DNA from: Aquisediminimonas profunda
Lineage (GTDB): Bacteria > Pseudomonadota > Alphaproteobacteria > Sphingomonadales > Sphingomonadaceae
Direction of reading: 5' to 3'
NCBI RefSeq assembly: GCF_019443285.1
Contig: NZ_CP080327.1
Span: forward strand, 2,414,001 to 2,478,000
DNA: 64,000 nt
Positions within the stretch are counted from its first letter, which is position 1. Each line of letters begins with the position of its first letter. The position numbers and the translations under genes were made by a program. A model generated the notes under the pieces. The model made no database searches. It worked only from the letters and a program-made list of their open reading frames with translations, and had not been told where the DNA came from. Shown here one piece after another: positions 1 through 64,000 of this stretch.

Positions 1-820
1 CGAGCACGCTGCTCTGGTTTACGGTGATGCGCGCCTCCTGAAACTGCGGATTCATCGGATGGCCCGCAAATCGCGCTCCGATGAGGGTGTCCGGATACCA
101 ATCCCAGAAATATATGGGATCACCCGCAGAGCCATGCACTCCGACGAAAGCGCCGCCGCCGTTGAGGTAGTCCTGAAAGGCCCGGCGTTGGCCAAGCGTA
201 AGCACGTCACCAGAAATGTTGTTCCAGATCACGGCATCGAAATGTCCAAGGGTCGCCGAATTGAAGGCTCCGCCCTTGTCGGTGATCGCCAACGTCCAGC
301 CTTTGCGCTCTGCCATCGCTATAATCGCTGCATGCGCGGCGTTAACCGAGGGCGCGTCGCGAAATCCGTTGATCTTCTCGAAGAGAAGCAAGCGCGGCTT
401 CTTGCCCTTTTGAAGGGCGAATCTGGGTCGGTCGTTATCGTAGCGGGCGCAGCGGGCGATCTTGTCCGCGTGGGAGACGGGAAGTGCGCGCAGCTTTCTG
501 TCGAGGTCCGGCAGGATCTTGAGATCGACGCCAGCAAAGGCTGCGGCTTCCTTGATGGTCAGGATAGACGCAAAGCTGGGTGGCTTCGTCCCAACGAACA
601 CCGGGTCGCCCTTGCTGAAATCCTGACCAGTTGCCAGTTCTGCCAATCTGCGTGCCTCAGCATTGAGCAGAACGTCGATGAACGGGCTGTTGATCGAAAA
701 CGGCGCATCGCGGCCCGCGCAATCAAGCATTGGTGGCGCCTTGGCCTGAGCCGGCGCTGGAACCAGCCAAGCAGAAGAGACGGCCGCAAACGCAAGTGAA
801 AGGGCCCGAACGATCCTCAT
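1..820 (-). CDS. ThuA-like domain protein, exported (3' end outside window)
   Basis: The reading frame opens at ATG 820 on the minus strand and is still open at base 1, so only about 273 residues are present. It begins with a Sec-type signal peptide (basic start, hydrophobic core, cleavage near APAQA at about residue 26). A region of about 115 residues follows, then a ThuA-like fold with RLLLFEK (strand 1), a VIWNNISGD segment and GGAFVGVHGSAGD, which match the class I amidotransferase-like core of the family. ThuA proteins are linked to catabolism of 3-keto-glycosides such as 3-ketotrehalose, but their exact reaction is not settled. The start overlaps the stop of the upstream GMC gene by 4 bp (ATGA), so it is the last visible gene of a five-gene operon. 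A periplasmic role on an oxidised sugar is inferred. Confidence 0.75.
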   Translation of the reverse strand, partial: MRIVRALSLAFAAVSSAWLVPAPAQAKAPPMLDCAGRDAPFSINSPFIDVLLNAEARRLAELATGQDFSKGDPVFVGTKPPSFASILTIKEAAAFAGVDLKILPDLDRKLRALPVSHADKIARCARYDNDRPRFALQKGKKPRLLLFEKINGFRDAPSVNAAHAAIIAMAERKGWTLAITDKGGAFNSATLGHFDAVIWNNISGDVLTLGQRRAFQDYLNGGGAFVGVHGSAGDPIYFWDWYPDTLIGARFAGHPMNPQFQEARITVNQSSVL

Positions 821-2508
821 AATTGCTGCTCCTTGAGCAATTGCACGGCGTGGTCTGCCGCGCGAGCCGAAAGCGCCATATAGGTCAGCGAGGGATTCTG
901 GCAGCCAGATGAGGCCATCGCAGATCCGTCTGTGATGAACAGGTTCGCGACTTCATGTGCCTGGTTGAACTTGTTGAGCACTGAAGTCTTTGGGTCGTGG
1001 CCCATTCGCGCGGTTCCCATTTCGTGAATTCCCAGGCCCGGCAGCGCTGCTTCTTCGGATTGATTGATGACTGTGCCACCTGCCGCTTCGAGCATGGCCC
1101 GGCCATCGTCCAGCACCTGCTTGATCATCGCCTTCTCATTTGGGCCGATTGCATATTCAACATGCGGTATTGGAATGCCCCACTTGTCCTTGCGGCTGGC
1201 GTGAAGAGTCATGCGGTTGTCAGGATTTGGCAGGACTTCTCCGAAGCCCGCGACGACCGCGACCCAAGGGCCGAGCGTATGGGCACGGGCCTTCACCTCC
1301 GCTCCGACAACGCCCGGCTTCAGCGCAAGCTCCTTCCAACCGGCGCGGAAGACTCCGCCTTGATAGCCGTAACCGCGAACATAGCCCGCTGCATCTTCTG
1401 TCACGTTGCGGAACCGCGGGATGTAAATCCCCGTCGGGCGGCGTCCATGATAGTAGCTGTCTTCGGGTCCCGGAAACATCGCGATCGTCGCCAGCCCATA
1501 GATGTGATCCATTATGTTGCGGCCAACCTGATCCGACCCATTGGCCAAACCTCGCGGATTGGCCTCACTGGCGGAGTTGAGGAGGATCTGCGCCGATCCC
1601 AGTGTCGAGGCGTTGAGGAAAAATATCCTCGCCTCATAAGTGCGACCTTCGTTCGTCTTGGCGTCGATCACCTTGACGGCAGTCACTCGGCCCGTCTTCG
1701 GATCATGAACAAGGGAATGCACAATGGCATCGGTTACAAGCGTCAGGTTTCCTGTCCGCTTTGCAGCCGGAAGCGAGGAGGTGAGCGTGGAATGCATCGC
1801 GCCGAAGCGGCATCCACGTTCGCAGATTGAACGGGCCTGGCAGCTGGCGCGACCCAATTCTATGTGCTGAGGCTGGGCCTGCGACAGGTTGGCGACACGA
1901 CCTGAAATCACCTTTCGTCCAGGAAACTTTTGCTCAACGGCCGCCTTGAAGAGCTTTTCCGCGTCATTGAGTTCAAATGCCGGCAGGAATTCGCCGTCGG
2001 GCAGTTGCGGAAGGCCTTCCTTGGAACCAGCCACACCTATGAACTTCTCAACATGATCGTACCAGGGCGCCAGGTCGGCATACCGAATGGGCCAGTCCAC
2101 GCCGTGACCGTCCTTTGCGTTGGCCCCGAGGTCCATTTCCGACATGCGATAGCTTTGACGACCCCACATGACTGAGCGCCCGCCGAGGTGGTCGCCCTTG
2201 ATCCACGCAAATGGCTTGTCTTGTGGTGTGGAAAGGGGCTGCTCGCTATCCTTGGCGAAAAACTGCTTCGTCGTCGGACCGAATGCATAGCACATCGATT
2301 GCATCGGCCAATGCTCGGCCACCTCGTCTTCGGGAACCTTGTTGCCGTTCGGCAATTCCCAAGGCATCAGATGATCCATATAATCCTTGTCGGGATCGAT
2401 CATCTTGCCGCGCTCGATCATCAAGACCTTGAGGCCCCTCTCGCACAATTCCTTGGCAGCGATGCCGCCACTCATGCCGGAGCCAATCACGATTGCGTCG
2501 AACATCAT
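817..2508 (-). CDS. GMC-family FAD dehydrogenase, glycoside 3-dehydrogenase type, large subunit
   Basis: This is a flavoprotein of about 563 residues. The N-terminal dinucleotide fold reads IVIGSGMSGGIAAKEL. The C-terminal GMC domain has IHEMGTARMGHD and CQNPSLTYMAL, as in two-subunit glucoside 3-dehydrogenases and gluconate 2-dehydrogenases. Start ATG 2508 has GGAG nine bases upstream; a longer reading to 2592 would run into the preceding gene. It follows the small-subunit gene by one base and overlaps the ThuA-like gene. Known relatives oxidise the C3 hydroxyl of glucosides to 3-keto-glycosides and pass electrons to a cytochrome c; no cytochrome gene is visible here. A second paralogous pair lies at 46948-49276. 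The substrate is unknown. Confidence 0.85.
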   Translation of the reverse strand: MMFDAIVIGSGMSGGIAAKELCERGLKVLMIERGKMIDPDKDYMDHLMPWELPNGNKVPEDEVAEHWPMQSMCYAFGPTTKQFFAKDSEQPLSTPQDKPFAWIKGDHLGGRSVMWGRQSYRMSEMDLGANAKDGHGVDWPIRYADLAPWYDHVEKFIGVAGSKEGLPQLPDGEFLPAFELNDAEKLFKAAVEQKFPGRKVISGRVANLSQAQPQHIELGRASCQARSICERGCRFGAMHSTLTSSLPAAKRTGNLTLVTDAIVHSLVHDPKTGRVTAVKVIDAKTNEGRTYEARIFFLNASTLGSAQILLNSASEANPRGLANGSDQVGRNIMDHIYGLATIAMFPGPEDSYYHGRRPTGIYIPRFRNVTEDAAGYVRGYGYQGGVFRAGWKELALKPGVVGAEVKARAHTLGPWVAVVAGFGEVLPNPDNRMTLHASRKDKWGIPIPHVEYAIGPNEKAMIKQVLDDGRAMLEAAGGTVINQSEEAALPGLGIHEMGTARMGHDPKTSVLNKFNQAHEVANLFITDGSAMASSGCQNPSLTYMALSARAADHAVQLLKEQQL

Positions 2509-2509
2509 G

Positions 2510-3121
2510 TCAAAAAGCTCCAAAAGTGATGGCAGGGCGAGTTTTTGGCGTAACTTTGACCGAGGCTGTCCAGCCGCCCGGAACGTGCTCATAGACCAGC
2601 TCTTTGGTCAGTCCGATTTCACTGAAGTAATAGAGAACCGCCACGAGTTCCTTGAGCTTGGCATAACCGTTGTCGACCACCGATACGAGTGGCACGAACG
2701 GGTTGCCCTTCGGCGCATCCGGCGGAGGCGGCACGTCAACCAGGGCGGCCTTGTCATGCCCGGAAAGGAAGGTCTGACGATCCGCTGCGGACAGTTCGGC
2801 AAAGCCCTTGCCCTTTGCCTTGCGGGCCGCATCGTCCAGCCGCTGCAGTGCCCCTGAAAGTTCGTCGCGCGTCTTCTGCGAGGCCCAATCCGTAAACATC
2901 TGCGCCAGTGTCTTTGGAACCCCGGCGGCCAAGGCGCCCGGCGTGTCCGTAACCGGGATCAAGGTGTCAGCGAAGGCGTTGAGCGTCTCAATCTCATTGC
3001 TGCTCAGCGTCGCTGGCTTGGAGGCGCCTGGCAAGAAGTTGCACGACGAAACGGTCGTGGCCCCAAGCAGCAGCATGGCGTGCTGCATGAGCGCGCGCCG
3101 ATCCATCGAGAAACCATTCAT
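2510..3121 (-). CDS. Gluconate 2-dehydrogenase subunit 3-like small subunit, Tat lipoprotein
   Basis: The product has 203 residues. The N-terminus carries a DRRALMQHAMLLL twin-arginine-like signal followed by a lipobox (TVSSC), so it is probably exported folded and lipid-anchored. The body fits the gluconate 2-dehydrogenase subunit 3 family (helical, LNAFADTLIP near the start, VPPPPDAPKGNPF in the middle). These small subunits escort the GMC subunit through the Tat system and complete the dehydrogenase. ATG 3121 is preferred because AAGGAG lies 7 bases upstream; ATG 3127 would have a spacing of only one base. It sits directly before its GMC partner. Its paralogue is at 46948. Confidence 0.85.
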   Translation of the reverse strand: MNGFSMDRRALMQHAMLLLGATTVSSCNFLPGASKPATLSSNEIETLNAFADTLIPVTDTPGALAAGVPKTLAQMFTDWASQKTRDELSGALQRLDDAARKAKGKGFAELSAADRQTFLSGHDKAALVDVPPPPDAPKGNPFVPLVSVVDNGYAKLKELVAVLYYFSEIGLTKELVYEHVPGGWTASVKVTPKTRPAITFGAF

Positions 3122-3123
3122 TG

Positions 3124-3987
3124 TCATTCTCCTTCCCCGGCCCAGCATTCATGAATATAGCGGTGGCCTTCGGTGTAGACCTCTTCTTCGGAAGCAAAAA
3201 ACGGCCGCCAGACGCGGGTTGCCGCGGCAAGGTCAGGCACGGTTCCGCCGAATGCTTCGATCGTCAGCCAGTCCTGATAGCCAAGGCGTTTGAGCGCAGC
3301 GATCGTCTCGCGAATTTTCGCCTGGCCCTTTCCGGGCGTGCCGCGGTCATTCTCGCTGATGTGGACATGGCGAAGATGGCCTTTGGCCCAAGCAGATTCC
3401 ACAGCGCCGACCGAGTCCTTTTCTTCAATATTGGCGTGGAAAGTGTCGAAATGAATCCCGAAACCGGGTTCACCCAACAGGTCGAGATAGTCGCTCGCCT
3501 GTTCGCATGTATTGAACAGATAACATTCAAAGCGGTTCAGCACTTCCAGCGCGCAAACCAGCCCCGCGCCAGCGGCGATGGGCGCGACGCGGCGATGGAC
3601 CTCTGCGCACCGTTCATATTCAACGGGCTGTGGCCCCTGTCCCGAAAAGACGCCGAGCGGCTGGTACCAAGGACCTGCCATCACTTCGGCCCCCAGCGCC
3701 TCGCAGCATTCGATCACACGAGAGAGATGATCAAATCCCGCCTGGCGCACGGCGGGATCGTTTGAGATCGGACTGCACGCCTTGCTTGGAATTGTGGCCG
3801 TTACCGTCCGGGCTAGACCGAGATCATCGAGGATCGACGCCAGATGGCGGTAATGGCCCGGGTCCGAGGCGTCAAAGATCGGCACTTCGACCCCGTCGAA
3901 GCCCGTATCCCTAAGCGCCCTGAACAGGGGAACGTGAGCCTCGGTGACATGCCCGGTCCAAAGCAGCAGGTTCATCCCGACCTTCAT
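3124..3987 (-). CDS. Sugar isomerase/epimerase, D-tagatose 3-epimerase-like TIM barrel
   Basis: A 287-residue AP-endonuclease-2/xylose-isomerase-like TIM barrel. The four metal-binding positions of ketose 3-epimerases can be seen: Glu in ALEVLNRFE, Asp in HFDTFHANIEE, His in RHVHISE with the following GTPGKG loop, and Glu in WLTIEAFGG. This signature is closer to D-tagatose/D-allulose 3-epimerases than to hydroxypyruvate isomerases. ATG 3987 overlaps the MFS stop by 4 bp. Lying between a transporter and a glycoside 3-dehydrogenase, it may isomerise a keto-sugar released from a 3-keto-glycoside; that role is inferred. No signal peptide is seen, so it should be cytoplasmic. Confidence 0.75.
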   Translation of the reverse strand: MKVGMNLLLWTGHVTEAHVPLFRALRDTGFDGVEVPIFDASDPGHYRHLASILDDLGLARTVTATIPSKACSPISNDPAVRQAGFDHLSRVIECCEALGAEVMAGPWYQPLGVFSGQGPQPVEYERCAEVHRRVAPIAAGAGLVCALEVLNRFECYLFNTCEQASDYLDLLGEPGFGIHFDTFHANIEEKDSVGAVESAWAKGHLRHVHISENDRGTPGKGQAKIRETIAALKRLGYQDWLTIEAFGGTVPDLAAATRVWRPFFASEEEVYTEGHRYIHECWAGEGE

Positions 3988-5273
3988 TTTGTCTTTCGTC
4001 CACGCTCGAAGAACCAAACAGCGCCGAATACGAAGAACAGCAGCACGGGGATCACTGCGATGGTCTGGAAAGAGGTTTCGGCGGCATGAGCCAGAACGGC
4101 GTGAAGTTCGGGCGATCCCTTTTGCAACGTTTCGAAAGCTTCTTTGCCTCCAGCCTTGGCAAGCTTTGCCTCGTCATAGATTTGCCCCAGTTTGGGCAAG
4201 ACGAAATAGATCGCCAACGCCCCCGCAAACCCGACCAGCCCGATACCCCAAGGACCACTGCGCGGAAACCTGCGAGACACTGCTGCAAGCATGGTCGGCC
4301 ACATGAAACACACGCCAAAGGCCCAAAAGGTCGCAGCAATCAACGCGGTAACTGGCGAATTGGCGGTGCTCAGGAGATAAAGTCCCAGCGCGGCGGGCAC
4401 CGTGCATATGAACAGCAATCCCATGTCGGACAGTCGATGTTCCAGCGCGCCGGCAAAGTGGCGCATCACGAACATGATGGCGGATACATAGACCAGCACG
4501 AGGATCCCCGGCATCCCGACCGTTTCGGAAAGTGTCACATCAACCCAGGCGCCCGGTGCCAATTCTGCAGACGCTGTCAGGAACATGATGGCAAAAAAGA
4601 CCCAGAAAGTGGGCCGCTTGAACGGTTCGGCGAGCATTTCGTTGAAGCTAACACCCTGCACCGCACTTTCGGTCTGCGGAAAGTCGAGCCGACTGGCCCA
4701 AAGCCCGAGCACGGCGCCGGGCACCATTGGCAAGACGATGGCAATCCGCCAGTCGAGGTGCAACTGTTTGAAGATCACAACGCTCAGCAGGCCACCCAGG
4801 ATGATTCCCGCTGGCCACCATGCGTGGAGACTGTTCAGCTTGCCGGTCTTGTCGTCTGCATAAATTGTGGCGGTTACGGGATTGATAGAGGCTTCGGTTG
4901 CGCCCCATCCAAAGCCCCAGATCACCATCGCGACGTTGAGCAACGTATAGACCGAGCTGCCAGTCCCCGCTGCCAGCAGCACAAGCGCCGGGCCTGTAAC
5001 GAAACAGAACGCAGCGAACATCACCACCTTCTTTGCGCCCAGCCGGTCAAGGAGCGGACTTAGCACAAGCAAGCTCAACGCGAAGCCAAGGAATGAACTG
5101 CCGAGGACAGACCCGATCATCTCGCCCGAATGCTGAGCGTCGATTGGATCGAGCATGGCTGTCTTTATTGCCCCCGCCGCGCCAGCGCGAAGCGAATTGG
5201 CGAGCGCTGCCGTGAAGAGCGCGAGCACGCATGCCCAGTAGATCGCCTTCCGGTTGCCCGTTTCCCGGTCCAT
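3984..5273 (-). CDS. MFS transporter, probable sugar or glycoside uptake
   Basis: A 429-residue major facilitator with about 12 hydrophobic segments. The loop between segments 2 and 3 carries the MFS motif (SPLLDRLGAKKV). Start ATG 5273 has GAGGAG 8 bases upstream, and it is the first gene of the operon running leftward to the ThuA-like gene. Its close coupling to an epimerase and a glycoside dehydrogenase suggests uptake of a sugar or glycoside. The exact substrate cannot be read from the sequence. The roughly 210 bases upstream (5274-5486) separate it from ligI on the same strand and show no convincing copy of the palindromic operator found elsewhere. Confidence 0.7.
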   Translation of the reverse strand: MDRETGNRKAIYWACVLALFTAALANSLRAGAAGAIKTAMLDPIDAQHSGEMIGSVLGSSFLGFALSLLVLSPLLDRLGAKKVVMFAAFCFVTGPALVLLAAGTGSSVYTLLNVAMVIWGFGWGATEASINPVTATIYADDKTGKLNSLHAWWPAGIILGGLLSVVIFKQLHLDWRIAIVLPMVPGAVLGLWASRLDFPQTESAVQGVSFNEMLAEPFKRPTFWVFFAIMFLTASAELAPGAWVDVTLSETVGMPGILVLVYVSAIMFVMRHFAGALEHRLSDMGLLFICTVPAALGLYLLSTANSPVTALIAATFWAFGVCFMWPTMLAAVSRRFPRSGPWGIGLVGFAGALAIYFVLPKLGQIYDEAKLAKAGGKEAFETLQKGSPELHAVLAHAAETSFQTIAVIPVLLFFVFGAVWFFERGRKTK

Positions 5274-5486
5274 CCATCCATCTCCTCGTACAGCCCTGAT
5301 AGACCGATTCTGACGGTGCTTAACAGGTCGCCGCTTCGTGTCACAGAGAGGAGTGATGGTTTCGGTTTGCCAGATTGGGAGCTATCGATACCGCCGGATC
5401 GATCCCGCGCTCTGCCTCCATGAAATTGATCACTGACCGGGCAACCGGCTGTTCGGTGCGTCGCTGCTCAGGTCGATCCAGCAATC

Positions 5487-7406
<1,920 letters not shown>

Positions 7407-7414
<8 letters not shown>

Positions 7415-8081
7415 ATTTGAGGCCTTCCTTCTCCAACCTCTCACGCATCTTGTACATGTCGAGCCCAAGTTCGCCCGCCGCCAATCGTGCGCGCTTTTCC
7501 GATTCATTGGCCTCACGCGCTTGGGCTGCGGCGAGCACCGCTTCTGCGTTGGACCGTGGGACGACGCAGACGCCATCGTCATCAGCGATGATCACGTCGC
7601 CTGCCTGGACCAAGGCACCGGCGCAGACCACGGGAACGTTGACACTCCCCAGCGTGTTCTTGACCGTGCCTTGCGCAAAGACCGACTTCGACCAGACGGG
7701 AAAACCCATTTCGGTCAGGTCGCGCACATCCCGCACGCCAGCGTCGATCACCAGCCCCCGGCATCCGCGCGCCATCGCGCTGGTTGCGAGGAGATCCCCG
7801 AAATAACCGTCTTCGCAGGGGCTGGTCGGTGCGAGGAGGAGGATATCGCCCTGCCTGAGCTGCTCAATCGCGACATGCAGCATCCAGTTGTCCCCCGGTG
7901 GCGCGCTGATCGTCACGGCGCTGCCAGCAACGCGTGCACCGGCGTAGATCGGTCGCATATAGCTTGCGAGCAACCCGGCGCGGCCCTGCGCTTCGTGCAC
8001 CGTAGCAACGCCGCATCGGGCAAGGCCATCGATCGTCTCAAGGCGGGCGCGTTCGATGTTTTGGACGACGATACCACTCAT
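7407..8081 (-). CDS. ligK: 4-carboxy-4-hydroxy-2-oxoadipate/HMG aldolase LigK
   Basis: A 224-residue class II, divalent-metal-dependent aldolase of the RraA-like fold. It cleaves 4-carboxy-4-hydroxy-2-oxoadipate to pyruvate and oxaloacetate, the last step of the protocatechuate 4,5- and gallate pathways. The signature [11 protein letters not shown] (metal and substrate site) and [10 protein letters not shown] near the C-terminus are present. It is the first gene of the ligK-ligU-ligI operon, starts 101 bases from the divergent LysR gene and is therefore probably controlled by it. Confidence 0.93.
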
Positions 8082-8182
8082 GGCTTACTCCCGACGGTGC
8101 TTGCTTGCGCCTTGCTCCGGAGGGAGAACAACAGCCAATGCGAAGTTGGCAAGGGGCATAACTTATTGCTAATCATTTGAAT

Positions 8183-9334
8183 ATGCTCGAACGTCCGCCC
8201 AACATCCGCCATTTCGCCGCATTGGCCGCAACCGTCCGTCACGGTAGCTTGAGTCGCGGCGCGCGAGCCGTCAATCTTTCACAACCCGCGCTGACCCAGG
8301 CAATCAGCGGCCTTGAAACAAGTCTAGGGGTAAGCCTGTTCGAACGTGGCCCCACCGGGATGACGCCGACTGAGCCTGCCTTGCTTCTTGCGCCCCGCGC
8401 CGAGGCAGCAATAATCTATGTTGGATCGCCTCGTGTTACAGGCACGCAGGTCCGTGCCTTCCTTGCTGTGGCGCGGGCTGGCTCCTATTCCGCTGCTGCC
8501 GAAAAAACAGGGGTCTCATCGGCTTCGCTCCATCGAGCGGTTGCCGACCTGGGGGTCGCACTGGGGCAGCGGCTCCTGGAGAGGCGGGGGCGCAGCCTGT
8601 TGCTCACCCAAGCAGGAGAACGCCGGGCACGCGGTTTCAGCCTTGCGATGTCGGAGCTTCGGGCAGGCTTGGCCGAAGTCGCGGCGCTGCAGGGCAAAAC
8701 GGGAGGTCGGGTCGTTGTCGGTGCCATGCCGCTCAGCCGGGCCCGCTGGCTGCCCGAGGCAATCTCGCGATTTGTCGTGAGCAATCCGGGCGTGGATATC
8801 GCCGTACACGAAGGCAGCCACGCCGAATTGGCTGGTCCGCTGCGCGATGGAGAGATCGACCTTCTTCTCGGGGCTTTGCGCGATGGATCCGAGGTTGAGG
8901 ACCTGGCTCAGGAAGCGGTTTTCGAGGATCGTCCGATGTTGATCATGCGGGCAGGTCATCCGTTGCTGGCTGAACAGGATACGACGGCGGGCCTGCTGTC
9001 GTATCCTTGGCTATTGCCCGGCCGTGAAACCCCATTGCGCCGTTATTGGGAGGCAATGCTGCACGCTCTGGGCCGTGACGCTCCGCATATCGGAATCGAG
9101 TGCGGCTCGGTCATCATGATCCGCCAACTGCTTCTCGCGGGCGATGCCCTGACGCTTCTTTCTCCGGATCAAGTCGCCGTCGAATTGAAGGCGGGAATTT
9201 TGGCAGCGATGCCCACGCCCGTTCCGGTTGTGCGTACCATTGGTATTTCCAGCCGGTTCGGATGGAGGCCCACGCCCATTCAGGCAGCTTTTGTGCAGGC
9301 GTTGCGTGAATCGGGCAAAGGCTTCACCGGTTGA
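8183..9334 (+). CDS. LysR-type regulator with two HTH domains, probable lig regulator
   Basis: A 383-residue LysR-type regulator divergent from ligK and upstream of the ligJ operon, so it probably senses a pathway intermediate. ATG 8183 is used (TTG 8177 is an alternative). It is unusual in having two winged-helix domains: residues about 8-68 (NLSQPALTQAISGLE) and about 88-148 (VSSASLHRAVADL), followed by one substrate-binding domain from about residue 165. Ordinary LysR proteins are near 300 residues with a single HTH. The intergenic region holds a short palindrome, ATAA-C-TTAT, at 8158-8166, a possible half of the binding site. Confidence 0.85.
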   Translation: MLERPPNIRHFAALAATVRHGSLSRGARAVNLSQPALTQAISGLETSLGVSLFERGPTGMTPTEPALLLAPRAEAAIIYVGSPRVTGTQVRAFLAVARAGSYSAAAEKTGVSSASLHRAVADLGVALGQRLLERRGRSLLLTQAGERRARGFSLAMSELRAGLAEVAALQGKTGGRVVVGAMPLSRARWLPEAISRFVVSNPGVDIAVHEGSHAELAGPLRDGEIDLLLGALRDGSEVEDLAQEAVFEDRPMLIMRAGHPLLAEQDTTAGLLSYPWLLPGRETPLRRYWEAMLHALGRDAPHIGIECGSVIMIRQLLLAGDALTLLSPDQVAVELKAGILAAMPTPVPVVRTIGISSRFGWRPTPIQAAFVQALRESGKGFTG

Positions 9335-9406
9335 TTTGCAAAAAGTGATAGCGACAGACATCAATCGATTGGCCGATGCCATGTCTTCGCGCGATTGGGG
9401 GCAGCA

Positions 9407-10204
9407 ATGCAGTCGACTATTGCCATAATTGGGTTCGGTGAAGCCGGGTCCACCTTCGCCCGTAGCGCTGGATGGGGGCAACAGGCTTGTGCCTTCGACA
9501 TTTTGCCGACGCGCGAACGATTGATGGCAGAACTTGGCATCCGGGCCGCAGCGAGCCCGGCCGCGGCGCTGGCCGGTGCTTCGCTAGTGCTTTCGCTCGT
9601 GACAGCAGATCAGGCCTTGCGAGCGGCGCAGGAGTGCGCTGCTGCGATTCCAGATGGCCTTCTCTGGTGCGACATGAATTCTGTCGCGCCCGAAACCAAG
9701 CGCGCAGCCGCGCGAACCATAGAGGAGGCAGGTGCGCGCTTTGTCGACGTCGCTGTGTTGGCGCCTGTCGAACCAGCAGGGCTGGCGGTTTCGCTCCTTC
9801 TTTCCGGCCCCGCGGCGCCCGACGCCGAAACGGCATTGCGGAACGCCGGCTTTCTGAATGTCCGCGTGGTTGGCAATGCGGTAGGCCAGGCGAGCGCAAT
9901 CAAGATGATCCGCTCGGTCATGGTCAAGGGCATTGAAGCACTAACGGACGAAATGATTGCGGCTGCAAGGGCCGCAGGCGTGGAAAGCGAAGTGCTCGCT
10001 TCCCTTGACGCCAGTGACAAACCGCAACCCTGGGCTACTCGGGCGGCATATAATATCGAGCGGATGGCGACCCACGGAAAACGCAGGGCCGCCGAAATGG
10101 AAGAGAGCGTTGCAACGCTGCAGTCCTTTGGCGTCGAACCGATAATGACCCGTGGAACAGTGCTTCGTCAGCGACGCGCGGCAAGCGGAAATCCTGCAAC
10201 ATGA
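9407..10204 (+). CDS. NAD(P)-dependent oxidoreductase, 6PGDH/DUF1932-like, in lig operon
   Basis: A 265-residue protein with an N-terminal Rossmann fold (IAIIGFGEAGSTFARS) and an all-helical C-terminal domain of the 3-hydroxyisobutyrate dehydrogenase/DUF1932 type (KMIRSVMVKGIEAL contains the expected Lys). ATG 9407 follows a G-rich ribosome-binding stretch; a TTG at 9395 is an alternative. It overlaps ligJ by 4 bp and heads the operon that includes ligJABC. No step of the textbook pathway needs it. It could oxidise or reduce a hydroxy-acid side product, but the function is unknown. Confidence 0.75.
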   Translation: MQSTIAIIGFGEAGSTFARSAGWGQQACAFDILPTRERLMAELGIRAAASPAAALAGASLVLSLVTADQALRAAQECAAAIPDGLLWCDMNSVAPETKRAAARTIEEAGARFVDVAVLAPVEPAGLAVSLLLSGPAAPDAETALRNAGFLNVRVVGNAVGQASAIKMIRSVMVKGIEALTDEMIAAARAAGVESEVLASLDASDKPQPWATRAAYNIERMATHGKRRAAEMEESVATLQSFGVEPIMTRGTVLRQRRAASGNPAT

Positions 10205-11217
10205 TCATCGACTGCCACGGCCATTACACCGTATTGCCAAAAGCGCATGACCAGTGGCGCGAGGGGCAAAAGGCCGCTTTCAAAGTTGGCACGGAGTGTC
10301 CGCCCTATCCGGCAATTTCAGACGATGAAATCCGCGAGACGATCGAGAGCAACCAGTTGCGTCTGATCAAGGAACGCGGTGCAGACATGACAATTTTCTC
10401 GCCCCGCGCGAGCGCGATGGCGCCGCACGTTGGTGACCAGTCAGTCGCTGTGAAGTGGGCGCAGGTTTGCAACGACCTGATCGGCAGGGTCGTCGATCTT
10501 TATCCGAAAGTTTTCGCGGGTGTTTGCATGCTGCCGCAATCGCCCGAAGCAGACATGTCGCGTTCCGTTGCGGAGCTCAGGCGCTGCGTCGACATGGGTT
10601 TCATTGGCTGCAACCTCAATCCCGATCCCGGCGGCGGACACTTCAAGCACCCGCCGCTAACGGACGCGTTCTGGTTTCCCTTTTACGAAACGATGTGCGA
10701 GCTTGACGTGCCTGCGATGATCCATGTTTCGGGATCGTGCAATCCGGCAATGCACGCGACTGGAGCCTATTATATCGCGGCTGACACCATCGCGTTCATG
10801 CAGTTGCTGGAAGGCGACCTGTTTGCCCGTTTCCCGAATTTGCGCTTCATCATACCGCATGGTGGAGGTGCCGTGCCCTATCACTGGGGCCGCTACCGCG
10901 GGCTGGCCGACATGCTCAAGAAGCCAAGCCTCGATACCCACCTGATGAACAACGTCTTTTTCGACACCTGCGTCTACCACCAGCCTGGCATAGATTTGCT
11001 GGCGGATGTGATCGAAAACAAGAATATCCTGTTCGGGAGCGAGATGGTTGGGGCCGTTCGCGGTATAGACCCCACGACTGGACATTATTTTGATGACACC
11101 AAGCGTTATGTTGATGCACTCGACATAACCGATGCTGAGCGCCACGCCATCTTTGAAGGCAATGCGCGGCGCGTCTTTCCCCGTCTGGATGCCCAGCTGA
11201 AAGCCCGCGGACTATGA
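10201..11217 (+). CDS. ligJ: 4-oxalomesaconate hydratase LigJ
   Basis: A 338-residue amidohydrolase-superfamily hydratase that adds water to 4-oxalomesaconate, giving 4-carboxy-4-hydroxy-2-oxoadipate. It starts with the metal motif IIDCHGHYT; IPHGGGAVPYHWGR and the late FGSEMVGAVRG motif are those of LigJ. Start and stop are each fused to the neighbours by ATGA overlaps, so translation is probably coupled. In SYK-6 ligJ precedes ligABC directly; here a Rieske gene lies between. Confidence 0.93.
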   Translation: MIIDCHGHYTVLPKAHDQWREGQKAAFKVGTECPPYPAISDDEIRETIESNQLRLIKERGADMTIFSPRASAMAPHVGDQSVAVKWAQVCNDLIGRVVDLYPKVFAGVCMLPQSPEADMSRSVAELRRCVDMGFIGCNLNPDPGGGHFKHPPLTDAFWFPFYETMCELDVPAMIHVSGSCNPAMHATGAYYIAADTIAFMQLLEGDLFARFPNLRFIIPHGGGAVPYHWGRYRGLADMLKKPSLDTHLMNNVFFDTCVYHQPGIDLLADVIENKNILFGSEMVGAVRGIDPTTGHYFDDTKRYVDALDITDAERHAIFEGNARRVFPRLDAQLKARGL

Positions 11218-12244
11218 CGACCTGGGCGACCAACGCATGGTATGTCGCCGGCTGGGATGCCGAAATCGACTCGGCTCCGATGGCACGCACCATTTGCGGT
11301 GTCCCGATGATGTTTTATCGTCGGCTTGATCGATCCGTTGTCGCAATGCGCGATGCGTGTCCTCACCGGCTGTTGCCGCTCTCCATGGGTCTGCGCGAAG
11401 GTGACTCCATTCGCTGTCGTTATCATGGACTGAAGCTTGGTCCCGAAGGCACGGTTGAAGAGATGCCTCTGAAGAACGACGCACCAAACGGGCGCATTTG
11501 CGTCGAGACCTATGCCGTTGAGGAGCGTCACCGTTTTGTTTGGGTATGGGTCGGCGACCGCGACAAAGCTGACGTCGCATTGATCCCCGACCTTTGGCCA
11601 TGCAGTGCAGATGGTTGGACCTTCGACGGCGGCTATTATCACATCGCTGCCGATTATCGCCTTGCCATTGATAATCTGATGGATTTGACGCACGAAACCT
11701 ATGTTCATGCCGGTTCGATTGGCCAGGCTGAGCTTATGGAAGCGGATATCGCATGCGAAGTTGATGGTGAGCGGGTCCAACTTTCGCGTTGGATGCCGGG
11801 CATCGATGCGCCACCTTTCTGGCGCGGTGCCTTGAAAAAGCCGGGTCCTGTCGATCGCTGGCAAATCTGCCAGTTCCTGATGCCCTCGATCGTAATGATC
11901 GATGTCGGGGTGGCGCCTCAGGGCGCGGGCGCGTCGCTGGAACGTCATGATCAGGGTGTGCGCGGCATGGTCATTGACGCAATGACGCCGGAAAGTGAAA
12001 CCAGCCATCACTATTATTGGGGCATGGCCCGCGATTTCGACATCGACGATGCCGGCTTCACTGCGCGTTTCAAAGCGCAGCAGGGTGGCGTATTCCTTCA
12101 GGACAAGGAAGTGCTCGAAGCCCAACAGTCGGCAATACTTGCAAACCCTGATCTCAAACTGGCGGCATACCGCATTGATGAGGGCGGCGTGCGGGCGCGA
12201 CAGATCATAGCACGGAGAATCCGCCAGGCAGAAGAGGCCGCTCA

Positions 12245-12248
<4 letters not shown>
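11214..12248 (+). CDS. Rieske aromatic O-demethylase oxygenase subunit, VanA-like
   Basis: A 344-residue ring-hydroxylating-type oxygenase resembling vanillate O-demethylase VanA. The Rieske 2Fe-2S ligands are Cys49/His51 (CPHRLLPLS) and Cys68/His71 (CRYHG). The mononuclear iron site is DNLMDLTHETYVHAG (Asp157, His160, His165). Such enzymes remove O-methyl groups from vanillate, syringate or O-methylgallate, feeding protocatechuate or gallate to LigAB. It overlaps both ligJ and ligA by 4 bp, so it belongs to the ring-cleavage operon. The VanB-type reductase it needs is not in the window. Substrate unproven. Confidence 0.85.
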
Positions 12249-14462
<2,214 letters not shown>

Positions 14463-14481
14463 AACCCTGCCGCCCGGCCGG

Positions 14482-15795
14482 CTAGAATCGGGCGAGCAGG
14501 TTTTCGCACCATTCCTGGCGGCCTGATATCTGTTCGGGCGCGCTGTTGCTGGTGATCGCGCGGTCGGCAATTTCGGCCAGGGTTGCGCCGGGCGCGTGGA
14601 TCATCTGGCCCAATTCACCCTGCCAGCCGGCATAGCGTTCGGCGCGGAAGCGTTCGAGTTGGCCATCCTCGATTATTGCCGCAGCTCGCAATAGGGCACG
14701 GGCGATCGTGTCGACGCCGCCGATATGGCCGTGGAAAAGGTCAACTGCATCAACCGATTGTCGGCGCACCTTTGCATCGAAGTTGAAGCCGCCGTTGCCA
14801 AGGCCTCCGGCGCGCAACACTTCCAGCATTGCCAGCGTCACTTCCTCGACTGAGTTCGGGAACTGGTCGGTATCCCAGCCATTTTGGGGGTCGCCACGAT
14901 TGGCGTCGATCGAACCAAGGATCCCGAGCGCACGTGCCATCGCGATTTCATGTTCGAAAGTATGGCCGGAGAGCGTCGCGTGGTTGGCCTCGATGTTGAC
15001 CTTGACCTCACCCTCGAGACTGAAGCGCTTCAGGAACGCGTAAACGGTTTGCGTGTCGAAATCATATTGGTGCTTGGTCGGTTCGTGGGGCTTGGGCTCG
15101 ATCAGGATCGTACCGGAAAAGCCGATGCGATGCTTGTGGTCGACCACAAGTGAAAGGAACCGCCCAAAATTTTCCTGCTCAATGCCGATTTCGGTGTTTA
15201 GGATCGTGTCGTAGCCCTCGCGTCCACCCCACAAGACGTAATTTGCGCCGCCCAAACGATGCGTAGCGTCCAGCGCGTCACGGACTTGACTGGCGGCCCA
15301 TGCATAGACTTCAGGGTTCGGATTCGTTGCAGCCCCGGCCATATAGCGGGGGTGGCCGAAAAGGTTGGCCGTTCCCCACAGCAATTTGCGGCCATGACTG
15401 GCCTGCAGTTCCTCAAGATGGTCGACGGCCTCGGCGAAGCTCGTGCGGAATTCGCCAATAGTCGTGGCATCGGCCATGACGTCGACATCGTGGAAGCAGT
15501 AGAACGGCAGGTCTAGCTTTTCCACAAAACTCAGCGCCGCCGCACGCTTGGCTCTGGCGTTCACCGAATCCATGCTGCCCGTCAGCCACGGCCTCGAAAA
15601 CGTGCCCGCGCCGAACACGTCGCTCCCTGGCCAGCAGAAGGTGTGCCACATGCACACAGCGAAGCGAAGATGGTCCTCCATTCGCTTGCCCAGCACCATC
15701 CGGTCCTTATCGTACCAGCGATAGGCAAGATCATTGCGCGTTTCGGGGCCTTCATAGCGGACAGTATCAAACGGTGCGAAATAGTCGGCTGACAT
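14482..15795 (-). CDS. xylA: Xylose isomerase
   Basis: A 437-residue class II xylose isomerase. The catalytic histidine region [10 protein letters not shown], the [11 protein letters not shown] signature and the metal-binding [14 protein letters not shown] and GSIDANRGD segments are all present. It converts D-xylose to D-xylulose and in many species also D-glucose to D-fructose. It follows xylB by 12 bases. Being placed in this cluster suggests xylose-containing glycosides, or side activity on other released aldoses; both are inferences. Confidence 0.97.
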
Positions 15796-15807
15796 GACGT
15801 TTCCTTT

Positions 15808-17247
15808 TCAAAAGCGTTTTAGCGCTGGATAGGCTGCGCGGAATTTTTCGACTTTTGGAGCGAGGCGTTCGGCAAGCGCCAGGTCGGGAAGGATCGTTTC
15901 ACGCACCAGCGGTCGAGTGCAGATTTCCGAAGGTTCGGCTCCGGTCGTTGCAATGTTTGCAAGGCGCGCCGCGCCGAGTGCAGGGCCGACCTCGCCACCA
16001 TCAAGATAGTCGAGCGGCAGGCCAAGAACCGAAGCGAAAACTGTCCCCCAAAATCGAGAACGTGCGCCGCCGCCGATAACCGAAAGCTTCTCTATCCGGG
16101 TTCCGGCAGCACGCAGGGCCGCAAGGCCATCGGCATGGGCAAAGGCCACCCCTTCCAACACTGCGACGGCCAATCGTCCCGGATCAGTCTCGTTCGATAG
16201 CCGGAGAAAGGCTCCACGGACATGAGGATCGTTGTGCGGTGTGCGTTCGCCCGAAAGATAGGGGAGGAACAGTTCCGGTCCCGCTGCTGCACCGGCCTGC
16301 TCTGCAGCAGCGAGCAAAGCCGGTACGTCAAGACCCGTCAGGCCGCCTGCCCAGTCCAGGCAAGAGGCGGCGGACAGGTGTACACTCATCTGATGCCAAG
16401 TGTCGGGCAAGCAATGGCAGAACGCATGCACCGCACCGGCCGGATTTGGACGGAAATCGCGGGTGGCAACGAAGATCACCCCGGATGTGCCGAGCGACAG
16501 GAGTGCGTCACCGTCTGAAATAACCCCAACTCCCGCGGCTCCCGCGGCATTGTCTCCTGCCCCGGCCGCAACGGGGACAGTGTCCATGCCCCAGCGGGCG
16601 GCCAATTCAGCGCGGAGCGAACCGCTGACTTCGGCGCCTTCATAGAGGCGCGGCATATGCTCCCTTGTGAGGCCGGTTGCTGCAAGCAGGACGTCCGACC
16701 AATTGCGGGCCCCGACATCAAGCCAGAGCGTGCCAGCGCTATCCGAACGATCGCTGGCCTTTTCACCCGTCAGGCACAATCGGACATAGTCCTTTGGCAG
16801 CAAGACCGTCTTGATCTGCTCAAAAATCTCCGGCTCGTGCCGACGCACCCAAGCGAGCTTTGGTGCCGTAAAGCCCGGCATGGCGATGTTGCCGACAATA
16901 TTGCGCAAATCGGGGACGGACGCTTCAAGCTCGGCACATTCCGCAAAAGCTCGCCCATCGTTCCACAATATTGCAGGTCGAAGGGGCCGATCATCAATTC
17001 CCAACAGGGTGGCGCCATGCATTTGCCCGGCAAGGCCTATGCCCTTGATCCCGGCTCTAAGCACAGACGGGAACTGGAGGATCGTAGCTTCGGTTGCGCC
17101 CCACCATGCGTCGGGATCCTGTTCGGACCACAGTTCGTGAGGCCGCGAGACCGAAAGCGGAGTAGTGGCCTGGGCAACGACTCGACCAAGCGCGTCCAGA
17201 ATGACCGCTTTTACCCCCGAGGTGCCAATATCGAGCCCTAGGTACAT
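15808..17247 (-). CDS. xylB: Xylulokinase
   Basis: A 479-residue FGGY carbohydrate kinase. The N-terminus MYLGLDIGTSGVKAVI is the phosphate-1 motif, GLAGQMHGATLL is the xylulokinase substrate loop, and LPYLSGERTPHNDPHVRGAF plus the IGGGARSRFW adenosine motif complete the family pattern. It phosphorylates D-xylulose to xylulose 5-phosphate. The gene lies between a GMC oxidoreductase (8 bases upstream) and xylA in one minus-strand operon. Confidence 0.97.
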   Translation of the reverse strand: MYLGLDIGTSGVKAVILDALGRVVAQATTPLSVSRPHELWSEQDPDAWWGATEATILQFPSVLRAGIKGIGLAGQMHGATLLGIDDRPLRPAILWNDGRAFAECAELEASVPDLRNIVGNIAMPGFTAPKLAWVRRHEPEIFEQIKTVLLPKDYVRLCLTGEKASDRSDSAGTLWLDVGARNWSDVLLAATGLTREHMPRLYEGAEVSGSLRAELAARWGMDTVPVAAGAGDNAAGAAGVGVISDGDALLSLGTSGVIFVATRDFRPNPAGAVHAFCHCLPDTWHQMSVHLSAASCLDWAGGLTGLDVPALLAAAEQAGAAAGPELFLPYLSGERTPHNDPHVRGAFLRLSNETDPGRLAVAVLEGVAFAHADGLAALRAAGTRIEKLSVIGGGARSRFWGTVFASVLGLPLDYLDGGEVGPALGAARLANIATTGAEPSEICTRPLVRETILPDLALAERLAPKVEKFRAAYPALKRF

Positions 17248-17255
17248 GGCCGTTC

Positions 17256-18872
17256 CTATCTGCGCGCATCCTCAAGGATCAATTCGGCCGCGCGCTCCGC
17301 AACCGCAATGGCTGGTCCATTTGTGTTGCCCGAAACAGGGGTCGGCATGATCGAGCAATCGACGACTCGAAGGCCTTCGACGCCATGGACGCGGCATCTC
17401 TTGTCGGTTACCGACGTCATTGGATCGGTGCCCATCGAACAGGTTCCTGTGCCGTGGAGACCGCACTCGGTCAGTTTGCGCACTTCTTCGACCAGAAGTG
17501 CCTCATCCGTCACCTGCGCACCGGGCATCCGCTCGCTGCCGATAAATTGTTCCAGCGCGGGCATTGTGGCGAGTTTTCGGAAAAGATGGAAGAGCTCCAG
17601 AGCCTTTTGCTGATCGTAGGGATCGCTCCACATTTTGGGATCGACTTCGGGCGAAATGCGGAAATCGGGCGACGTGACTGTCACCATGCCGCGACTTCTC
17701 GGGCGCAGATGATAGCCGGAAAAGGTCAGACCTGGCCGGGGTGTCAGCGGGCTGCCGGGATTTTCGGCCATCTCGTTGATTGTGCGCATCGCGAAGGGGG
17801 CCGCAGCGACCTGGAATTCGGGCCAACTGGTCAGCCCCTCGGTTGAGATCAGCCCGGTCAGAGGCATGCCCACGCGGGCCAGCGGACCCGAGCGCGTAAG
17901 GAAATAGCGCAAGGCGTTACGGTAAAGCCGCCAGCCAATAAATTCCCGGTTGGTGCCGGGATGATTGCGGAGATCGAACGATACGCCCAACTTTTGGTGA
18001 TCGGCAAAATTCTGCCCCACGGCGGGGAGGTCGTGAACGATGCCTATGCCCAATCCCTGCACTGCCGCGCCCGGGCCTATGCCGGAAAGTTGGAGAAGCT
18101 GAGGTGAGCCATAGACTCCCGCTGAAATGATTACTTCGCCAGCATTATGAACCTCCTCCTGGCCATTCCGCTCACAGCTGACGCCGCTCGCGCGCCCTCC
18201 TTCGAACTTGATCCGCTTGACGGCGGCCGGGTTCAGAATCGTCAAGTTGGGGCGGTTGCGCACCGGCTTTACAAAGGCTTCATATGTTGACTGGCGTTGG
18301 CCCATGCGGTCGACGGTATATTGAGACCGGCCGACACCAGTGATCCCCGGTGCAGTGATGTCGGGCACTTGCGGCATGCCGACTTGCTCGAACGCGCTCA
18401 TCAACGCGTCGAACACAGGGCCTGCATAGTCGGAGGGCGTGATCTGCTGTTCGCCGCCGCGACCGCGTCCGGCATGGGCACCGGGCGCGCGATAGTCTTC
18501 GAACTTCGCGACGCATCGCGAAATTTCGTCCCAGCCCCAACCGGTCAGGCCTTGCGCGGCCCAATTGTCGTAGTCGCTGGGCATGCCTGGCAAATACCAG
18601 GTGCCGTTGATTGCCGAACTCCCGCCCAATCCTCGTCCATATGCGTGCATTTCGCTGCGCCTGCCGGGCTGTTTGGCCACTGGATACGCACGAAAATAGG
18701 CAGGGTTGCCCATGATCTTCACAAATCCGCCGGCCATTTTGATGAATGGGTGCTGATTGGTGCCGCCGTCCTCAATCAGGAGGACGCGGGTTTCCGGATT
18801 CGCGCTCAGCCGATTAGCAAGCACACAGCCTGCCGAACCCGCACCGACAATGATGTAATCAAACTGGCCCAA
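17256..18872 (-). CDS. GMC oxidoreductase, choline/alcohol dehydrogenase type, candidate glycoside oxidase
   Basis: A flavoprotein of about 538 residues with YIIVGAGSAGCVLANRL (FAD), GRGLGGSSAINGTWYLPG (GMC signature 1) and SAGVYGSPQLLQLSGIGP (GMC signature 2), ending in HGTGTCSMG and VSGNTNGPAIAVAERAAELI. I prefer a TTG start at 18872, because GGGAG lies 7 bases upstream and the ATG at 18899 would abut the palindrome at 18901-18918; the frame is open to 18950. No signal peptide is seen. GMC enzymes include C-glycoside 3-oxidases (CarA type) as well as alcohol dehydrogenases. Divergent from the CGD pair, it is a candidate for making the 3-keto-C-glycoside. Confidence 0.8.
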   Translation of the reverse strand: MGQFDYIIVGAGSAGCVLANRLSANPETRVLLIEDGGTNQHPFIKMAGGFVKIMGNPAYFRAYPVAKQPGRRSEMHAYGRGLGGSSAINGTWYLPGMPSDYDNWAAQGLTGWGWDEISRCVAKFEDYRAPGAHAGRGRGGEQQITPSDYAGPVFDALMSAFEQVGMPQVPDITAPGITGVGRSQYTVDRMGQRQSTYEAFVKPVRNRPNLTILNPAAVKRIKFEGGRASGVSCERNGQEEVHNAGEVIISAGVYGSPQLLQLSGIGPGAAVQGLGIGIVHDLPAVGQNFADHQKLGVSFDLRNHPGTNREFIGWRLYRNALRYFLTRSGPLARVGMPLTGLISTEGLTSWPEFQVAAAPFAMRTINEMAENPGSPLTPRPGLTFSGYHLRPRSRGMVTVTSPDFRISPEVDPKMWSDPYDQQKALELFHLFRKLATMPALEQFIGSERMPGAQVTDEALLVEEVRKLTECGLHGTGTCSMGTDPMTSVTDKRCRVHGVEGLRVVDCSIMPTPVSGNTNGPAIAVAERAAELILEDARR

Positions 18873-18900
18873 GCCCAAACTCCCGATGCAACAATGCATT

Positions 18901-18918
18901 CTAGAACTAATGTTCGTA
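18901..18918. promoter_or_regulatory. Degenerate palindromic operator upstream of GMC-xylBA
   Basis: A degenerate copy of the recurring palindrome: CTAGAA, six spacer bases, TTCGTA. It lies about 30 bases upstream of the proposed TTG start of the GMC gene. It pairs with the perfect copy at 18956-18977 to cover the divergent promoter region. Confidence 0.5.
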
Positions 18919-18934
18919 TTTTTCCAACACGAGG

Positions 18935-18951
18935 CTTGACCCCATGTCAAG
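18935..18951. promoter_or_regulatory. Inverted CTTGAC/GTCAAG element in divergent promoter region
   Basis: CTTGAC, five bases, GTCAAG. Each arm reads as a -35-like TTGAC(A/C) for one of the two divergent transcripts. It lies midway between the two palindromic operators. Clear -10 boxes at normal spacing were not found. Confidence 0.35.
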
Positions 18952-18955
18952 CGCC

Positions 18956-18977
18956 AATTAGAAACATCGTTCTAATT
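18956..18977. promoter_or_regulatory. Perfect palindromic operator upstream of the CGD operon
   Basis: Perfect 8-bp arms AATTAGAA and TTCTAATT around a 6-base spacer (ACATCG). It ends 17 bases before the CGD beta start codon, so a bound regulator would block transcription or initiation there. It is the best copy of the consensus TTAGAA-N6-TTCTAA. Confidence 0.7.
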
Positions 18978-18994
18978 AAGTGAAGGAGAGTGCC

Positions 18995-19375
18995 ATGCTG
19001 CCGGTCGAACGGGTTATTGGAGAAGAGGGGCTTAGCGTAGGTCCGGATGGCCTTCGGCTCGCCATGCGCCTGCCGTGGTATCGCTCACTGCCGTTTTCGA
19101 CGGTCGAGGTGGCCAGCCTGTCAATCGACGGCGAAGCCGTCGACTTGTCCGCAGCCAATGTGGAGTATGAAGGCGAAAGCTGGCCGTTGGCCGATCTGGG
19201 TGAGCAGACCAACGCTTTCTGGTTCGTTCGGGACAGCGCCTTCCTCCATTTGCCCAATCGCAGCGCCACAGCGGGTAGCGAACATAGTGTCGCGCTCACG
19301 GTCAACGTCAGCCCTCCATACATTCCCGGCATGAAGCGGGCCAATCCGCAGACCCAAGTTCTGCGCGTCGCCTGA
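18995..19375 (+). CDS. C-glycoside deglycosidase beta subunit (DUF6379-like)
   Basis: A 126-residue small beta-rich protein with no signal peptide. It shares with the protein at 32153-32527 the pattern R-x-P-W/Y-YR-x-L near residues 25-30, S-x-V-E, and S-(I/V)-DGE, and ends in a YIPGMKRANPQTQ or equivalent segment. These small proteins are the beta subunits of C-glycoside deglycosidases (CarC, DfgB, DgpC type), which stabilise and activate the TIM-barrel alpha subunit. ATG 18995 has AAGGAG 8 bases upstream; a GTG at 18980 is less likely. The alpha subunit follows 14 bases downstream. Confidence 0.8.
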   Translation: MLPVERVIGEEGLSVGPDGLRLAMRLPWYRSLPFSTVEVASLSIDGEAVDLSAANVEYEGESWPLADLGEQTNAFWFVRDSAFLHLPNRSATAGSEHSVALTVNVSPPYIPGMKRANPQTQVLRVA

Positions 19376-19389
19376 AGGAGATTATAGTC

Positions 19390-20388
19390 ATGGCAACGAA
19401 TACCGGCCCCCAAGTGGGCGTAACGCTATATTCCTTCACCAATCCCTGGTTGACCCGCAAGTTCGAACTTGATGGTCTGCTGCGTGAAGTCGCCAAGCGC
19501 GGCATGGGACCGAATATCGAAATCATCGGATTCCAGTCCTTCAAGGAATTCCCTGACGTCTCGGATGAATTCGCTGAGCAGTTCAAGATGCTCATGGCCG
19601 AAACCGGGCTCAACCCGGTTTCATGCGCGATCAATTCAGACCGCTTCCTCCGGCCCGGCCAGCAGCCGATCGATGATGCGTCGCTCGTTGAATATCACAA
19701 GCGACAGCTGCGCTCGGCCAAGAAAATGGGCTTCAAACTCGTTCGCTACCAATTTGCGCTGCCGGTGGAACTGCTGCCGCAGATCGCACCCTATGCCGAA
19801 GAACTCGACATTCGCATGGGCGTCGAAGTCCACGCGCCGATGTGGTCCGGGCATCCGGCTGTTCAGGCCTATGGCGAAATGTATGACAAGCTCGACACGC
19901 CGTATCTTGGATGGATTCCGGATTTCGGAGGCACCGCAAGCCGGATTCCGGAATCAATGTTAAACGCTGCCCGCGCTGTTGGTGCAAAGGAAAGCCTGCT
20001 CGACAAGCTCAAGGAAGTCTGGATCGAGCCGGGAATGAGCCATGAAAAGGCAGGCCGTCTGCGCGAATGGGCGATTGCGGAAGGTCATCCGCCGGCACAC
20101 ATCCAGGCTGCAAGCCTTGCCTTCTTCATCCTCGCCAACAATGATCCGAAGAGTTGGGCCGCGCTGGTCGACCGGACGATCCACATTCATGGCAAATTCT
20201 ATGGCATGGATGCCGACGGGCGTGAGGAAGCGATCGATTATGGAACCATCCTGCCCCTTTTCCGCGATGGCGGCTTCGATGGGACGTTGGTCAGTGAGTG
20301 GGAAGGCCACGCCTATCTACCGGATGACGGGTTCGATCAAGTCGAGGCGCATCAGTCGATGTGCCGCCGCATTTTCGCGGGAGGTTAG
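19390..20388 (+). CDS. C-glycoside deglycosidase alpha subunit, TIM barrel
   Basis: A 332-residue xylose-isomerase-like TIM barrel. Likely metal ligands and catalytic residues are Glu146 and His148 (VEVHAP), Asp178 (WIPDFG), His265/His267 (IHIHGKFY) and Glu303/Glu305 (SEWEGH). The same motif set occurs in the second copy at 32542-33558. In characterised CarBC/DfgAB/DgpBC systems this subunit cleaves the sugar-aglycone C-C bond of a 3-keto-C-glycoside by a metal-assisted beta-elimination-type reaction; some also act on 3-keto-O-glycosides. Pairing with the beta subunit makes this call strong. The aglycone is unknown. Confidence 0.82.
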   Translation: MATNTGPQVGVTLYSFTNPWLTRKFELDGLLREVAKRGMGPNIEIIGFQSFKEFPDVSDEFAEQFKMLMAETGLNPVSCAINSDRFLRPGQQPIDDASLVEYHKRQLRSAKKMGFKLVRYQFALPVELLPQIAPYAEELDIRMGVEVHAPMWSGHPAVQAYGEMYDKLDTPYLGWIPDFGGTASRIPESMLNAARAVGAKESLLDKLKEVWIEPGMSHEKAGRLREWAIAEGHPPAHIQAASLAFFILANNDPKSWAALVDRTIHIHGKFYGMDADGREEAIDYGTILPLFRDGGFDGTLVSEWEGHAYLPDDGFDQVEAHQSMCRRIFAGG

Positions 20389-20403
20389 GCGGGGCTGAGA
20401 ACT

Positions 20404-20430
20404 GCGCCCTTCCCTTGTTGGGAAGGGCGC
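20404..20430. terminator. Strong hairpin between CGD operon and convergent esterase
   Basis: Perfect 11-bp stem GCGCCCTTCCC (20404-20414) and GGGAAGGGCGC (20420-20430) with loop TTGTT. It lies in the 46-bp gap between two stop codons and probably ends both transcripts. No long T-run follows on either strand. Confidence 0.75.
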
Positions 20431-20434
20431 CTCC

Positions 20435-21298
20435 TCAGTGCCGATCGAGCCAGGCGATATATTGATCGATCCACAAGTCGCTGGTGGTCCCTTTGGCCGC
20501 CATGCCGAAACCGTGCGAGCCAGCCGAATAAAGGTGGGCCTCGATTTTCGGGCTCTCGCTCATCCATGACTGCAGCAGGCCGAGGCCGCCCTGGACAAAG
20601 AGCGGATCGTCGACGGCAATGGCTAGGAACATTGGCGGTCGTGGTCCACCCTTCACGGCCTGGGTCATCGGCGGATAGACCAGCGCGACATTTTCAGCGA
20701 GTTTGGCCTCCGCCTTCCGTTCGAGAAGACGAATCGCGGTGCGGGATCCGGCCGAAAAGCCGACAACGCCGATCGTGCCCGGATCAATGCCCCTTGCAGC
20801 CGCCCCGTCGTGGACCATTGTCAGCGCCGCAGCGAGATCGTCAACCGCTGGCGGATCGTCCTTGAGTTCGCCTTTGCCAAGATTTCCGAACAGCTTCGCC
20901 ATTTCCGCCATGAAGGCCCCATTCTCGCGCGGCGTGGGCAGAGTGCGGTACTTCAGCACGAAGGCGGAATATCCGCGCGCCGCGAGAGCATCGGCAACGC
21001 GGAACCCTTCCTGTTCAATCGAGACAAACTGATAACCGCCTCCGGGCACAACGATCACGGCTTTGCCATTTGCTTTTCCGGCCTTGGGAAGCACGGGATA
21101 AAGTTGCGGGCAGGTGACATTGCGGACGTTGGTTTGCTCGAACATCCGGTCCCACTGCTCGCTGTCCTGGCAGGTTACTCCGCGCAGCGGCATTGAATGG
21201 CGCAACACAGGCTTCACGCTCTCGGGGGGCGGCGGGATCTGGGCTGACGCGGGAAGGGGGGTGCCCAAGGCGGCAAGCGCAAGCAAGACGTGTTTCAT
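20435..21298 (-). CDS. Exported alpha/beta-hydrolase (esterase/acetyl xylan esterase-like)
   Basis: A 287-residue alpha/beta-hydrolase with a Sec signal peptide (MKHVLLALAALG to PASAQ). The oxyanion region is VPGGGYQFVS, the nucleophile elbow GFSAGS, and the late acid/histidine region DDPLF and GSHGFG. ATG 21298 is chosen because the signal peptide begins there; the open frame runs to 21385. It follows the SnoaL-like gene by 10 bases. It may remove acyl groups from a plant glycoside or open a lactone in the periplasm; the substrate is unknown. Confidence 0.75.
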   Translation of the reverse strand: MKHVLLALAALGTPLPASAQIPPPPESVKPVLRHSMPLRGVTCQDSEQWDRMFEQTNVRNVTCPQLYPVLPKAGKANGKAVIVVPGGGYQFVSIEQEGFRVADALAARGYSAFVLKYRTLPTPRENGAFMAEMAKLFGNLGKGELKDDPPAVDDLAAALTMVHDGAAARGIDPGTIGVVGFSAGSRTAIRLLERKAEAKLAENVALVYPPMTQAVKGGPRPPMFLAIAVDDPLFVQGGLGLLQSWMSESPKIEAHLYSAGSHGFGMAAKGTTSDLWIDQYIAWLDRH

Positions 21299-21308
21299 TC
21301 GGGTGCTT

Positions 21309-21749
21309 TCAAAACATGGGGTGTGGATTAGCAGACGTGTCGGGCATTGGCTGGAGTATATCCCAATGTTCAACGATCTTGCCATTCTTCAACCGATAGA
21401 AGTCGGCCACGGCCGCACCTTTCGTTGCCGGATCACCGCGGCCGAAAAGGTGGATCACAGCCATATCCCCATCGACAAGAATCCGCTTGATCTCAAACTT
21501 CGCGCCGGGGGAGGAGAACATGGGCTCCAAGGCAGCGATTGCTGCGTCGCGACCGTCGGCAATGCCAGGATTGTGCTGGATATAGTCCGGTTCGACATAG
21601 GTTTCGAACGCGCGCCTTACGTCCTTCTCTTCATAAAAGACCCTCGCAAACGCTTGTACGATCTTGCGATTTTGCTCCGTCGTCTTTTCAGCGCCCGAGC
21701 AGGCCCCAAGTGCTGGTAGCAGCGCCAAGGCAGCGAAAACGGCCTTCAT
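21309..21749 (-). CDS. SnoaL/NTF2-like lipoprotein
   Basis: A 146-residue protein with a lipoprotein signal (MKAVFAALALLPALGAC, lipobox Cys at residue 17) and a SnoaL-like domain (YIQHNPGIADGRDA, then KNGKIVEHWDILQPMP near the end). SnoaL-like folds serve as small cyclases, isomerases or binding proteins. ATG 21749 overlaps the upstream GPH symporter stop by 4 bp. Its role here is unknown; as an envelope lipoprotein beside a transporter it might bind or isomerise the glycoside. Confidence 0.7.
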   Translation of the reverse strand: MKAVFAALALLPALGACSGAEKTTEQNRKIVQAFARVFYEEKDVRRAFETYVEPDYIQHNPGIADGRDAAIAALEPMFSSPGAKFEIKRILVDGDMAVIHLFGRGDPATKGAAVADFYRLKNGKIVEHWDILQPMPDTSANPHPMF

Positions 21750-23203
21750 GAAGACTCTGCCGCTCGCAGGCTGCGTATTGCCGCAACCTTGACCGCATCG
21801 ATGCGAAAGGTTCCGACCAGCCAAGCCATTGTCCCGCCGGCAAGTGCAATCAACGTCAGCACGAACCAGGCAAGCGCGCGAACCTTTTCGGGGGGCATTG
21901 CTTCCACCGGCAGCCCGACGGGAAATGCGATCAAGCCCAGGAAAGAGCCTGCCAGCAGCGCAACTGCACCGCTACCAAGCTGCAATCCTATGAACATGAA
22001 GCTGGCTACGGTGCCCTGCGCCGCGTGACCCGTGTTGTATTCGTGTTCATCGCCGATCTCGTAAGTCACGACGTTGAAAGGCACGACGTAAAGACCATAG
22101 GCGAGCCCGCCGAGGAAACGAAGTGAGCCAATCAGAAGGCCAATTGCCGCTGACCCTGCTGCAGGAGCTATGCCCGAGAGCGGCAAAAGAATTGCCAGTC
22201 CCTGCGCAGAGAAAAATGCCGTCAGACCCAGTGTCATTGCCCGCCGGCTGCTGAACATCTTCAGAAACAATGGGGAAAGAAACATTGCGAAAACCGAGCC
22301 AAATGTTGCCGCCATGAGCAACCGCGGCGTCCATGTCGGATCAAGCTGCCAGAAATAAGTCGCAAGATGCAGCGACAGCTGGTTGATTACCGAATTGACG
22401 AACAGCACGAGGAAAGCCACCGCAAGAAGCTTGCCGACATTGGGGGTGATCTTCATTGCCCCAATGAGCGTCTGCAACACTGCAACAGGGCCAGTGTGCG
22501 CGCCGTTTACCGTTGGCGACCTGTCTGCCGCCTCGACCAATCGGGCGCGTCGCATGGTTCCGAGCGCACCAATCAGCATCAGTGCGCCGCCAAGTCCCGC
22601 GACGAACAGACCGAAACCTGGGTAGGGTGCCGGGTTCAGCTGCGGGCGCGGGAAGGCAGCGGTGTGAACGAAGAACACCCCGAAAGCGATAGCCGGAACG
22701 GTCAGGATGATCAGTTGGTTTCCCATGTTGCGCAGCACCGCGACAAGCCGGCGCTCCTGCTCATCGCTCGTCAATTCTCCGCCAAGGGCATAGGCTGGCA
22801 CAGTCCAGAACGAAATGCCGCAGCGCGCCAGGAGGCCCCAGCCGAGCAGCCACGCAAGGATCTGCATCTGCGCCATCCCTGTCGGGGGTGCGAAGACCAT
22901 TGCAATGCCGATCGTGAAAGGCAGAATTGCCGCAAACATGAGGCTGTGTCGCCGTCCCAAACGGGTCCCGGTGAGCCGATCGGACAATGCGCCAATCCAC
23001 GGATCGACCAGCGTATCGAAGACAATGATGATTGAGATTGCAAGGCCGATCAGCCAGCCAGAGAGCCCCACCACCTGAGCATAGAAGAACAAGACAAAGG
23101 CATCCCAGGCGAAACTCTTGAGCAGTTCCGGCATGGCGCAGATCATCCAGGCCAGACGCTCCGGCCAGCTGAGGCGCTGCTGCATTGGCAGGGCTTGCGC
23201 CAT
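21746..23203 (-). CDS. GPH-family (MelB-like) glycoside:cation symporter
   Basis: A 485-residue membrane protein with about 12 hydrophobic segments. The GPH signature is visible in the first loop: DPWIGALSDRL followed by LGRRHSLMF. The family imports glycosides, pentosides or hexuronides with a cation. It heads the operon symporter-SnoaL-esterase, and its promoter carries the recurring palindrome (23249-23266), so it belongs to the proposed regulon. The substrate is probably a glycoside or released sugar. Confidence 0.8.
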   Translation of the reverse strand: MAQALPMQQRLSWPERLAWMICAMPELLKSFAWDAFVLFFYAQVVGLSGWLIGLAISIIIVFDTLVDPWIGALSDRLTGTRLGRRHSLMFAAILPFTIGIAMVFAPPTGMAQMQILAWLLGWGLLARCGISFWTVPAYALGGELTSDEQERRLVAVLRNMGNQLIILTVPAIAFGVFFVHTAAFPRPQLNPAPYPGFGLFVAGLGGALMLIGALGTMRRARLVEAADRSPTVNGAHTGPVAVLQTLIGAMKITPNVGKLLAVAFLVLFVNSVINQLSLHLATYFWQLDPTWTPRLLMAATFGSVFAMFLSPLFLKMFSSRRAMTLGLTAFFSAQGLAILLPLSGIAPAAGSAAIGLLIGSLRFLGGLAYGLYVVPFNVVTYEIGDEHEYNTGHAAQGTVASFMFIGLQLGSGAVALLAGSFLGLIAFPVGLPVEAMPPEKVRALAWFVLTLIALAGGTMAWLVGTFRIDAVKVAAIRSLRAAESS

Positions 23204-23248
23204 GGCCGCTTCTCCCGATCGAGCGCGGCTTATGCTTCCGCGCCTAAA

Positions 23249-23288
23249 TTAGAACACGGATTATTATAAGCATTTTAAAGATTGTCAA
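23249..23288 (-). promoter_or_regulatory. Promoter with degenerate palindromic operator for GPH symporter operon
   Basis: On the minus strand TTGACA (23288-23283) is followed after 14 bases by TATAAT (AATAAT at 17 bases). The operator copy TTAGAA-N6-TTATTA (23249-23266) lies at and just beyond the -10, which suits repression. The distance to the start codon is about 45 bases. Confidence 0.55.
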
Positions 23289-23959
23289 TTGGCCCGGAAA
23301 TAAGCGAGGCACATGCGCCCGAGTTCGCGCTTGAGCAGGTTCCAATCATAGTCATGGACTGCCTCTCCGCTTGATCCAAGACTCAGTTGGCGGGCCAGTG
23401 TGGCGAAGACGATGTGGTAGGCCGACTGAGCCTTGACCCTCGGGTCGCTACCGCCGAATTCGGAGGCGTGAGCGAGCATTGCCTCGGTCGAGTCATGCTC
23501 GGCGCGCAGCGCGTTCTCCTTGCCAGGCGCGGACACCTGAGGATCGTAACTCGCGCGCTCCATGGTCAATCTTAGCAAGGGGGCGTGGCGGCGCAGCACT
23601 TCCGCATAGCCTTCAACATAGGCCGGGACGAAACTTGCAAGGTCCTTGCAGTCCTTGGCCAGACGATCGAGCAGGGCGCTTTCCTCGGCGCGCAAGACTT
23701 CCAGCGCCTCTGCAATGACGCCACGGACCAGATTGTCCTTGCTTTCAAAGCGCAGGTAGATCGAGCCAATCGAAACCTGGCCGCGCTCGCTTACTTCCTG
23801 CAATGTGAATTCTTCGCTGCCACGTTCGAGCATCAATTCACGCCCTGCGGCGAGCATCCGTTCAAGCGACGCCTTGGATCGGCCCTGCTGCGGCTTTCGG
23901 CTCACATCCTCGACTGCAAAGGCCGGAGCTGTGCTCTTCTTCCTCAATCCACCATGCAT
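23285..23959 (-). CDS. TetR/AcrR-family regulator
   Basis: A TetR-type repressor of about 224 residues. The N-terminal HTH is clear (FTLQEVSERGQVSIGSIYLRF), preceded by a basic GRSKASLERML helix, with an all-helical ligand domain after it. ATG 23959 has AGGGA 7 bases upstream; ATG 23977 is an alternative. It is transcribed alone, between a transporter operon and an MFS gene. It is the only TetR-type protein in the window and thus a candidate to bind the palindromic operator, although its own upstream region lacks a copy. Confidence 0.85.
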   Translation of the reverse strand: MHGGLRKKSTAPAFAVEDVSRKPQQGRSKASLERMLAAGRELMLERGSEEFTLQEVSERGQVSIGSIYLRFESKDNLVRGVIAEALEVLRAEESALLDRLAKDCKDLASFVPAYVEGYAEVLRRHAPLLRLTMERASYDPQVSAPGKENALRAEHDSTEAMLAHASEFGGSDPRVKAQSAYHIVFATLARQLSLGSSGEAVHDYDWNLLKRELGRMCLAYFRAN

Positions 23960-24077
23960 GGAGCGATCCCTGTTCATTCAGCTGCAGCGCCCATGCGCCA
24001 CTTGTGCAAAAAGATAAACTGCGTTTCGACGCGAAATCAATCGGTGTGAGGCAGTTTTCAACTAAGGTGACACCTGA

Positions 24078-25295
24078 TCATGCTGTCCGTCCCCGACCTT
24101 GGCTGATGATGTGAAGGACAAAAGCAATCGCAGCCGCGCCGAGGCCAATCGAGCCCGCGGTCAGGAAAGCTCCCTGCATCGATCCAGTCTGCACATCGAG
24201 CGCATGGACCAGCCGCGGCGATTGCGACTGGGCGAGGAAGAAGGCCGCCGTCCAAACTCCCATGCCCAGGCCCCGATGGGTGTAGCTGAATTTGGTTTGG
24301 GCCCAGCTGATCAACGACGGCACGGTCATCCCTGCGGCGGTTTGCTGAACGATCAGGGCCAAGGCCATCGCGCTTGCCGATGTCGCAAGTCCCATCCCGG
24401 CGAGTCCGCCGCCAAGCAGAAGCAGGAATGTGCCGATCAGCACGCGATGGCCGCGATCGGCGAGGAGGCGAAATAGAAAGGCGCCGGCAAGAATGAATAG
24501 CTGGGGCACAAAGATGATCTTTGCATAGTCTTCAGAATCATTGATCCCGACCTCTGCAAAGACCAGTGCACCGTTGATGATGAAGACATAGTAGAGCAAT
24601 GACGCCAGCAGCGTAACTGCGGCAATCTGCACCAAAGCCAGCCACGGCACGGGCGATGATATGGACTGTTCGCCGTTCGCAGAAGCGAATTCCGCGCCAA
24701 TACGTCGGGCTGGCTCGTACAGCCATACCAGCATTGCGGCCCAGATCGGGAAGGCAACAAGGTAGACATAGAAGACGCCGTTCCACTGCAGCTTCGTGGC
24801 ATAGCCGACAATCAGCGCAACGATGCCTGCCAGAAACGGGCCCAAAAGCCCTTGAAGAAACAGCCAATTCTTGCGTCCCTGATCGTCCCAGTAGTCGCCA
24901 ATCAGGGTGTTGACGATTGTCAGAATTCCGGCCTCCGAGACGCCGAGCAGCAGGCGGGAAACATAAATATGGTCAAGGTTGTCGAGAACGAGAGGCGCTG
25001 CACCGAAGACGCCGTAAAAGGCGGTGCACAGCAGGAGCAGCGGCCGTCGTCCGAACCGATCGACCAGAAGTCCGGCGAAGGGGGCAAGCACCGCCATTGC
25101 CAGTCCTGGAGCGCCGATCATCGCCGGCACCTTGGCACGTGCTTCGGGGTCATTGGCGAAATGCTGAATCATTGTGGGCACTGCAGGTCCCATTGCCACG
25201 ATCGCAATGATGGGCAGGAAGGCTGCGATAACGATCGTGAGCCCCTGCGGGCGCAAGGTCAGATTTTGAGAGAAGGCCGATAGTTTATTCATCAT
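24078..25295 (-). CDS. MFS transporter
   Basis: A 405-residue major facilitator with about 12 membrane segments. The inter-segment 2/3 motif is GLLVDRFGRRPLLLL. Two adjacent ATG codons (25295, 25292) follow a GGGAAA sequence; either could be used. It is divergent from the Gfo/Idh operon across an operator copy at 25349-25366. Aromatic acids and sugars are both plausible substrates, and nothing in the sequence decides. Confidence 0.7.
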   Translation of the reverse strand: MMNKLSAFSQNLTLRPQGLTIVIAAFLPIIAIVAMGPAVPTMIQHFANDPEARAKVPAMIGAPGLAMAVLAPFAGLLVDRFGRRPLLLLCTAFYGVFGAAPLVLDNLDHIYVSRLLLGVSEAGILTIVNTLIGDYWDDQGRKNWLFLQGLLGPFLAGIVALIVGYATKLQWNGVFYVYLVAFPIWAAMLVWLYEPARRIGAEFASANGEQSISSPVPWLALVQIAAVTLLASLLYYVFIINGALVFAEVGINDSEDYAKIIFVPQLFILAGAFLFRLLADRGHRVLIGTFLLLLGGGLAGMGLATSASAMALALIVQQTAAGMTVPSLISWAQTKFSYTHRGLGMGVWTAAFFLAQSQSPRLVHALDVQTGSMQGAFLTAGSIGLGAAAIAFVLHIISQGRGRTA

Positions 25296-25348
25296 CTTTC
25301 CCTTGTCACTTCGTTCGATCGCGGCTTGACTGCCAAGGCTCTATCAAA

Positions 25349-25366
25349 CTAGAACGGCAATTACAA
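25349..25366. promoter_or_regulatory. Degenerate palindromic operator between MFS and Gfo/Idh operons
   Basis: CTAGAA, six bases, TTACAA: a degenerate copy in the 95-bp divergent region. A TTGACT lies upstream at 25326-25331 and TATAAC at 25368-25373 on the plus strand. Confidence 0.45.
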
Positions 25367-25390
25367 ATATAACAACGGTGGGATTTGGCA

Positions 25391-26506
25391 ATGCGGCGTT
25401 TGCGAATGGGAATGATTGGTGGTGGGCCAGGCAGCTTCATTGGGCCGATCCATCGCATCGCGGCTGAACTCGACCGTGAAATCGAGCTCGTCGCTGGATG
25501 CTTCTCCAGCCAGTCGGATCGCAGCCATGTGGCAGGGGAGAGCTACAGGATCGATCCCGCTCGTGCCTATGCAAGCCTCGATGCAATGTTTGCTGGTGAA
25601 AAGGCCAGACCAGACGGTATCGACTTTGTCAGCATCGTCAGCCCGAACCATCACCACTTGCCCGCGGCGCGCGCAGCGCTTGCCGCCGGCATACCGGTGA
25701 TCAGCGACAAACCTGCAACGGCCACATTGGCCGAGGCCCGAGAGCTGGCCGAATGCGTTGCCGCATCGGGGCTGGCCTATGGCTTGACGCACACCTATTC
25801 GGGTTACCCGCTTGTGCGAGAAGCGCGCGCGCGCATTGCTTCCGGCGCCTTGGGAGCCATTCGCAAGGTGGTGGTGGAATATCCGCAAGGCTGGTTGGCG
25901 GGCGATGCAGTAGGCAAGCAGGCCGAATGGCGCACCGATCCCGCCCGATCCGGGCCCGGAGGCTGCATCGGCGATATTGGTACCCACGCATTCCAGCTCG
26001 CGGAATTTGTGACCGGTCTGAATGTGACGGCATTGGTGGCGGATCTTGCCGCGGTCGTGCCGGGGCGAAAAGTGGACGATGATTGTTCGGTCCTGCTCCG
26101 GTTCGAAAATGGTGCGCGCGGCGTGTTGCTGGCCAGCCAGATTGAAGTCGGTGAAATGAACGGGCTCCGCATCCGGGTATATGGAGAAAAAGGCGGGCTT
26201 CTTTGGAAGCAGGAAGTGCCGAACACGCTCACGATCCATTCGCTCGATGGTCGCACCGAAATCGTGCATGCTGGCGGAACGCAACTTGGACCCGACGCGG
26301 CTTCGCGTACGCGCACCCCGACCGGGCATCCGGAAGGCTATCTCGAGGCGTTCGCGAACATCTACCGCGATTTCGCGGCTGCCTTGCGCGGGGAACCGGC
26401 GCCCTTGCTGCCAGGCATCGACGATGCTTTGCGAGGCATGACCTTTATCGACACTGCCATCAATGCCAGTCGCGAGAAATCCGGCTGGGTTGCCTTGACC
26501 GTCTGA
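25391..26506 (+). CDS. Gfo/Idh/MocA-family sugar dehydrogenase
   Basis: A 371-residue oxidoreductase. The Rossmann motif GMIGGGPGSFIG is at the N-terminus, the family motif (E/D)KP appears as ISDKPATATL, and the GGCIGDIGTHAFQLAEF catalytic segment supplies the conserved Asp and His. ATG 25391 is used; TTG 25385 is possible. Family members paired with TIM-barrel proteins oxidise or reduce C3 of sugars (for example 3-keto-trehalose or levoglucosan pathways). It is 14 bases upstream of such a TIM-barrel gene. Interconverting a sugar and its 3-keto form is the best inference. Confidence 0.82.
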   Translation: MRRLRMGMIGGGPGSFIGPIHRIAAELDREIELVAGCFSSQSDRSHVAGESYRIDPARAYASLDAMFAGEKARPDGIDFVSIVSPNHHHLPAARAALAAGIPVISDKPATATLAEARELAECVAASGLAYGLTHTYSGYPLVREARARIASGALGAIRKVVVEYPQGWLAGDAVGKQAEWRTDPARSGPGGCIGDIGTHAFQLAEFVTGLNVTALVADLAAVVPGRKVDDDCSVLLRFENGARGVLLASQIEVGEMNGLRIRVYGEKGGLLWKQEVPNTLTIHSLDGRTEIVHAGGTQLGPDAASRTRTPTGHPEGYLEAFANIYRDFAAALRGEPAPLLPGIDDALRGMTFIDTAINASREKSGWVALTV

Positions 26507-26520
26507 GAGGATTTAAGAAC

Positions 26521-27573
26521 ATGAAAACAATCATGGGCCCAGCAATCTTCCTTGCCCAATTTGTGGGCGACGAAGCTCCCTTCAATAGCCTTGAAGCCAT
26601 AGCTGACTGGGTTGCCGGACTGGGCTACAAAGGCATCCAGATACCGAGCTGGGATGAACGGCTCTTCAACCTGACACTGGCGGCAGAGAGTCAGACCTAT
26701 TGCGACGAGATCAAGGGAATGCTCGCCGACAAAGGCCTCTCGATCACGGAACTTTCGACGCATCTTCAGGGACAGCTTGTTGCAGTCCATCCGGCTTTCG
26801 ATGCGCAATTCGACGGGTTTGCGCCTGCTGCTGTGCACGGCAATCCCAAAGCGCGACAGGAATGGGGGGTCGCACAGGTCAAGAATGCGGCAAAGGCCAG
26901 CCGCAAATTGGGCCTTACGGCCCACGCGACGTTTTCAGGCGCGCTTGCCTGGCCCTATTTCTATCCTTGGCCGGCTCGCCCCGACGGTCTTGTTGAAGAT
27001 GCATTCGATGAACTCGCGCGGCGCTGGAAGCCAATCCTAGATGTGTTTGAGGATAATGGCGTCGATGCCGCCTATGAGATCCATCCGGGCGAGGATCTTC
27101 ATGACGGGGTGACGTTCGAAATGTTCCTTGATCGGGTGGGCAACCATCCGCGGGCCAATATCCTCTACGATCCCAGCCATTTCGTACTGCAGCAGCTCGA
27201 TTATCTTGCGTACATCGACATCTACCATTCGCGGATCAAATGCTTTCACGTGAAAGATGCCGAGTTTCGCCCCAATGGTCGCTCCGGGGTCTATGGCGGT
27301 TATCAGTCATGGGTGGACCGGCCGGGCCGGTTCCGCTCGCTCGGTGACGGGCAGGTCGACTTTCCGGCGATCTTTTCGAAAATGGCCGCCTATGATTTTC
27401 CCGGGTGGGCCGTACTCGAATGGGAATGCGCGCTGAAGCATCCAGAACAGGGCGCTGCAGAGGGCGCGCCGTTTATCGCCAAGCATATCATTCGAGTCAC
27501 GGAACACGCGTTTGATGATTTTGCCTCGGGCGGGGCGGACCGTGCGCTCAACCGCAAGCTGATGGGCATCTGA
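26521..27573 (+). CDS. Sugar phosphate isomerase/epimerase-like TIM-barrel protein
   Basis: A 350-residue xylose-isomerase-like TIM barrel, cytoplasmic. Probable metal ligands are Glu186/His188 (AYEIHPGEDLHDG), Asp217 (ILYDPSHFVLQ), His243 (CFHVKDAEF) and Glu300/Glu302 (LEWECALKHP). The start ATG 26521 follows GAGAGGATTTAAGAAC. It directly follows the Gfo/Idh gene; such pairs are known in 3-keto-sugar pathways where the barrel acts as lyase, hydratase or isomerase on the 3-keto compound. It lacks the EVHAP and IHGKFY motifs of the CGD alpha subunits, so it is a different subgroup. Confidence 0.75.
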   Translation: MKTIMGPAIFLAQFVGDEAPFNSLEAIADWVAGLGYKGIQIPSWDERLFNLTLAAESQTYCDEIKGMLADKGLSITELSTHLQGQLVAVHPAFDAQFDGFAPAAVHGNPKARQEWGVAQVKNAAKASRKLGLTAHATFSGALAWPYFYPWPARPDGLVEDAFDELARRWKPILDVFEDNGVDAAYEIHPGEDLHDGVTFEMFLDRVGNHPRANILYDPSHFVLQQLDYLAYIDIYHSRIKCFHVKDAEFRPNGRSGVYGGYQSWVDRPGRFRSLGDGQVDFPAIFSKMAAYDFPGWAVLEWECALKHPEQGAAEGAPFIAKHIIRVTEHAFDDFASGGADRALNRKLMGI

Positions 27574-27575
27574 CC

Positions 27576-29081
27576 TTGAGGCTGGCCATTGTCGCCATGC
27601 TTTTGGCAGCCCTGCCGGAGGGCGCAAAAGCGGATGCGACATTGGCCTTGCGACCATCGACATTTGTCCATGTTGCGACGACTGACCGGCGCTTTCTCTC
27701 CTACAATCTTGAAATGGCAGAACTGGTCGGTGCTCGCTTTTGGGCGCCATATCGCGATGACGGCAGCATGCCGGCTGAACGATTTGCGGCCCGCAAACCG
27801 CTTGATCTCAAGCATGCGAAGCGCCTCCGCTTGCTCGCACATGCGCTTGGTCCCGCCTATGTTCGCGTTAGCGGGACCTGGGCGAACAATGTCTGGTTCG
27901 CCGATTCAGGAGGTGCTGCACCGCCGGGTTTCAGTGGTGTGCTCACGCGAGGGCAGTGGGCCAATTTGGCGGCCTTCGCCCGTGCCTCTGACGCGCGCAT
28001 CGTCACCTCCTTCGCGGCGGGCAAGGGAACGCGCGATGCTGCCGGTGCATGGCAGCCAAAGGTGGCGCGATCTCTACTAAGGTTCAGTCGGAAGATCGGC
28101 GCTGATATCGCGGCTATCGAACCGATCAACGAAGCGAATTTCGGCGAGGAAGCGGGACTTCCCGTCGGTTATGGTCCCGAACGTTTCGCAGCGGACATTT
28201 CCGCCATGCGCGAACTTGTCGCGCGTGAGGCTCCGGGCATTCGCATTGTCGGGCCGAGCGCGACTGGCGATGTTCCCAACTTCCTGAATGACCGTGGACC
28301 CTATAAAATAACCAGCGAAGCCTTGCTCTCCGCAGAGCCCCGCGCCCGTTTCGATATCTATTCCTATCATCTCTACTCTGCCGCTTCCAAACGCTGCGCC
28401 GGATCGCATGCCGCGACCGTTGATGTTGCGACATCCCCGCGCTGGCTGGCGGTTGCGGATAAGGTCCATGCGGTCAACATCGGCCTGCGCGACCGTTTTG
28501 CGCCAGGGTCGCCCATTTGGTTGACCGAAATCGGCCAAGCGGCGTGTGGCGGTGATCCTTGGGCAGCAACCTTCGCTGACGTCTTTCGCTTCACCGACAA
28601 CGCCGGTCGACTGGCGCGGGCAGGGGCCTCTGCCATCTTTCACAACACACTGGCCGCCAGCGATTATGCCCTGATCGATGGCACGACGGGAGAGCCGAGG
28701 CCAAACTTTTGGGCGGCTTTGCTCTGGAAGCGATTGATGGGCGAGAGGGTGCTCGACACGGGTTCGCGAGAAGGCGAGTTACCCACTTATGCCCATTGCC
28801 TGCGGGGCACGAATGGCGGCGTGGCAATTGTCGCAATCAACCTGAAACGCGATTCGACGCAGAGTCTGGCGCTCGCTGGACGTGTCGTTGGCTACACGCT
28901 TGATGCCGAAACCTTCGCGTCGCCGACGGTAAGGCTGAACCAAAAAACTCTCCGACTGAGCGGCGATAAACTGCCAAGTCTGAAAGGCATTGACCTGCGG
29001 CCGGAACGCATTGAGCTACCGCCTGCAAGTGTCACATTCCTTGCGCTGCCGAACGCATCGAACGCAAATTGCCGGATTTAG
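27576..29081 (+). CDS. GH79-like glycosidase (beta-glucuronidase/heparanase type), exported
   Basis: About 501 residues with a signal peptide. The (beta/alpha)8 retaining glycosidase pattern of clan GH-A is present: acid/base Asn185-Glu186 in IEPINEANF and nucleophile Glu318 in PIWLTEIGQAACGG, followed by a C-terminal beta domain. This layout is that of GH79, whose plant and bacterial members hydrolyse beta-glucuronides, including flavone glucuronides. The start is a TTG at 27576, two bases after the preceding stop; ATG 27597 would cut into the signal peptide. It sits in the Gfo/Idh-isomerase operon. Family assignment is good, substrate inferred. Confidence 0.72.
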   Translation: MRLAIVAMLLAALPEGAKADATLALRPSTFVHVATTDRRFLSYNLEMAELVGARFWAPYRDDGSMPAERFAARKPLDLKHAKRLRLLAHALGPAYVRVSGTWANNVWFADSGGAAPPGFSGVLTRGQWANLAAFARASDARIVTSFAAGKGTRDAAGAWQPKVARSLLRFSRKIGADIAAIEPINEANFGEEAGLPVGYGPERFAADISAMRELVAREAPGIRIVGPSATGDVPNFLNDRGPYKITSEALLSAEPRARFDIYSYHLYSAASKRCAGSHAATVDVATSPRWLAVADKVHAVNIGLRDRFAPGSPIWLTEIGQAACGGDPWAATFADVFRFTDNAGRLARAGASAIFHNTLAASDYALIDGTTGEPRPNFWAALLWKRLMGERVLDTGSREGELPTYAHCLRGTNGGVAIVAINLKRDSTQSLALAGRVVGYTLDAETFASPTVRLNQKTLRLSGDKLPSLKGIDLRPERIELPPASVTFLALPNASNANCRI

Positions 29082-29158
29082 CCAGATGGCAGCGTTTGAC
29101 GTTTTTGCGGACATTGGCCTAGACCATTGCCTCTTATGCAGACCAAAGAGGTGGGAGC

Positions 29159-30109
29159 ATGAACCAATGGTCGAGGCGTACGGTAGTGGCCGGGTTTGTG
29201 GCTTTGGCCGGTAGCACGCAGCTGACCGGGAAGGGCCACGAGCGCGCGATCTTCAATCGCGGCAAGGCCCCGATTGGCCTTCAGCTCTACACTCTTGGCG
29301 ATGAATGGGTGAAGGACACGCCCGGCGTTTTCGGCGAACTTGCCCGTATCGGGATTCGTGAACTCGAGTTGCCCGGACTGATGGGCAAGACGCCCGCTGA
29401 CCTTCGGGCCGAAGCGGATCGGGCCGGTCTGCGATTTACTTCGTTTCACCTGCCTGCAATGCCGCTGTTCGATCCCAACGGCTTGTCGCTGCAATCGAGC
29501 GCAGCGCAAATTGCCGATGCATTGGGAATTCTGGGGACCACCGATGTCGTCGTTCCGCTTCCTCCGTTGCCGGCGGACTTCCAATTTGTTCCCGGCAAGA
29601 CCGGCCCGGCCGACCTCGCAGCAGCGGTCGCATCCGGGGGGGCGGATGCATGGAAGCGCTTCGCATCCTTGCTGAATGAAAAGGCAGCAGCCTTGACATC
29701 GCACGGCGTCACGCTGGGCTATCATAACCACAACGTCGAATTTTCCTCCGTCGGGAACACGACGCCTTGGGCCATTCTGCTGTCCGAGACGAATCCGGAT
29801 ACGGTATTCTTTGAACTTGATCTGGGCTGGGTTGCTGCGGCCGGACTCGACCCGGCGCGGGAAATTCGACGCCTTGGAAGGCGGGTGCGCTGGGTGCATG
29901 TGAAAGATCTGAAACCCACGACAAAGCCCAATTTTGCCCTCCAGATGGATCCTGCTGTAGTTGGCGACGGCAGCCAGGACTGGCCTGCCATATTCAGGGC
30001 CGCGGAGTCCGTTGGCGTTCGTCATTACTATATTGAGCAGGAACCGCCGTTTTCGATCCCCCGTATGGACGCGGTGCGGAACGGGTTCAGATTCCTTTCC
30101 CAGACTTGA
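29159..30109 (+). CDS. Tat-exported sugar isomerase/epimerase-like TIM-barrel protein
   Basis: A 316-residue TIM barrel with a twin-arginine signal (SRRTVVAGFVALAG), so it should act in the periplasm. The metal-site pattern is present: LELPG, YHNHNVEF, FFELDLGWV, WVHVKDLK and YYIEQE. Export of this fold is known for 3-keto-glycoside lyases/hydratases and is unexpected for a phosphorylated-sugar isomerase, so an unphosphorylated (keto) glycoside is the likely substrate. ATG 29159 has GGTGGGAGC upstream. It closes the 25.4-30.1 kb operon. Confidence 0.72.
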   Translation: MNQWSRRTVVAGFVALAGSTQLTGKGHERAIFNRGKAPIGLQLYTLGDEWVKDTPGVFGELARIGIRELELPGLMGKTPADLRAEADRAGLRFTSFHLPAMPLFDPNGLSLQSSAAQIADALGILGTTDVVVPLPPLPADFQFVPGKTGPADLAAAVASGGADAWKRFASLLNEKAAALTSHGVTLGYHNHNVEFSSVGNTTPWAILLSETNPDTVFFELDLGWVAAAGLDPAREIRRLGRRVRWVHVKDLKPTTKPNFALQMDPAVVGDGSQDWPAIFRAAESVGVRHYYIEQEPPFSIPRMDAVRNGFRFLSQT

Positions 30110-30133
30110 CCAGAATTTATATTCTAATATAAT
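30106..30133 (+). promoter_or_regulatory. Promoter with embedded palindromic operator for Rieske gene
   Basis: TTGACC (30106-30111), 16 bases, then a perfect TATAAT (30128-30133). The operator copy CCAGAA-N6-TTCTAA occupies 30110-30127, exactly the spacer between the two boxes. The -35 overlaps the stop codon of the preceding gene. A repressor bound here would exclude RNA polymerase. Confidence 0.75.
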
Positions 30134-30140
30134 TCAGCTC

Positions 30141-30257
30141 ATCTGCTTCGGCAGATAAAGCCAGGTAGCCGGACATCCGTCGCGGCTTGGGAGGATGCCC
30201 GCTGGAAGCGGAGCATCAGCTGCTGGCCTCAAGACGTTCCGCGGGAAAGTCCCGCGG
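30141..30257 (+). other. Structured 5' leader of the Rieske gene (two hairpins)
   Basis: The transcript from the promoter at 30106-30133 would have a leader of about 180 bases. It contains a hairpin ATCTGC-TTCG-GCAGAT (30141-30156) and a second perfect one, CCGCGGGA-AAG-TCCCGCGG (30239-30257). No Rho-independent T-run follows either, and no known riboswitch was recognised. Attenuation or mRNA stability are possible roles. Confidence 0.45.
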
Positions 30258-30321
30258 TGCCTTGCGGTTGATGCAGCGACTACCGTTCATTTTCCGCATC
30301 TTTGTTGCAGGGAGGAATGCG

Positions 30322-31320
30322 GTGTCCAACTACGTCCTTAATGCCTGGTATATGGCTGCCTGGGCCAATGAAATACCGGATGACGGTATCTTGGCGCGCA
30401 CTCTGCTTGATCGCAAATGGGTGCTCTGGCGGGAGCGCGATGGACGCTGGGCGATGATCGAAGATCGCTGCCCGCACCGTTTTGTGCCGCTCAGCCGCGG
30501 CAAATTTGAAAACGGCCGGATTGCCTGCGGCTATCACGGGCTGACCTTTGACGGGACTGGCGCCTGCGTCCACAATCCATTTGGCGGAAGCCTGCCGCCG
30601 GGCGCGGGCGTGTGCAGCTTGCCAGTAGTGAGTGCGTACGGAGGTTTATGGTTCTGGCCGGGCGATCGGGCAAAGGCCGATCCGGCTGCAATTCCAGACT
30701 TCGCATTTATCGATGCTTCCGGTCCCGTCGAGCGTGCGACCTATGTCATGGGCGTCAACTATGAACTCATCGCTGACAATCTTCTGGATCTGAGCCATGC
30801 CGAATATCTGCATGTTGAAAGCTTCGGGACCAACGGCTCGCTGTTCAGCCACGGCGCGCAGTCAGTCGAGCAAGACCAAACGGGCGCGATCTGGAACAAG
30901 TGGGACATGACGGGTGCGCCTCCCCCGGGCTGGGCATCGCCTATGATGCCGGAAGGCAGCTCGGTTGATCAGGCGCTCCACATCCGCTGGCATGCCCCCG
31001 CCAATCTTGCGCTGTTCATTGAAATGCGACCGTCCGGAAAAGCGGCGCCTTTGGTGCCACCCATGGCCAATCCGCATATACTGACGCCGGAAACGACGCG
31101 TTCGACACATTACTTCTTCACTCATGCACCAGGCGAGGAAGAGGCTGCGCAGGCGCGGCGGGTGTTTTTGGAAGAAGACGAACCCATGGTTTCAGCGCAG
31201 GCCGAAGCAATGGGCGATGCAGATTTCTGGGACCTCAAACCTCTCATTCTGGCCAGCGACAAGGCCGCCATTCTGGCGCGCCGGAAAATCATGCAGTTGA
31301 AGAGAGCGGAAGGCGTTTAG
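30322..31320 (+). CDS. Rieske non-heme iron oxygenase (VanA/aromatic O-demethylase-like)
   Basis: A 332-residue oxygenase. Rieske ligands are Cys50/His52 (CPHRFVPLS) and Cys69/His72 (CGYHG). The mononuclear iron site is DNLLDLSHAEYLHVESFG. GTG 30322 is the start because GGAGG lies six bases upstream, and the frame upstream of it is leader. It is a distant paralogue of the gene at 11214 and also lacks a reductase nearby. Its operator-controlled promoter places it with the glycoside genes rather than the lig genes, so it may O-demethylate or hydroxylate the intact compound or aglycone. Confidence 0.82.
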   Translation: MSNYVLNAWYMAAWANEIPDDGILARTLLDRKWVLWRERDGRWAMIEDRCPHRFVPLSRGKFENGRIACGYHGLTFDGTGACVHNPFGGSLPPGAGVCSLPVVSAYGGLWFWPGDRAKADPAAIPDFAFIDASGPVERATYVMGVNYELIADNLLDLSHAEYLHVESFGTNGSLFSHGAQSVEQDQTGAIWNKWDMTGAPPPGWASPMMPEGSSVDQALHIRWHAPANLALFIEMRPSGKAAPLVPPMANPHILTPETTRSTHYFFTHAPGEEEAAQARRVFLEEDEPMVSAQAEAMGDADFWDLKPLILASDKAAILARRKIMQLKRAEGV

Positions 31321-32156
31321 CGACCAGACTTGATGCGCGCGATTTCATCGGCCTGCAAGTTGCGGATTCTCACGTTTCGAAAGAAGACCTCTGCGCCTTC
31401 GAATTCCAGTGCAATTCGGCCTTTTGTGACGGCCGCGTCGTCGCGATTGATCATGCGGAAAAGGGTATTGACGATCCGGCCATTGACGAGGTGTGCCGCC
31501 TGATCGCCAAAAGCATAGAGGTCAAGCGTGTTCCAACCCGCCAGATTTTCGAATTGTCCCGAGTGGCGAAGCCATTGGCGTGCGATACCGCCTGCCAGTA
31601 TGGGTTCCTGATAGGCCGACGGCAGGCCAGGAAACCAGTTTGGCCACAGCGGCGTGCCACCAAGCAAAGGTCCCTGCAGCGCGCGGGTATTGATCATGAC
31701 CGCGTCGCCGACATCGGTTTCTTCGACCTGAAACTCGACGCCATCGGGAAAGAGTCGGTCAAGGTCGGGCGCCAAATGATACAACAGCCCGCTATTGCGC
31801 CTCTGCAGGTCGCGCGGTGCGAAGCGACGTTGACCCCATCGGAACTGGACCTGCAGATGATAATCCCCGAACACGTCCTTCGTCGCCAAGTGGCCAAAAC
31901 TTGCCTTGTCCGGGCCATCGAAGCGCGGCCCTAGAAAGTGCAGCTCGCCATTTTCAACAGCAATTGCCTTGTGCAAATCGCGATTGCCGCTTCCTTCCTG
32001 CCAGATTGTCCAGCCATCAAGAGAGCGGCCATTGAACAAATGTCGCCACGCCGATTCGGGCACAGGCGGCGCTGTTGCCAGCAGCTTGGCTGGCAACAAA
32101 CCGACACCTGCCAGCGCCGTCGCACAACCGCCGATCAGGGATCGCCGGTCTATCAC
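31317..32156 (-). CDS. 3-keto-disaccharide hydrolase (DUF1080) domain protein, Tat signal
   Basis: A 279-residue protein with a twin-arginine-type signal (DRRSLIGGCATALAGVGLL) and a DUF1080 jelly-roll domain: HLFNGRSLDGWTIWQEG at the start, RNSGLLYHL and VEFQVEETD in the middle. Members hydrolyse 3-keto-glycosides. It starts with GTG 32156, overlapping the CGD beta stop (GTGA), so it is the third gene of the CGD operon. Its stop overlaps that of the convergent Rieske gene by 3 bp. Likely role: hydrolysis of O-linked 3-keto-sugars in the periplasm. Confidence 0.8.
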   Translation of the reverse strand: MIDRRSLIGGCATALAGVGLLPAKLLATAPPVPESAWRHLFNGRSLDGWTIWQEGSGNRDLHKAIAVENGELHFLGPRFDGPDKASFGHLATKDVFGDYHLQVQFRWGQRRFAPRDLQRRNSGLLYHLAPDLDRLFPDGVEFQVEETDVGDAVMINTRALQGPLLGGTPLWPNWFPGLPSAYQEPILAGGIARQWLRHSGQFENLAGWNTLDLYAFGDQAAHLVNGRIVNTLFRMINRDDAAVTKGRIALEFEGAEVFFRNVRIRNLQADEIARIKSGR

Positions 32157-32527
32157 GCGGCCAGCAACAATTCCTTGCTGTCGCGGGTCGTTGGCACCAT
32201 TGGCAGATAGGAGATGCGCAAGCGCGTCGCGAAGCCGATCTTGTGCTTGCCCGGCGTCAGGCCGCCATTGAGTGCAATGATCTTGGCCTTTTCGCCAAAA
32301 TTCCAGCGGTCGTCATAGACCGTTTCCATTTCGTCCAGAGTATAGGTTTTGCCGCGCACGGAGAAGCGGACTGTGTCCCGCGGGAGCACTTCGCCGTCGA
32401 CCGAGACTTCAATGTCTTCGACCATCGAAAGGCCAAGCCCGCGATAATAGGGCAGGCGACCTTCAAAGGCGAAACCGCCGGCGACGTTTTCGAGGCTTTC
32501 CTCGACGATCATCTTGTTGTCCATCAT
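32153..32527 (-). CDS. C-glycoside deglycosidase beta subunit, second copy
   Basis: A 124-residue beta-rich protein resembling the one at 18995-19375: GRLPYYRGL, S-x-VE and VSVDGE align with its RLPWYRSL, S-x-VE and SIDGE. In addition it has the YDDRWNFGEKAKII and ISYLPMVP segments. AGGAG lies 9 bases before ATG 32527. It is 14 bases downstream of its alpha partner; note that the order alpha-beta is reversed relative to the first copy. Cytoplasmic. Confidence 0.8.
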   Translation of the reverse strand: MMDNKMIVEESLENVAGGFAFEGRLPYYRGLGLSMVEDIEVSVDGEVLPRDTVRFSVRGKTYTLDEMETVYDDRWNFGEKAKIIALNGGLTPGKHKIGFATRLRISYLPMVPTTRDSKELLLAA

Positions 32528-32541
32528 GATATGGTTCTCCT

Positions 32542-33558
32542 TTACGCCGCGGCCTTGAGCGCCGGCATTGCGGGCTCGTTCAGCAGTCTGGCAAGCATCA
32601 CTTGCTGCCGGCGAACTTGTTCGACCGAGTCGGGTTCTTCTGCGTCTTCGATCCAGCGATTGCCTTCGTATTCGGAGCAGATATAGCCGTCATATCCGCC
32701 TTTATTCAGCACCGAGACAATCTCGTCATAGGGGATCGAGGGTTCAACATAGTCCTCGGTCATCTCGTAGAACTTGCCGTGAATGTTGTGGATCATCGGC
32801 ATGTAGTCGAGCATGCGCTTGGGCTCATAGGCAGCGTTGTGGCGCATGACTTCGGCCATCGCGATCGCTGGTCCGGTGCCACCCATTTGCTGGACTTCCA
32901 GAATCACATATTCGGAAAGGATCCGATCCTCATAAGCCTGCTCGATGTAGTCGGCGATCCTGTCAGGCACGCCCAATCGGCGGAACTTGGCTGACCAGAC
33001 GCGGGGATAATGCTTCAGGAACATCCCCATGTCAGGCAGAAAGCCAAGTGCAGGCGATCCCGATTTCTGGAACATCTCGGCCATGCGAATGATCCACGGG
33101 TGGTCGAAGTGCAGAGGGGCGTGCACCTCGGTAAGCATCTTGATGCCCTTTTCTTCGGCATAGGGCGCCGCGGCAACCAGAACTTCCGGCGCAATCGAGA
33201 CCAGAGAGCGGATGAAGGGCATGCCCAACGCCGCGCCAAAGTCGATGTCCTTCTTGACGCTTGCCACCTGCTCTTCAAAAGGCATCAGGCGGCCCTTGTA
33301 GCGCTTGTAGTCAAGCATGTAGTCGTGGCTGACCGGCACACAATCGTACTTCTTGATCAGCGCATGCCAATTATCGATATCGGCCTGAGCCACGCCGACT
33401 TCGGGCCAGCCCCAGAAGCTTTGTTCGCCGATGACTTCGATCCCGCGTGCACCGAGTTCGGCGCAGGTGCGGATGCAATCCTCGAGGCTCATTTTGCCCG
33501 TGAAGGTTTCGTTCTGGAAGGAATAGAGGCTGACGCCCCGTTTGATCTGACTGGTCAC
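32542..33558 (-). CDS. C-glycoside deglycosidase alpha subunit, second copy
   Basis: A 338-residue TIM barrel. The same motif set as in the first copy is seen: Glu144/His146 (TEVHAP), Asp176 (LPDMG), His257/His260 (HNIHGKFY) and Glu296/Glu298 (SEYEGN). GTG 33558 is chosen, with GGAGAG 7 bases upstream; the frame is open to 33615. Its promoter region contains the operator at 33645-33662. It differs enough from the first copy (middle and C-terminal regions) to suggest another aglycone or linkage position. Confidence 0.82.
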   Translation of the reverse strand: MTSQIKRGVSLYSFQNETFTGKMSLEDCIRTCAELGARGIEVIGEQSFWGWPEVGVAQADIDNWHALIKKYDCVPVSHDYMLDYKRYKGRLMPFEEQVASVKKDIDFGAALGMPFIRSLVSIAPEVLVAAAPYAEEKGIKMLTEVHAPLHFDHPWIIRMAEMFQKSGSPALGFLPDMGMFLKHYPRVWSAKFRRLGVPDRIADYIEQAYEDRILSEYVILEVQQMGGTGPAIAMAEVMRHNAAYEPKRMLDYMPMIHNIHGKFYEMTEDYVEPSIPYDEIVSVLNKGGYDGYICSEYEGNRWIEDAEEPDSVEQVRRQQVMLARLLNEPAMPALKAAA

Positions 33559-33644
33559 TGGCCATCTCTCCACATTGTGAAACACGTTTGCCGGGAGGAG
33601 CCTGTCCTTGAGCAAAGGCTTCTCCCGCGGGGCCGACGCCCTAA

Positions 33645-33682
33645 TTAGAATATATATTCCTATAAATTGATCACAACGTCAA
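33645..33682 (-). promoter_or_regulatory. Promoter/operator of the second CGD operon
   Basis: Operator copy TTAGAA-TATATA-TTCCTA at 33645-33662. On the minus strand a TTGACG (33682-33677) precedes it by 14 bases, so the operator overlaps the -10 zone (an AATATA lies at 18-base spacing). Confidence 0.6.
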
Positions 33683-33720
33683 CCCCCAAGGAACCGCGCA
33701 ATTGCGTGGCCTCGTATGAT

Positions 33721-33749
33721 TTGACAGAATTAGAATTTTAATCTTTATT
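33721..33749 (+). promoter_or_regulatory. Promoter/operator of the DoxX-esterase operon
   Basis: TTGACA (33721-33726), 17 bases, TTTATT (33744-33749). A half-degenerate operator TTAGAA-N6-TCTTTA lies at 33730-33747, inside the spacer as at 30110. With the copy at 33645 it forms a paired arrangement in this divergent region. Confidence 0.55.
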
Positions 33750-33780
33750 AGAGCAAATGACAAGGCAAGGAGAGAATCGG

Positions 33781-34185
33781 GTGAGCCCGAAAAGCCTGGT
33801 TTCAATTGCTGGCGCGCTGGCGGCTTTGCTGCTGGCAACCTTTTTTGGTTTTGTCGGCTGGAGCAAGATGACTGCGACGCTTGACGACCTTGCAAGATAC
33901 CATGCCTGGACGATCTATTTGCCTGAATGGCAGGGCCGCATTGTGGGCGTGAGCGAAATGCTGCTGGCGGCAGGTTTGATCACGATGCTTCGACCCGCAA
34001 GCCGCAAGGTTGCGGGTTGGAGCGCAGCGCTGCTGGTTGCCAATCAAATATGTGGCGCCGCCGTGCATGCGGCCTACGGCGAAGCCGATGCGCTGCCACA
34101 GAATGCCGCGCTTATCGCGTTGCTTGCGTTCGTCATCTGGGCGGCGCGCGCACGATCGGAAAATGAGGGAGGAATGACGTTATGA
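33781..34185 (+). CDS. DoxX-like small membrane protein
   Basis: A 134-residue integral membrane protein with about four hydrophobic segments and the DoxX-like GFVGWSKM motif in the first. GTG 33781 has GGAGA 7 bases upstream; the frame is open to 33757. DoxX-type proteins are membrane parts of redox systems or of unknown function. Its stop overlaps the next start (ATGA). Function here unknown; it could be involved in quinone-linked electron transfer. Confidence 0.65.
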   Translation: MSPKSLVSIAGALAALLLATFFGFVGWSKMTATLDDLARYHAWTIYLPEWQGRIVGVSEMLLAAGLITMLRPASRKVAGWSAALLVANQICGAAVHAAYGEADALPQNAALIALLAFVIWAARARSENEGGMTL

Positions 34186-35030
34186 AATTCAGGATTCTGT
34201 TTGCCTGCACAGCCGCACTTGGCGTGGCTATGGCGGCAACTGGCGTTGAGGCGCGTTCGGCAGACAAGGTTTCGGTCGACCGCATTGCAACCCTTGAGGC
34301 GCAAATCGGCCAGCTGACCAGCCAGGTTCAACGCGGCAAGGACCGGGGAGATGTCGAGAATCTCTTTTCGACCTACATGGCCTTGCACAACGCTTTTCGA
34401 GATCCTGAAATTGTCGGGCTTTGGGCAAAGAAGGGCACGGCGGACGTGCGTGCCCAATATTCGAACAATGGAGTCTACACGGATTGGGATACAATCATGG
34501 CCTATCATGCCCAACGTCCCAACCCACCCGGCAAGCTGATCCTCCATTATGTGACCTCGCCAATTGTAGAGGTGGCTGAGGATGGCCAGACCGCAAAGGG
34601 TATGTGGATGATGACGGGTCTTGAAAGCGGGCTGACGTCACCTGAAGCGGCAAAGGGCGCGCCCGATTTCATGTATGAAAAGAATGTCCTCATCAATGGC
34701 AAGCGAGTCTGGATGCACACGGTCTTCGCCAAATATGGGGTGGACTTCATCAAGCAGGATGGGCGCTGGAAGATCTGGCATTTTCACTGTTTTGAGGTAG
34801 CTCGTGCGCCATTTGGGATCGGCTGGATTCCGTTCGCTTCACAGGCGCAGGACAGCCCTTTCGCGGATGACCTGATGTATTTCGGGGAGGATGGCCGTCC
34901 GGTCATGATGCCCAAGCCCAATGGGCCCGCGACGATCCGTCACACCCCCTATCGTACTGACAAGGGCCAGACCCTCGACCTTCGACCGCCAGTGCCGTAT
35001 CGCACGTTCAGCGAAACCTTCGCGTACTGA
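34182..35030 (+). CDS. Exported NTF2/SnoaL-like protein
   Basis: A 282-residue protein with a Sec signal (MKFRILFACTAALGVAMA to VEA), a short coiled-coil-like stretch (IATLEAQIGQLTSQV) and a SnoaL-like domain (VENLFSTYMALHNAF, later WKIWHFHCFEVARAP). Proteins of this type accompany sphingomonad aromatic-degradation genes and can be dehydratases, isomerases or carriers. It is coupled to DoxX upstream and lies 14 bases before the esterase gene. No specific function can be assigned. Confidence 0.65.
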   Translation: MKFRILFACTAALGVAMAATGVEARSADKVSVDRIATLEAQIGQLTSQVQRGKDRGDVENLFSTYMALHNAFRDPEIVGLWAKKGTADVRAQYSNNGVYTDWDTIMAYHAQRPNPPGKLILHYVTSPIVEVAEDGQTAKGMWMMTGLESGLTSPEAAKGAPDFMYEKNVLINGKRVWMHTVFAKYGVDFIKQDGRWKIWHFHCFEVARAPFGIGWIPFASQAQDSPFADDLMYFGEDGRPVMMPKPNGPATIRHTPYRTDKGQTLDLRPPVPYRTFSETFAY

Positions 35031-35044
35031 GCCATAGGCCCGTT

Positions 35045-36592
35045 ATGCCGACTCGGATCATGTTAGCCCTTGCGCTTCTCGCCGCTGCGCCCGCGACTGC
35101 GAAGCCTTTAGTCCGGACGGACTCTGGCCTGCTCGCGGGCAAAGTGGAGAGCGGGGTCGAGTCGTTCCTTGGCGTGCCCTATGCCGCGCCGCCGATCGGC
35201 CCCCTGCGATGGCGCGCGCCGCAACCGGCAGCGAACTGGGTCGGCAGTCGAGATGCCACCCGGTTCGGTGCGGCCTGCTATCAGGATGTGGCAAAAGGAT
35301 GGGGGCCCTATTCCGCGGAATTCATCGCTACGGCTCCTATCAGTGAAGACTGCCTGTTCCTGAACGTGTGGAAGCCGGCTGGCGCGCGAAAGCATCTTCC
35401 GGTGGTTGTCTTCATCCACGGCGGCGCGTTTGCCGGCGGATCAGGCCATGTCCCCATTTACGATGGGGCGAAATTGGCGCGACGCGGCTTGGTCGTGGTG
35501 ACCATCAATTATCGTGTCGGTGTATTCGGGTTCCTGGCTCACCCGGGCCTGACGGCCGAGGGAGACGGGTCCGGCAACTTTGGGTTGCTCGACCAGGTCG
35601 CTGCGTTGCGGTGGGTCAAGTCCAATGTCGCGCGCCTTGGCGGAGATCCGGCGCGCGTGACGATTGCAGGTGAAAGCGCCGGTGCCGCTTCGGTCAACGA
35701 TTTGCAGGTCATGCCAGCGGCAAAAGGGCTGTTCACACGTGCTATCTCGATCAGCGGTGCAAGCATGTCGATCGACGCGCCTACCCTTGCAGCGGGCGAG
35801 TTGGACGGCGCGGCGCTGGCTGATCGGGTCAATGCCCGCACGCCAGCCGAGTTGCGCGCCGTTTCCGCGCAGACACTTGTCGAACTGACCAGGGTTATCC
35901 CGGGCAGCGGCCCGCCGCGCCTGACTTATGTACCCCATGTCGACGGCAAGGTTCTCCCCTTCGATTCTGCCAATCCGGCAGCCGTTCGCGCCACGCGCGC
36001 GCCATTGCTCACGGGTTTCAATGCGGACGAGATGATCGATCCTTCGGTTTGCACCCCGGCCGATCTCGAGCGGAGCCTGCGCGCGCGCTATGGCGCTTTT
36101 GCTGAAGTCCTGCTTCCACTCTATCCGCATGCGAACGACGCAGAGGCCGTTGCCAGCAATTCGCTTATTGCTCGCGACCGCTATATGGCTGGCCTGCTGA
36201 ACTGGGCAAGCGCACGGCCGCGTTCGAAGCGCGATCCGATATATCTCTATCGCCACGACTGGCCCTATCCGCCGGTTCGCGGCGCGCAGGCCTGGGGTGC
36301 GTTCCATTCCTCAAGTTTGCCGTATGTATTCGGAACGATTGGCCTCGGTGAACGCGACTTCGGTGCGGCTGACCGCATTCTCTCTGCCCACTGGCAGGAT
36401 TCGATTCGGGCCTTCGCCGCAACCGGAAATCCCGCCCGACCCAAACACCCCTGGCCTGCCGTGCGCGCCGGGACAACGCAAGTGATGGCCCTCGGCCGGA
36501 CCCAGGGGCTTCGCCCCGCCGTTTCCACTCCCGAACGCCTTGCCGCCTGGCGCCGTTACGCGGCCAGCGGAGGTCATCTCGGGCTGATGTAG
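35045..36592 (+). CDS. Type-B carboxylesterase, exported
   Basis: A 515-residue carboxylesterase type B with signal peptide (MPTRIMLALALLAAAPATA). Motifs: EDCLFLNVW, oxyanion hole HGGAFAGGSG, nucleophile elbow GESAGA, and the late GAFHSSSLPYVFG that supplies the catalytic His. It hydrolyses carboxylic esters. In the periplasm it could remove acyl groups (malonyl, galloyl, acetyl) from plant glycosides or open a lactone ring such as that of bergenin. These substrates are suggestions from context. Confidence 0.85.
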   Translation: MPTRIMLALALLAAAPATAKPLVRTDSGLLAGKVESGVESFLGVPYAAPPIGPLRWRAPQPAANWVGSRDATRFGAACYQDVAKGWGPYSAEFIATAPISEDCLFLNVWKPAGARKHLPVVVFIHGGAFAGGSGHVPIYDGAKLARRGLVVVTINYRVGVFGFLAHPGLTAEGDGSGNFGLLDQVAALRWVKSNVARLGGDPARVTIAGESAGAASVNDLQVMPAAKGLFTRAISISGASMSIDAPTLAAGELDGAALADRVNARTPAELRAVSAQTLVELTRVIPGSGPPRLTYVPHVDGKVLPFDSANPAAVRATRAPLLTGFNADEMIDPSVCTPADLERSLRARYGAFAEVLLPLYPHANDAEAVASNSLIARDRYMAGLLNWASARPRSKRDPIYLYRHDWPYPPVRGAQAWGAFHSSSLPYVFGTIGLGERDFGAADRILSAHWQDSIRAFAATGNPARPKHPWPAVRAGTTQVMALGRTQGLRPAVSTPERLAAWRRYAASGGHLGLM

Positions 36593-36617
36593 TCAGCTTT
36601 TCCAAGGATTTAATGCA

Positions 36618-37391
36618 ATGTCTTTCGAACTCTCGGTAAATCTCGAATATATGTTCCACGAAGCGGGCGACCGGCTTGAAGACCGCATGGCCGCCGCTGC
36701 TGCTGCCGGTTTCAAGAAGGTTGAAATCTTCACCACTGCCAATCGCGATGTCCCGTCATTGAAGGCAGCGCTTGGGGATACCGGATGCGAATTGTTTGCG
36801 ACCGTGACCGACCCGCGCATTCAGCTGGTGATGGCCGATCAGCACGATCGCTTTCGTGAAATGTTTGCGCAGGCGGCAGCTGAAGCAGCAGAGCTGGGTG
36901 CGGGCAGGATCGTCGTTCCTTCGGGTTCTGCCGTCCCCTACATGAAGCGTCCGGTGCAACTCGACATCGTTGCCAAGGCCATTGCCAGCGTGGTTCCCGT
37001 TGCGGAAGCCCATGGCCTCACAATCATGCTTGAACCCGTCAATACCCGGGTCGACCACCCTGGTGTTCTTTTCGGGATGACCGAGGACGCTGTGGACGTC
37101 ATCGAGCGCATCAACAGCCCTCGCGTTCGTCTTCTCTATGACCTCTACCACTCCATTACCGAGCGCGAAGACCCCAACGAAATCATGCCCAAGGTTGCGC
37201 AGCACATGGAGCACATCCAGATCGCCGACGCTCCGGGCCGGGGAGAGCCGGGTTCGGGACAGATCGACTGGCCGGCCATGTTGCAACTGATCAAGAGTGT
37301 CGGATATCAGGGCGCTTTGGGGCTTGAGTGCAGCCCGACCGGCCCGGATACCCCGAAGGCGCTTTCTTATATTCGCGGGCTCTGCGCCTAA
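36618..37391 (+). CDS. Hydroxypyruvate isomerase-like (Hyi) TIM-barrel protein
   Basis: A 257-residue cytoplasmic TIM barrel. The Hyi-family residues appear in MLEPVNTRVDHPG (Glu), LLYDLYHS (Asp), HIQIADAPGRGEPGSG (the Hyi/OtnI loop) and LGLECSPTG (Glu). Hyi interconverts hydroxypyruvate and tartronate semialdehyde; OtnI relatives act on 2-oxo-tetronates. It may convert a small keto acid from sugar breakdown. Its stop overlaps that of the convergent ThuA-like gene by 2 bp, with no terminator between. Confidence 0.78.
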   Translation: MSFELSVNLEYMFHEAGDRLEDRMAAAAAAGFKKVEIFTTANRDVPSLKAALGDTGCELFATVTDPRIQLVMADQHDRFREMFAQAAAEAAELGAGRIVVPSGSAVPYMKRPVQLDIVAKAIASVVPVAEAHGLTIMLEPVNTRVDHPGVLFGMTEDAVDVIERINSPRVRLLYDLYHSITEREDPNEIMPKVAQHMEHIQIADAPGRGEPGSGQIDWPAMLQLIKSVGYQGALGLECSPTGPDTPKALSYIRGLCA

Positions 37392-38323
37392 TAATCCTTG
37401 GCTTCGTCCAGCACCGGCAAAGTTACCTTGCCGGTCGCTGCCCACTCGGTTCCACGAAGGATCAAGGTCTGCAGCGGCTGGAAGTGCAGGCTGACCTCAT
37501 CATGGCCGAGCGTGATTGAGAATACCCGACCCTTGCCATAATCCTGGACCCAAACCTGGGGGTGATCGGCATCGATGCCCTTCATAGCCTTGAGCTTTTC
37601 AGGCGTATAGGCGGCGGCCGGATATTTGGGGCCAGTCAATTTGTGATCATAGGCCGAAGCGGCATCGTGCGCCGTTGCCAGAACATGAATCTTCGCATCC
37701 GGCGCGAACGCCATGTTGGTGTACATGTCGTCGTTATAGGTCCAGACGAATTCGCGCAGACCCGCTGTAACAGGATGGCTGCGATCGACCAGGTGAACCG
37801 GAAATGCCCCCGGAGGGGCACGACGGCTGGTTCCCGGCTCCATTGCGGCACCGATCAGACGCTTGTATTCTGGAATGTCCCGTCCCCAGGTAAAACTGGA
37901 GTGATAGGCAACAAGCCCGCCACCTTCGCGAACATATTGGTAGAGCGCGGCAAAAGCTTCAGGGTTCCAGATCTTTTGATCCGGATCCGCATAGTTCCAG
38001 CGGCTCGAATAATTCAGGAAGACGACATCATAGGCCTTGAGCTGGACAAGCGAACCGTAATCGAAATCCTCCGTGACGCGCACGTCGAAACGGCCCGTGT
38101 CCTGCATCAATGTGCGCAGCATGTTATCGACGCCGGTCCAGTCGTGTTCATAGCTATTTTGGCCTGAAATGATCAGAACCTTCAAACGCTTTTCCATCGG
38201 GTTTACCGGGATCGCCACCCGCTGAACAGTTTCTGGGGGACGATAGTCTATAGTGACGATGACCTGCGCCACAGCCGCGCTGGCTGTGAGCATCAGGGCG
38301 ATGGGCAATATGGTTTTGTGCAT
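37388..38323 (-). CDS. ThuA-like domain protein, exported
   Basis: A 311-residue ThuA-family protein with signal peptide (ending ASAAVA). The fold markers are KVLIISGQNSYEHDW, VVFLNYSSRW, GGGLVAYHSSFTW and GRVFSITLGHD near the end. ATG 38323 shares a base with the stop of the upstream symporter (TGATG) and has GGGGAG 7 bases before it. It is the second ThuA homologue in the window. The family is associated with 3-keto-glycoside breakdown, which fits the neighbours, but the reaction is unproven. Confidence 0.8.
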   Translation of the reverse strand: MHKTILPIALMLTASAAVAQVIVTIDYRPPETVQRVAIPVNPMEKRLKVLIISGQNSYEHDWTGVDNMLRTLMQDTGRFDVRVTEDFDYGSLVQLKAYDVVFLNYSSRWNYADPDQKIWNPEAFAALYQYVREGGGLVAYHSSFTWGRDIPEYKRLIGAAMEPGTSRRAPPGAFPVHLVDRSHPVTAGLREFVWTYNDDMYTNMAFAPDAKIHVLATAHDAASAYDHKLTGPKYPAAAYTPEKLKAMKGIDADHPQVWVQDYGKGRVFSITLGHDEVSLHFQPLQTLILRGTEWAATGKVTLPVLDEAKDY

Positions 38324-39660
38324 CACTGGGCTCCCCGCGCCAAAATATCTGAACGAATTTGCTCGTGCTTGCCGTCCATTGGCCAGAACAGCACAATCCC
38401 GACCTGGATCAGCAGCAGGGCGATGACCCCGCCATAATATGTCCAGCGAATTGATTCACGAGCGAGGTCGCTGACCGCTTCGGGGGCATAGTTTGCCGCG
38501 GCAAGAACGAATGCGACACCCGCAGTACCCAAGGCCATTCCGACCTTGGTTGCCAGGCTGATACCGGCAGAAAGCAGCCCCTCCTTACGGGTGGCATAAA
38601 GCCACTCATGGTAATCCACCGTCTCTGCGATCATCGTGAATGCGGCCGTGATCGTGATGGAGTTCGCAAGGCAGGCAGCAATATAGAGCGCAAGAAACAA
38701 GGGCAGATTGGCTTCAGTAAATGGCAGCAGCGCGAAAAGCCCGGCGGCAAGCGTGAGAACGGTGACGCAGCCTTTCCGGATTCCCGTACGCCGCAAGATC
38801 GGGGGCGCAAAGAAAGCGGACAGGAGCAGCATACCAGCAACAGCAGGCAGCATAACGCCAATCATCCACGGAGACCTGAGCACGTCGATGGCAAAATAGG
38901 CAGTGACGGACATCATCCCGCCGAAGCGCACGAAATAGATCAAACATGAGAGAAAAGCGACGATCCACGCCCGGTTGCGGATCATCTTGCCGACCTCTGG
39001 GAGGATTGCAAAACGCGATGGCGCTTCGTCCACCACCCTTTCACGGCAGTTACGGTAAAGCGCAAGAATCGCGGCAAGGCCGATAACGGCAAAAATTGTT
39101 GCGGCGGTGCGGTAGCCGCCGGGATGTTCCTCACCGCCATAGGCACCGAGGATAGGCTGGACAGCGGCAGTGCCGAGCACGACAGAGATCGATGTCCCGA
39201 CCGAGCGCCAGCCGCCCAGTTTGAGCCTTTCGCCCTGATCAGTAGTTATCATTGGCATCAATGCCGTATAGGGGATCGCACCGAGGCTCATGAGGATGCC
39301 TAGAGCCTTGAAGGTCAGGAAGGCATACACAAGTTGCGCGCCTTGGCTCCAGCTCTCTGGCACGGCGAAGACCGCAATAGAACAGAGGGCGTAAGGCACA
39401 GCAGTGAATAGGAAATATGGTCTTGTCCGCCCCCACCGGCTCCTTGTCCGGTCGACCGCTATCCCCACCCCCAAATCGATCACCGCATCAAGCAGACGAG
39501 CTACAAGGAAGATCATCCCGACTGCGGCGGCGGGCAACTTGACCACATTGATGTAATAAAGAAGCAGGAACCCGCTTGCCATATTGTAAGGCAGGCTGAA
39601 TCCCATATCGCCAAAGCCGTAGCTCAGCTTTTCGGACAGCTTCAGACGCTCTCCCGCCAT
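38323..39660 (-). CDS. GPH-family (MelB-like) glycoside:cation symporter, second copy
   Basis: A 445-residue transporter with about 12 membrane segments. The GPH signature is DLGVGIAVDRTRSRWGRTRPYF. ATG 39660 has GGAGAG 7 bases upstream; the frame is open to 39684. It forms an operon with the ThuA-like gene and is divergent from the FAD monooxygenase operon across an operator copy. Likely import of a glycoside or of the sugar released from it. Confidence 0.82.
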   Translation of the reverse strand: MAGERLKLSEKLSYGFGDMGFSLPYNMASGFLLLYYINVVKLPAAAVGMIFLVARLLDAVIDLGVGIAVDRTRSRWGRTRPYFLFTAVPYALCSIAVFAVPESWSQGAQLVYAFLTFKALGILMSLGAIPYTALMPMITTDQGERLKLGGWRSVGTSISVVLGTAAVQPILGAYGGEEHPGGYRTAATIFAVIGLAAILALYRNCRERVVDEAPSRFAILPEVGKMIRNRAWIVAFLSCLIYFVRFGGMMSVTAYFAIDVLRSPWMIGVMLPAVAGMLLLSAFFAPPILRRTGIRKGCVTVLTLAAGLFALLPFTEANLPLFLALYIAACLANSITITAAFTMIAETVDYHEWLYATRKEGLLSAGISLATKVGMALGTAGVAFVLAAANYAPEAVSDLARESIRWTYYGGVIALLLIQVGIVLFWPMDGKHEQIRSDILARGAQ

Positions 39661-39736
39661 TGTTGTTCTCTCCAGTGACGGCACCTGCTCGATCTTTGCG
39701 ACCCGGATCGCCTGGCGACTTGACTGTCGCTATTTA

Positions 39737-39754
39737 TTAGAACAGATATTCTTA
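39737..39754. promoter_or_regulatory. Palindromic operator between GPH symporter and ring-cleavage operons
   Basis: TTAGAA-CAGATA-TTCTTA, a near-perfect copy in the 144-bp divergent region. A TTGACT lies at 39720-39725 on the plus strand. The position allows control of both operons. Confidence 0.65.
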
Positions 39755-39804
39755 TACATAAGCCGAGTGGCTTGGCAATGGCGAAAAGCGGGGGAGGGAA
39801 TCCG

Positions 39805-40917
39805 GTGACATTGAAAGTCTTGGTGGTTGGCGGCGGAATTGGCGGACTTGCCACGGCGATTGCACTGGCGCGCAAGGGACATCGTGTGACCGTGATCGAG
39901 CGCGATCCCGATTGGTCGGTCTATGGTGTGGGCATTATTCAGCAATCAAATGTTGTGCGGGCGATGGAGCAGCTCGGCGTGCTCGAACGCTTCATCGCCG
40001 CAGCCTTTGGCTTCGATGCGGTTGAAATCTTTGCGCCGAATGGGATCATGGTGGCGCGTATCCCTTCTCCGCGGTTGGTGGAGGGGCGGCCGGCCAATGT
40101 GGGAATCGGCAGGCCTGCGCTTCAGAATGTCCTTGCAGGGACCGCACGTGAGCTTGGTGCCGAAGTGCGATTAGGGGTGACCGTTGCAACGCTGCAAGAC
40201 GATGGCACTGCTGTTGCGGTAACATTCTCCGACCGGAGCAACGGCCGATTTGATCTGGTCGTTGGAGCGGACGGGGTCAATTCCCAGATCCGCGGGATGG
40301 TCCTGCCCGACGCCGAAACACCGCAATTCACCGGTCAATCGGTTTGGCGTTACAACCTGCCGCGGCACGCCGATCTTGACGCGCTTCGGACATTCAATGG
40401 CCCAACGGGGGTTGGCCTCGTTCCGATGAGCCAAGAACTGATGTATATGTTCGTCACGACGCCCGAGCCAGGCAATCCTCGCTATCCGGTAGACGGTCTG
40501 GCGGCCCGCATGCGGGAGCGGATCGCAAATTGTTCCCCGGTCATCCGCGAATTGGGGGAGCAGATCACTGACGATGCCCAGGTTGTCTACCGTCCGCTTG
40601 AAGGCATGCTCGTAACGGGCGCTTGGAGCCGGGGCAGGGTCGTCCTGCTTGGTGACGCTGTCCACGCCACAACGCCACATCTTGGTCAGGGCGCCGGCAT
40701 GGCAATCGAGGACGCAATCGTGCTCGCTGATGAACTCGAGAAGGACAAGGACGTTGCCCGGGCCTGCGTCAGCTATCGAGATCGTAGATACGAACGCTGC
40801 AGGTATATCGTGAACGCAAGCCTGAGCATCTGCTATGGGCAATTGGGCAAGGGGCCGCCGGTGGAAATGCATCAGGCCACGGCTGACATGTTCAAAACCG
40901 TCGCGAAGCCAATCTGA
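39805..40917 (+). CDS. FAD-dependent aromatic monooxygenase (group A, FdeE-like)
   Basis: A 370-residue flavoprotein hydroxylase: GGGIGGLATAIALARKG (FAD/ADP), VVGADGVNSQIRG (DG motif) and VVLLGDAVHATTPHLGQGAG (GD motif). GTG 39805 has GGAGG 7 bases upstream. It is followed by an extradiol dioxygenase and a C-C hydrolase, the order of events for opening an electron-rich phenolic ring. In the flavonoid (fde) pathway of Herbaspirillum an FAD monooxygenase hydroxylates the A ring before extradiol cleavage; a similar role is inferred here. A related gene lies at 62328-63467. Confidence 0.82.
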   Translation: MTLKVLVVGGGIGGLATAIALARKGHRVTVIERDPDWSVYGVGIIQQSNVVRAMEQLGVLERFIAAAFGFDAVEIFAPNGIMVARIPSPRLVEGRPANVGIGRPALQNVLAGTARELGAEVRLGVTVATLQDDGTAVAVTFSDRSNGRFDLVVGADGVNSQIRGMVLPDAETPQFTGQSVWRYNLPRHADLDALRTFNGPTGVGLVPMSQELMYMFVTTPEPGNPRYPVDGLAARMRERIANCSPVIRELGEQITDDAQVVYRPLEGMLVTGAWSRGRVVLLGDAVHATTPHLGQGAGMAIEDAIVLADELEKDKDVARACVSYRDRRYERCRYIVNASLSICYGQLGKGPPVEMHQATADMFKTVAKPI

Positions 40918-40933
40918 AAAAGAAGGAAGCAGG

Positions 40934-41836
40934 ATGAGCCGTGTTACTGAAATTCGCTATGTCGGTTATGGGGTAAAGGACTTCGCGGCCGAGGCGCAAT
41001 TCTATGAAGACGTCTGGGGTTTGGACCGGATTCCGTCTGACGATGGCATGGCATGGTTCAAGGCCAGGGGCCATGACGAGCATCATGTTGTCAGACTGCG
41101 CGCGGCCGATGAAAATCGTATCGACGTCGTTGCGTTGGCGACGGAAAGCCGAGCCGACGTGGATGCGCTCTGTTCGAAGGTTGCAGCGTCCGGTGTCAGG
41201 ATGATTCATGAACCGCATGAACTGACGACTCCGGGAGGCGGCTACGGATTTCGCTTCTTCAGCCCCGACGGCATGCAATTCGAGATTTCCAGCGATGTCG
41301 CGCACGGGACCAAGGCTGAAGTCGACCGGTGGGATGGTGTGCCGGTCAAGATCAGCCACATCGTGTTTCATTCGCCCGACCACCAGGCATTGGTGACGTG
41401 GTTCTGTGATGTGCTCGGTTTCAAGATTTCGGACTGGCTGGGCGATTTCATGTGCTTTTTGCGCTGCAATTCTGCCCATCATCGTATTGCCATCCTGCCC
41501 GGACCGCCGTGCCTCAACCATGTTGCCTATGACATGACCGGAGTGGATGGCATGATGCGTGGCGCGCACCGGCTGAAGGTCAAGGGCACGCCCATCCAGT
41601 GGGGCCCGGGCCGCCACACGGCAGGCAACAATACCTTCTCCTATTTCGTCACGCCGGGTGGCTTCGCGGTTGAATATACGTCCGAACTTGAAGAGGTGGA
41701 TTTCGAGACGCACGAAGGCAAGGTTCATGTTCCTGCCCCATTGGTCATGGATCAATGGGGTATCGGTATCGGTGGGCCACAGACAATGCCGCACCCCGAA
41801 CCAAACCCGGGCCTATTCGTCGCCACGGAGGCGTGA
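40934..41836 (+). CDS. Type I extradiol ring-cleavage dioxygenase (VOC superfamily)
   Basis: A 300-residue two-domain VOC protein. The C-terminal domain carries the three Fe(II) ligands: His in KISHIVFHSPD, His in CLNHVAYDM and Glu in FAVEYTSEL. The catalytic His is in AHHRIAILPGP, as in BphC-type enzymes. ATG 40934 follows AAGGAAGCAGG. It should cleave a catechol-type product of the preceding monooxygenase. The ring concerned (flavonoid A ring, anthraquinone or chromone) cannot be read from the sequence. Confidence 0.88.
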   Translation: MSRVTEIRYVGYGVKDFAAEAQFYEDVWGLDRIPSDDGMAWFKARGHDEHHVVRLRAADENRIDVVALATESRADVDALCSKVAASGVRMIHEPHELTTPGGGYGFRFFSPDGMQFEISSDVAHGTKAEVDRWDGVPVKISHIVFHSPDHQALVTWFCDVLGFKISDWLGDFMCFLRCNSAHHRIAILPGPPCLNHVAYDMTGVDGMMRGAHRLKVKGTPIQWGPGRHTAGNNTFSYFVTPGGFAVEYTSELEEVDFETHEGKVHVPAPLVMDQWGIGIGGPQTMPHPEPNPGLFVATEA

Positions 41837-41839
41837 TCC

Positions 41840-43006
41840 GTGGCCCTGTTTGAACCGTTTCCAAACTACATCTGGAACCTGTCTGTTGCGATTGCGATGG
41901 AAAGCGGCGCGCAGATTGGCGAAGTTGTCGACATCGTTGCCGCGGCAAAGGGAGCCGCGGACGAAAGCGCCGATGCCGGAACGCGCGCCTTCATGCAGGC
42001 CTGGATGGCCAAGGCCGATACCTTGGTTGAACTCGCCGAAGAGGACGAGGCTAAGGGACGCAAATTCTCCGCTGGCAAGAAGCTGGAACGCGCGGCTCTC
42101 TACCTGCTCAATGGCGAACGCATGCAAGCGCATGGAACACCGGGCCGGATGGAAACTTACCGTCGCGCCAGGGATTGTTTCGATCGCGGTACCAAACTTG
42201 GAGCCTTGAATTGCGAACGAGTAGAGGTGCCCTTGGGCAATGGCGCGACAATGCCTGCGCTTTTGACCAGAGCACCAGGGGAAGGGCGAAAGCCCGCCGT
42301 CGTTTATTGTAACGGGCTCGATAGCAACAAGGAACTGCTCTATTGGTCATGGCTGCCGCATGCCCTTGCGCGGCGTGGAATATCGACCTTGTGCGTTGAC
42401 CAGCCGGGCACCGGAGAGGCGCTGAGGCTCCAGAACCTGCCCGCCACTGCCCGCTCGGAGGAATGGGCATCGAAGGCCGTCGACTGGCTTGAACAGCAGC
42501 CGGAAGTGGACGGTAGAAAGATCGGAATGACCGGAATTTCCCTGGGCGGGCATTATGCCCCACGTGCCGTTGCCTATGAACCCAGGTTTGCGAGCGGCGC
42601 CTGTTGGGGTGCCAACCACAATTGGCACGAAGTGCAGTACAAAAGGATGAAGCGCGAGGGCGAAAATCCAGTGCCGCATTATTGGGGTCATGTCATGTGG
42701 GTGTTCGGCGCGTCGGACATGGATGACTTCTTCGAAAAGACCAAAGACATGAACCTCAACGGGCATATGGAGCGGATCAAGGTTCCGTTCCTTGTGACCC
42801 ACGGCGAGAACGACCGGCAGATTAGTGTGGACTATGCACACCAGGCCTATGCCCAGCTGACAAACTCTCCGCGTCGGGAGCTCAAGATCTTTACGGCGCG
42901 CGAAGGCGGGGTCGAACATGTCGGGGCCGACAACATGGCCTTTGGTCGCGATTATATCGCCGATTGGTTCGCAGAAACGCTCGGCGGCGACACTTCGGCG
43001 GGCTGA
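41840..43006 (+). CDS. Alpha/beta-hydrolase with helical N-terminal domain (C-C hydrolase type)
   Basis: A 388-residue protein of the 2,6-dihydroxypseudooxynicotine-hydrolase/FrsA-like group: a helical N-terminal domain of about 120 residues, then an alpha/beta-hydrolase core with nucleophile elbow GMTGISLGGHY, acid THGENDRQIS and a late His in GGVEHVG. Members hydrolyse C-C bonds beside carbonyls. GTG 41840 has GGAGG 8 bases upstream. Directly after the dioxygenase, it probably cleaves the ring-fission product into two acids. Confidence 0.8.
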   Translation: MALFEPFPNYIWNLSVAIAMESGAQIGEVVDIVAAAKGAADESADAGTRAFMQAWMAKADTLVELAEEDEAKGRKFSAGKKLERAALYLLNGERMQAHGTPGRMETYRRARDCFDRGTKLGALNCERVEVPLGNGATMPALLTRAPGEGRKPAVVYCNGLDSNKELLYWSWLPHALARRGISTLCVDQPGTGEALRLQNLPATARSEEWASKAVDWLEQQPEVDGRKIGMTGISLGGHYAPRAVAYEPRFASGACWGANHNWHEVQYKRMKREGENPVPHYWGHVMWVFGASDMDDFFEKTKDMNLNGHMERIKVPFLVTHGENDRQISVDYAHQAYAQLTNSPRRELKIFTAREGGVEHVGADNMAFGRDYIADWFAETLGGDTSAG

Positions 43007-43056
43007 GGTATCGACAGGGCAATATCGAACATATCGGCACAATCGATGCCTTCGCC

Positions 43057-43110
43057 TTGACAATTTCGCTATTATATATAAAACAAGCATTCTAATTTAT
43101 ATAATTCTAA
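43057..43110 (+). promoter_or_regulatory. Promoter/operator region of the TonB-dependent receptor
   Basis: A TTGACA lies at 43057-43062 and a perfect TATAAT at 43100-43105. Two direct TTCTAA half-sites (43090-43095, 43105-43110), 15 bases apart, flank and overlap the -10. The left arms of the palindrome are degenerate, so this may be a variant operator. Confidence 0.5.
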
Positions 43111-43165
43111 TTTGGCCGCGCTGCGCACTGGCGCGCAGCCTGTTGACCAAGGGAGGAGAGCCAGC

Positions 43166-45601
43166 ATGAAATCCCAGTTTATTCGTCGTGCCCTGATGAC
43201 GGGCGCTTGCAGCATTGCTTTTGCAATGCCGGCACAGGCACAAACCGCTGAAGAAACCAGCGAGGGCGATGTCATCGTCGTCACTGCGCAGAACCGTACT
43301 GAAAACATCCAGGACGTTCCAATTGCGATCAATGTGATCAGCGGTCAGGCGCTCAAGGAAGCCGGTGTCACCGACTTCAAGGACATCGGCAAGCTCGCGC
43401 CGTCGGTGCAGATCACGGATGACAACAGTGTTATCCACGTGACTGTGCGCGGTATCGGCACCTATTCGAACGATGAATCGCAGGACTCGTCAATCGTCGT
43501 CAACGTCGATGGCGAATATCTGAACCGCGGCGAAGTGATGAACCTCGCGCTGTTCGACCTTGATCGCGTCGAAGTCCTGCGTGGGCCGCAAGGTACGCTC
43601 TACGGTCGTAACTCGACCGGCGGTGCTGTGAATTTCATCACGCGCAAGCCTGGCAACAGGTTCGCTGTGAACGCGGATGCCAGCTATGGCAATTTCAACA
43701 CAATCAAGGCCAATGCCGGGATCGACATTCCCTTCGGAGACATCGGCGGCATCCGCTTTGCAGGCGTCTACAGCGATCATGATGGCTACTTCAAGCACGC
43801 GGCCACGCCGTTTGCGCCGGCTATCGTGTCGGGCTCCGATCGAGTTTGGGGCGGTCGTGCCTCGCTGCGTCTGGAACCGACCAGCAACCTCACCATCAAT
43901 CTTGCCGTCGAGCATGCCGAGCGCAAGAACATCAATGGCGCCTATGGCTCAGTGAATCTCAATGCACCAGGTAATGGCCCTGCTGGACCAGGCTGCAACG
44001 CCCCCGGCTTCGTGCAGGTTGCCACAGCCTATACGCAAACATTGTGCGTCCCATCGGGCACGAACTTCCTGCAATCGCAGGATCGCTCGAACTACTCACA
44101 ACCGCTGTTTGGCGCCGGACCTGGCTACAAGCAGGACACGACTGCCGTCCGCGGCCGGATTGCTTACGAGTTCGGCCCAGAAGCGACTCTCACTTACACC
44201 GGGGGTTACCGCACCAGCAGCCGTACTGGCGCCCAAGGCCTTCCAGTCGTCTACCAGTCGACCACCTTCAATAATGACGTCAAGACGAACAGCCACGAGC
44301 TGCGCCTTAACGGCGTAATCGGAGGCGTAACGTATCAGGTGGGTGGCTTCTATTTCAAAGAAACGATCGACAATGAGTCGGGCTTCTTCCTGCAATTCCT
44401 GAACCCACCGCCAATCCCTGGATTCAGCGCCAACGGCACGTTTCTGAGCTATTTTGGTCGGCGTCTGTCAAGCGATAGCTGGTCGGGCTTTGGTCAGTTC
44501 GAAGTGCCGCTGGGAGAGAAGCTGACGGCAGTTGCGGGCCTTCGTTACACCGATAACAGCCGCAGCGGCAACTATGCGAATGGCTCGCCGTTTGTTTTCT
44601 TTGGGCCAACAGGAACAGGTGCTCCGATCATTGCGCCGGGCGACATCCTTGGTACTGGACTCAATACGGTATACTTTGGCGGCGGATCGACCCGCAAGAA
44701 TATCTGGGGCGCTGGGAATCCGACAGGTGCTTCGTACGTCAACCTCAACAGTTCAGAAAACAAGTTAACTTGGTTGATTGGCCTGAATTACAAGCCGAAC
44801 GACGATACTTTGGTTTATGGCAAGGTCTCCACAGGATTCAAGGGAGGCGGCTTTGACTCGGTCGGTCTCTATCGGCCGGAAACCAATACTGCATACGAAG
44901 CTGGCTTGAAAATGAGCTTTGGCCCAGGAAGCCAAAACCACTTCAACGTCAGCGGTTTCTATTATGACTACAAGGACCTGCAGAACGCAATCTTGCTGAA
45001 CACGGCGGTTGGTGGCCAAGTGTTCAATGCCGGTAAGGCGACAGTTTACGGCATCGAAGCAGAAGCGCTGGTTAAGCTCACTGATAATGATACGTTCGCG
45101 GCCAGCGTCAACTATCTTCATGCACGCTATGATGATTTTCTGGGCCAGTTCAATGTGTTCACGGTGCCGGGTACTGGCCCTGATCTGACCTCCGTTGGTG
45201 ACCTTGATCCGAACACACCAGGGATTCAGCAGCCTAATTTTGCAGGCAACACCACACCATATGCGCCACGGCTCACGATCACGTTGGGATATGACCATGT
45301 ATTCGATCTGGGCGGTGCAGGTACCTTGAAAGCCAGTGCTTTTACGGTTTACAAAAGCAAATACTTCACCGACTTCTACAACTATAACGACCTTAAGCAA
45401 AAGTCGATAAGCTCGACCGACCTAAGCCTGGAATACAAACCTGAGAACAAGCAATTCTCGGTTCAGGCCTTCGTCCGCAATCTCGAGAACCATCGCGCGC
45501 TGGTCTATGGCGGCTATGTCGCTGCTGGACCGGATGATATCCTGAACTGGGGCTATGGTAGTCCTCGGACGTATGGAATCCGCGTCGGGATTGACTTCTA
45601 G
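43166..45601 (+). CDS. TonB-dependent outer-membrane receptor
   Basis: An 811-residue receptor. A signal peptide (to AMPAQAQ) is followed by a TonB-box-like VIVVTAQNR, the plug (DVPIAINVISGQAL, VEVLRGPQGTLYGRNSTGG) and a beta-barrel ending in GIRVGIDF with terminal Phe. ATG 43166 follows GGGAGGAGAG. It is the only such receptor in the window, is transcribed alone and carries operator half-sites. It should take up the bulky glycoside or polyphenol. It is followed by two terminators. Confidence 0.93.
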   Translation: MKSQFIRRALMTGACSIAFAMPAQAQTAEETSEGDVIVVTAQNRTENIQDVPIAINVISGQALKEAGVTDFKDIGKLAPSVQITDDNSVIHVTVRGIGTYSNDESQDSSIVVNVDGEYLNRGEVMNLALFDLDRVEVLRGPQGTLYGRNSTGGAVNFITRKPGNRFAVNADASYGNFNTIKANAGIDIPFGDIGGIRFAGVYSDHDGYFKHAATPFAPAIVSGSDRVWGGRASLRLEPTSNLTINLAVEHAERKNINGAYGSVNLNAPGNGPAGPGCNAPGFVQVATAYTQTLCVPSGTNFLQSQDRSNYSQPLFGAGPGYKQDTTAVRGRIAYEFGPEATLTYTGGYRTSSRTGAQGLPVVYQSTTFNNDVKTNSHELRLNGVIGGVTYQVGGFYFKETIDNESGFFLQFLNPPPIPGFSANGTFLSYFGRRLSSDSWSGFGQFEVPLGEKLTAVAGLRYTDNSRSGNYANGSPFVFFGPTGTGAPIIAPGDILGTGLNTVYFGGGSTRKNIWGAGNPTGASYVNLNSSENKLTWLIGLNYKPNDDTLVYGKVSTGFKGGGFDSVGLYRPETNTAYEAGLKMSFGPGSQNHFNVSGFYYDYKDLQNAILLNTAVGGQVFNAGKATVYGIEAEALVKLTDNDTFAASVNYLHARYDDFLGQFNVFTVPGTGPDLTSVGDLDPNTPGIQQPNFAGNTTPYAPRLTITLGYDHVFDLGGAGTLKASAFTVYKSKYFTDFYNYNDLKQKSISSTDLSLEYKPENKQFSVQAFVRNLENHRALVYGGYVAAGPDDILNWGYGSPRTYGIRVGIDF

Positions 45602-45613
45602 GAATTGGGGGCA

Positions 45614-45640
45614 GGGAGGCAGTTCTCTGCCTCCCGTTTT
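45614..45640 (+). terminator. Rho-independent terminator 1 after TonB receptor
   Basis: Stem GGGAGGCAG (45614-45622) and CTGCCTCCC (45627-45635), loop TTCT, then GTTTT. Perfect 9-bp stem 13 bases after the stop codon. Confidence 0.85.
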
Positions 45641-45662
45641 AATGAACGGGTCGCACGGATTG

Positions 45663-45687
45663 GGCGGCGCTTCGGTGCCGCCTTTTT
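45663..45687 (+). terminator. Rho-independent terminator 2 after TonB receptor
   Basis: Stem GGCGGCGC (45663-45670) and GTGCCGCC (45675-45682) with one G-T pair, a TTCG tetraloop and a run of five T. It backs up the first terminator. Confidence 0.85.
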
Positions 45688-45711
45688 CTGTGCAGCGGCT
45701 GTAAGGTTCGC

Positions 45712-46245
45712 TCAGCCTTCGTCGGCAAAGGCAGCGCCAGCGCCGTGAAAGCGGACAGTGCCACCCTGATCGCCACCCGAGACCATCACGCAGAGCTGCA
45801 CTGCGAAACGCAGCGGCAATGGGCGCGCAAGCGGAAATTCGCTCAGCTGACGCTGGCTGACGGGGAAGTATTTGCGGTCTTCCTCAGCCACTTCATGCGG
45901 CATGGGGGTTGAGGCAATCTCGGCCATGCGTTCCGTCAGGGCGATGCGCTCAAGGCCACCGTGCTGCGCTGCGATCCAGCCGATACGGGCAGATCCGTCC
46001 GTTTCCCAGAGGAGTGAGACACTGTCGAGAAACAGCTGCTTCCCGCCTTGTTCGACGGGAGTTGCCATGGGCCAGTGAAACCAGACATCCTTGCCCGGTT
46101 TGACATGAAACGATGCGAAGAAACCGCGGTAGAAGCCCAGCCCTTCGGACCAATCCGCGCCATCGACCGACCCAAGGAATTCCGGGCCGCGTTCCTGCGG
46201 AATGACAGCTGCACCGGGAATCCAGATTCGTGATACGACAGTCAC
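45712..46245 (-). CDS. Conserved hypothetical protein
   Basis: About 177 residues when started at GTG 46245, just after the stop of the thioredoxin-fold gene; the frame itself is open to 46368. No signal peptide or membrane segment. The sequence looks beta-rich with FHVKPGKDVWFHWPMATP in the middle, and it mentions no motif I recognise. It may be a small binding or jelly-roll protein. It is co-transcribed with the thioredoxin-fold gene and so lies in the operator-controlled unit. Confidence 0.6.
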   Translation of the reverse strand: MTVVSRIWIPGAAVIPQERGPEFLGSVDGADWSEGLGFYRGFFASFHVKPGKDVWFHWPMATPVEQGGKQLFLDSVSLLWETDGSARIGWIAAQHGGLERIALTERMAEIASTPMPHEVAEEDRKYFPVSQRQLSEFPLARPLPLRFAVQLCVMVSGGDQGGTVRFHGAGAAFADEG

Positions 46246-46249
46246 TGGC

Positions 46250-46858
46250 TCAACCCCATGACGGATCTTTTCCCGGCCGCCATTTGATCGAGCAGCCGGC
46301 GCTGGGAATCTGGGGCTGGGGCGCCGGCTGTCCGGCAAGCAGGGCATCGACGGCGGCGCGCATATCATCTCCCGTCACGGGCAGATCGGTCCGCTGGACT
46401 GGGGCACCCGGCACGGGAGGGTGGGGAAGTTTGGGGCGGCTGGAATCGAACTGCCCGGTGTAGAAGAGCATGCGTTCCGGCCCGTAAAGGAAGAAGTCCG
46501 GCGTGCAGATCGCATTGTAGGCGAGGGCGACATCCTGGCTTTCGTCATGAAGATAGGGAAAGGGCAGACTGCGTTCCCTGGCGAACACCTGCATGTGCGG
46601 ATAATCGTCCTCGGGAAATTCGTCCGGCCAATTGGACGAGATTGCCAAGACCTGCAGACCCTTTGGCGCATATTCGCGGGCAAAGTCGCAAAGGCCGTCA
46701 AGCATGTGCAGAACGACCGGACAATGGTTGCAAATAAAGGCAACCAGAAGAGCCGGAGAATCGAATTCCGCCAACTCCCGAATGCGCCCCTCGACATCGG
46801 GCAAGGCAAAATTGGGTGCTGACTTTCCATAGTCCAGCTGGCGCGACCATTTCAGCAT
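46250..46858 (-). CDS. Thioredoxin-fold (AhpC/TSA-like) redox protein
   Basis: A 202-residue protein with the redoxin layout: APNFALPDVEG at the start, FICNHCPVV as the CxxC active site, then FARERSLPFPYLHD and an IxTPDFFLY cis-Pro segment. GAGGAG lies 7 bases before ATG 46858. No signal peptide, so it is cytoplasmic. It shares the operator at 46877-46894 with the divergent GMC operon. It might repair or supply electrons to iron or flavin enzymes; function unproven. Confidence 0.78.
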   Translation of the reverse strand: MLKWSRQLDYGKSAPNFALPDVEGRIRELAEFDSPALLVAFICNHCPVVLHMLDGLCDFAREYAPKGLQVLAISSNWPDEFPEDDYPHMQVFARERSLPFPYLHDESQDVALAYNAICTPDFFLYGPERMLFYTGQFDSSRPKLPHPPVPGAPVQRTDLPVTGDDMRAAVDALLAGQPAPQPQIPSAGCSIKWRPGKDPSWG

Positions 46859-46876
46859 TGCAACTCTCCTCTAGAA

Positions 46877-46894
46877 ATAGAATATATATTCTGA
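46877..46894. promoter_or_regulatory. Palindromic operator between redoxin and GMC operons
   Basis: ATAGAA-TATATA-TTCTGA, a near-perfect copy in the 89-bp divergent region, sharing the TATATA spacer with the copy at 33645. It lies close to the redoxin start (19 bases) and 53 bases from the small-subunit start. Confidence 0.65.
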
Positions 46895-46947
46895 TACAGG
46901 GATTTTGGACCGGCCGCAAGAGTGGCGACGAATGGGAGTGGGCAAGC

Positions 46948-47580
46948 ATGAGCGATTGTGAGCCAAAGGGTTGGAAGCGCCGAGACATGCTGATTGGCGT
47001 CGGACTTTTTTCCGTTGTCGCCGGATTGCCGCTGTCTGCCTGCAATCCGCTGAAGATTCTGGCAAATAATGAGCCGACCGAAGCGCAGCGGGTCCTTCTT
47101 CGGGACGTGAGCCAAATGGTGATTCCGCGGACGGGTACGGCGGGGGCCGGTGATATCGGTGTGGGCGACTTTGTCATTCTCGGTCTTGCTCACGGTCTGG
47201 AAAACGCCCGTGACACGTTGCCGGTTGATGCTGGCGCGGAGCTTTCGGCCCATCGCCGGAATGACGGATCTCTTGATCACATATCCTGGCTCGAGAGTGA
47301 ATTGGCTCGGCGCGCAAAGGGCGATTGGCCCAAACTGGATGAAGCGTCTCGCACGGCCGCGCTGGTCGCGTTGGACAGCGATGCTTATGCCGAAGGGGTG
47401 CAATCCCATCCGTGGCGTACGATCAAGGCCTTGATCCTGACCGGATATTACACATCGAGAATCGGTGGTTCGGAGGAACTTCGCTTCGAACTGGTCCCGG
47501 GCCGGTATGATCCTGATGTCCCCGTTACAGCCCAGACCCGAAGCTATTCGAGCGACTGGACTGCGGTAGATTTTGGTTAA
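46948..47580 (+). CDS. Gluconate 2-dehydrogenase subunit 3-like small subunit, Tat lipoprotein (second copy)
   Basis: A 210-residue small subunit with a KRRDMLIGVGLFSVV twin-arginine signal and lipobox LSAC, then the family body (LLRDVSQMVIPRTGTAGA, GDFVILGLAHGL). ATG 46948 follows GGGAG. The GMC partner starts 17 bases downstream. It should export and anchor the GMC subunit. The body is clearly diverged from the copy at 2510-3121. Confidence 0.85.
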   Translation: MSDCEPKGWKRRDMLIGVGLFSVVAGLPLSACNPLKILANNEPTEAQRVLLRDVSQMVIPRTGTAGAGDIGVGDFVILGLAHGLENARDTLPVDAGAELSAHRRNDGSLDHISWLESELARRAKGDWPKLDEASRTAALVALDSDAYAEGVQSHPWRTIKALILTGYYTSRIGGSEELRFELVPGRYDPDVPVTAQTRSYSSDWTAVDFG

Positions 47581-47596
47581 GGCGAGGGCAGGGACA

Positions 47597-49276
47597 ATGG
47601 ATTTCGATGCGATTGTAGTTGGCTCGGGCATTACCGGTGGATGGGCTGCAAAGGAACTCACGGAAGCGGGCCTGAAGGTGCTGATGATCGAGCGGGGTCG
47701 CGAGATCCGGCACCAGCAGGACTATACGACGGAAACAAAGGCGCCTTGGGAAATGCCATTTAGGGGCCAGGGCGATCACGAGCTTTATGCCCGTGAATAT
47801 CCCGTCCAGATGCTCAATCGACATTTCACCGAATATACCCAGGGGCATTTTGTCAACGATGCAGCGAACCCGTATTCGACAGGGGCGGGGACGGACTTCA
47901 CATGGTTCCGCTCTTATGGTCTTGGCGGACGCTCGCTGACTTGGGGAAGGCAATCCTACCGATGGTCGGACTATGATTTTGGTGCAAACGCCCGTGATGG
48001 TCATGGGACCGACTGGCCGATCCGCTATGCCGATCTTGCCCCTTGGTACGACAAGGTCGAAGAGTTCATCGGGGTTTCAGGCGCGGCCGAGGGCCTGACC
48101 CAGCTCCCCGATGGCAAGTTTCAGCCCCCAATGGCCCTCAATCCGGTGGAACAGCATGTTCGCGGTGTGCTGAAGACCTATTGGCCGGAACGCTGCCTGA
48201 CGATTGGCCGCACAGCCAATCTGACGGAGGAAAAGGAAGGTCGAACCAAGTGCCAAAACCGGTCGATCTGCGCGCGTGGCTGTTCATACGGTGCCTATTT
48301 TTCAACCCAGTCCAGCACGCTACCCGCCGCCATGAAGACTGGGAATCTGACAGTGATCACCGATGCCGTGGTCGAAGCAATCGACTATGATTCCGCGCTC
48401 AGGCGCGTCACCGGAGTGCGCTACATTGATCGCAAGAGTGGAACACACAAGACTGCGACTGCGCGATTGGTGTTCCTGAATGCAGGCGCGTTCAATTCGG
48501 TTCACGTCCTGCTCAATTCCGCCAACGCCGCAATGCCGAACGGACTTGCCAATTCCAGCGGTGTGCTTGGCACGCATATCATGGACCACGCCAACACGCT
48601 TTCAGCCATGGCCTTGATGCCCGGGTTTGAGGGCCATACCAGCTTTGGCAATCGACCGACCGGAGTTATCGTCGCGCGCTACCGAAACATGGAGCGTATC
48701 GATGGCGAGGGTCACACCCGCGGCTTCTCGTTCCAGGGCGGCGCGCTGCAAAGCACGTGGACCGCAGGCAAGCGAGAGGCCGGGATCGGGCCGGATTACA
48801 AGAACAGGCTGCAAAAGCCCGGAATGTGGCGGATGGTGCTGGTCGGCTTTGCCGATTGCGTGCCGCGCGCGAGCAATCGTCTTACGCTCAATCGCCGCCG
48901 GAGCGACGCCAACGGCCTGCCGGTGCTCAACATCGACTTTGCCTTTGGCCGGGAAGAACTCGCGGCGTTGGCGCAAGCCAAGTCCGACGCTGCCGAAATG
49001 CTGACCAAAGCCGGAGGCAAGGTCATCATGGGCTTCGATCGTCCTGGTGCCGGGGGAACGGCGATCCATGAAATGGGCGGCGCGCGGATGGGCCACGATC
49101 CGGCAACCTCGGTGCTCAACAAGTGGAGCCAAGCCCACGAAATTTCCAACCTGTTTGTGACCGACGGCGCGCAGATGAGTTCTTCTGCCTGCCAGAATCC
49201 TTCATTGACCTATATGGCCCTCACAGCCCGGGCCTGCGCAACCGCGGTTTCAATGCTGCGTGAAGGCAAGCTCTGA
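47597..49276 (+). CDS. GMC-family FAD dehydrogenase, glycoside 3-dehydrogenase type (second copy)
   Basis: A 559-residue flavoprotein paralogous to the protein at 817-2508: VVGSGITGGWAAKELTEAG at the N-terminus, GLGGRSLTWGRQSYR, and IHEMGGARMGHDPATSVLN plus CQNPSLTYMAL at the C-terminus. ATG 47597 follows AGGGACA. With its small subunit it should oxidise a glycoside at C3 in the periplasm. The pair is under the palindromic operator, unlike the first pair. No cytochrome c is encoded beside it. Confidence 0.85.
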   Translation: MDFDAIVVGSGITGGWAAKELTEAGLKVLMIERGREIRHQQDYTTETKAPWEMPFRGQGDHELYAREYPVQMLNRHFTEYTQGHFVNDAANPYSTGAGTDFTWFRSYGLGGRSLTWGRQSYRWSDYDFGANARDGHGTDWPIRYADLAPWYDKVEEFIGVSGAAEGLTQLPDGKFQPPMALNPVEQHVRGVLKTYWPERCLTIGRTANLTEEKEGRTKCQNRSICARGCSYGAYFSTQSSTLPAAMKTGNLTVITDAVVEAIDYDSALRRVTGVRYIDRKSGTHKTATARLVFLNAGAFNSVHVLLNSANAAMPNGLANSSGVLGTHIMDHANTLSAMALMPGFEGHTSFGNRPTGVIVARYRNMERIDGEGHTRGFSFQGGALQSTWTAGKREAGIGPDYKNRLQKPGMWRMVLVGFADCVPRASNRLTLNRRRSDANGLPVLNIDFAFGREELAALAQAKSDAAEMLTKAGGKVIMGFDRPGAGGTAIHEMGGARMGHDPATSVLNKWSQAHEISNLFVTDGAQMSSSACQNPSLTYMALTARACATAVSMLREGKL

Positions 49277-49277
49277 C

Positions 49278-50696
49278 GTGAGCGCAACTCCATCCCTGAC
49301 AAAGCGCCAGCAGGATCTGGCGCTGGTCACACTGATTGTCGCCGTTGTTCTCGAGATTGTCGACATGACGATCGTCAATACAGCGCTTCCGGCGATCTCG
49401 GCCGATTTCTCCGCGAAAGCGGAGACGGTTCAGTGGATCGTCGCGGGGTATGCGCTCAGCTTTGCCCTGCTCCTGATGTCAGGCGGGAGGCTTGGCGACA
49501 GCTTTGGGTATCGCCGGGTTTTCCTATGGGGCGTGGCCGGGTTTACGATGGCTTCGGTCGCTTGCGGACTTGCGCGCACTGCCGAAGAACTGGTTGCAGC
49601 GCGCCTGCTGCAAGGTGCGACAGGAGCCATCATGTCGCCGCAGGCAATGGCCCTGATGCAAGTGCTGTTTTCCCCGCTCGAACGAGTCTCGAAACTGGCC
49701 CTGTTCGGCCTCGTCGGCGGTCTGGCGGCAATCGCCGGTCCAATCCTTGGTGGCCTGTTGATTGAGGCCAACCTGTTCGGACTTGGCTGGCGGCTGGTCT
49801 TCCTGATCAATTTTCCGGTTGGGCTTATCGCATTGGTTTCAGGCTGGTATTTTCTCCCCGATCGCCGTTCTACTCATCCTGCGGGGTTCGACTGGGTTGG
49901 CACGACGGTATTCGGGGCAGCGGTGCTTGCCATTTTGTGGCCGCTCACTCGCGTCGAGGCCGGGTGGGGCTGGCCCGAGGTCGCCAGCCTGGCCTGTGCT
50001 GCGCCATTATTTGCCTGGGGCTGGCGTCACGTCGCTACGTGTATTGCCCAGTCGCGGGTTGCCCTATTTGATCCGGCCCTGCTCGCGATCCGGACTTTCA
50101 AGCTGGGCCTGGCGATCTCCGTTGCATTCGCCGCCGCCAATGCCGGATTTCTCCTTGCCTTTGCCTTTGCTCTCCAGTCGGAACGCGGCCAAACCCCGCT
50201 CGTGACCGGGCTTCTTCACATGCCGTTCGGACTAGGTGCGATGGTCGGGATTGCCGTGCTGGGGCGGAATTTCCTTCCGCGCTTCGGCAAATGGGTGATG
50301 GTTGCCGGAGGCGCGACGATGGTATTTGCGTCATCCGCCGTGCTCGCCGGAATCGGGGTATTCAACCTGCCGTGGCCCGCATTGTCGCCGCTACTGGTCC
50401 TGGCGGGGTTGGGTATGGGGGCACTTTCCGGCTCCATTGCCCCAGTCTCGGTCGCGCAGGTCGACAAGGATCATGCCGGTGCGGCCAGTGGCCTTCTCAA
50501 AACTGCCCAGCAGCTTGGCGGGGCGCTCGGTATTGCACTGTCGGGCAGTGTCTACTTCGCCTGGAAGGGCAATGCGACCGTGCCACCTTCGCTTGCGACA
50601 ATAGCGGTCATTGCGACCCTTCTGATCCTCTGTGTCATCCTTTCACTGCGCCTTCCGGAGCGCATCTTTGTAGCAGTTCGACCCGTTAATTCGTGA
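49278..50696 (+). CDS. DHA2-type MFS transporter (14 TM)
   Basis: About 472 residues with 14 hydrophobic segments. The DHA2/EmrB marks are VDMTIVNTALPAI in segment 1, GGRLGDSFGYRRVF in loop 2-3 and QGATGAIMSPQAMAL. GTG 49278, directly after the GMC stop, is the likely start; GTG 49260 is an alternative. These transporters export hydrophobic or phenolic compounds. It may remove a toxic aglycone or quinone formed during catabolism. Confidence 0.8.
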   Translation: MSATPSLTKRQQDLALVTLIVAVVLEIVDMTIVNTALPAISADFSAKAETVQWIVAGYALSFALLLMSGGRLGDSFGYRRVFLWGVAGFTMASVACGLARTAEELVAARLLQGATGAIMSPQAMALMQVLFSPLERVSKLALFGLVGGLAAIAGPILGGLLIEANLFGLGWRLVFLINFPVGLIALVSGWYFLPDRRSTHPAGFDWVGTTVFGAAVLAILWPLTRVEAGWGWPEVASLACAAPLFAWGWRHVATCIAQSRVALFDPALLAIRTFKLGLAISVAFAAANAGFLLAFAFALQSERGQTPLVTGLLHMPFGLGAMVGIAVLGRNFLPRFGKWVMVAGGATMVFASSAVLAGIGVFNLPWPALSPLLVLAGLGMGALSGSIAPVSVAQVDKDHAGAASGLLKTAQQLGGALGIALSGSVYFAWKGNATVPPSLATIAVIATLLILCVILSLRLPERIFVAVRPVNS

Positions 50697-50781
50697 ATTA
50701 TTATAGCCAGTGAGGAGTTCCGATTTGCAGTTGTTCGGCACTTCCTGCTTCGCCGAAGGTCCTTCCTGAATGGAGTCAGTG

Positions 50782-51951
50782 ATGAAGACCCAAGTCGCGA
50801 TAATCGGTGCGGGACCCGCCGGTCTCCTGCTTGGTCACCTGCTCAAGGCTGAGGGCATTGAGTGTGTGGTGCTGGAGCGCCAAACGCCCGACTATGTGCT
50901 TTCGCGCATTCGGGCGGGCGTGCTTGAACAGGTCACGGTTTCGCTGATGGAACGGCTTGGGCTGGATGCCCGCCTCAAGGCGGAGGGATTGATTGAAGAC
51001 GGCTTCAATCTTGCCGATGGGGAACGGCTTATCCGGATCGACTGCCTTGGGCTGACCGGCAAGTCGGTCGTGGTCTATGGCCAGACGGAAGTTACCAAGG
51101 ATCTTATGGACGCCGCTCCCGGTCGCGGGCTGACGGTGATCTATGGAGCCGAGGATGTTGCGCTGCACGATATCGAAAGTGACTCGCCCTTCGTTTCCTA
51201 TCTTGAAGGTGGTGTTGCGAAGCGCATCGATGCCCGCTTCATCGCCGGGTGCGACGGATTCCACGGCCCGAGCCGCAAGGCGATTCCGGCCAGCTCCTGC
51301 CGCGACTTCGAACGGGTATACCCCTTCGGCTGGCTCGGCATCCTTGCAGACGTGCCGCCTTGCAATCACGAATTGATATATGCAAACCATGAACGCGGTT
51401 TTGCGCTTGCCTCGATGCGGAGCCACACCCGCAGTCGGTATTACATCGATGTTCCCCTCACCGACAGGCTGGAAGACTGGAGCGACGAACGGCTGTGGGA
51501 TGAACTGGCGATCCGCCTTGGCCCGGACGCGGCTGCCGGGATCACACGCGGCCCTGCACTCGAAAAGAGCATTGCACCCTTGCGGAGCTATGTCTTCGAG
51601 CCAATGCGCCACGGCAGTCTGATGCTGTGCGGCGATGCCGCGCACATCGTTCCGCCGACCGGCGCCAAGGGGCTGAACCTGGCCGCAAGCGACGTGCTTT
51701 ATGCCGCCGATGCTCTGGCGCGCTTCCTCATCCGATCCGACAATGATGCAATTGCGGGATACTCGGCCAAAGCGCTTGCGCGTGTCTGGAAGAGCGAGCG
51801 TTTCAGCTGGTCGCTGACCAAGTTGATGCACCGCTTCCCGGAAGACGGGATTTTCGAGCGGGCAATGCAGATCGCTGAACTGGACTATATAGCCAGCAGC
51901 GTGGCAGCCCAAACAAGCATTGCAGAAAATTACGTCGGCTTGCCGGTCTGA
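50782..51951 (+). CDS. pobA: 4-hydroxybenzoate 3-monooxygenase PobA
   Basis: A 389-residue flavoprotein hydroxylase. MKTQVAIIGAGPAGLLLGHL, LSRIRAGVLEQ, FIAGCDGFHGPSR and LMLCGDAAHIVPPTGAKGLN are the PobA motifs, and the length equals that of known PobA (about 394). ATG 50782 has GGAG 7 bases upstream. It converts 4-hydroxybenzoate and NAD(P)H to protocatechuate, the substrate of LigAB in this window. A short palindrome TAATTC-GT-GAATTA (50687-50700) precedes it, but no PobR-type regulator is present. Confidence 0.95.
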   Translation: MKTQVAIIGAGPAGLLLGHLLKAEGIECVVLERQTPDYVLSRIRAGVLEQVTVSLMERLGLDARLKAEGLIEDGFNLADGERLIRIDCLGLTGKSVVVYGQTEVTKDLMDAAPGRGLTVIYGAEDVALHDIESDSPFVSYLEGGVAKRIDARFIAGCDGFHGPSRKAIPASSCRDFERVYPFGWLGILADVPPCNHELIYANHERGFALASMRSHTRSRYYIDVPLTDRLEDWSDERLWDELAIRLGPDAAAGITRGPALEKSIAPLRSYVFEPMRHGSLMLCGDAAHIVPPTGAKGLNLAASDVLYAADALARFLIRSDNDAIAGYSAKALARVWKSERFSWSLTKLMHRFPEDGIFERAMQIAELDYIASSVAAQTSIAENYVGLPV

Positions 51952-51958
51952 TCGAGTT

Positions 51959-54900
51959 TCAGCGCGCTTCGGTCCACAATGTGACGGGCCCCACCAGTCC
52001 TGACGGTCGCAGGGGCGCATCTGCGCGATAGCCGGGAGCAGCAAGCTTGGCGATCCGTGTTGCCCCCGGCTGGGCATCGCCAATCAGCCTGTTGACCCAC
52101 TTGTTAGCAACCCGGACCTCAAGCGCATTGCGGCCGGCACGTGCGGCTGCGCCGATATCGATCCGCCACGGTGTCCGCCAAAGCCCCCCGACTTGACGCC
52201 CGTTGACCCGGATTTCGGCAATGTCGTTCACCTCCCCCAGGTCCAGCCACAAGGGCAGGCCGGGCTTCCAACCCCGTGGCGCAACAAAGCTGTTCGCATA
52301 TGACGCCACGCCCGAGAAATAGCGGATGCCCGGCTCGGCACTGTCTTGCAGCGGCGTCAGGCGATCCATCTTCGCCAGCGCAGGCGCACCCCTTCCGGAC
52401 TGGAATGCTACAGACCAGGGACCCGTGACGCTGCCGGCCAGAACCTGCGTCGCTGCCCTATTATCCACATGATCCATCGGACTCTCTTTACGGAAAACCA
52501 CGAAGATTGCGTCGTGTGGCGCGAGGGTAAGCGAGACCAGGGTTTTGCCCTCCACCGTCCGATAGCTGAGAGCCTCGCTGGTGCCGGTTTCGGCGTTCCA
52601 CAGTTCGGGCCGCATACCGGTCGAGCGGAAGTGAGCGGTAATCGTTTCAGTAACGTCGCCGGGGTTGGAGAGGAAGAACAAACGCCCCTGCTCGAATACG
52701 CGCTCAACATAGGGTATTCGGGCACCGGCACTGCCGCCCTCGAATTGAAAACCGGCTGAAACTCCTGCTTTGCCCAACCCGCTGTCGATGTCGGCCGTGG
52801 CCAAAATGCGGCCCTTTCCGGTTTCTCCGGTCCACAGGGATTGTGCGATGCGCTGGAATTCGACCCGATCATCCGCAAGGCTGGGCGAACCTGTCGGCAT
52901 GGCGCCGATCAGCGTTGCGCCACTGCGCACAATTTCCGCAAGTCTCTTGAGCAGCGGCAGAGTCATCTGCTGCGATGAGCCGCCAAGATAGATTGCCTTG
53001 TACCGCGCGCCACCTGCGCTGACGACTTCATTCCCCTCGACCTCCAATGCGTCGGTCAGCATCTGGGCATTGACGAAGTCATAGGCATGATTGCTGGGCA
53101 ACTGAGCGGGAAGCTTGTCCGCAAAAAGTGCAGTGACTGGCGCTTCTTCCCCGATGAACCAGGCGACATCCGCGACGTTTTGCCCCTGCTGAAGCAGGTA
53201 TGAGGTGCGGGCAATATAGTCGATCCACGGACGCGCGAGCGGGGCCCAGGCTTCGTGGCGATTGAAATATTGTCCAAAGATGGCAAGCGACAGCCCCGGC
53301 TGCATGTCGTCCAGCGGCTGGTGCACCGAGGTGTGTATCACGGGGCGGTTGATGCCCTGGATGAACTCTAAGTCGATGACTGGCTTCAGGTCTTTCGGAG
53401 CGAAGTCCCAGGGCGAATTGACTGCCGTCATTGACTCTGCCGCAACAAATGGCTTGCCATAGACGTGCGCGACGGAGGCGGCTCCTTTCATATCGCCGAG
53501 CAATGTGGTGCGGGGTGCGCCGTCTTTCTGCCAAGTCCAAAGTGCCGCCATCGGCACATCCGCGAAGCGACGCATCGCAAGGTCATTTCCGAGCAGCGGA
53601 CGCTTGTCCTCAAGCGCTTCGCCGTAGACGATGAGGCCATTTTCATGCGCGACCTGCGCCACTGTGCCATAATGCTTGTCTGCCAGCAGCTCGGCTAGGG
53701 TCTGGCGATAATCGAACAGGAAGCGCTCGGTTTCATCGGGAGAGCCGATCACAAATCCTGCAAGGGCCGGAAGCCAGGGCCTTAGAGCATAGCCCCGCCG
53801 TGCCCGAAACTCCGCTTCCATGGCACCCGTCCAGTTCGCACTGCCCACCTCGATCGAGTCCGTCAGGATTGCCCCGAGCCCGCTTTTGCCAAATTTGTCG
53901 GGGCCAAGAGTATCCCGGTACATGCCAAGATAGGTTTCCATGTAGCGCCGCACGGCTGCGGCATCGTATTTGTCGACTTCCAACCCCGTCGCTTCCGGCG
54001 TGGCCGGGTGATTGGTCTTGCCTGTGAGAGACCAACCGAAACGCAGGACGCGCCAGTCATGACCTTTTGGCGCAGTCCAATCGAGCGTGCCGGCCGGCTT
54101 CAACCGATCGGTTAGGTCGACAACCTGGCCTGGGCCGAAACCGGCAGTCGCAGCATCACCGGAGCCGATCGCGTAATAATCGAGAACCGTTTCGTAGCCG
54201 GCCTTTTCCTCCGCGCGATCGACACGCGGTTCGGTGAACAGCTCCAAGTCGCCGAGGCGCACGGACATGAGCGGGCCGGTATCGAAAAAGTTGATCGACA
54301 CGGCACCCGGGGCGGCGTTCAGTAGGTCGAGATTGCCCTTGTCGTTGCTGTCTTCCAGCCGCAACCGGAATTCCTTGGCGGTCGTCGCCGGGAACCGCTG
54401 CGTCGTTGGCACGCTGGTAATCGATACCGGGGATACGGGGCGCCATTCGGTGCCATCGCGCGCTTCAAGGATTGCGCGCAGTGGCACACCCCGGAACGGC
54501 ATCTTCAAACCCGGCATGAAGAGCCGAAATGCATTGATGGTAACCGGCTTGCGATACACGATCGTCACCGAGCCGGATTTGTCGCTGGCAAGAGGCACGT
54601 TGACCCCGGTCACAAAGTCGGCATCGGTCAGGGTCGCGGCAGACAGGGCGGTGCCGTCGCTAAGCGCATAACTGGCGGTGGGTAGGCGAGATGCGGACAC
54701 TGGCATCGCCAGGATTGCCACTGTGCCGCTGGCCTTCGGTTTCGCGCTTTCGCCACCGCTATGCCCAGGCATCATCTCGGCGAAGGGCAGGTCCTGATAT
54801 GGTCCGGTAGTATCGGGCGCTGGCGCAAGTTTGCCGGAGATGCGCTTGCCTCCAGTGAGCAGCGTCTCGCTCCAGACGAGTTTTTTCATGCCGTCCTGGG

Positions 54901-55348
54901 GATTGACCCACGGCCCCCCGGTCACTGACCAACCCGGAGAGGCGGCAATGGCGAATTCCAATTCCTGCCGGTTGGCCTCGCTCACCGCAAAGCGGAAGGC
55001 ATCTTTCCATTCCGGGTGCATGTAGACCAGCCGCTTTTCGACGACTTGCGGAGTATCAAGACTGGCATCGAAATTCTGCACCCCGCCAATGCCGACTGCC
55101 TTGAGCCAGATCAGATCCTTCGCAATGCCATCCTTCGTAATGTTGCCATTCATCCAGTGCCACCAGACGCGCGGACGTGCAGTTTGCGGTGGATCGCGAA
55201 ACTGCTTTGCGAGGACATCCTCTGTCGTCTTGGCCGGCGGCTCGCCCGCAAAGGTCGCGGTCGTCGACAGAATTGCGCTGCTCAATATGGCTGAAGTTAA
55301 GCACACGCTGATGGCCGTTCCGGCGTGGTTCCGGTCTTTGTGCTTCAT
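51959..55348 (-). CDS. GH106 alpha-L-rhamnosidase, exported
   Basis: A 1129-residue protein with a signal peptide (cleavage near TTATFA). The GH106 opening PRVWWHWMNGNITKDGI, AIAASPGWSVTGGPW, the LTDSIEVGSANWTG and HTSVHQPLDDMQPG segments and a C-terminal carbohydrate-binding-like GH2 sandwich (DLGEVNDIAEIRVNG) all fit the family and its usual length. It releases alpha-L-rhamnose from plant glycosides such as rutinosides. It is 50 bases from rhaI in the same orientation, so released rhamnose is used at once. Confidence 0.9.
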   Translation of the reverse strand: MKHKDRNHAGTAISVCLTSAILSSAILSTTATFAGEPPAKTTEDVLAKQFRDPPQTARPRVWWHWMNGNITKDGIAKDLIWLKAVGIGGVQNFDASLDTPQVVEKRLVYMHPEWKDAFRFAVSEANRQELEFAIAASPGWSVTGGPWVNPQDGMKKLVWSETLLTGGKRISGKLAPAPDTTGPYQDLPFAEMMPGHSGGESAKPKASGTVAILAMPVSASRLPTASYALSDGTALSAATLTDADFVTGVNVPLASDKSGSVTIVYRKPVTINAFRLFMPGLKMPFRGVPLRAILEARDGTEWRPVSPVSITSVPTTQRFPATTAKEFRLRLEDSNDKGNLDLLNAAPGAVSINFFDTGPLMSVRLGDLELFTEPRVDRAEEKAGYETVLDYYAIGSGDAATAGFGPGQVVDLTDRLKPAGTLDWTAPKGHDWRVLRFGWSLTGKTNHPATPEATGLEVDKYDAAAVRRYMETYLGMYRDTLGPDKFGKSGLGAILTDSIEVGSANWTGAMEAEFRARRGYALRPWLPALAGFVIGSPDETERFLFDYRQTLAELLADKHYGTVAQVAHENGLIVYGEALEDKRPLLGNDLAMRRFADVPMAALWTWQKDGAPRTTLLGDMKGAASVAHVYGKPFVAAESMTAVNSPWDFAPKDLKPVIDLEFIQGINRPVIHTSVHQPLDDMQPGLSLAIFGQYFNRHEAWAPLARPWIDYIARTSYLLQQGQNVADVAWFIGEEAPVTALFADKLPAQLPSNHAYDFVNAQMLTDALEVEGNEVVSAGGARYKAIYLGGSSQQMTLPLLKRLAEIVRSGATLIGAMPTGSPSLADDRVEFQRIAQSLWTGETGKGRILATADIDSGLGKAGVSAGFQFEGGSAGARIPYVERVFEQGRLFFLSNPGDVTETITAHFRSTGMRPELWNAETGTSEALSYRTVEGKTLVSLTLAPHDAIFVVFRKESPMDHVDNRAATQVLAGSVTGPWSVAFQSGRGAPALAKMDRLTPLQDSAEPGIRYFSGVASYANSFVAPRGWKPGLPLWLDLGEVNDIAEIRVNGRQVGGLWRTPWRIDIGAAARAGRNALEVRVANKWVNRLIGDAQPGATRIAKLAAPGYRADAPLRPSGLVGPVTLWTEAR

Positions 55349-55398
55349 GACTCACTTCTCCCACCAAGTTTTGTTATGTCTTGAGATTACAGCCCAAT

Positions 55399-56688
55399 TC
55401 AGACGATGCCCGCGCCGAGCCCGACTGGTTTTCGCTCTTGCGCCTTGCGTTCGCGCCAGTGACTCTGGCGATAGGCCGACAGGACGTCGATTGCGCCCCC
55501 CGCTTCCAATCGAGCTTTGGCCAGGATGGGCGCGACGTCGATATTATAGGCGCGTCGCAGGGCCTGAAAGGCCATCATCGTATCATTGGCCTGTTGCGCT
55601 GCATGAAGCGCCTCGCGGTCGATCAGGCTTGCCTTTGCATAGCATTGGACAATTGCCTCGGCGCTGGAGAGCATGGATTCAATGGGGTCTGTCACATTGT
55701 GCGACTGGTCGATCATATAGGCCGGGTTGAAACCGTCACGGGGGTGAAGTTCGGCTTCCACCAGTTCGTTGAATACGAGAAACAATTGATGCGGATTGAT
55801 GCTGCCTGAATCGAGATCGTCGTCGCCATATTTACTGTCGTTGAAGTGGAATCCCCCTAGCTTGCCGAAACGATGCAGTCGGGCGACGATCTGTTCGATG
55901 TTCACATTGGGCGCATGATGGCCAAGATCGACAAGGCACTTGGCTTTCGGCCCCAGTTCCTGCGCAGCAAGAATCGAGCTGCCCCAATCGCTGATGACCG
56001 TCGAATAAAAGGCTGGCTCGAACATCTTGTGCTCGAGAAGCATTCGCCAATCGTCCGGCAGCGCATCATAGACTTGCGCTGCGGCCTCCAGATAGCGGTC
56101 GAGGCTCCGGGCGAAGTCCTGCTGTCCCGGGAAATTGGTTCCATCGCCGACCCAGACGGTAAGGTCGCGACTGCCGAGCTGGCGCCCGATCTCGATGCAT
56201 TCGATGTTGTGCTCGACGGCCTGCTGGCGTGTCGATTCTACAGTCGAGGACAGTGATCCGGTTGCATAGGTCTGGGCCTGTTCCGGCTGATCCTGGAATG
56301 TGTTGGAATTGACCGCATCGAAGCCAAGCCCGAGGCTAGCCGCCTCCTCGCGCAGCGCCGCGTAGTCGCTGACCTTGTCCCAAGGAAAATGGGGGGAGAC
56401 GCGGGGTGTGACGCAGCTCAGCTGGTTGATCACGGCACAGTCTTCCAGCTTTTCGTGGATGTTGGTCGGCTCTCCCGGGATCGGGAATTTCGCGAAGCGC
56501 GTGCCGCCGCGCCCCGCACCCCAGCTTGGCACGGCGACCGAAAATGCACTGACCCGCGCCTTGATTGCGTCAATATCGAGACCCGTGCGCGCCAGCTTGC
56601 GGCCGAGGGCTGCATAGTCCTCTTCAAGGGCATCGACATCGGCGGCGTTGCCTTCCGCAATCAAATCGGCGGAAAGAGGCAGGTTCAT
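55399..56688 (-). CDS. rhaI: L-rhamnose isomerase, Pseudomonas stutzeri (RhaI) type
   Basis: A 429-residue TIM-barrel isomerase. Active-site segments are VWVGDGTNFPGQ, LLEHKMFEPAFYSTV, CLVDLGHHAPNVN and FHFNDSKYGDDDLDSG. It converts L-rhamnose to L-rhamnulose. ATG 56688 follows an AGAGG; the frame is open to 56751 but overlaps rhaD there. It lies 25 bases after rhaD. This RhaI type is usual in alphaproteobacteria and goes with a fused RhaD. Confidence 0.93.
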   Translation of the reverse strand: MNLPLSADLIAEGNAADVDALEEDYAALGRKLARTGLDIDAIKARVSAFSVAVPSWGAGRGGTRFAKFPIPGEPTNIHEKLEDCAVINQLSCVTPRVSPHFPWDKVSDYAALREEAASLGLGFDAVNSNTFQDQPEQAQTYATGSLSSTVESTRQQAVEHNIECIEIGRQLGSRDLTVWVGDGTNFPGQQDFARSLDRYLEAAAQVYDALPDDWRMLLEHKMFEPAFYSTVISDWGSSILAAQELGPKAKCLVDLGHHAPNVNIEQIVARLHRFGKLGGFHFNDSKYGDDDLDSGSINPHQLFLVFNELVEAELHPRDGFNPAYMIDQSHNVTDPIESMLSSAEAIVQCYAKASLIDREALHAAQQANDTMMAFQALRRAYNIDVAPILAKARLEAGGAIDVLSAYRQSHWRERKAQERKPVGLGAGIV

Positions 56689-56713
56689 CTTGGCATTCCT
56701 CTCACTGCATCGT

Positions 56714-58825
56714 TCAGCGGGTGAACGCTTGGGCATTGCCTGCGTCCACATTGATCATGTTGCCGGTGGACTTTGCAGACATATCGCTTGCGAGCCAATA
56801 GGCGGCCTCCGCGACATCTTCCGGCAGGACATCGCGTCCAAGCATCGAGCGCTGGCGATAATGTTCTTCGAGTTCCTTGCCCGGGTCGATCCCATGTGTG
56901 CCTGCACGTTCCTTGCGCCAGTCACCATCCCAAATCTTGCTGCCGCGGATCACGGCATCGGGGTTGACTATGTTGACGCGGATGCCAGCGGGCGCACCTT
57001 CAAGGGCAAGACAACGGGCAAGGTGGTTCGCCGCTGCCTTGGCACTGGCATAGGCAGACGCGCCTGCCGCCGCGGCCACTGCATTCTTCGAACCGATAAA
57101 GACAACGCTGGTGCCGCCTTGATCCTTCATCTGGCGGAGCAGGGGCCAAGCCGCGCGGCTGGTCAAGAAATAGCCTTTTGAAAGTACGTCATAGTTGCGG
57201 TCCCAAAGCGCGACGGTGGTGGCCTCAATCGGCGCCGAACTCGCAATGCCCGCGTTTGCAACGAGAATGTCGAGCCCGCCAAATTCGCGCGCGCAGGCAT
57301 CAAAGGCGGCGACTACTTGCGCTTCATCGGTGACGTCGCAGACGGTTGCACGAACGACATCCGGGTTGAACTGTCTGGCAAATCCGGCACGGACGTCTTC
57401 CACAGCAAGGCCATCGCGATCGGCCAGCATGACGCAAGCGCCGTCTTGCAGCAGGCGAGCCGCGGTTGCCGCGCCAATGCCGCCGGCACCGCCCGTGACC
57501 AGCGCGATCCTGCCGACCATGGGTTTGGGTGCGGGCATGCGTTGCAGCTTTGCTTCTTCCAGCAACCAGTATTCGATGTCGAAGGCTTCTTGCTCGTCCA
57601 GTGCGATATAGTCGCCAATAGCCTCGGCCCCGCGCATGACATTGATCGCGTTGCCGTAGAATTCACCAGCCAGCCTTGCGGTCGTCTTGTCGGCGGCAAA
57701 GGTCAGGCGACCGACACCGGGGACGAGGACGACCACCGGGTTGGAATCCCGCATCGCCGGAGAATTGGCGCGTCTGCAGCGCTCGTAATAGGCTGCATAG
57801 TGATCGCGGTAGGCTGCGATCATCCCGGAAAGATAGGCATCATCCTGAAGTCGCGCCGGATCGAGCGTGAGCGGCGCGATCTTGGTCCGCAAAAAATGGT
57901 CGGGGCAGGATGTGCCGAGTGCTGCGAGCCGCTCGAAATTCGCCGATCCAGTGAACTCCAACACCTCGGCATCATCAGAATAATGGCCGACTTTGCGGCG
58001 AGCGCCTGTCATGAGGCCGCGCAGGCGGGGCATGAGATTGGCGGCAATCGCCGCGCGGTCCGGGTTCGGGGCGACCTTCTGCCCGCCGAAGGCCGACTTG
58101 CTCGCCAATGCGTCGTTCAGGTAGCTTGCCGCATCCGCGATCAATTGCACCGTATGCTCGTAACAGGCTTTGGCACTGTCCGCCCAGCAGATGATGCCGT
58201 GACCTGCGAGCATGACACCGGCGATGCCGGGATTGGCCTTCACATAGTCGCGCAGTTGGACGCCAAGCGTGTAGCCGGGCCGTTTCCAGCCAAGCCAGCC
58301 GATCTTGCCGCCCCAGATTTTCTGCGTCGTCGCTTCGCCGCCCGAACTGGCAGCGAGGGCAATGATCGCGTCAGGATGAACATGATCGACATGGGCAAAG
58401 GGCAGCAATGAGTGCAATGGCGTGTCGATGCTCGCCGCGCGGCTGTTCAGGTTGAAGGTGCAGTGCGGCAGGAAGCCGACCATCTTGTCGTCGTCGTCCG
58501 GCCCGCCATAATGTTCTTCAAGCCCTAGCAACTTGCTTTGGTAGAGCGTGGCAAAGCCGTCGAGCTTCATGGATCCGATATCGCCGCCTGATCCCTTGAC
58601 CCAAAGCACTTCAACCGTATCGCCTGAAAGCGGGTCGGTCTCCATGATCTTCGCCGAGGTATTGCCTCCGCCAAAGTTGGTCACGGTCAGGTCTCCGCCC
58701 AACAGGTTGGAGCGATAAAGCAAAAGCTCTGCCTCGCTCAAGGTTGCGGCGGTTGAGTCATCCCAGCGGCTTGCGGGAATCGCGAACGGAATCGCGGCGG
58801 GCGAAATGGCAGATTGCATGTTCAT
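56714..58825 (-). CDS. rhaD: Bifunctional rhamnulose-1-phosphate aldolase/alcohol dehydrogenase
   Basis: A 703-residue fusion. The N-terminal half is a class II aldolase (TNFGGGNTSAKI, HVDHVHPDA, LAGHGIICW). The C-terminal half is an SDR dehydrogenase (VTGGAGGIGAATAARLL, ANAGIASSAP, AYASAKAAANH with the Tyr-Lys pair). It splits rhamnulose 1-phosphate into DHAP and L-lactaldehyde and redox-converts the lactaldehyde. Start ATG 58825 or 58819; the frame is open to 58843. It is first in the rhaD-rhaI-GH106 operon and divergent from rhaB. Confidence 0.93.
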   Translation of the reverse strand: MNMQSAISPAAIPFAIPASRWDDSTAATLSEAELLLYRSNLLGGDLTVTNFGGGNTSAKIMETDPLSGDTVEVLWVKGSGGDIGSMKLDGFATLYQSKLLGLEEHYGGPDDDDKMVGFLPHCTFNLNSRAASIDTPLHSLLPFAHVDHVHPDAIIALAASSGGEATTQKIWGGKIGWLGWKRPGYTLGVQLRDYVKANPGIAGVMLAGHGIICWADSAKACYEHTVQLIADAASYLNDALASKSAFGGQKVAPNPDRAAIAANLMPRLRGLMTGARRKVGHYSDDAEVLEFTGSANFERLAALGTSCPDHFLRTKIAPLTLDPARLQDDAYLSGMIAAYRDHYAAYYERCRRANSPAMRDSNPVVVLVPGVGRLTFAADKTTARLAGEFYGNAINVMRGAEAIGDYIALDEQEAFDIEYWLLEEAKLQRMPAPKPMVGRIALVTGGAGGIGAATAARLLQDGACVMLADRDGLAVEDVRAGFARQFNPDVVRATVCDVTDEAQVVAAFDACAREFGGLDILVANAGIASSAPIEATTVALWDRNYDVLSKGYFLTSRAAWPLLRQMKDQGGTSVVFIGSKNAVAAAAGASAYASAKAAANHLARCLALEGAPAGIRVNIVNPDAVIRGSKIWDGDWRKERAGTHGIDPGKELEEHYRQRSMLGRDVLPEDVAEAAYWLASDMSAKSTGNMINVDAGNAQAFTR

Positions 58826-58856
58826 GGTGACGCCGCTTAGCATTCTGCACTTGCTT

Positions 58857-58898
58857 AATCAATCGTATTCGCTAGAAAACAATCAAAATCAATCATTG
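58857..58898. promoter_or_regulatory. Candidate DeoR operator: repeated AATCAATC
   Basis: AATCAATC occurs at 58857-58864 and 58887-58894, start to start 30 bases apart, with AATCAA at 58881-58886 between. The repeats lie in the 101-bp region between divergent rhaD and rhaB. A DeoR regulator is encoded downstream. Spacing of about three helical turns would put both copies on one face. Confidence 0.5.
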
Positions 58899-58926
58899 AA
58901 ACTGCAATAAGTTCTGGAGCGGAACA

Positions 58927-60300
58927 CTGGAAAAGGGACATGTCATTGTCGTTGACGTCGGAAAGACGCTGAGCAAGGTCAGTCTCTGGTCGCGCGACGG
59001 GCATTGTCTCGAGAAACTCTCCCGCCCCAATGCCATCCATCCAGCCGATCCTTTTGCACCTCTCGATACAGCGGCCACGGCGGACTGGCTGATTGAGGCT
59101 TTGGCTCGTTTCCGCGGCCATCCGGTTGAGGCCATTGTTCCGGTCGCCCACGGCGCTGCAATTGCTGGAATCCGGAATGGCGAACTGGCCTTTGCCTCGC
59201 CCGACTATGAATGGCCGATTCCCGACGTATGCCTCTCCGAATATCGGGCCCAGCGCGACGCATTCGCGGTCACGGGGTCGCCCGCGCTGCCGGCCGGGCT
59301 CAATCTCGGTAGTCAGCTTCACTATCTCGAATGGCTCGACCGGGCGCGTTTCGAGCAGTCGACGCTTATGCCATATGCGCAATATTGGGCCTGGCTGCTT
59401 TCCGGCGTTGCCGTCAGCGAGGTCACCAGCCTGGGCTGCCATTCTGATATTTGGGCGCCGGAAGCGGGAGACTTCTCACCAATGGCCTGTCGCCGGGGCT
59501 GGGCAGGCCAGTTCGCGCCGCTGGTCAGCGCCAATGCGGTCCTGGGGACGCTTCGGCCTGCACTCGCCGCGCAGACGGGCTTGTCACCTAATGTGCGCAT
59601 TCACGCCGGCATTCACGATTCCAACGCCGCCCTGATCGCTGCGCGCGGATTTCGTGAATTCAGTGGACAGGAAGCGACGATCCTTTCCACCGGAACCTGG
59701 TTCATTGCCTTGCGTTCGCCGCGCGAGCCGGTCGACATCGCGGCGTTGCCCGAGACCCGAGACTGCCTGGTTAACGTCGACGCCTACGGTCAGCCGGTGC
59801 CTTCGGCGCGGGTCATGGGCGGGCGCGAGATCGAATTGCTTGGCGCCCGCATCGACAGGCCTGGAACGGCTGGTCTCTCGGATGTGCTGGCCGCGAAATC
59901 GATGGCACTGCCAAGCCAGGTGCCTGGTTGTGGACCCTTCCCGAATCGCGAGCCCCGCCTTGTCGACTGGCCGTCCGATCCGGAGGAGCAAGCGGCTGCC
60001 GTCGCACTCTATGCGGCGCTGATGGCGGATACTGTTCTCGACCTTATCGGTTCCGTGGAAAGGCTGCTTGTCGAAGGTCGCTTCGCCGCGTCCGAACTCT
60101 TCACGCGTGCGCTCGCCCGACTGCGCCCGAACACACAAGTGTTCACGGCGAGCGGCGAAACTGACGTTTCGCTCGGGGCGTTGCGCCTGATTCACCAGGA
60201 CCTCACACCGTCAGGCGCGCTGGTCCGGGTCGAACCGCTCGAGGCTGATATTGCCGGATACAAGGAGATTTGGATCGCACGAATGGGGGGAGAGTTATGA
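58927..60300 (+). CDS. rhaB: L-rhamnulokinase, FGGY family, apparent CTG start
   Basis: The FGGY N-terminus VIVVDVGKTLSKVSLW begins at 58942 and must belong to this protein. The same frame has a stop at 58897, and between it and the motif there is no ATG, GTG or TTG; CTG 58927 has GGAG seven bases upstream and is the only credible start. That gives 457 residues, normal for the family. Later motifs: HAGIHDSNAALIAARG, STGTWFIAL, and a C-terminal FTASGETDVSLGAL. It phosphorylates L-rhamnulose. The stop overlaps the MFS start by 4 bp. Confidence 0.85.
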   Translation: MEKGHVIVVDVGKTLSKVSLWSRDGHCLEKLSRPNAIHPADPFAPLDTAATADWLIEALARFRGHPVEAIVPVAHGAAIAGIRNGELAFASPDYEWPIPDVCLSEYRAQRDAFAVTGSPALPAGLNLGSQLHYLEWLDRARFEQSTLMPYAQYWAWLLSGVAVSEVTSLGCHSDIWAPEAGDFSPMACRRGWAGQFAPLVSANAVLGTLRPALAAQTGLSPNVRIHAGIHDSNAALIAARGFREFSGQEATILSTGTWFIALRSPREPVDIAALPETRDCLVNVDAYGQPVPSARVMGGREIELLGARIDRPGTAGLSDVLAAKSMALPSQVPGCGPFPNREPRLVDWPSDPEEQAAAVALYAALMADTVLDLIGSVERLLVEGRFAASELFTRALARLRPNTQVFTASGETDVSLGALRLIHQDLTPSGALVRVEPLEADIAGYKEIWIARMGGEL

Positions 60301-61544
60301 CCACGGCGAAGCAAGCACAGGGAACGTGGCGGGACACGATTTTGGCAGGTCTGGCGAACTATATCGATTCCGGCTCGATCGTGGCCGGGTCTGTTGCGCT
60401 GGCGCTCTGGAAGGACATTTACGGTCTGACCGACAGCTTCATCGGTCTCATCGCCGCGTTCAGCGCCAATGCGATTTCGGCCGGGGTCGGAGCGTTCATT
60501 GGCGGCTGGCTTTGCGACCGGTTCGGACGCAAAAAGATCTACCAGTACGACATGCTGTTCTACGCCGTTGGCATGCTCTTCCTGATCTTCGCGAGTGCGG
60601 CCTGGATGATCATCGCCGGGTTCCTTCTGGTCGGCCTTGCGGTCGGTGCGGACATTCCGGCGAGCTGGTCGCTGATTGCCGAACAGGCGCCAGACGATCG
60701 GCGCGGTGCGCATAGTGGCGTTGCCCAAGTGCTTTGGAATCTCGGGCCGGTTGTGGTCCTCGGTGCGGCCTATTTCCTCAAGCCTTTCGGGATTGACGGA
60801 ATTCGCTGGTTGTTCATCCATCTTGCCGTGTTGGCGCTGGCCCTGACCTTCCTGCGTTCCAGAATGCGGGAGTCCCAGCGATGGGAAGAGGCGCAAGCCA
60901 AGAAGGGCAGCGCGTTGTCGAGCTGGGCCGAGCTGTTCAGCCCGCGCTACCTGGCGGCAATGCTCTACCTGATCGTGATGTATGGATTCTGGAACCTTTG
61001 GGCGGGTTATAACGGCTTTTTTACTCCGTACCTGATCGAGCAAAATCACTTGCCGCAATGGGCCGCGACCATCCTTCCGGCGAGCAATTTTCTGCTCGGA
61101 ATCATTTCTTTGCTGGTGGTTTTCATGCCGCTATCGGACAAGGTCAACCAGCGCACGCTGTTTGGTCTTTCGGCGCTGTTGCAGGTGGTCGGCATGGCCA
61201 TGCTGGCGGTGTTCGGATTTACTCTGCAGACTGTGTTGCTCCACGTTGTCATCATGGGCATTGCTGGCGGCTTCGGCGCGCAGAGCTTTTTCCAGCTTTG
61301 GAGTTCGGAGCTTTTCCCGACCGCAATTCGCAGCCGCGCTCAGGGGGTCACCTTCGCGGTGGTGCGGGTCAGCCTGGGCGTCTGGAGCCTTGCGGTGCCT
61401 TCGCTTGCGTCAAACGATTTTGCCACGCTTGCCTGGATCCTGACCGGGTTCCTCGCCGCCAGCGGGATCGTTGGCTGGATTTGGGCGCCCAGCAATGAAG
61501 GCAAGTCGCTTGAACAGCTTGAGGCCGAGCGCCTGTCATCCTAG
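60297..61544 (+). CDS. MFS sugar transporter, probable rhamnose uptake
   Basis: A 415-residue sugar-porter-like MFS protein with 12 segments. Motifs GGWLCDRFGRKKIY, AEQAPDDRRG and SSELFPTAIRSRAQG are those of sugar/H+ symporters. ATG 60297 overlaps rhaB. Lying between rhamnulokinase and a DeoR regulator, it is probably the L-rhamnose importer of this module. Confidence 0.82.
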   Translation: MTTAKQAQGTWRDTILAGLANYIDSGSIVAGSVALALWKDIYGLTDSFIGLIAAFSANAISAGVGAFIGGWLCDRFGRKKIYQYDMLFYAVGMLFLIFASAAWMIIAGFLLVGLAVGADIPASWSLIAEQAPDDRRGAHSGVAQVLWNLGPVVVLGAAYFLKPFGIDGIRWLFIHLAVLALALTFLRSRMRESQRWEEAQAKKGSALSSWAELFSPRYLAAMLYLIVMYGFWNLWAGYNGFFTPYLIEQNHLPQWAATILPASNFLLGIISLLVVFMPLSDKVNQRTLFGLSALLQVVGMAMLAVFGFTLQTVLLHVVIMGIAGGFGAQSFFQLWSSELFPTAIRSRAQGVTFAVVRVSLGVWSLAVPSLASNDFATLAWILTGFLAASGIVGWIWAPSNEGKSLEQLEAERLSS

Positions 61545-61554
61545 GAGCGCTGCT

Positions 61555-62334
61555 ATGCATGCCAGCCAACGTGAAACGCATATTATCGCGGCGATGAAGC
61601 CCAGCGGCTTCGTCAGCTATCGCGATCTCGAGGCATCGCTCGACGCTTCTGCGGCGACAATTCGCCGTGACTTGAGCCGTCTGGAGGAACAGGGTCGGAT
61701 CATTCGAGTTCATGGCGGGGCAAAGCTGGCGGAAGGCGGTCGCAAGCCACCGATGCTGCGACTGGCGGGTACGCCGTTCGACCAGTCGATTACCCAAAAC
61801 CTCTCTGCCAAGCAGGCGATCGGTCGCGCAGCTGCGGCGCTCTGCGAGCTGGGGGAGGGGGTCATGATCGATGGAGGAACCACAACGCTGCAAATGTGCC
61901 CGCACCTTGCCGGTCTCGATCTTCAGGTGCTGACGAATTCCCTCCATATTGTCACGGCACTTCTGCCGCAGGCTGGCACCAAGATCCTTCTGCCTTCGGG
62001 TGTCGTGTTTCGCGAACAGAATATCATTCTTGCCCCGGCGGGCGAGGAATCGATGCCGCGATTCCATGCGCCCAAGCTTTTCATGGGTGCCGCCGCTGTC
62101 GGCCCTCATGGCGCGATGCAGGCTGACGTTGTGCTCGTTGCGGCGGAGCGTCGCCTGATTGATCGCGCCGAGCAGGTGATCCTGCTAGTCGATTCAACCA
62201 AGTTCCAATCGACGTCCGGTGCAATTGTCTGCGACCTGGAGGAGATTGATTTGGTGATCACCGATGCCGGGATCGAACCAGCCGCGCGGGAGATGCTTGA
62301 ACATGCGGGGATTCAGGTGATCGTGGCTCAATAG
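61555..62334 (+). CDS. DeoR-family regulator of the rhamnose module
   Basis: A 259-residue repressor. The N-terminal DeoR HTH reads SYRDLEASLDASAATIRRDL followed by LEEQGRIIRVHGGAKL. The C-terminal domain has the sugar-phosphate-sensing pattern MIDGGTTTLQM and LVDSTKFQ. AGGAG lies 7 bases before ATG 61555. It ends the rhaB-MFS-deoR operon and probably binds the AATCAATC repeats upstream of rhaB. Its stop overlaps that of the convergent monooxygenase gene by 7 bp. Confidence 0.87.
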   Translation: MHASQRETHIIAAMKPSGFVSYRDLEASLDASAATIRRDLSRLEEQGRIIRVHGGAKLAEGGRKPPMLRLAGTPFDQSITQNLSAKQAIGRAAAALCELGEGVMIDGGTTTLQMCPHLAGLDLQVLTNSLHIVTALLPQAGTKILLPSGVVFREQNIILAPAGEESMPRFHAPKLFMGAAAVGPHGAMQADVVLVAAERRLIDRAEQVILLVDSTKFQSTSGAIVCDLEEIDLVITDAGIEPAAREMLEHAGIQVIVAQ

Positions 62335-63467
62335 GGTGCGTTCAAGCGCATGAGCGCGCCCTCGATCAAGCCGGCAATCTGGTCGGGCCGTCCATGCTCC
62401 AGTTGGAGGTTGCCGATTGCAACGCTTGAGTCGATGACATCCTTGCAGCGGTCAAACCGTCGCTCCTGATATGCGAGCAGCGCCGAGGCGACGTCGTTGG
62501 CGCGGGCCAGTTCCTCGGCCAGGACAATCCCGCTTTCCACGGCCATCCCCGCACCACTCGCAAGGTGCGGAGTGGTGGCGTGGACGGCATCGCCCAACAA
62601 GACGATCCGTCCATTGTACCAGGGCTTTGGCTGGCACACGGCCGCCAGCGGGCGGTAGTTGATCCAGTTTTCGCGCGACATGTTGTCCCGAATCCAGCCG
62701 GCATTTCCGCCAAATGGTGCCAGGTGCGATTTCATCCCCTCAAACAGTTCCGCATCATCCATGAACCGTTCGCCTTCGACGTGCCGGGTCAGAAGGAACA
62801 GATAGACGGCGTCCGCGCCGCAAATCGTAATCCCGCAGGGACTTTCCGCGCCAAAATAGAATTCGCCCATATCCTGCTCCGGGGGCTTCCGGATCGATAT
62901 CCGCCAGCAGCCCTGACCGGTTGGCTCAGGCATGCCCATGTGCGGAAAGGCAAGGTCGCGCACGGCTGAATTCACGCTGTCAGCGCCGATCACCAAATCA
63001 TAACGTCCGGTCGTGTCATTGGAGAATTTCGCGTCGACGGCGTCACCGCTGGTTTCGAGCGCCGTCACGGTCAGGCCGAGGCGCACGGAGATGTTCTGCG
63101 CTCGAACTTCATCCTGCATGATCCGATGAAGTACGGGGCGCATGATTCCGCCCGTCGCCGGCAGGCCTTCCTCGATTGCGGGCTCTTCAAGGACACGAAG
63201 CACGGTGCCGTCGAACAGGCGAACCCTGCTGGCGTTGGTCACGGCGCCTTCCGCCTTGATCCGGTCGATCAGACCAAGGTGGCGATAGGCCCGCAAGGTC
63301 GGCCCGGTGATGGTAATCCCGGCGCCATAGACGCGCCAATCAGGATCAAGGTCGATCAGGTCCACGGCAACGCCGGATCGGGCGAGGTTGATTGCCGCCG
63401 CCATGCCGCCAATTCCGCCGCCGACAATCAATGCGCTGCGGATGCTCTCGATCTTTGTCCCAGTCAT
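62328..63467 (-). CDS. FAD-dependent aromatic monooxygenase (group A), second copy
   Basis: A 379-residue flavoprotein: IVGGGIGGMAAAINLARSG, VIGADSVNSAVRDL (a Ser replaces Gly in the DG motif) and IVLLGDAVHATTPHLASGAG. ATG 63467 is chosen over GTG 63476. It resembles the enzyme at 39805 but lies alone, beside the rhamnose module, and has no operator copy. It may hydroxylate a related phenolic such as the other ring or a hydroxycinnamate. Substrate unknown. Confidence 0.8.
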   Translation of the reverse strand: MTGTKIESIRSALIVGGGIGGMAAAINLARSGVAVDLIDLDPDWRVYGAGITITGPTLRAYRHLGLIDRIKAEGAVTNASRVRLFDGTVLRVLEEPAIEEGLPATGGIMRPVLHRIMQDEVRAQNISVRLGLTVTALETSGDAVDAKFSNDTTGRYDLVIGADSVNSAVRDLAFPHMGMPEPTGQGCWRISIRKPPEQDMGEFYFGAESPCGITICGADAVYLFLLTRHVEGERFMDDAELFEGMKSHLAPFGGNAGWIRDNMSRENWINYRPLAAVCQPKPWYNGRIVLLGDAVHATTPHLASGAGMAVESGIVLAEELARANDVASALLAYQERRFDRCKDVIDSSVAIGNLQLEHGRPDQIAGLIEGALMRLNAPY

Positions 63468-63574
63468 GATCTGCACTTAACCGCTGGGCGCAAGGGTGCA
63501 AATCGGAACGATGGATAGCTCTCCATCCAAATTATGAGAGAGACACGGCAAACCGAAAGGATCAGGATCCGACG

Positions 63575-64000
63575 ATGCGCATACTTGTTACCGGAGCGGG
63601 AGGGTTTGTCGGACGCGAGATTTCGACCCGGCTGGTTGCGCGCGGCGACACCGTGATCGCGCTCGATGCAGCCGCTATGGACGTCCAGGACGGTGTCGAG
63701 CCTGTTGCGGGGGACCTCGGCGATCGTTCCGTGCGCCGCGAAGCTCTCTCTCAAGGGATCGACGCTGTAATTCATCTTGCCACAGTTCCGGGCGGGGCTG
63801 CAGAGGCCGATCCAGCCACGGCCCGCCGGATCAATGTTGATGCGATGTATGACCTTTTGCTTGAAACGAGTGCCGTCAAGCCGGGACTCAGGTTTGTCTA
63901 TGCAAGCTCGATTGCCGTGTTCGGCGATGCGCTTCCGGACCGCGTCGATGACGCGACTCCGCTCAATCCCAAATTGATCTACGGAGGCCACAAAGCGATG
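63575..64000 (+). CDS. SDR-family NAD-dependent epimerase/dehydrogenase (5' part only)
   Basis: The frame opens at ATG 63575 and is still open at the end of the window (142 codons seen). MRILVTGAGGFVGREIS is an extended-SDR NAD-binding motif, followed by VIHLATVPGG and FVYASSIAVFGD; the YGGHKAM segment supplies the YxxxK Tyr and Lys. The layout resembles D-erythronate dehydrogenase DenD and other sugar-acid dehydrogenases. A role in a tetronate or uronate branch would fit the Hyi-like gene at 36618, but this is inference from a fragment. Confidence 0.75.
   Translation, partial: MRILVTGAGGFVGREISTRLVARGDTVIALDAAAMDVQDGVEPVAGDLGDRSVRREALSQGIDAVIHLATVPGGAAEADPATARRINVDAMYDLLLETSAVKPGLRFVYASSIAVFGDALPDRVDDATPLNPKLIYGGHKAM

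Follow-up and report, generated by a model that had tools for sequence, protein, structure and literature searches.

Which enzyme is encoded by the two adjacent genes at 18995-20388 of the window (the whole 64,000-nucleotide stretch of Aquisediminimonas profunda DNA analysed here), and could it open C-glycosides to a sphingomonad? Ordinary glycosidases cannot readily cut the C-C bond between a sugar and an aromatic ring. The worked-out C-glycoside routes belong to gut Firmicutes and soil Actinobacteria, and a Deinococcus C-glycoside cluster has reportedly been described as well. Sphingomonads are known for degrading lignin-derived and other aromatics, and a regulated route in these bacteria would bring a major environmental lineage into C-glycoside turnover. 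Judging from sequence, the two genes (pair 1) very probably encode an enzyme that splits plant sugars from their aromatic partners, even C-C-linked ones. The best reading of pair 1 is a metal-dependent 3-keto-glycoside beta-eliminase, whose substrates are probably polyphenol C-glycosides.

Family membership of pair 1

Open reading frames place C-glycoside deglycosidase (CGD) beta subunit 1 (126 aa, ATG at 18995) at 18995-19375 and alpha subunit 1 (332 aa, a TIM barrel) at 19390-20388, both on the plus strand and 14 nt apart, as expected from the two-gene unit claimed in the preliminary description. The EVHAP, IHGKFY and SEWEG motifs, also claimed there, start at residues 146, 266 and 302 of alpha 1. 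The two genes lie side by side in all 35 related loci, with 16-48 nt between the aligned ends. These loci were seeded with close alpha 1 relatives, so that their linkage counts describe the alpha 1 branch only, and a draw of 297 genomes serves as the less biased linkage test.

The proposed CGD family membership is borne out, and the refuting outcome named beforehand, a lack of CGD matches for either protein, did not arise. Beta 1 matches Pfam CGDB (PF19906) with 49.6 bits, above the cut-off of 27.6, and AgCarC2 with E = 6e-12. For alpha 1 the profile search was less clear: it scores 29.2 bits against Pfam AP_endonuc_2, under the cut-off of 31.1, and an NCBIfam search with both subunits gave no match at E<=0.01, but alpha 1 is a full-length relative of solved CGD alpha subunits. 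In a search of solved structures it matches AgCarB2 (7dnm_A) with 4.6e-48 over residues 4-328, one of eight matches that include 8qvc, 9m3a and 7bvr; identity is about 31% to both AgCarB2, the best match, and 8qvc. In the phylogeny, the alpha 1 branch falls together with AgCarB2 and a protein from Arthrobacter (100/97), although on long branches. A literature search for DUF6379 found no paper. Pair 1 itself is a new member of an already known family, and what is new is the module with a different candidate oxidase.

Catalytic and metal-site residues

The residues of alpha 1 were assigned by hand from the alignment with AgCarB2 and the AgCGD2 numbering of PMC8563793. E146, H148, D178, H267, K269, E303 and E305 correspond to E147, H149, D179, H269, K271, E305 and E307 of AgCGD2, with E146, D178, H267, K269 and E303 as putative metal ligands and H148 and E305 as putative catalytic residues. 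All seven are invariant in the 26 aligned alpha rows, which comprise 24 of the 35 loci and both alpha subunits of the window. Beta 1 Tyr29, which aligns with DgpB Tyr39, is likewise invariant in the 25 aligned beta rows (23 of the 35 loci and both window betas). According to PMC8563793, metal binding is essential, and alanine in place of the equivalent His or Glu leaves PuCGD with 10.4% or 49.8% of its activity and MiCGD with 1.8% or 1.9%. The beta-subunit tyrosine is reported to be critical for C-C cleavage (PMC13273386).

Alignment mapping further shows that Arg123, Ser124 and Asn248, three residues of AgCGD2 that touch or border the bound aglycone or the sugar, are replaced by Gln121, Phe122 and Phe246 in alpha 1. 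These three differences, together with an identity of only about 31%, count against the best reading of pair 1.

Operator and shared promoter region

A palindromic operator, AATTAGAA-N6-TTCTAATT, is located at 18956-18977, 17 bp 5' of the beta 1 start. A degenerate second copy (18899-18920; 5 mismatches by hand count) lies 57 bp from the first, and an inverted repeat, GCTTGAC-N5-GTCAAGC, at 18934-18952 possibly represents two back-to-back -35 boxes. The perfect palindrome of the preliminary description is therefore present, and with at most 2 mismatches it precedes the beta gene in 33 of the 35 loci, where 26 different spacers imply that it is not kept by chance. In 7 of the 35 loci the second copy also appears, there with 3 mismatches and again 57 bp from the first. 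A genome-wide scan located the operator core at two places and a reversed control pattern at seven; the count is thus not enriched, and only the position of both core sites inside the island is of note. A promoter scan called minus-strand candidates only, with no forward promoter, and did not call the GCTTGAC repeat as a promoter.

The operator is probably bound by the nearby TetR-family regulator (23285-23977, minus strand), which is present in 21 of the 35 loci. The suggestion that the pair forms its own operon under an operator holds with a qualification: the two genes are not isolated, as the promoter region is common to a divergent GMC gene and a further CGD pair is found at a distance of 12 kb.

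The divergent flavoenzyme GMC_b

GMC_b (17256-18872, minus strand), a GMC flavoenzyme of the choline dehydrogenase lineage, is a candidate glycoside C3 oxidase or dehydrogenase. Its reading frame extends to 18950, and comparison with relatives suggests a TTG start at 18872. It is adjacent and divergent to pair 1 in 33 of the 35 loci. In L037 the gene is absent over 9.6 kb upstream. The upstream DNA of that locus is unrelated and resembles an assembly join.

Among the 297 genomes, GMC_b is confined to the same nine that carry pair 1, recognised by a type-1 beta: at E<=1e-120 it occurs in 9/9 of these and in 0/5 genomes with other CGD betas only. Beta 2 of the window was itself part of the beta profile and scored 147.9 bits, which leaves a thin margin to the weakest type-1 beta, that of genome G122 at 149.1 bits; in a separate check of G122, its alpha 1 and beta 1 counterparts are 63% and 55% identical. 

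GMC_b scores 399 bits against a choline dehydrogenase model and 27 against a pyranose oxidase model, whereas the CGD-linked GMCs of one Arthrobacter and one Deinococcus plasmid, which form the comparison set, score 54-58 and 210-214; the model cut-offs of 605 and 545 are reached by none of these proteins. In place of the pyranose-oxidase-type FAD C3 oxidase of car/pur-type systems, the locus thus carries another GMC lineage. The Deinococcus-type (pyranose-oxidase-type) oxidase had no match at E<=1e-10 in any of the nine pair-1 genomes, with a query that recovered two of four records, the Arthrobacter gene and its own Deinococcus gene. It is an even call, in our estimate, whether GMC_b is a third, independently recruited glycoside C3 oxidant, strictly coupled to the sphingomonad lyase branch and replacing the CarA/PurA and DgpA types. 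If so, it would supply biocatalysis with an oxidase of a new lineage.

Directly behind GMC_b on the minus strand lie genes for a xylulokinase (15808-17247; TIGR01312, 531 bits, cut-off 380) and a xylose isomerase (14482-15795; TIGR02630, 632 bits, cut-off 533).

Other genes of the island

A second pair (33558-32153, minus strand) lies 12 kb from pair 1. Its alpha subunit 2 (32542-33558, 338 aa; the reading frame could also begin at 33615) is 49.5% identical to the Deinococcus-type CGD, and its beta subunit 2 (32153-32527, 124 aa) matches PF19906 at 123.4 bits. It is followed on the same strand by a protein of the 3-keto-disaccharide hydrolase family (31317-32156; PF06439).

Six kb downstream of pair 1, the plus-strand gene at 26521-27573 encodes a homologue of a 2-hydroxy-3-keto-glucal hydratase, 72% identical to 8ro4 (252 of 350 residues, full length), and would provide the hydratase of the four-step non-hydrolytic glycoside pathway. 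In eight of the nine pair-1 genomes such a homologue is found no more than 12 kb from the type-1 beta; the ninth, G200, gave no hydratase match. The adjoining gene (25385-26506, plus strand) encodes a Gfo/Idh/MocA oxidoreductase, a candidate 3-keto-sugar reductase whose best solved relatives are entries titled just 'oxidoreductase'. Within the flanks covered, the hydratase and Gfo/Idh genes accompany 15 of the 35 loci, which we count against our explanation. An MFS transporter (24078-25295, minus strand), present in 20 of the 35 loci, is a candidate importer. The preliminary description was silent on the second pair, the hydratase homologue and the GMC partner.

As candidates for aglycone breakdown, three consecutive plus-strand genes encode an FAD-dependent hydroxylase family protein (39772-40917), a VOC-fold, extradiol-dioxygenase-like protein (40934-41836) and an alpha/beta hydrolase (41840-43006). 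Each has a counterpart in the CGD cluster of D. aetherius: the hydrolase at 57% over 386 residues, the hydroxylase at 48% over 186 residues, its Deinococcus counterpart being truncated by the end of the compared stretch, and the VOC protein at 23%. In G122, beta 1 and alpha 1 lead directly into genes of these three kinds, with GMC_b 10 kb from pair 1. Neighbouring VanA-like and LigAB genes had suggested bergenin or 4-O-methylgallate as the substrate, but with flanks of up to 10 kb a side they occur with pair 1 in just one of the 35 loci (L009). This idea was dropped, as the link to the hydroxylase, VOC and hydrolase genes is better supported in distant relatives. The island also holds protocatechuate genes, an alpha-L-rhamnosidase and rhamnose genes. 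A small TIM barrel at 36618 was considered as an AtOGE-type O-glycoside eliminase and set aside on visual inspection, in which the His-x-His metal/base arrangement described for AtOGE (PMC10628242) did not show.

Proposed pathway and alternative explanations

We consider it quite probable that pair 1 is a heteromeric, divalent-metal 3-keto-glycoside lyase of the CGD family working with GMC_b, the hydratase, the reductase, the aglycone genes and the operator. A flavoenzyme, most likely GMC_b, would oxidise C3 of the sugar in a polyphenol glycoside. The metal site of alpha 1 would then hold the 3-keto group while His148 takes the C2 proton and beta 1 Tyr29 contributes to activation of the phenolic aglycone; by beta-elimination, the aglycone and 2-hydroxy-3-keto-glucal would be released. 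Water would be added to the latter by the hydratase homologue, with the Gfo/Idh enzyme as the candidate for the reductase step, and the aglycone may be handled by the island's protocatechuate genes together with those for the FAD hydroxylase, the VOC dioxygenase and the hydrolase. Pair 1 and GMC_b would respond together through their common promoter region and its conserved, probably TetR-bound operator.

That the host degrades aryl C-glycosides, as was proposed earlier, is still an inference, because PuCGE also splits a 3-keto-O-glucoside (PMC10628242) and sequence cannot tell the two activities apart. Pair 1 could be a CGD-family lyase naturally serving polyphenol O-glycosides or O-xylosides, with C-glycoside cleavage incidental or absent. 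PMC10628242 reports comparable PuCGE rates on 3-keto-phlorizin and 3-keto-nothofagin, and its authors state that plant glycosides are mostly O-linked; xylB and xylA follow GMC_b in the same order in 8 of the 35 loci, and the rhamnosidase, rhamnose genes and PF06439 protein of the island point the same way. However, as a substrate of PuCGE, 3-keto-puerarin reportedly surpasses 3-keto-nothofagin 30-fold (PMC13273386), and oxidised O-glycosides shed their sugar without an enzyme, according to PMC12724307, which would leave less need for a dedicated complex. The invariance of the C-C-critical beta tyrosine and the grouping of alpha 1 with AgCarB2 also argue against O-glycosides, and we regard this explanation as unlikely. 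Far less probable still is that pair 1 acts as a hydratase or epimerase on 3-keto-glucal or a 3-keto-sugar rather than as a lyase, since the hydratase slot is already filled in eight of the nine pair-1 genomes. That idea had arisen from a suspicion that 8qvc is a 3-keto-glucal hydratase. Yet 8qvc shares 97.5% identity with a protein of a Deinococcus CGD cluster, and it is another gene of the island that encodes the hydratase homologue.

A closer competitor, to which we give somewhat less than an even chance, concerns the oxidant: pair 1 would be a CGD, yet C3 oxidation would be carried out by other dehydrogenases of the window, while GMC_b oxidises another alcohol of the substrate or aglycone. 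This is compatible with the lyase step of our preferred scheme. The candidates are a GMC large subunit with a gluconate-2-dehydrogenase subunit 3 family protein (817-3148, minus strand), whose large subunit has fructose dehydrogenase as its best solved relatives, and a second GMC and PF13618 small-subunit pair (46816-49276, plus strand). All nine pair-1 genomes also carry a GMC_a/GMC_c-type dehydrogenase, which counts against the GMC_b role; relatives of the large subunits occur as well in 5/5 genomes with other CGD betas only and are absent in G051, a genome without a CGD beta. A precedent is LacABC, which carries out the C3 oxidation of lactose in the Caulobacter periplasm (PMC9007349). Moreover, the closest solved relatives of GMC_b, a chloramphenicol-inactivating enzyme, choline dehydrogenase and alcohol oxidase, act on alcohols or choline. 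Against this, in searches that covered the GMC_b, GMC_a/GMC_c and Deinococcus types of oxidase, only GMC_b tracks pair 1, and it alone shares the promoter region. G122 keeps an operator-like site (3 mismatches) between TetR and GMC_b despite its rearranged cluster, and the more distant solved relatives of GMC_b include sugar-acting GMCs (glucose oxidase, pyranose dehydrogenase).

Comparison with known systems

AgCarB2-CarC2 (AgCGD2; PDB 7dnm/7dnn) from Arthrobacter resembles pair 1 in its adjacent subunits, PF19906 beta, TIM barrel, Glu-Asp-His-Lys-Glu metal set and His149 and Glu307, and differs in the contact residues described above. DgpBC/PuCGE (PDB 7bvr, 7exz) of the gut bacterium PUE, reported as an alpha4-beta4 octamer (PMC8563793), shares the catalytic residues and the beta tyrosine. 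Oxidation precedes cleavage there, as proposed for pair 1, but the C3 oxidant is the Gfo/Idh enzyme DgpA. The 3-oxidases CarA, PurA and PsG3Ox are GMC flavoenzymes encoded beside a CGD pair, like GMC_b; the lineage contrast drawn here rests on the scores of the Arthrobacter and Deinococcus CGD-linked GMCs. The gene of the 8ro4-like hydratase is, as noted, linked to CGD pairs.

The Deinococcus CGD (PDB 8qvc/8qvd), presumably the D. aerius enzyme of Furlanetto 2024, corresponds to a D. aetherius protein at the identity given above; it is closer to alpha 2 than to alpha 1, and its neighbour is a pyranose-oxidase-like GMC, unlike GMC_b. In Novosphingobium aromaticivorans DSM 12444, where pair 1 corresponds to SARO_RS18755-18760, GMC_b to SARO_RS18765 and pair 2 to SARO_RS18730-18735, the module resides on plasmid pNL2.

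Family assignment and active site

Pair 1 consists of beta 1, a 126-residue ORF (18995-19375, +), followed after 14 nt by alpha 1, a 332-residue TIM-barrel ORF (19390-20388, +). This agrees with the placement in the preliminary description, whose motifs EVHAP, IHGKFY and SEWEG begin in the barrel at alpha 1 residues 146, 266 and 302. Its assignment to the C-glycoside deglycosidase (CGD) family was borne out by Pfam for the beta subunit, since beta 1 scores 49.6 bits (cut-off 27.6) against PF19906, currently named CGDB (C-glycoside deglycosidase beta subunit). NCBIfam gave no match to either subunit at E ≤ 0.01, and alpha 1 falls 2 bits short of the cut-off of the generic Pfam TIM-barrel model. 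The closest solved relative of beta 1 is AgCarC2 (6e-12), and the eight solved matches of alpha 1 are headed by AgCarB2 (4.6e-48), with 8qvc, 9m3a and DgpC chains among the rest. Pair 1 adds a new member to a family already known.

In AgCGD2, the Arthrobacter AgCarB2-CarC2 complex, Glu147, Asp179, His269, Lys271 and Glu305 are reported as metal ligands and His149 as the base, assisted by Glu307, and metal binding is called essential (PMC8563793). Alignment with AgCarB2 places alpha 1 Glu146, Asp178, His267, Lys269 and Glu303 at the ligand positions, and His148 and Glu305 at those of His149 and Glu307. All seven residues are invariant in 26 aligned alpha rows, comprising both window alphas and 24 of the 35 loci gathered as relatives of pair 1. 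The residual activities reported for the His and Glu mutants are 10.4% and 49.8% in PuCGD, and 1.8% and 1.9% in MiCGD (PMC8563793). For C-C cleavage by the gut bacterial enzyme PuCGE, Tyr39 of its beta subunit is reported to be critical (PMC13273386); this residue aligns with beta 1 Tyr29, which is invariant in 25 rows (23/35 loci and both window betas). However, Arg123, Ser124 and Asn248 of AgCGD2 are replaced by Gln121, Phe122 and Phe246 in alpha 1, which counts against a simple copy of AgCGD2. In a tree of 28 alpha sequences, the alpha 1 branch joins AgCarB2 and an Arthrobacter protein (100/97) and alpha 2 falls within an unresolved group of 16 including the Deinococcus/8qvc pair, with several long branches and a program warning of possible false joins.

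Further CGD pairs

Three CGDB matches were found genome-wide at E ≤ 0.01: beta 1, beta 2 and a third 14 kb beyond the window. The second pair (pair 2, 32153-33558, -), complete and absent from the preliminary description, is composed of alpha 2 (33558-32542, -) and beta 2 (32527-32153, -; PF19906, 123.4 bits), and a PF06439 3-keto-disaccharide hydrolase gene follows it. Alpha 2 retains all seven active-site residues. The two subunits share 49.5% (161/325) and 46.7% (49/105) identity with the 8qvc chains; 8qvc probably comes from the C-glucosyl flavonoid/xanthonoid cluster of Deinococcus aerius, because 8qvc_A is 97.5% identical (316/324) to a Deinococcus aetherius protein. The third, distant CGD-like pair (C1:2491232-2492578 of the same genome; L041 13232-14578) has an alpha with 20% and 25% identity to the other two. 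It carries a deletion at their lid region, and the metal-ligand His of their HxK aligns with Gln (IQAKF).

The oxidation step

According to PMC12724307, the published routes rely for C3 oxidation on an FAD oxidase such as CarA or PurA where the host is a soil bacterium, and on NAD-dependent DgpA where it lives in the gut. We predict, at roughly even confidence, that GMC_b, the divergent flavoenzyme gene beside pair 1, supplies this step. The order GMC_b (reverse), beta, alpha holds in 33/35 loci; of the exceptions, one (L020) lies on a contig that begins only 27 bp before beta, and the other, on a Nitrospira MAG contig with unrelated upstream DNA (L037), is probably contamination or an assembly join. 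In L037, beta is accompanied by a fragment of alpha (residues 1-178, 89% identity). Of 297 Sphingomonadales genomes, nine carry type-1 beta (at least 149 bits), and the same nine carry a GMC_b orthologue (E ≤ 1e-120), its best match in each being at least 64% identical (Fisher p 2e-17, ignoring relatedness of the genomes). The two are adjacent in 8/9 and about 10 kb apart in genome G122; in five genomes having only other CGD beta types, GMC_b was not found at this threshold.

The confidence is no higher because dehydrogenases of the GMC_a/GMC_c type (817-3148 and 46816-49276, each a GMC large and small subunit) also occur in 9/9 pair-1 genomes and in 5/5 genomes with other CGD beta types. A query for the Deinococcus-type oxidase, which did recover the Arthrobacter gene and its own, gave no match in the nine pair-1 genomes. 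GMC_b lies nearer the choline dehydrogenase model (399 bits, against 27 for pyranose oxidase), whereas CGD-adjacent GMC genes of one Arthrobacter and one Deinococcus plasmid lie nearer the pyranose oxidase model (210-214 bits, against 54-58), all these scores being below the models' own cut-offs.

A predicted operator and a possible regulon

The 122-bp gap between GMC_b, whose start is probably the TTG at 18872, and beta 1 contains the palindrome AATTAGAA-N6-TTCTAATT. The palindromic operator of the preliminary description is thus present as a dyad, with protein binding predicted; it is kept upstream of beta at ≤2 mismatches in 33/35 loci (≤1 in 31/35, perfect in 12/35). The spacer takes 26 different forms among the loci while the arms are kept, as a dyad that binds a protein should show. 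A degenerate second copy lies 57 bp off and recurs with 3 mismatches at the same spacing in 7/35 loci.

At ≤3 mismatches the window holds seven matches against 0.03 expected. All seven sit in gaps upstream of island genes, provided that the 46816 gene starts after its longest-ORF start, and the palindrome is A+T-rich, so base composition may explain part of this placement. Operator-like palindromes with 3 mismatches each, at 23247, 33643, 33728, 39735, 43076 and 46875, occupy promoter gaps across the island, which suggests one regulon. In the 3.4-Mb genome the core occurs twice at ≤1 mismatch, both times in the island; a reversed control pattern gives 7 sites, and the genome count is therefore unremarkable. 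A TetR gene is present in 21/35 loci, and we infer that TetR binds the palindrome.

Fate of the sugar and the aglycone

The sugar product of CGD-type elimination is 2-hydroxy-3-keto-glucal, as described in PMC10628242. The protein at 26521-27573 is identical to PDB 8ro4 at 252/350 residues (72%), an entry named 2-hydroxy-3-keto-glucal hydratase by its depositors, and the adjoining Gfo/Idh protein (25385-26506) is a candidate reductase. Both have relatives alongside pair 1 in 15/35 loci within the flanks covered, and the hydratase homologue is found in 8/9 pair-1 genomes. Genes for the predicted lyase, hydratase and candidate reductase are thereby grouped together. Glucose is the default sugar; xylosides are possible substrates, since xylose isomerase and xylulokinase genes lie directly behind GMC_b, as they do in 8/35 loci.

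The FAD hydroxylase, VOC protein and hydrolase genes at 39772, 40934 and 41840 form a set resembling known flavonoid pathways. Their counterparts near the D. aetherius CGD are 48% (over 186 residues), 23% and 57% identical, respectively. In G122, beta 1, alpha 1, FAD hydroxylase, VOC protein and hydrolase follow on one strand, and within 17 kb there are also pair 2, a GMC_c pair, hydratase, Gfo/Idh, TetR (38%) and GMC_b, with four operator-like sites (1, 1, 3 and 3 mismatches) in three promoter gaps, one being TetR-GMC_b. This linkage points to a polyphenol substrate that would undergo ring hydroxylation before ring opening, as expected for a flavonoid A-ring.

The other ring could be handled by the protocatechuate 4,5-cleavage set (5487-14462), in which LigA, LigB, OMA tautomerase and CHA aldolase exceed curated cut-offs, together with a 4-hydroxybenzoate 3-monooxygenase gene in the window. 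The stretch 5487-14462 also holds two amidohydrolases (LigI- and LigJ-like by label), a Gfo/Idh gene (LigC-like by label) and a VanA-like oxygenase gene between the LigJ-like and LigA genes. With its genes for a GH106 alpha-L-rhamnosidase, rhamnose isomerase, bifunctional rhamnulose-phosphate aldolase/dehydrogenase and FGGY-family kinase (51959-62334), the island may act on rhamnosylated polyphenols as well.

Distribution

The distribution in itself is not new, since Proteobacteria were already noted by Mori et al. to have CGD homologues (PMC8563793), and Pseudomonadota by Kumano et al. to have homologues of PurABC (PMC12724307); pyranose-oxidase-like genes are also reported from other Pseudomonadota (PMC10807413). 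Among the matches listed, no title or abstract connected C-glycoside deglycosylation with sphingomonads or Novosphingobium. The novelty is a module with a different GMC lineage, a variant. It is patchy (9/297 genomes, 4/77 genera) and plasmid-borne in seven Novosphingobium records (at least 60% identity to alpha 1), including pNL2 of N. aromaticivorans DSM 12444 (SARO_RS18755-18765), where the palindrome is perfect. Some 10 kb on from the pNL2 module there is a catalase gene (L043 27351-29525), which would fit an H2O2-forming oxidase.
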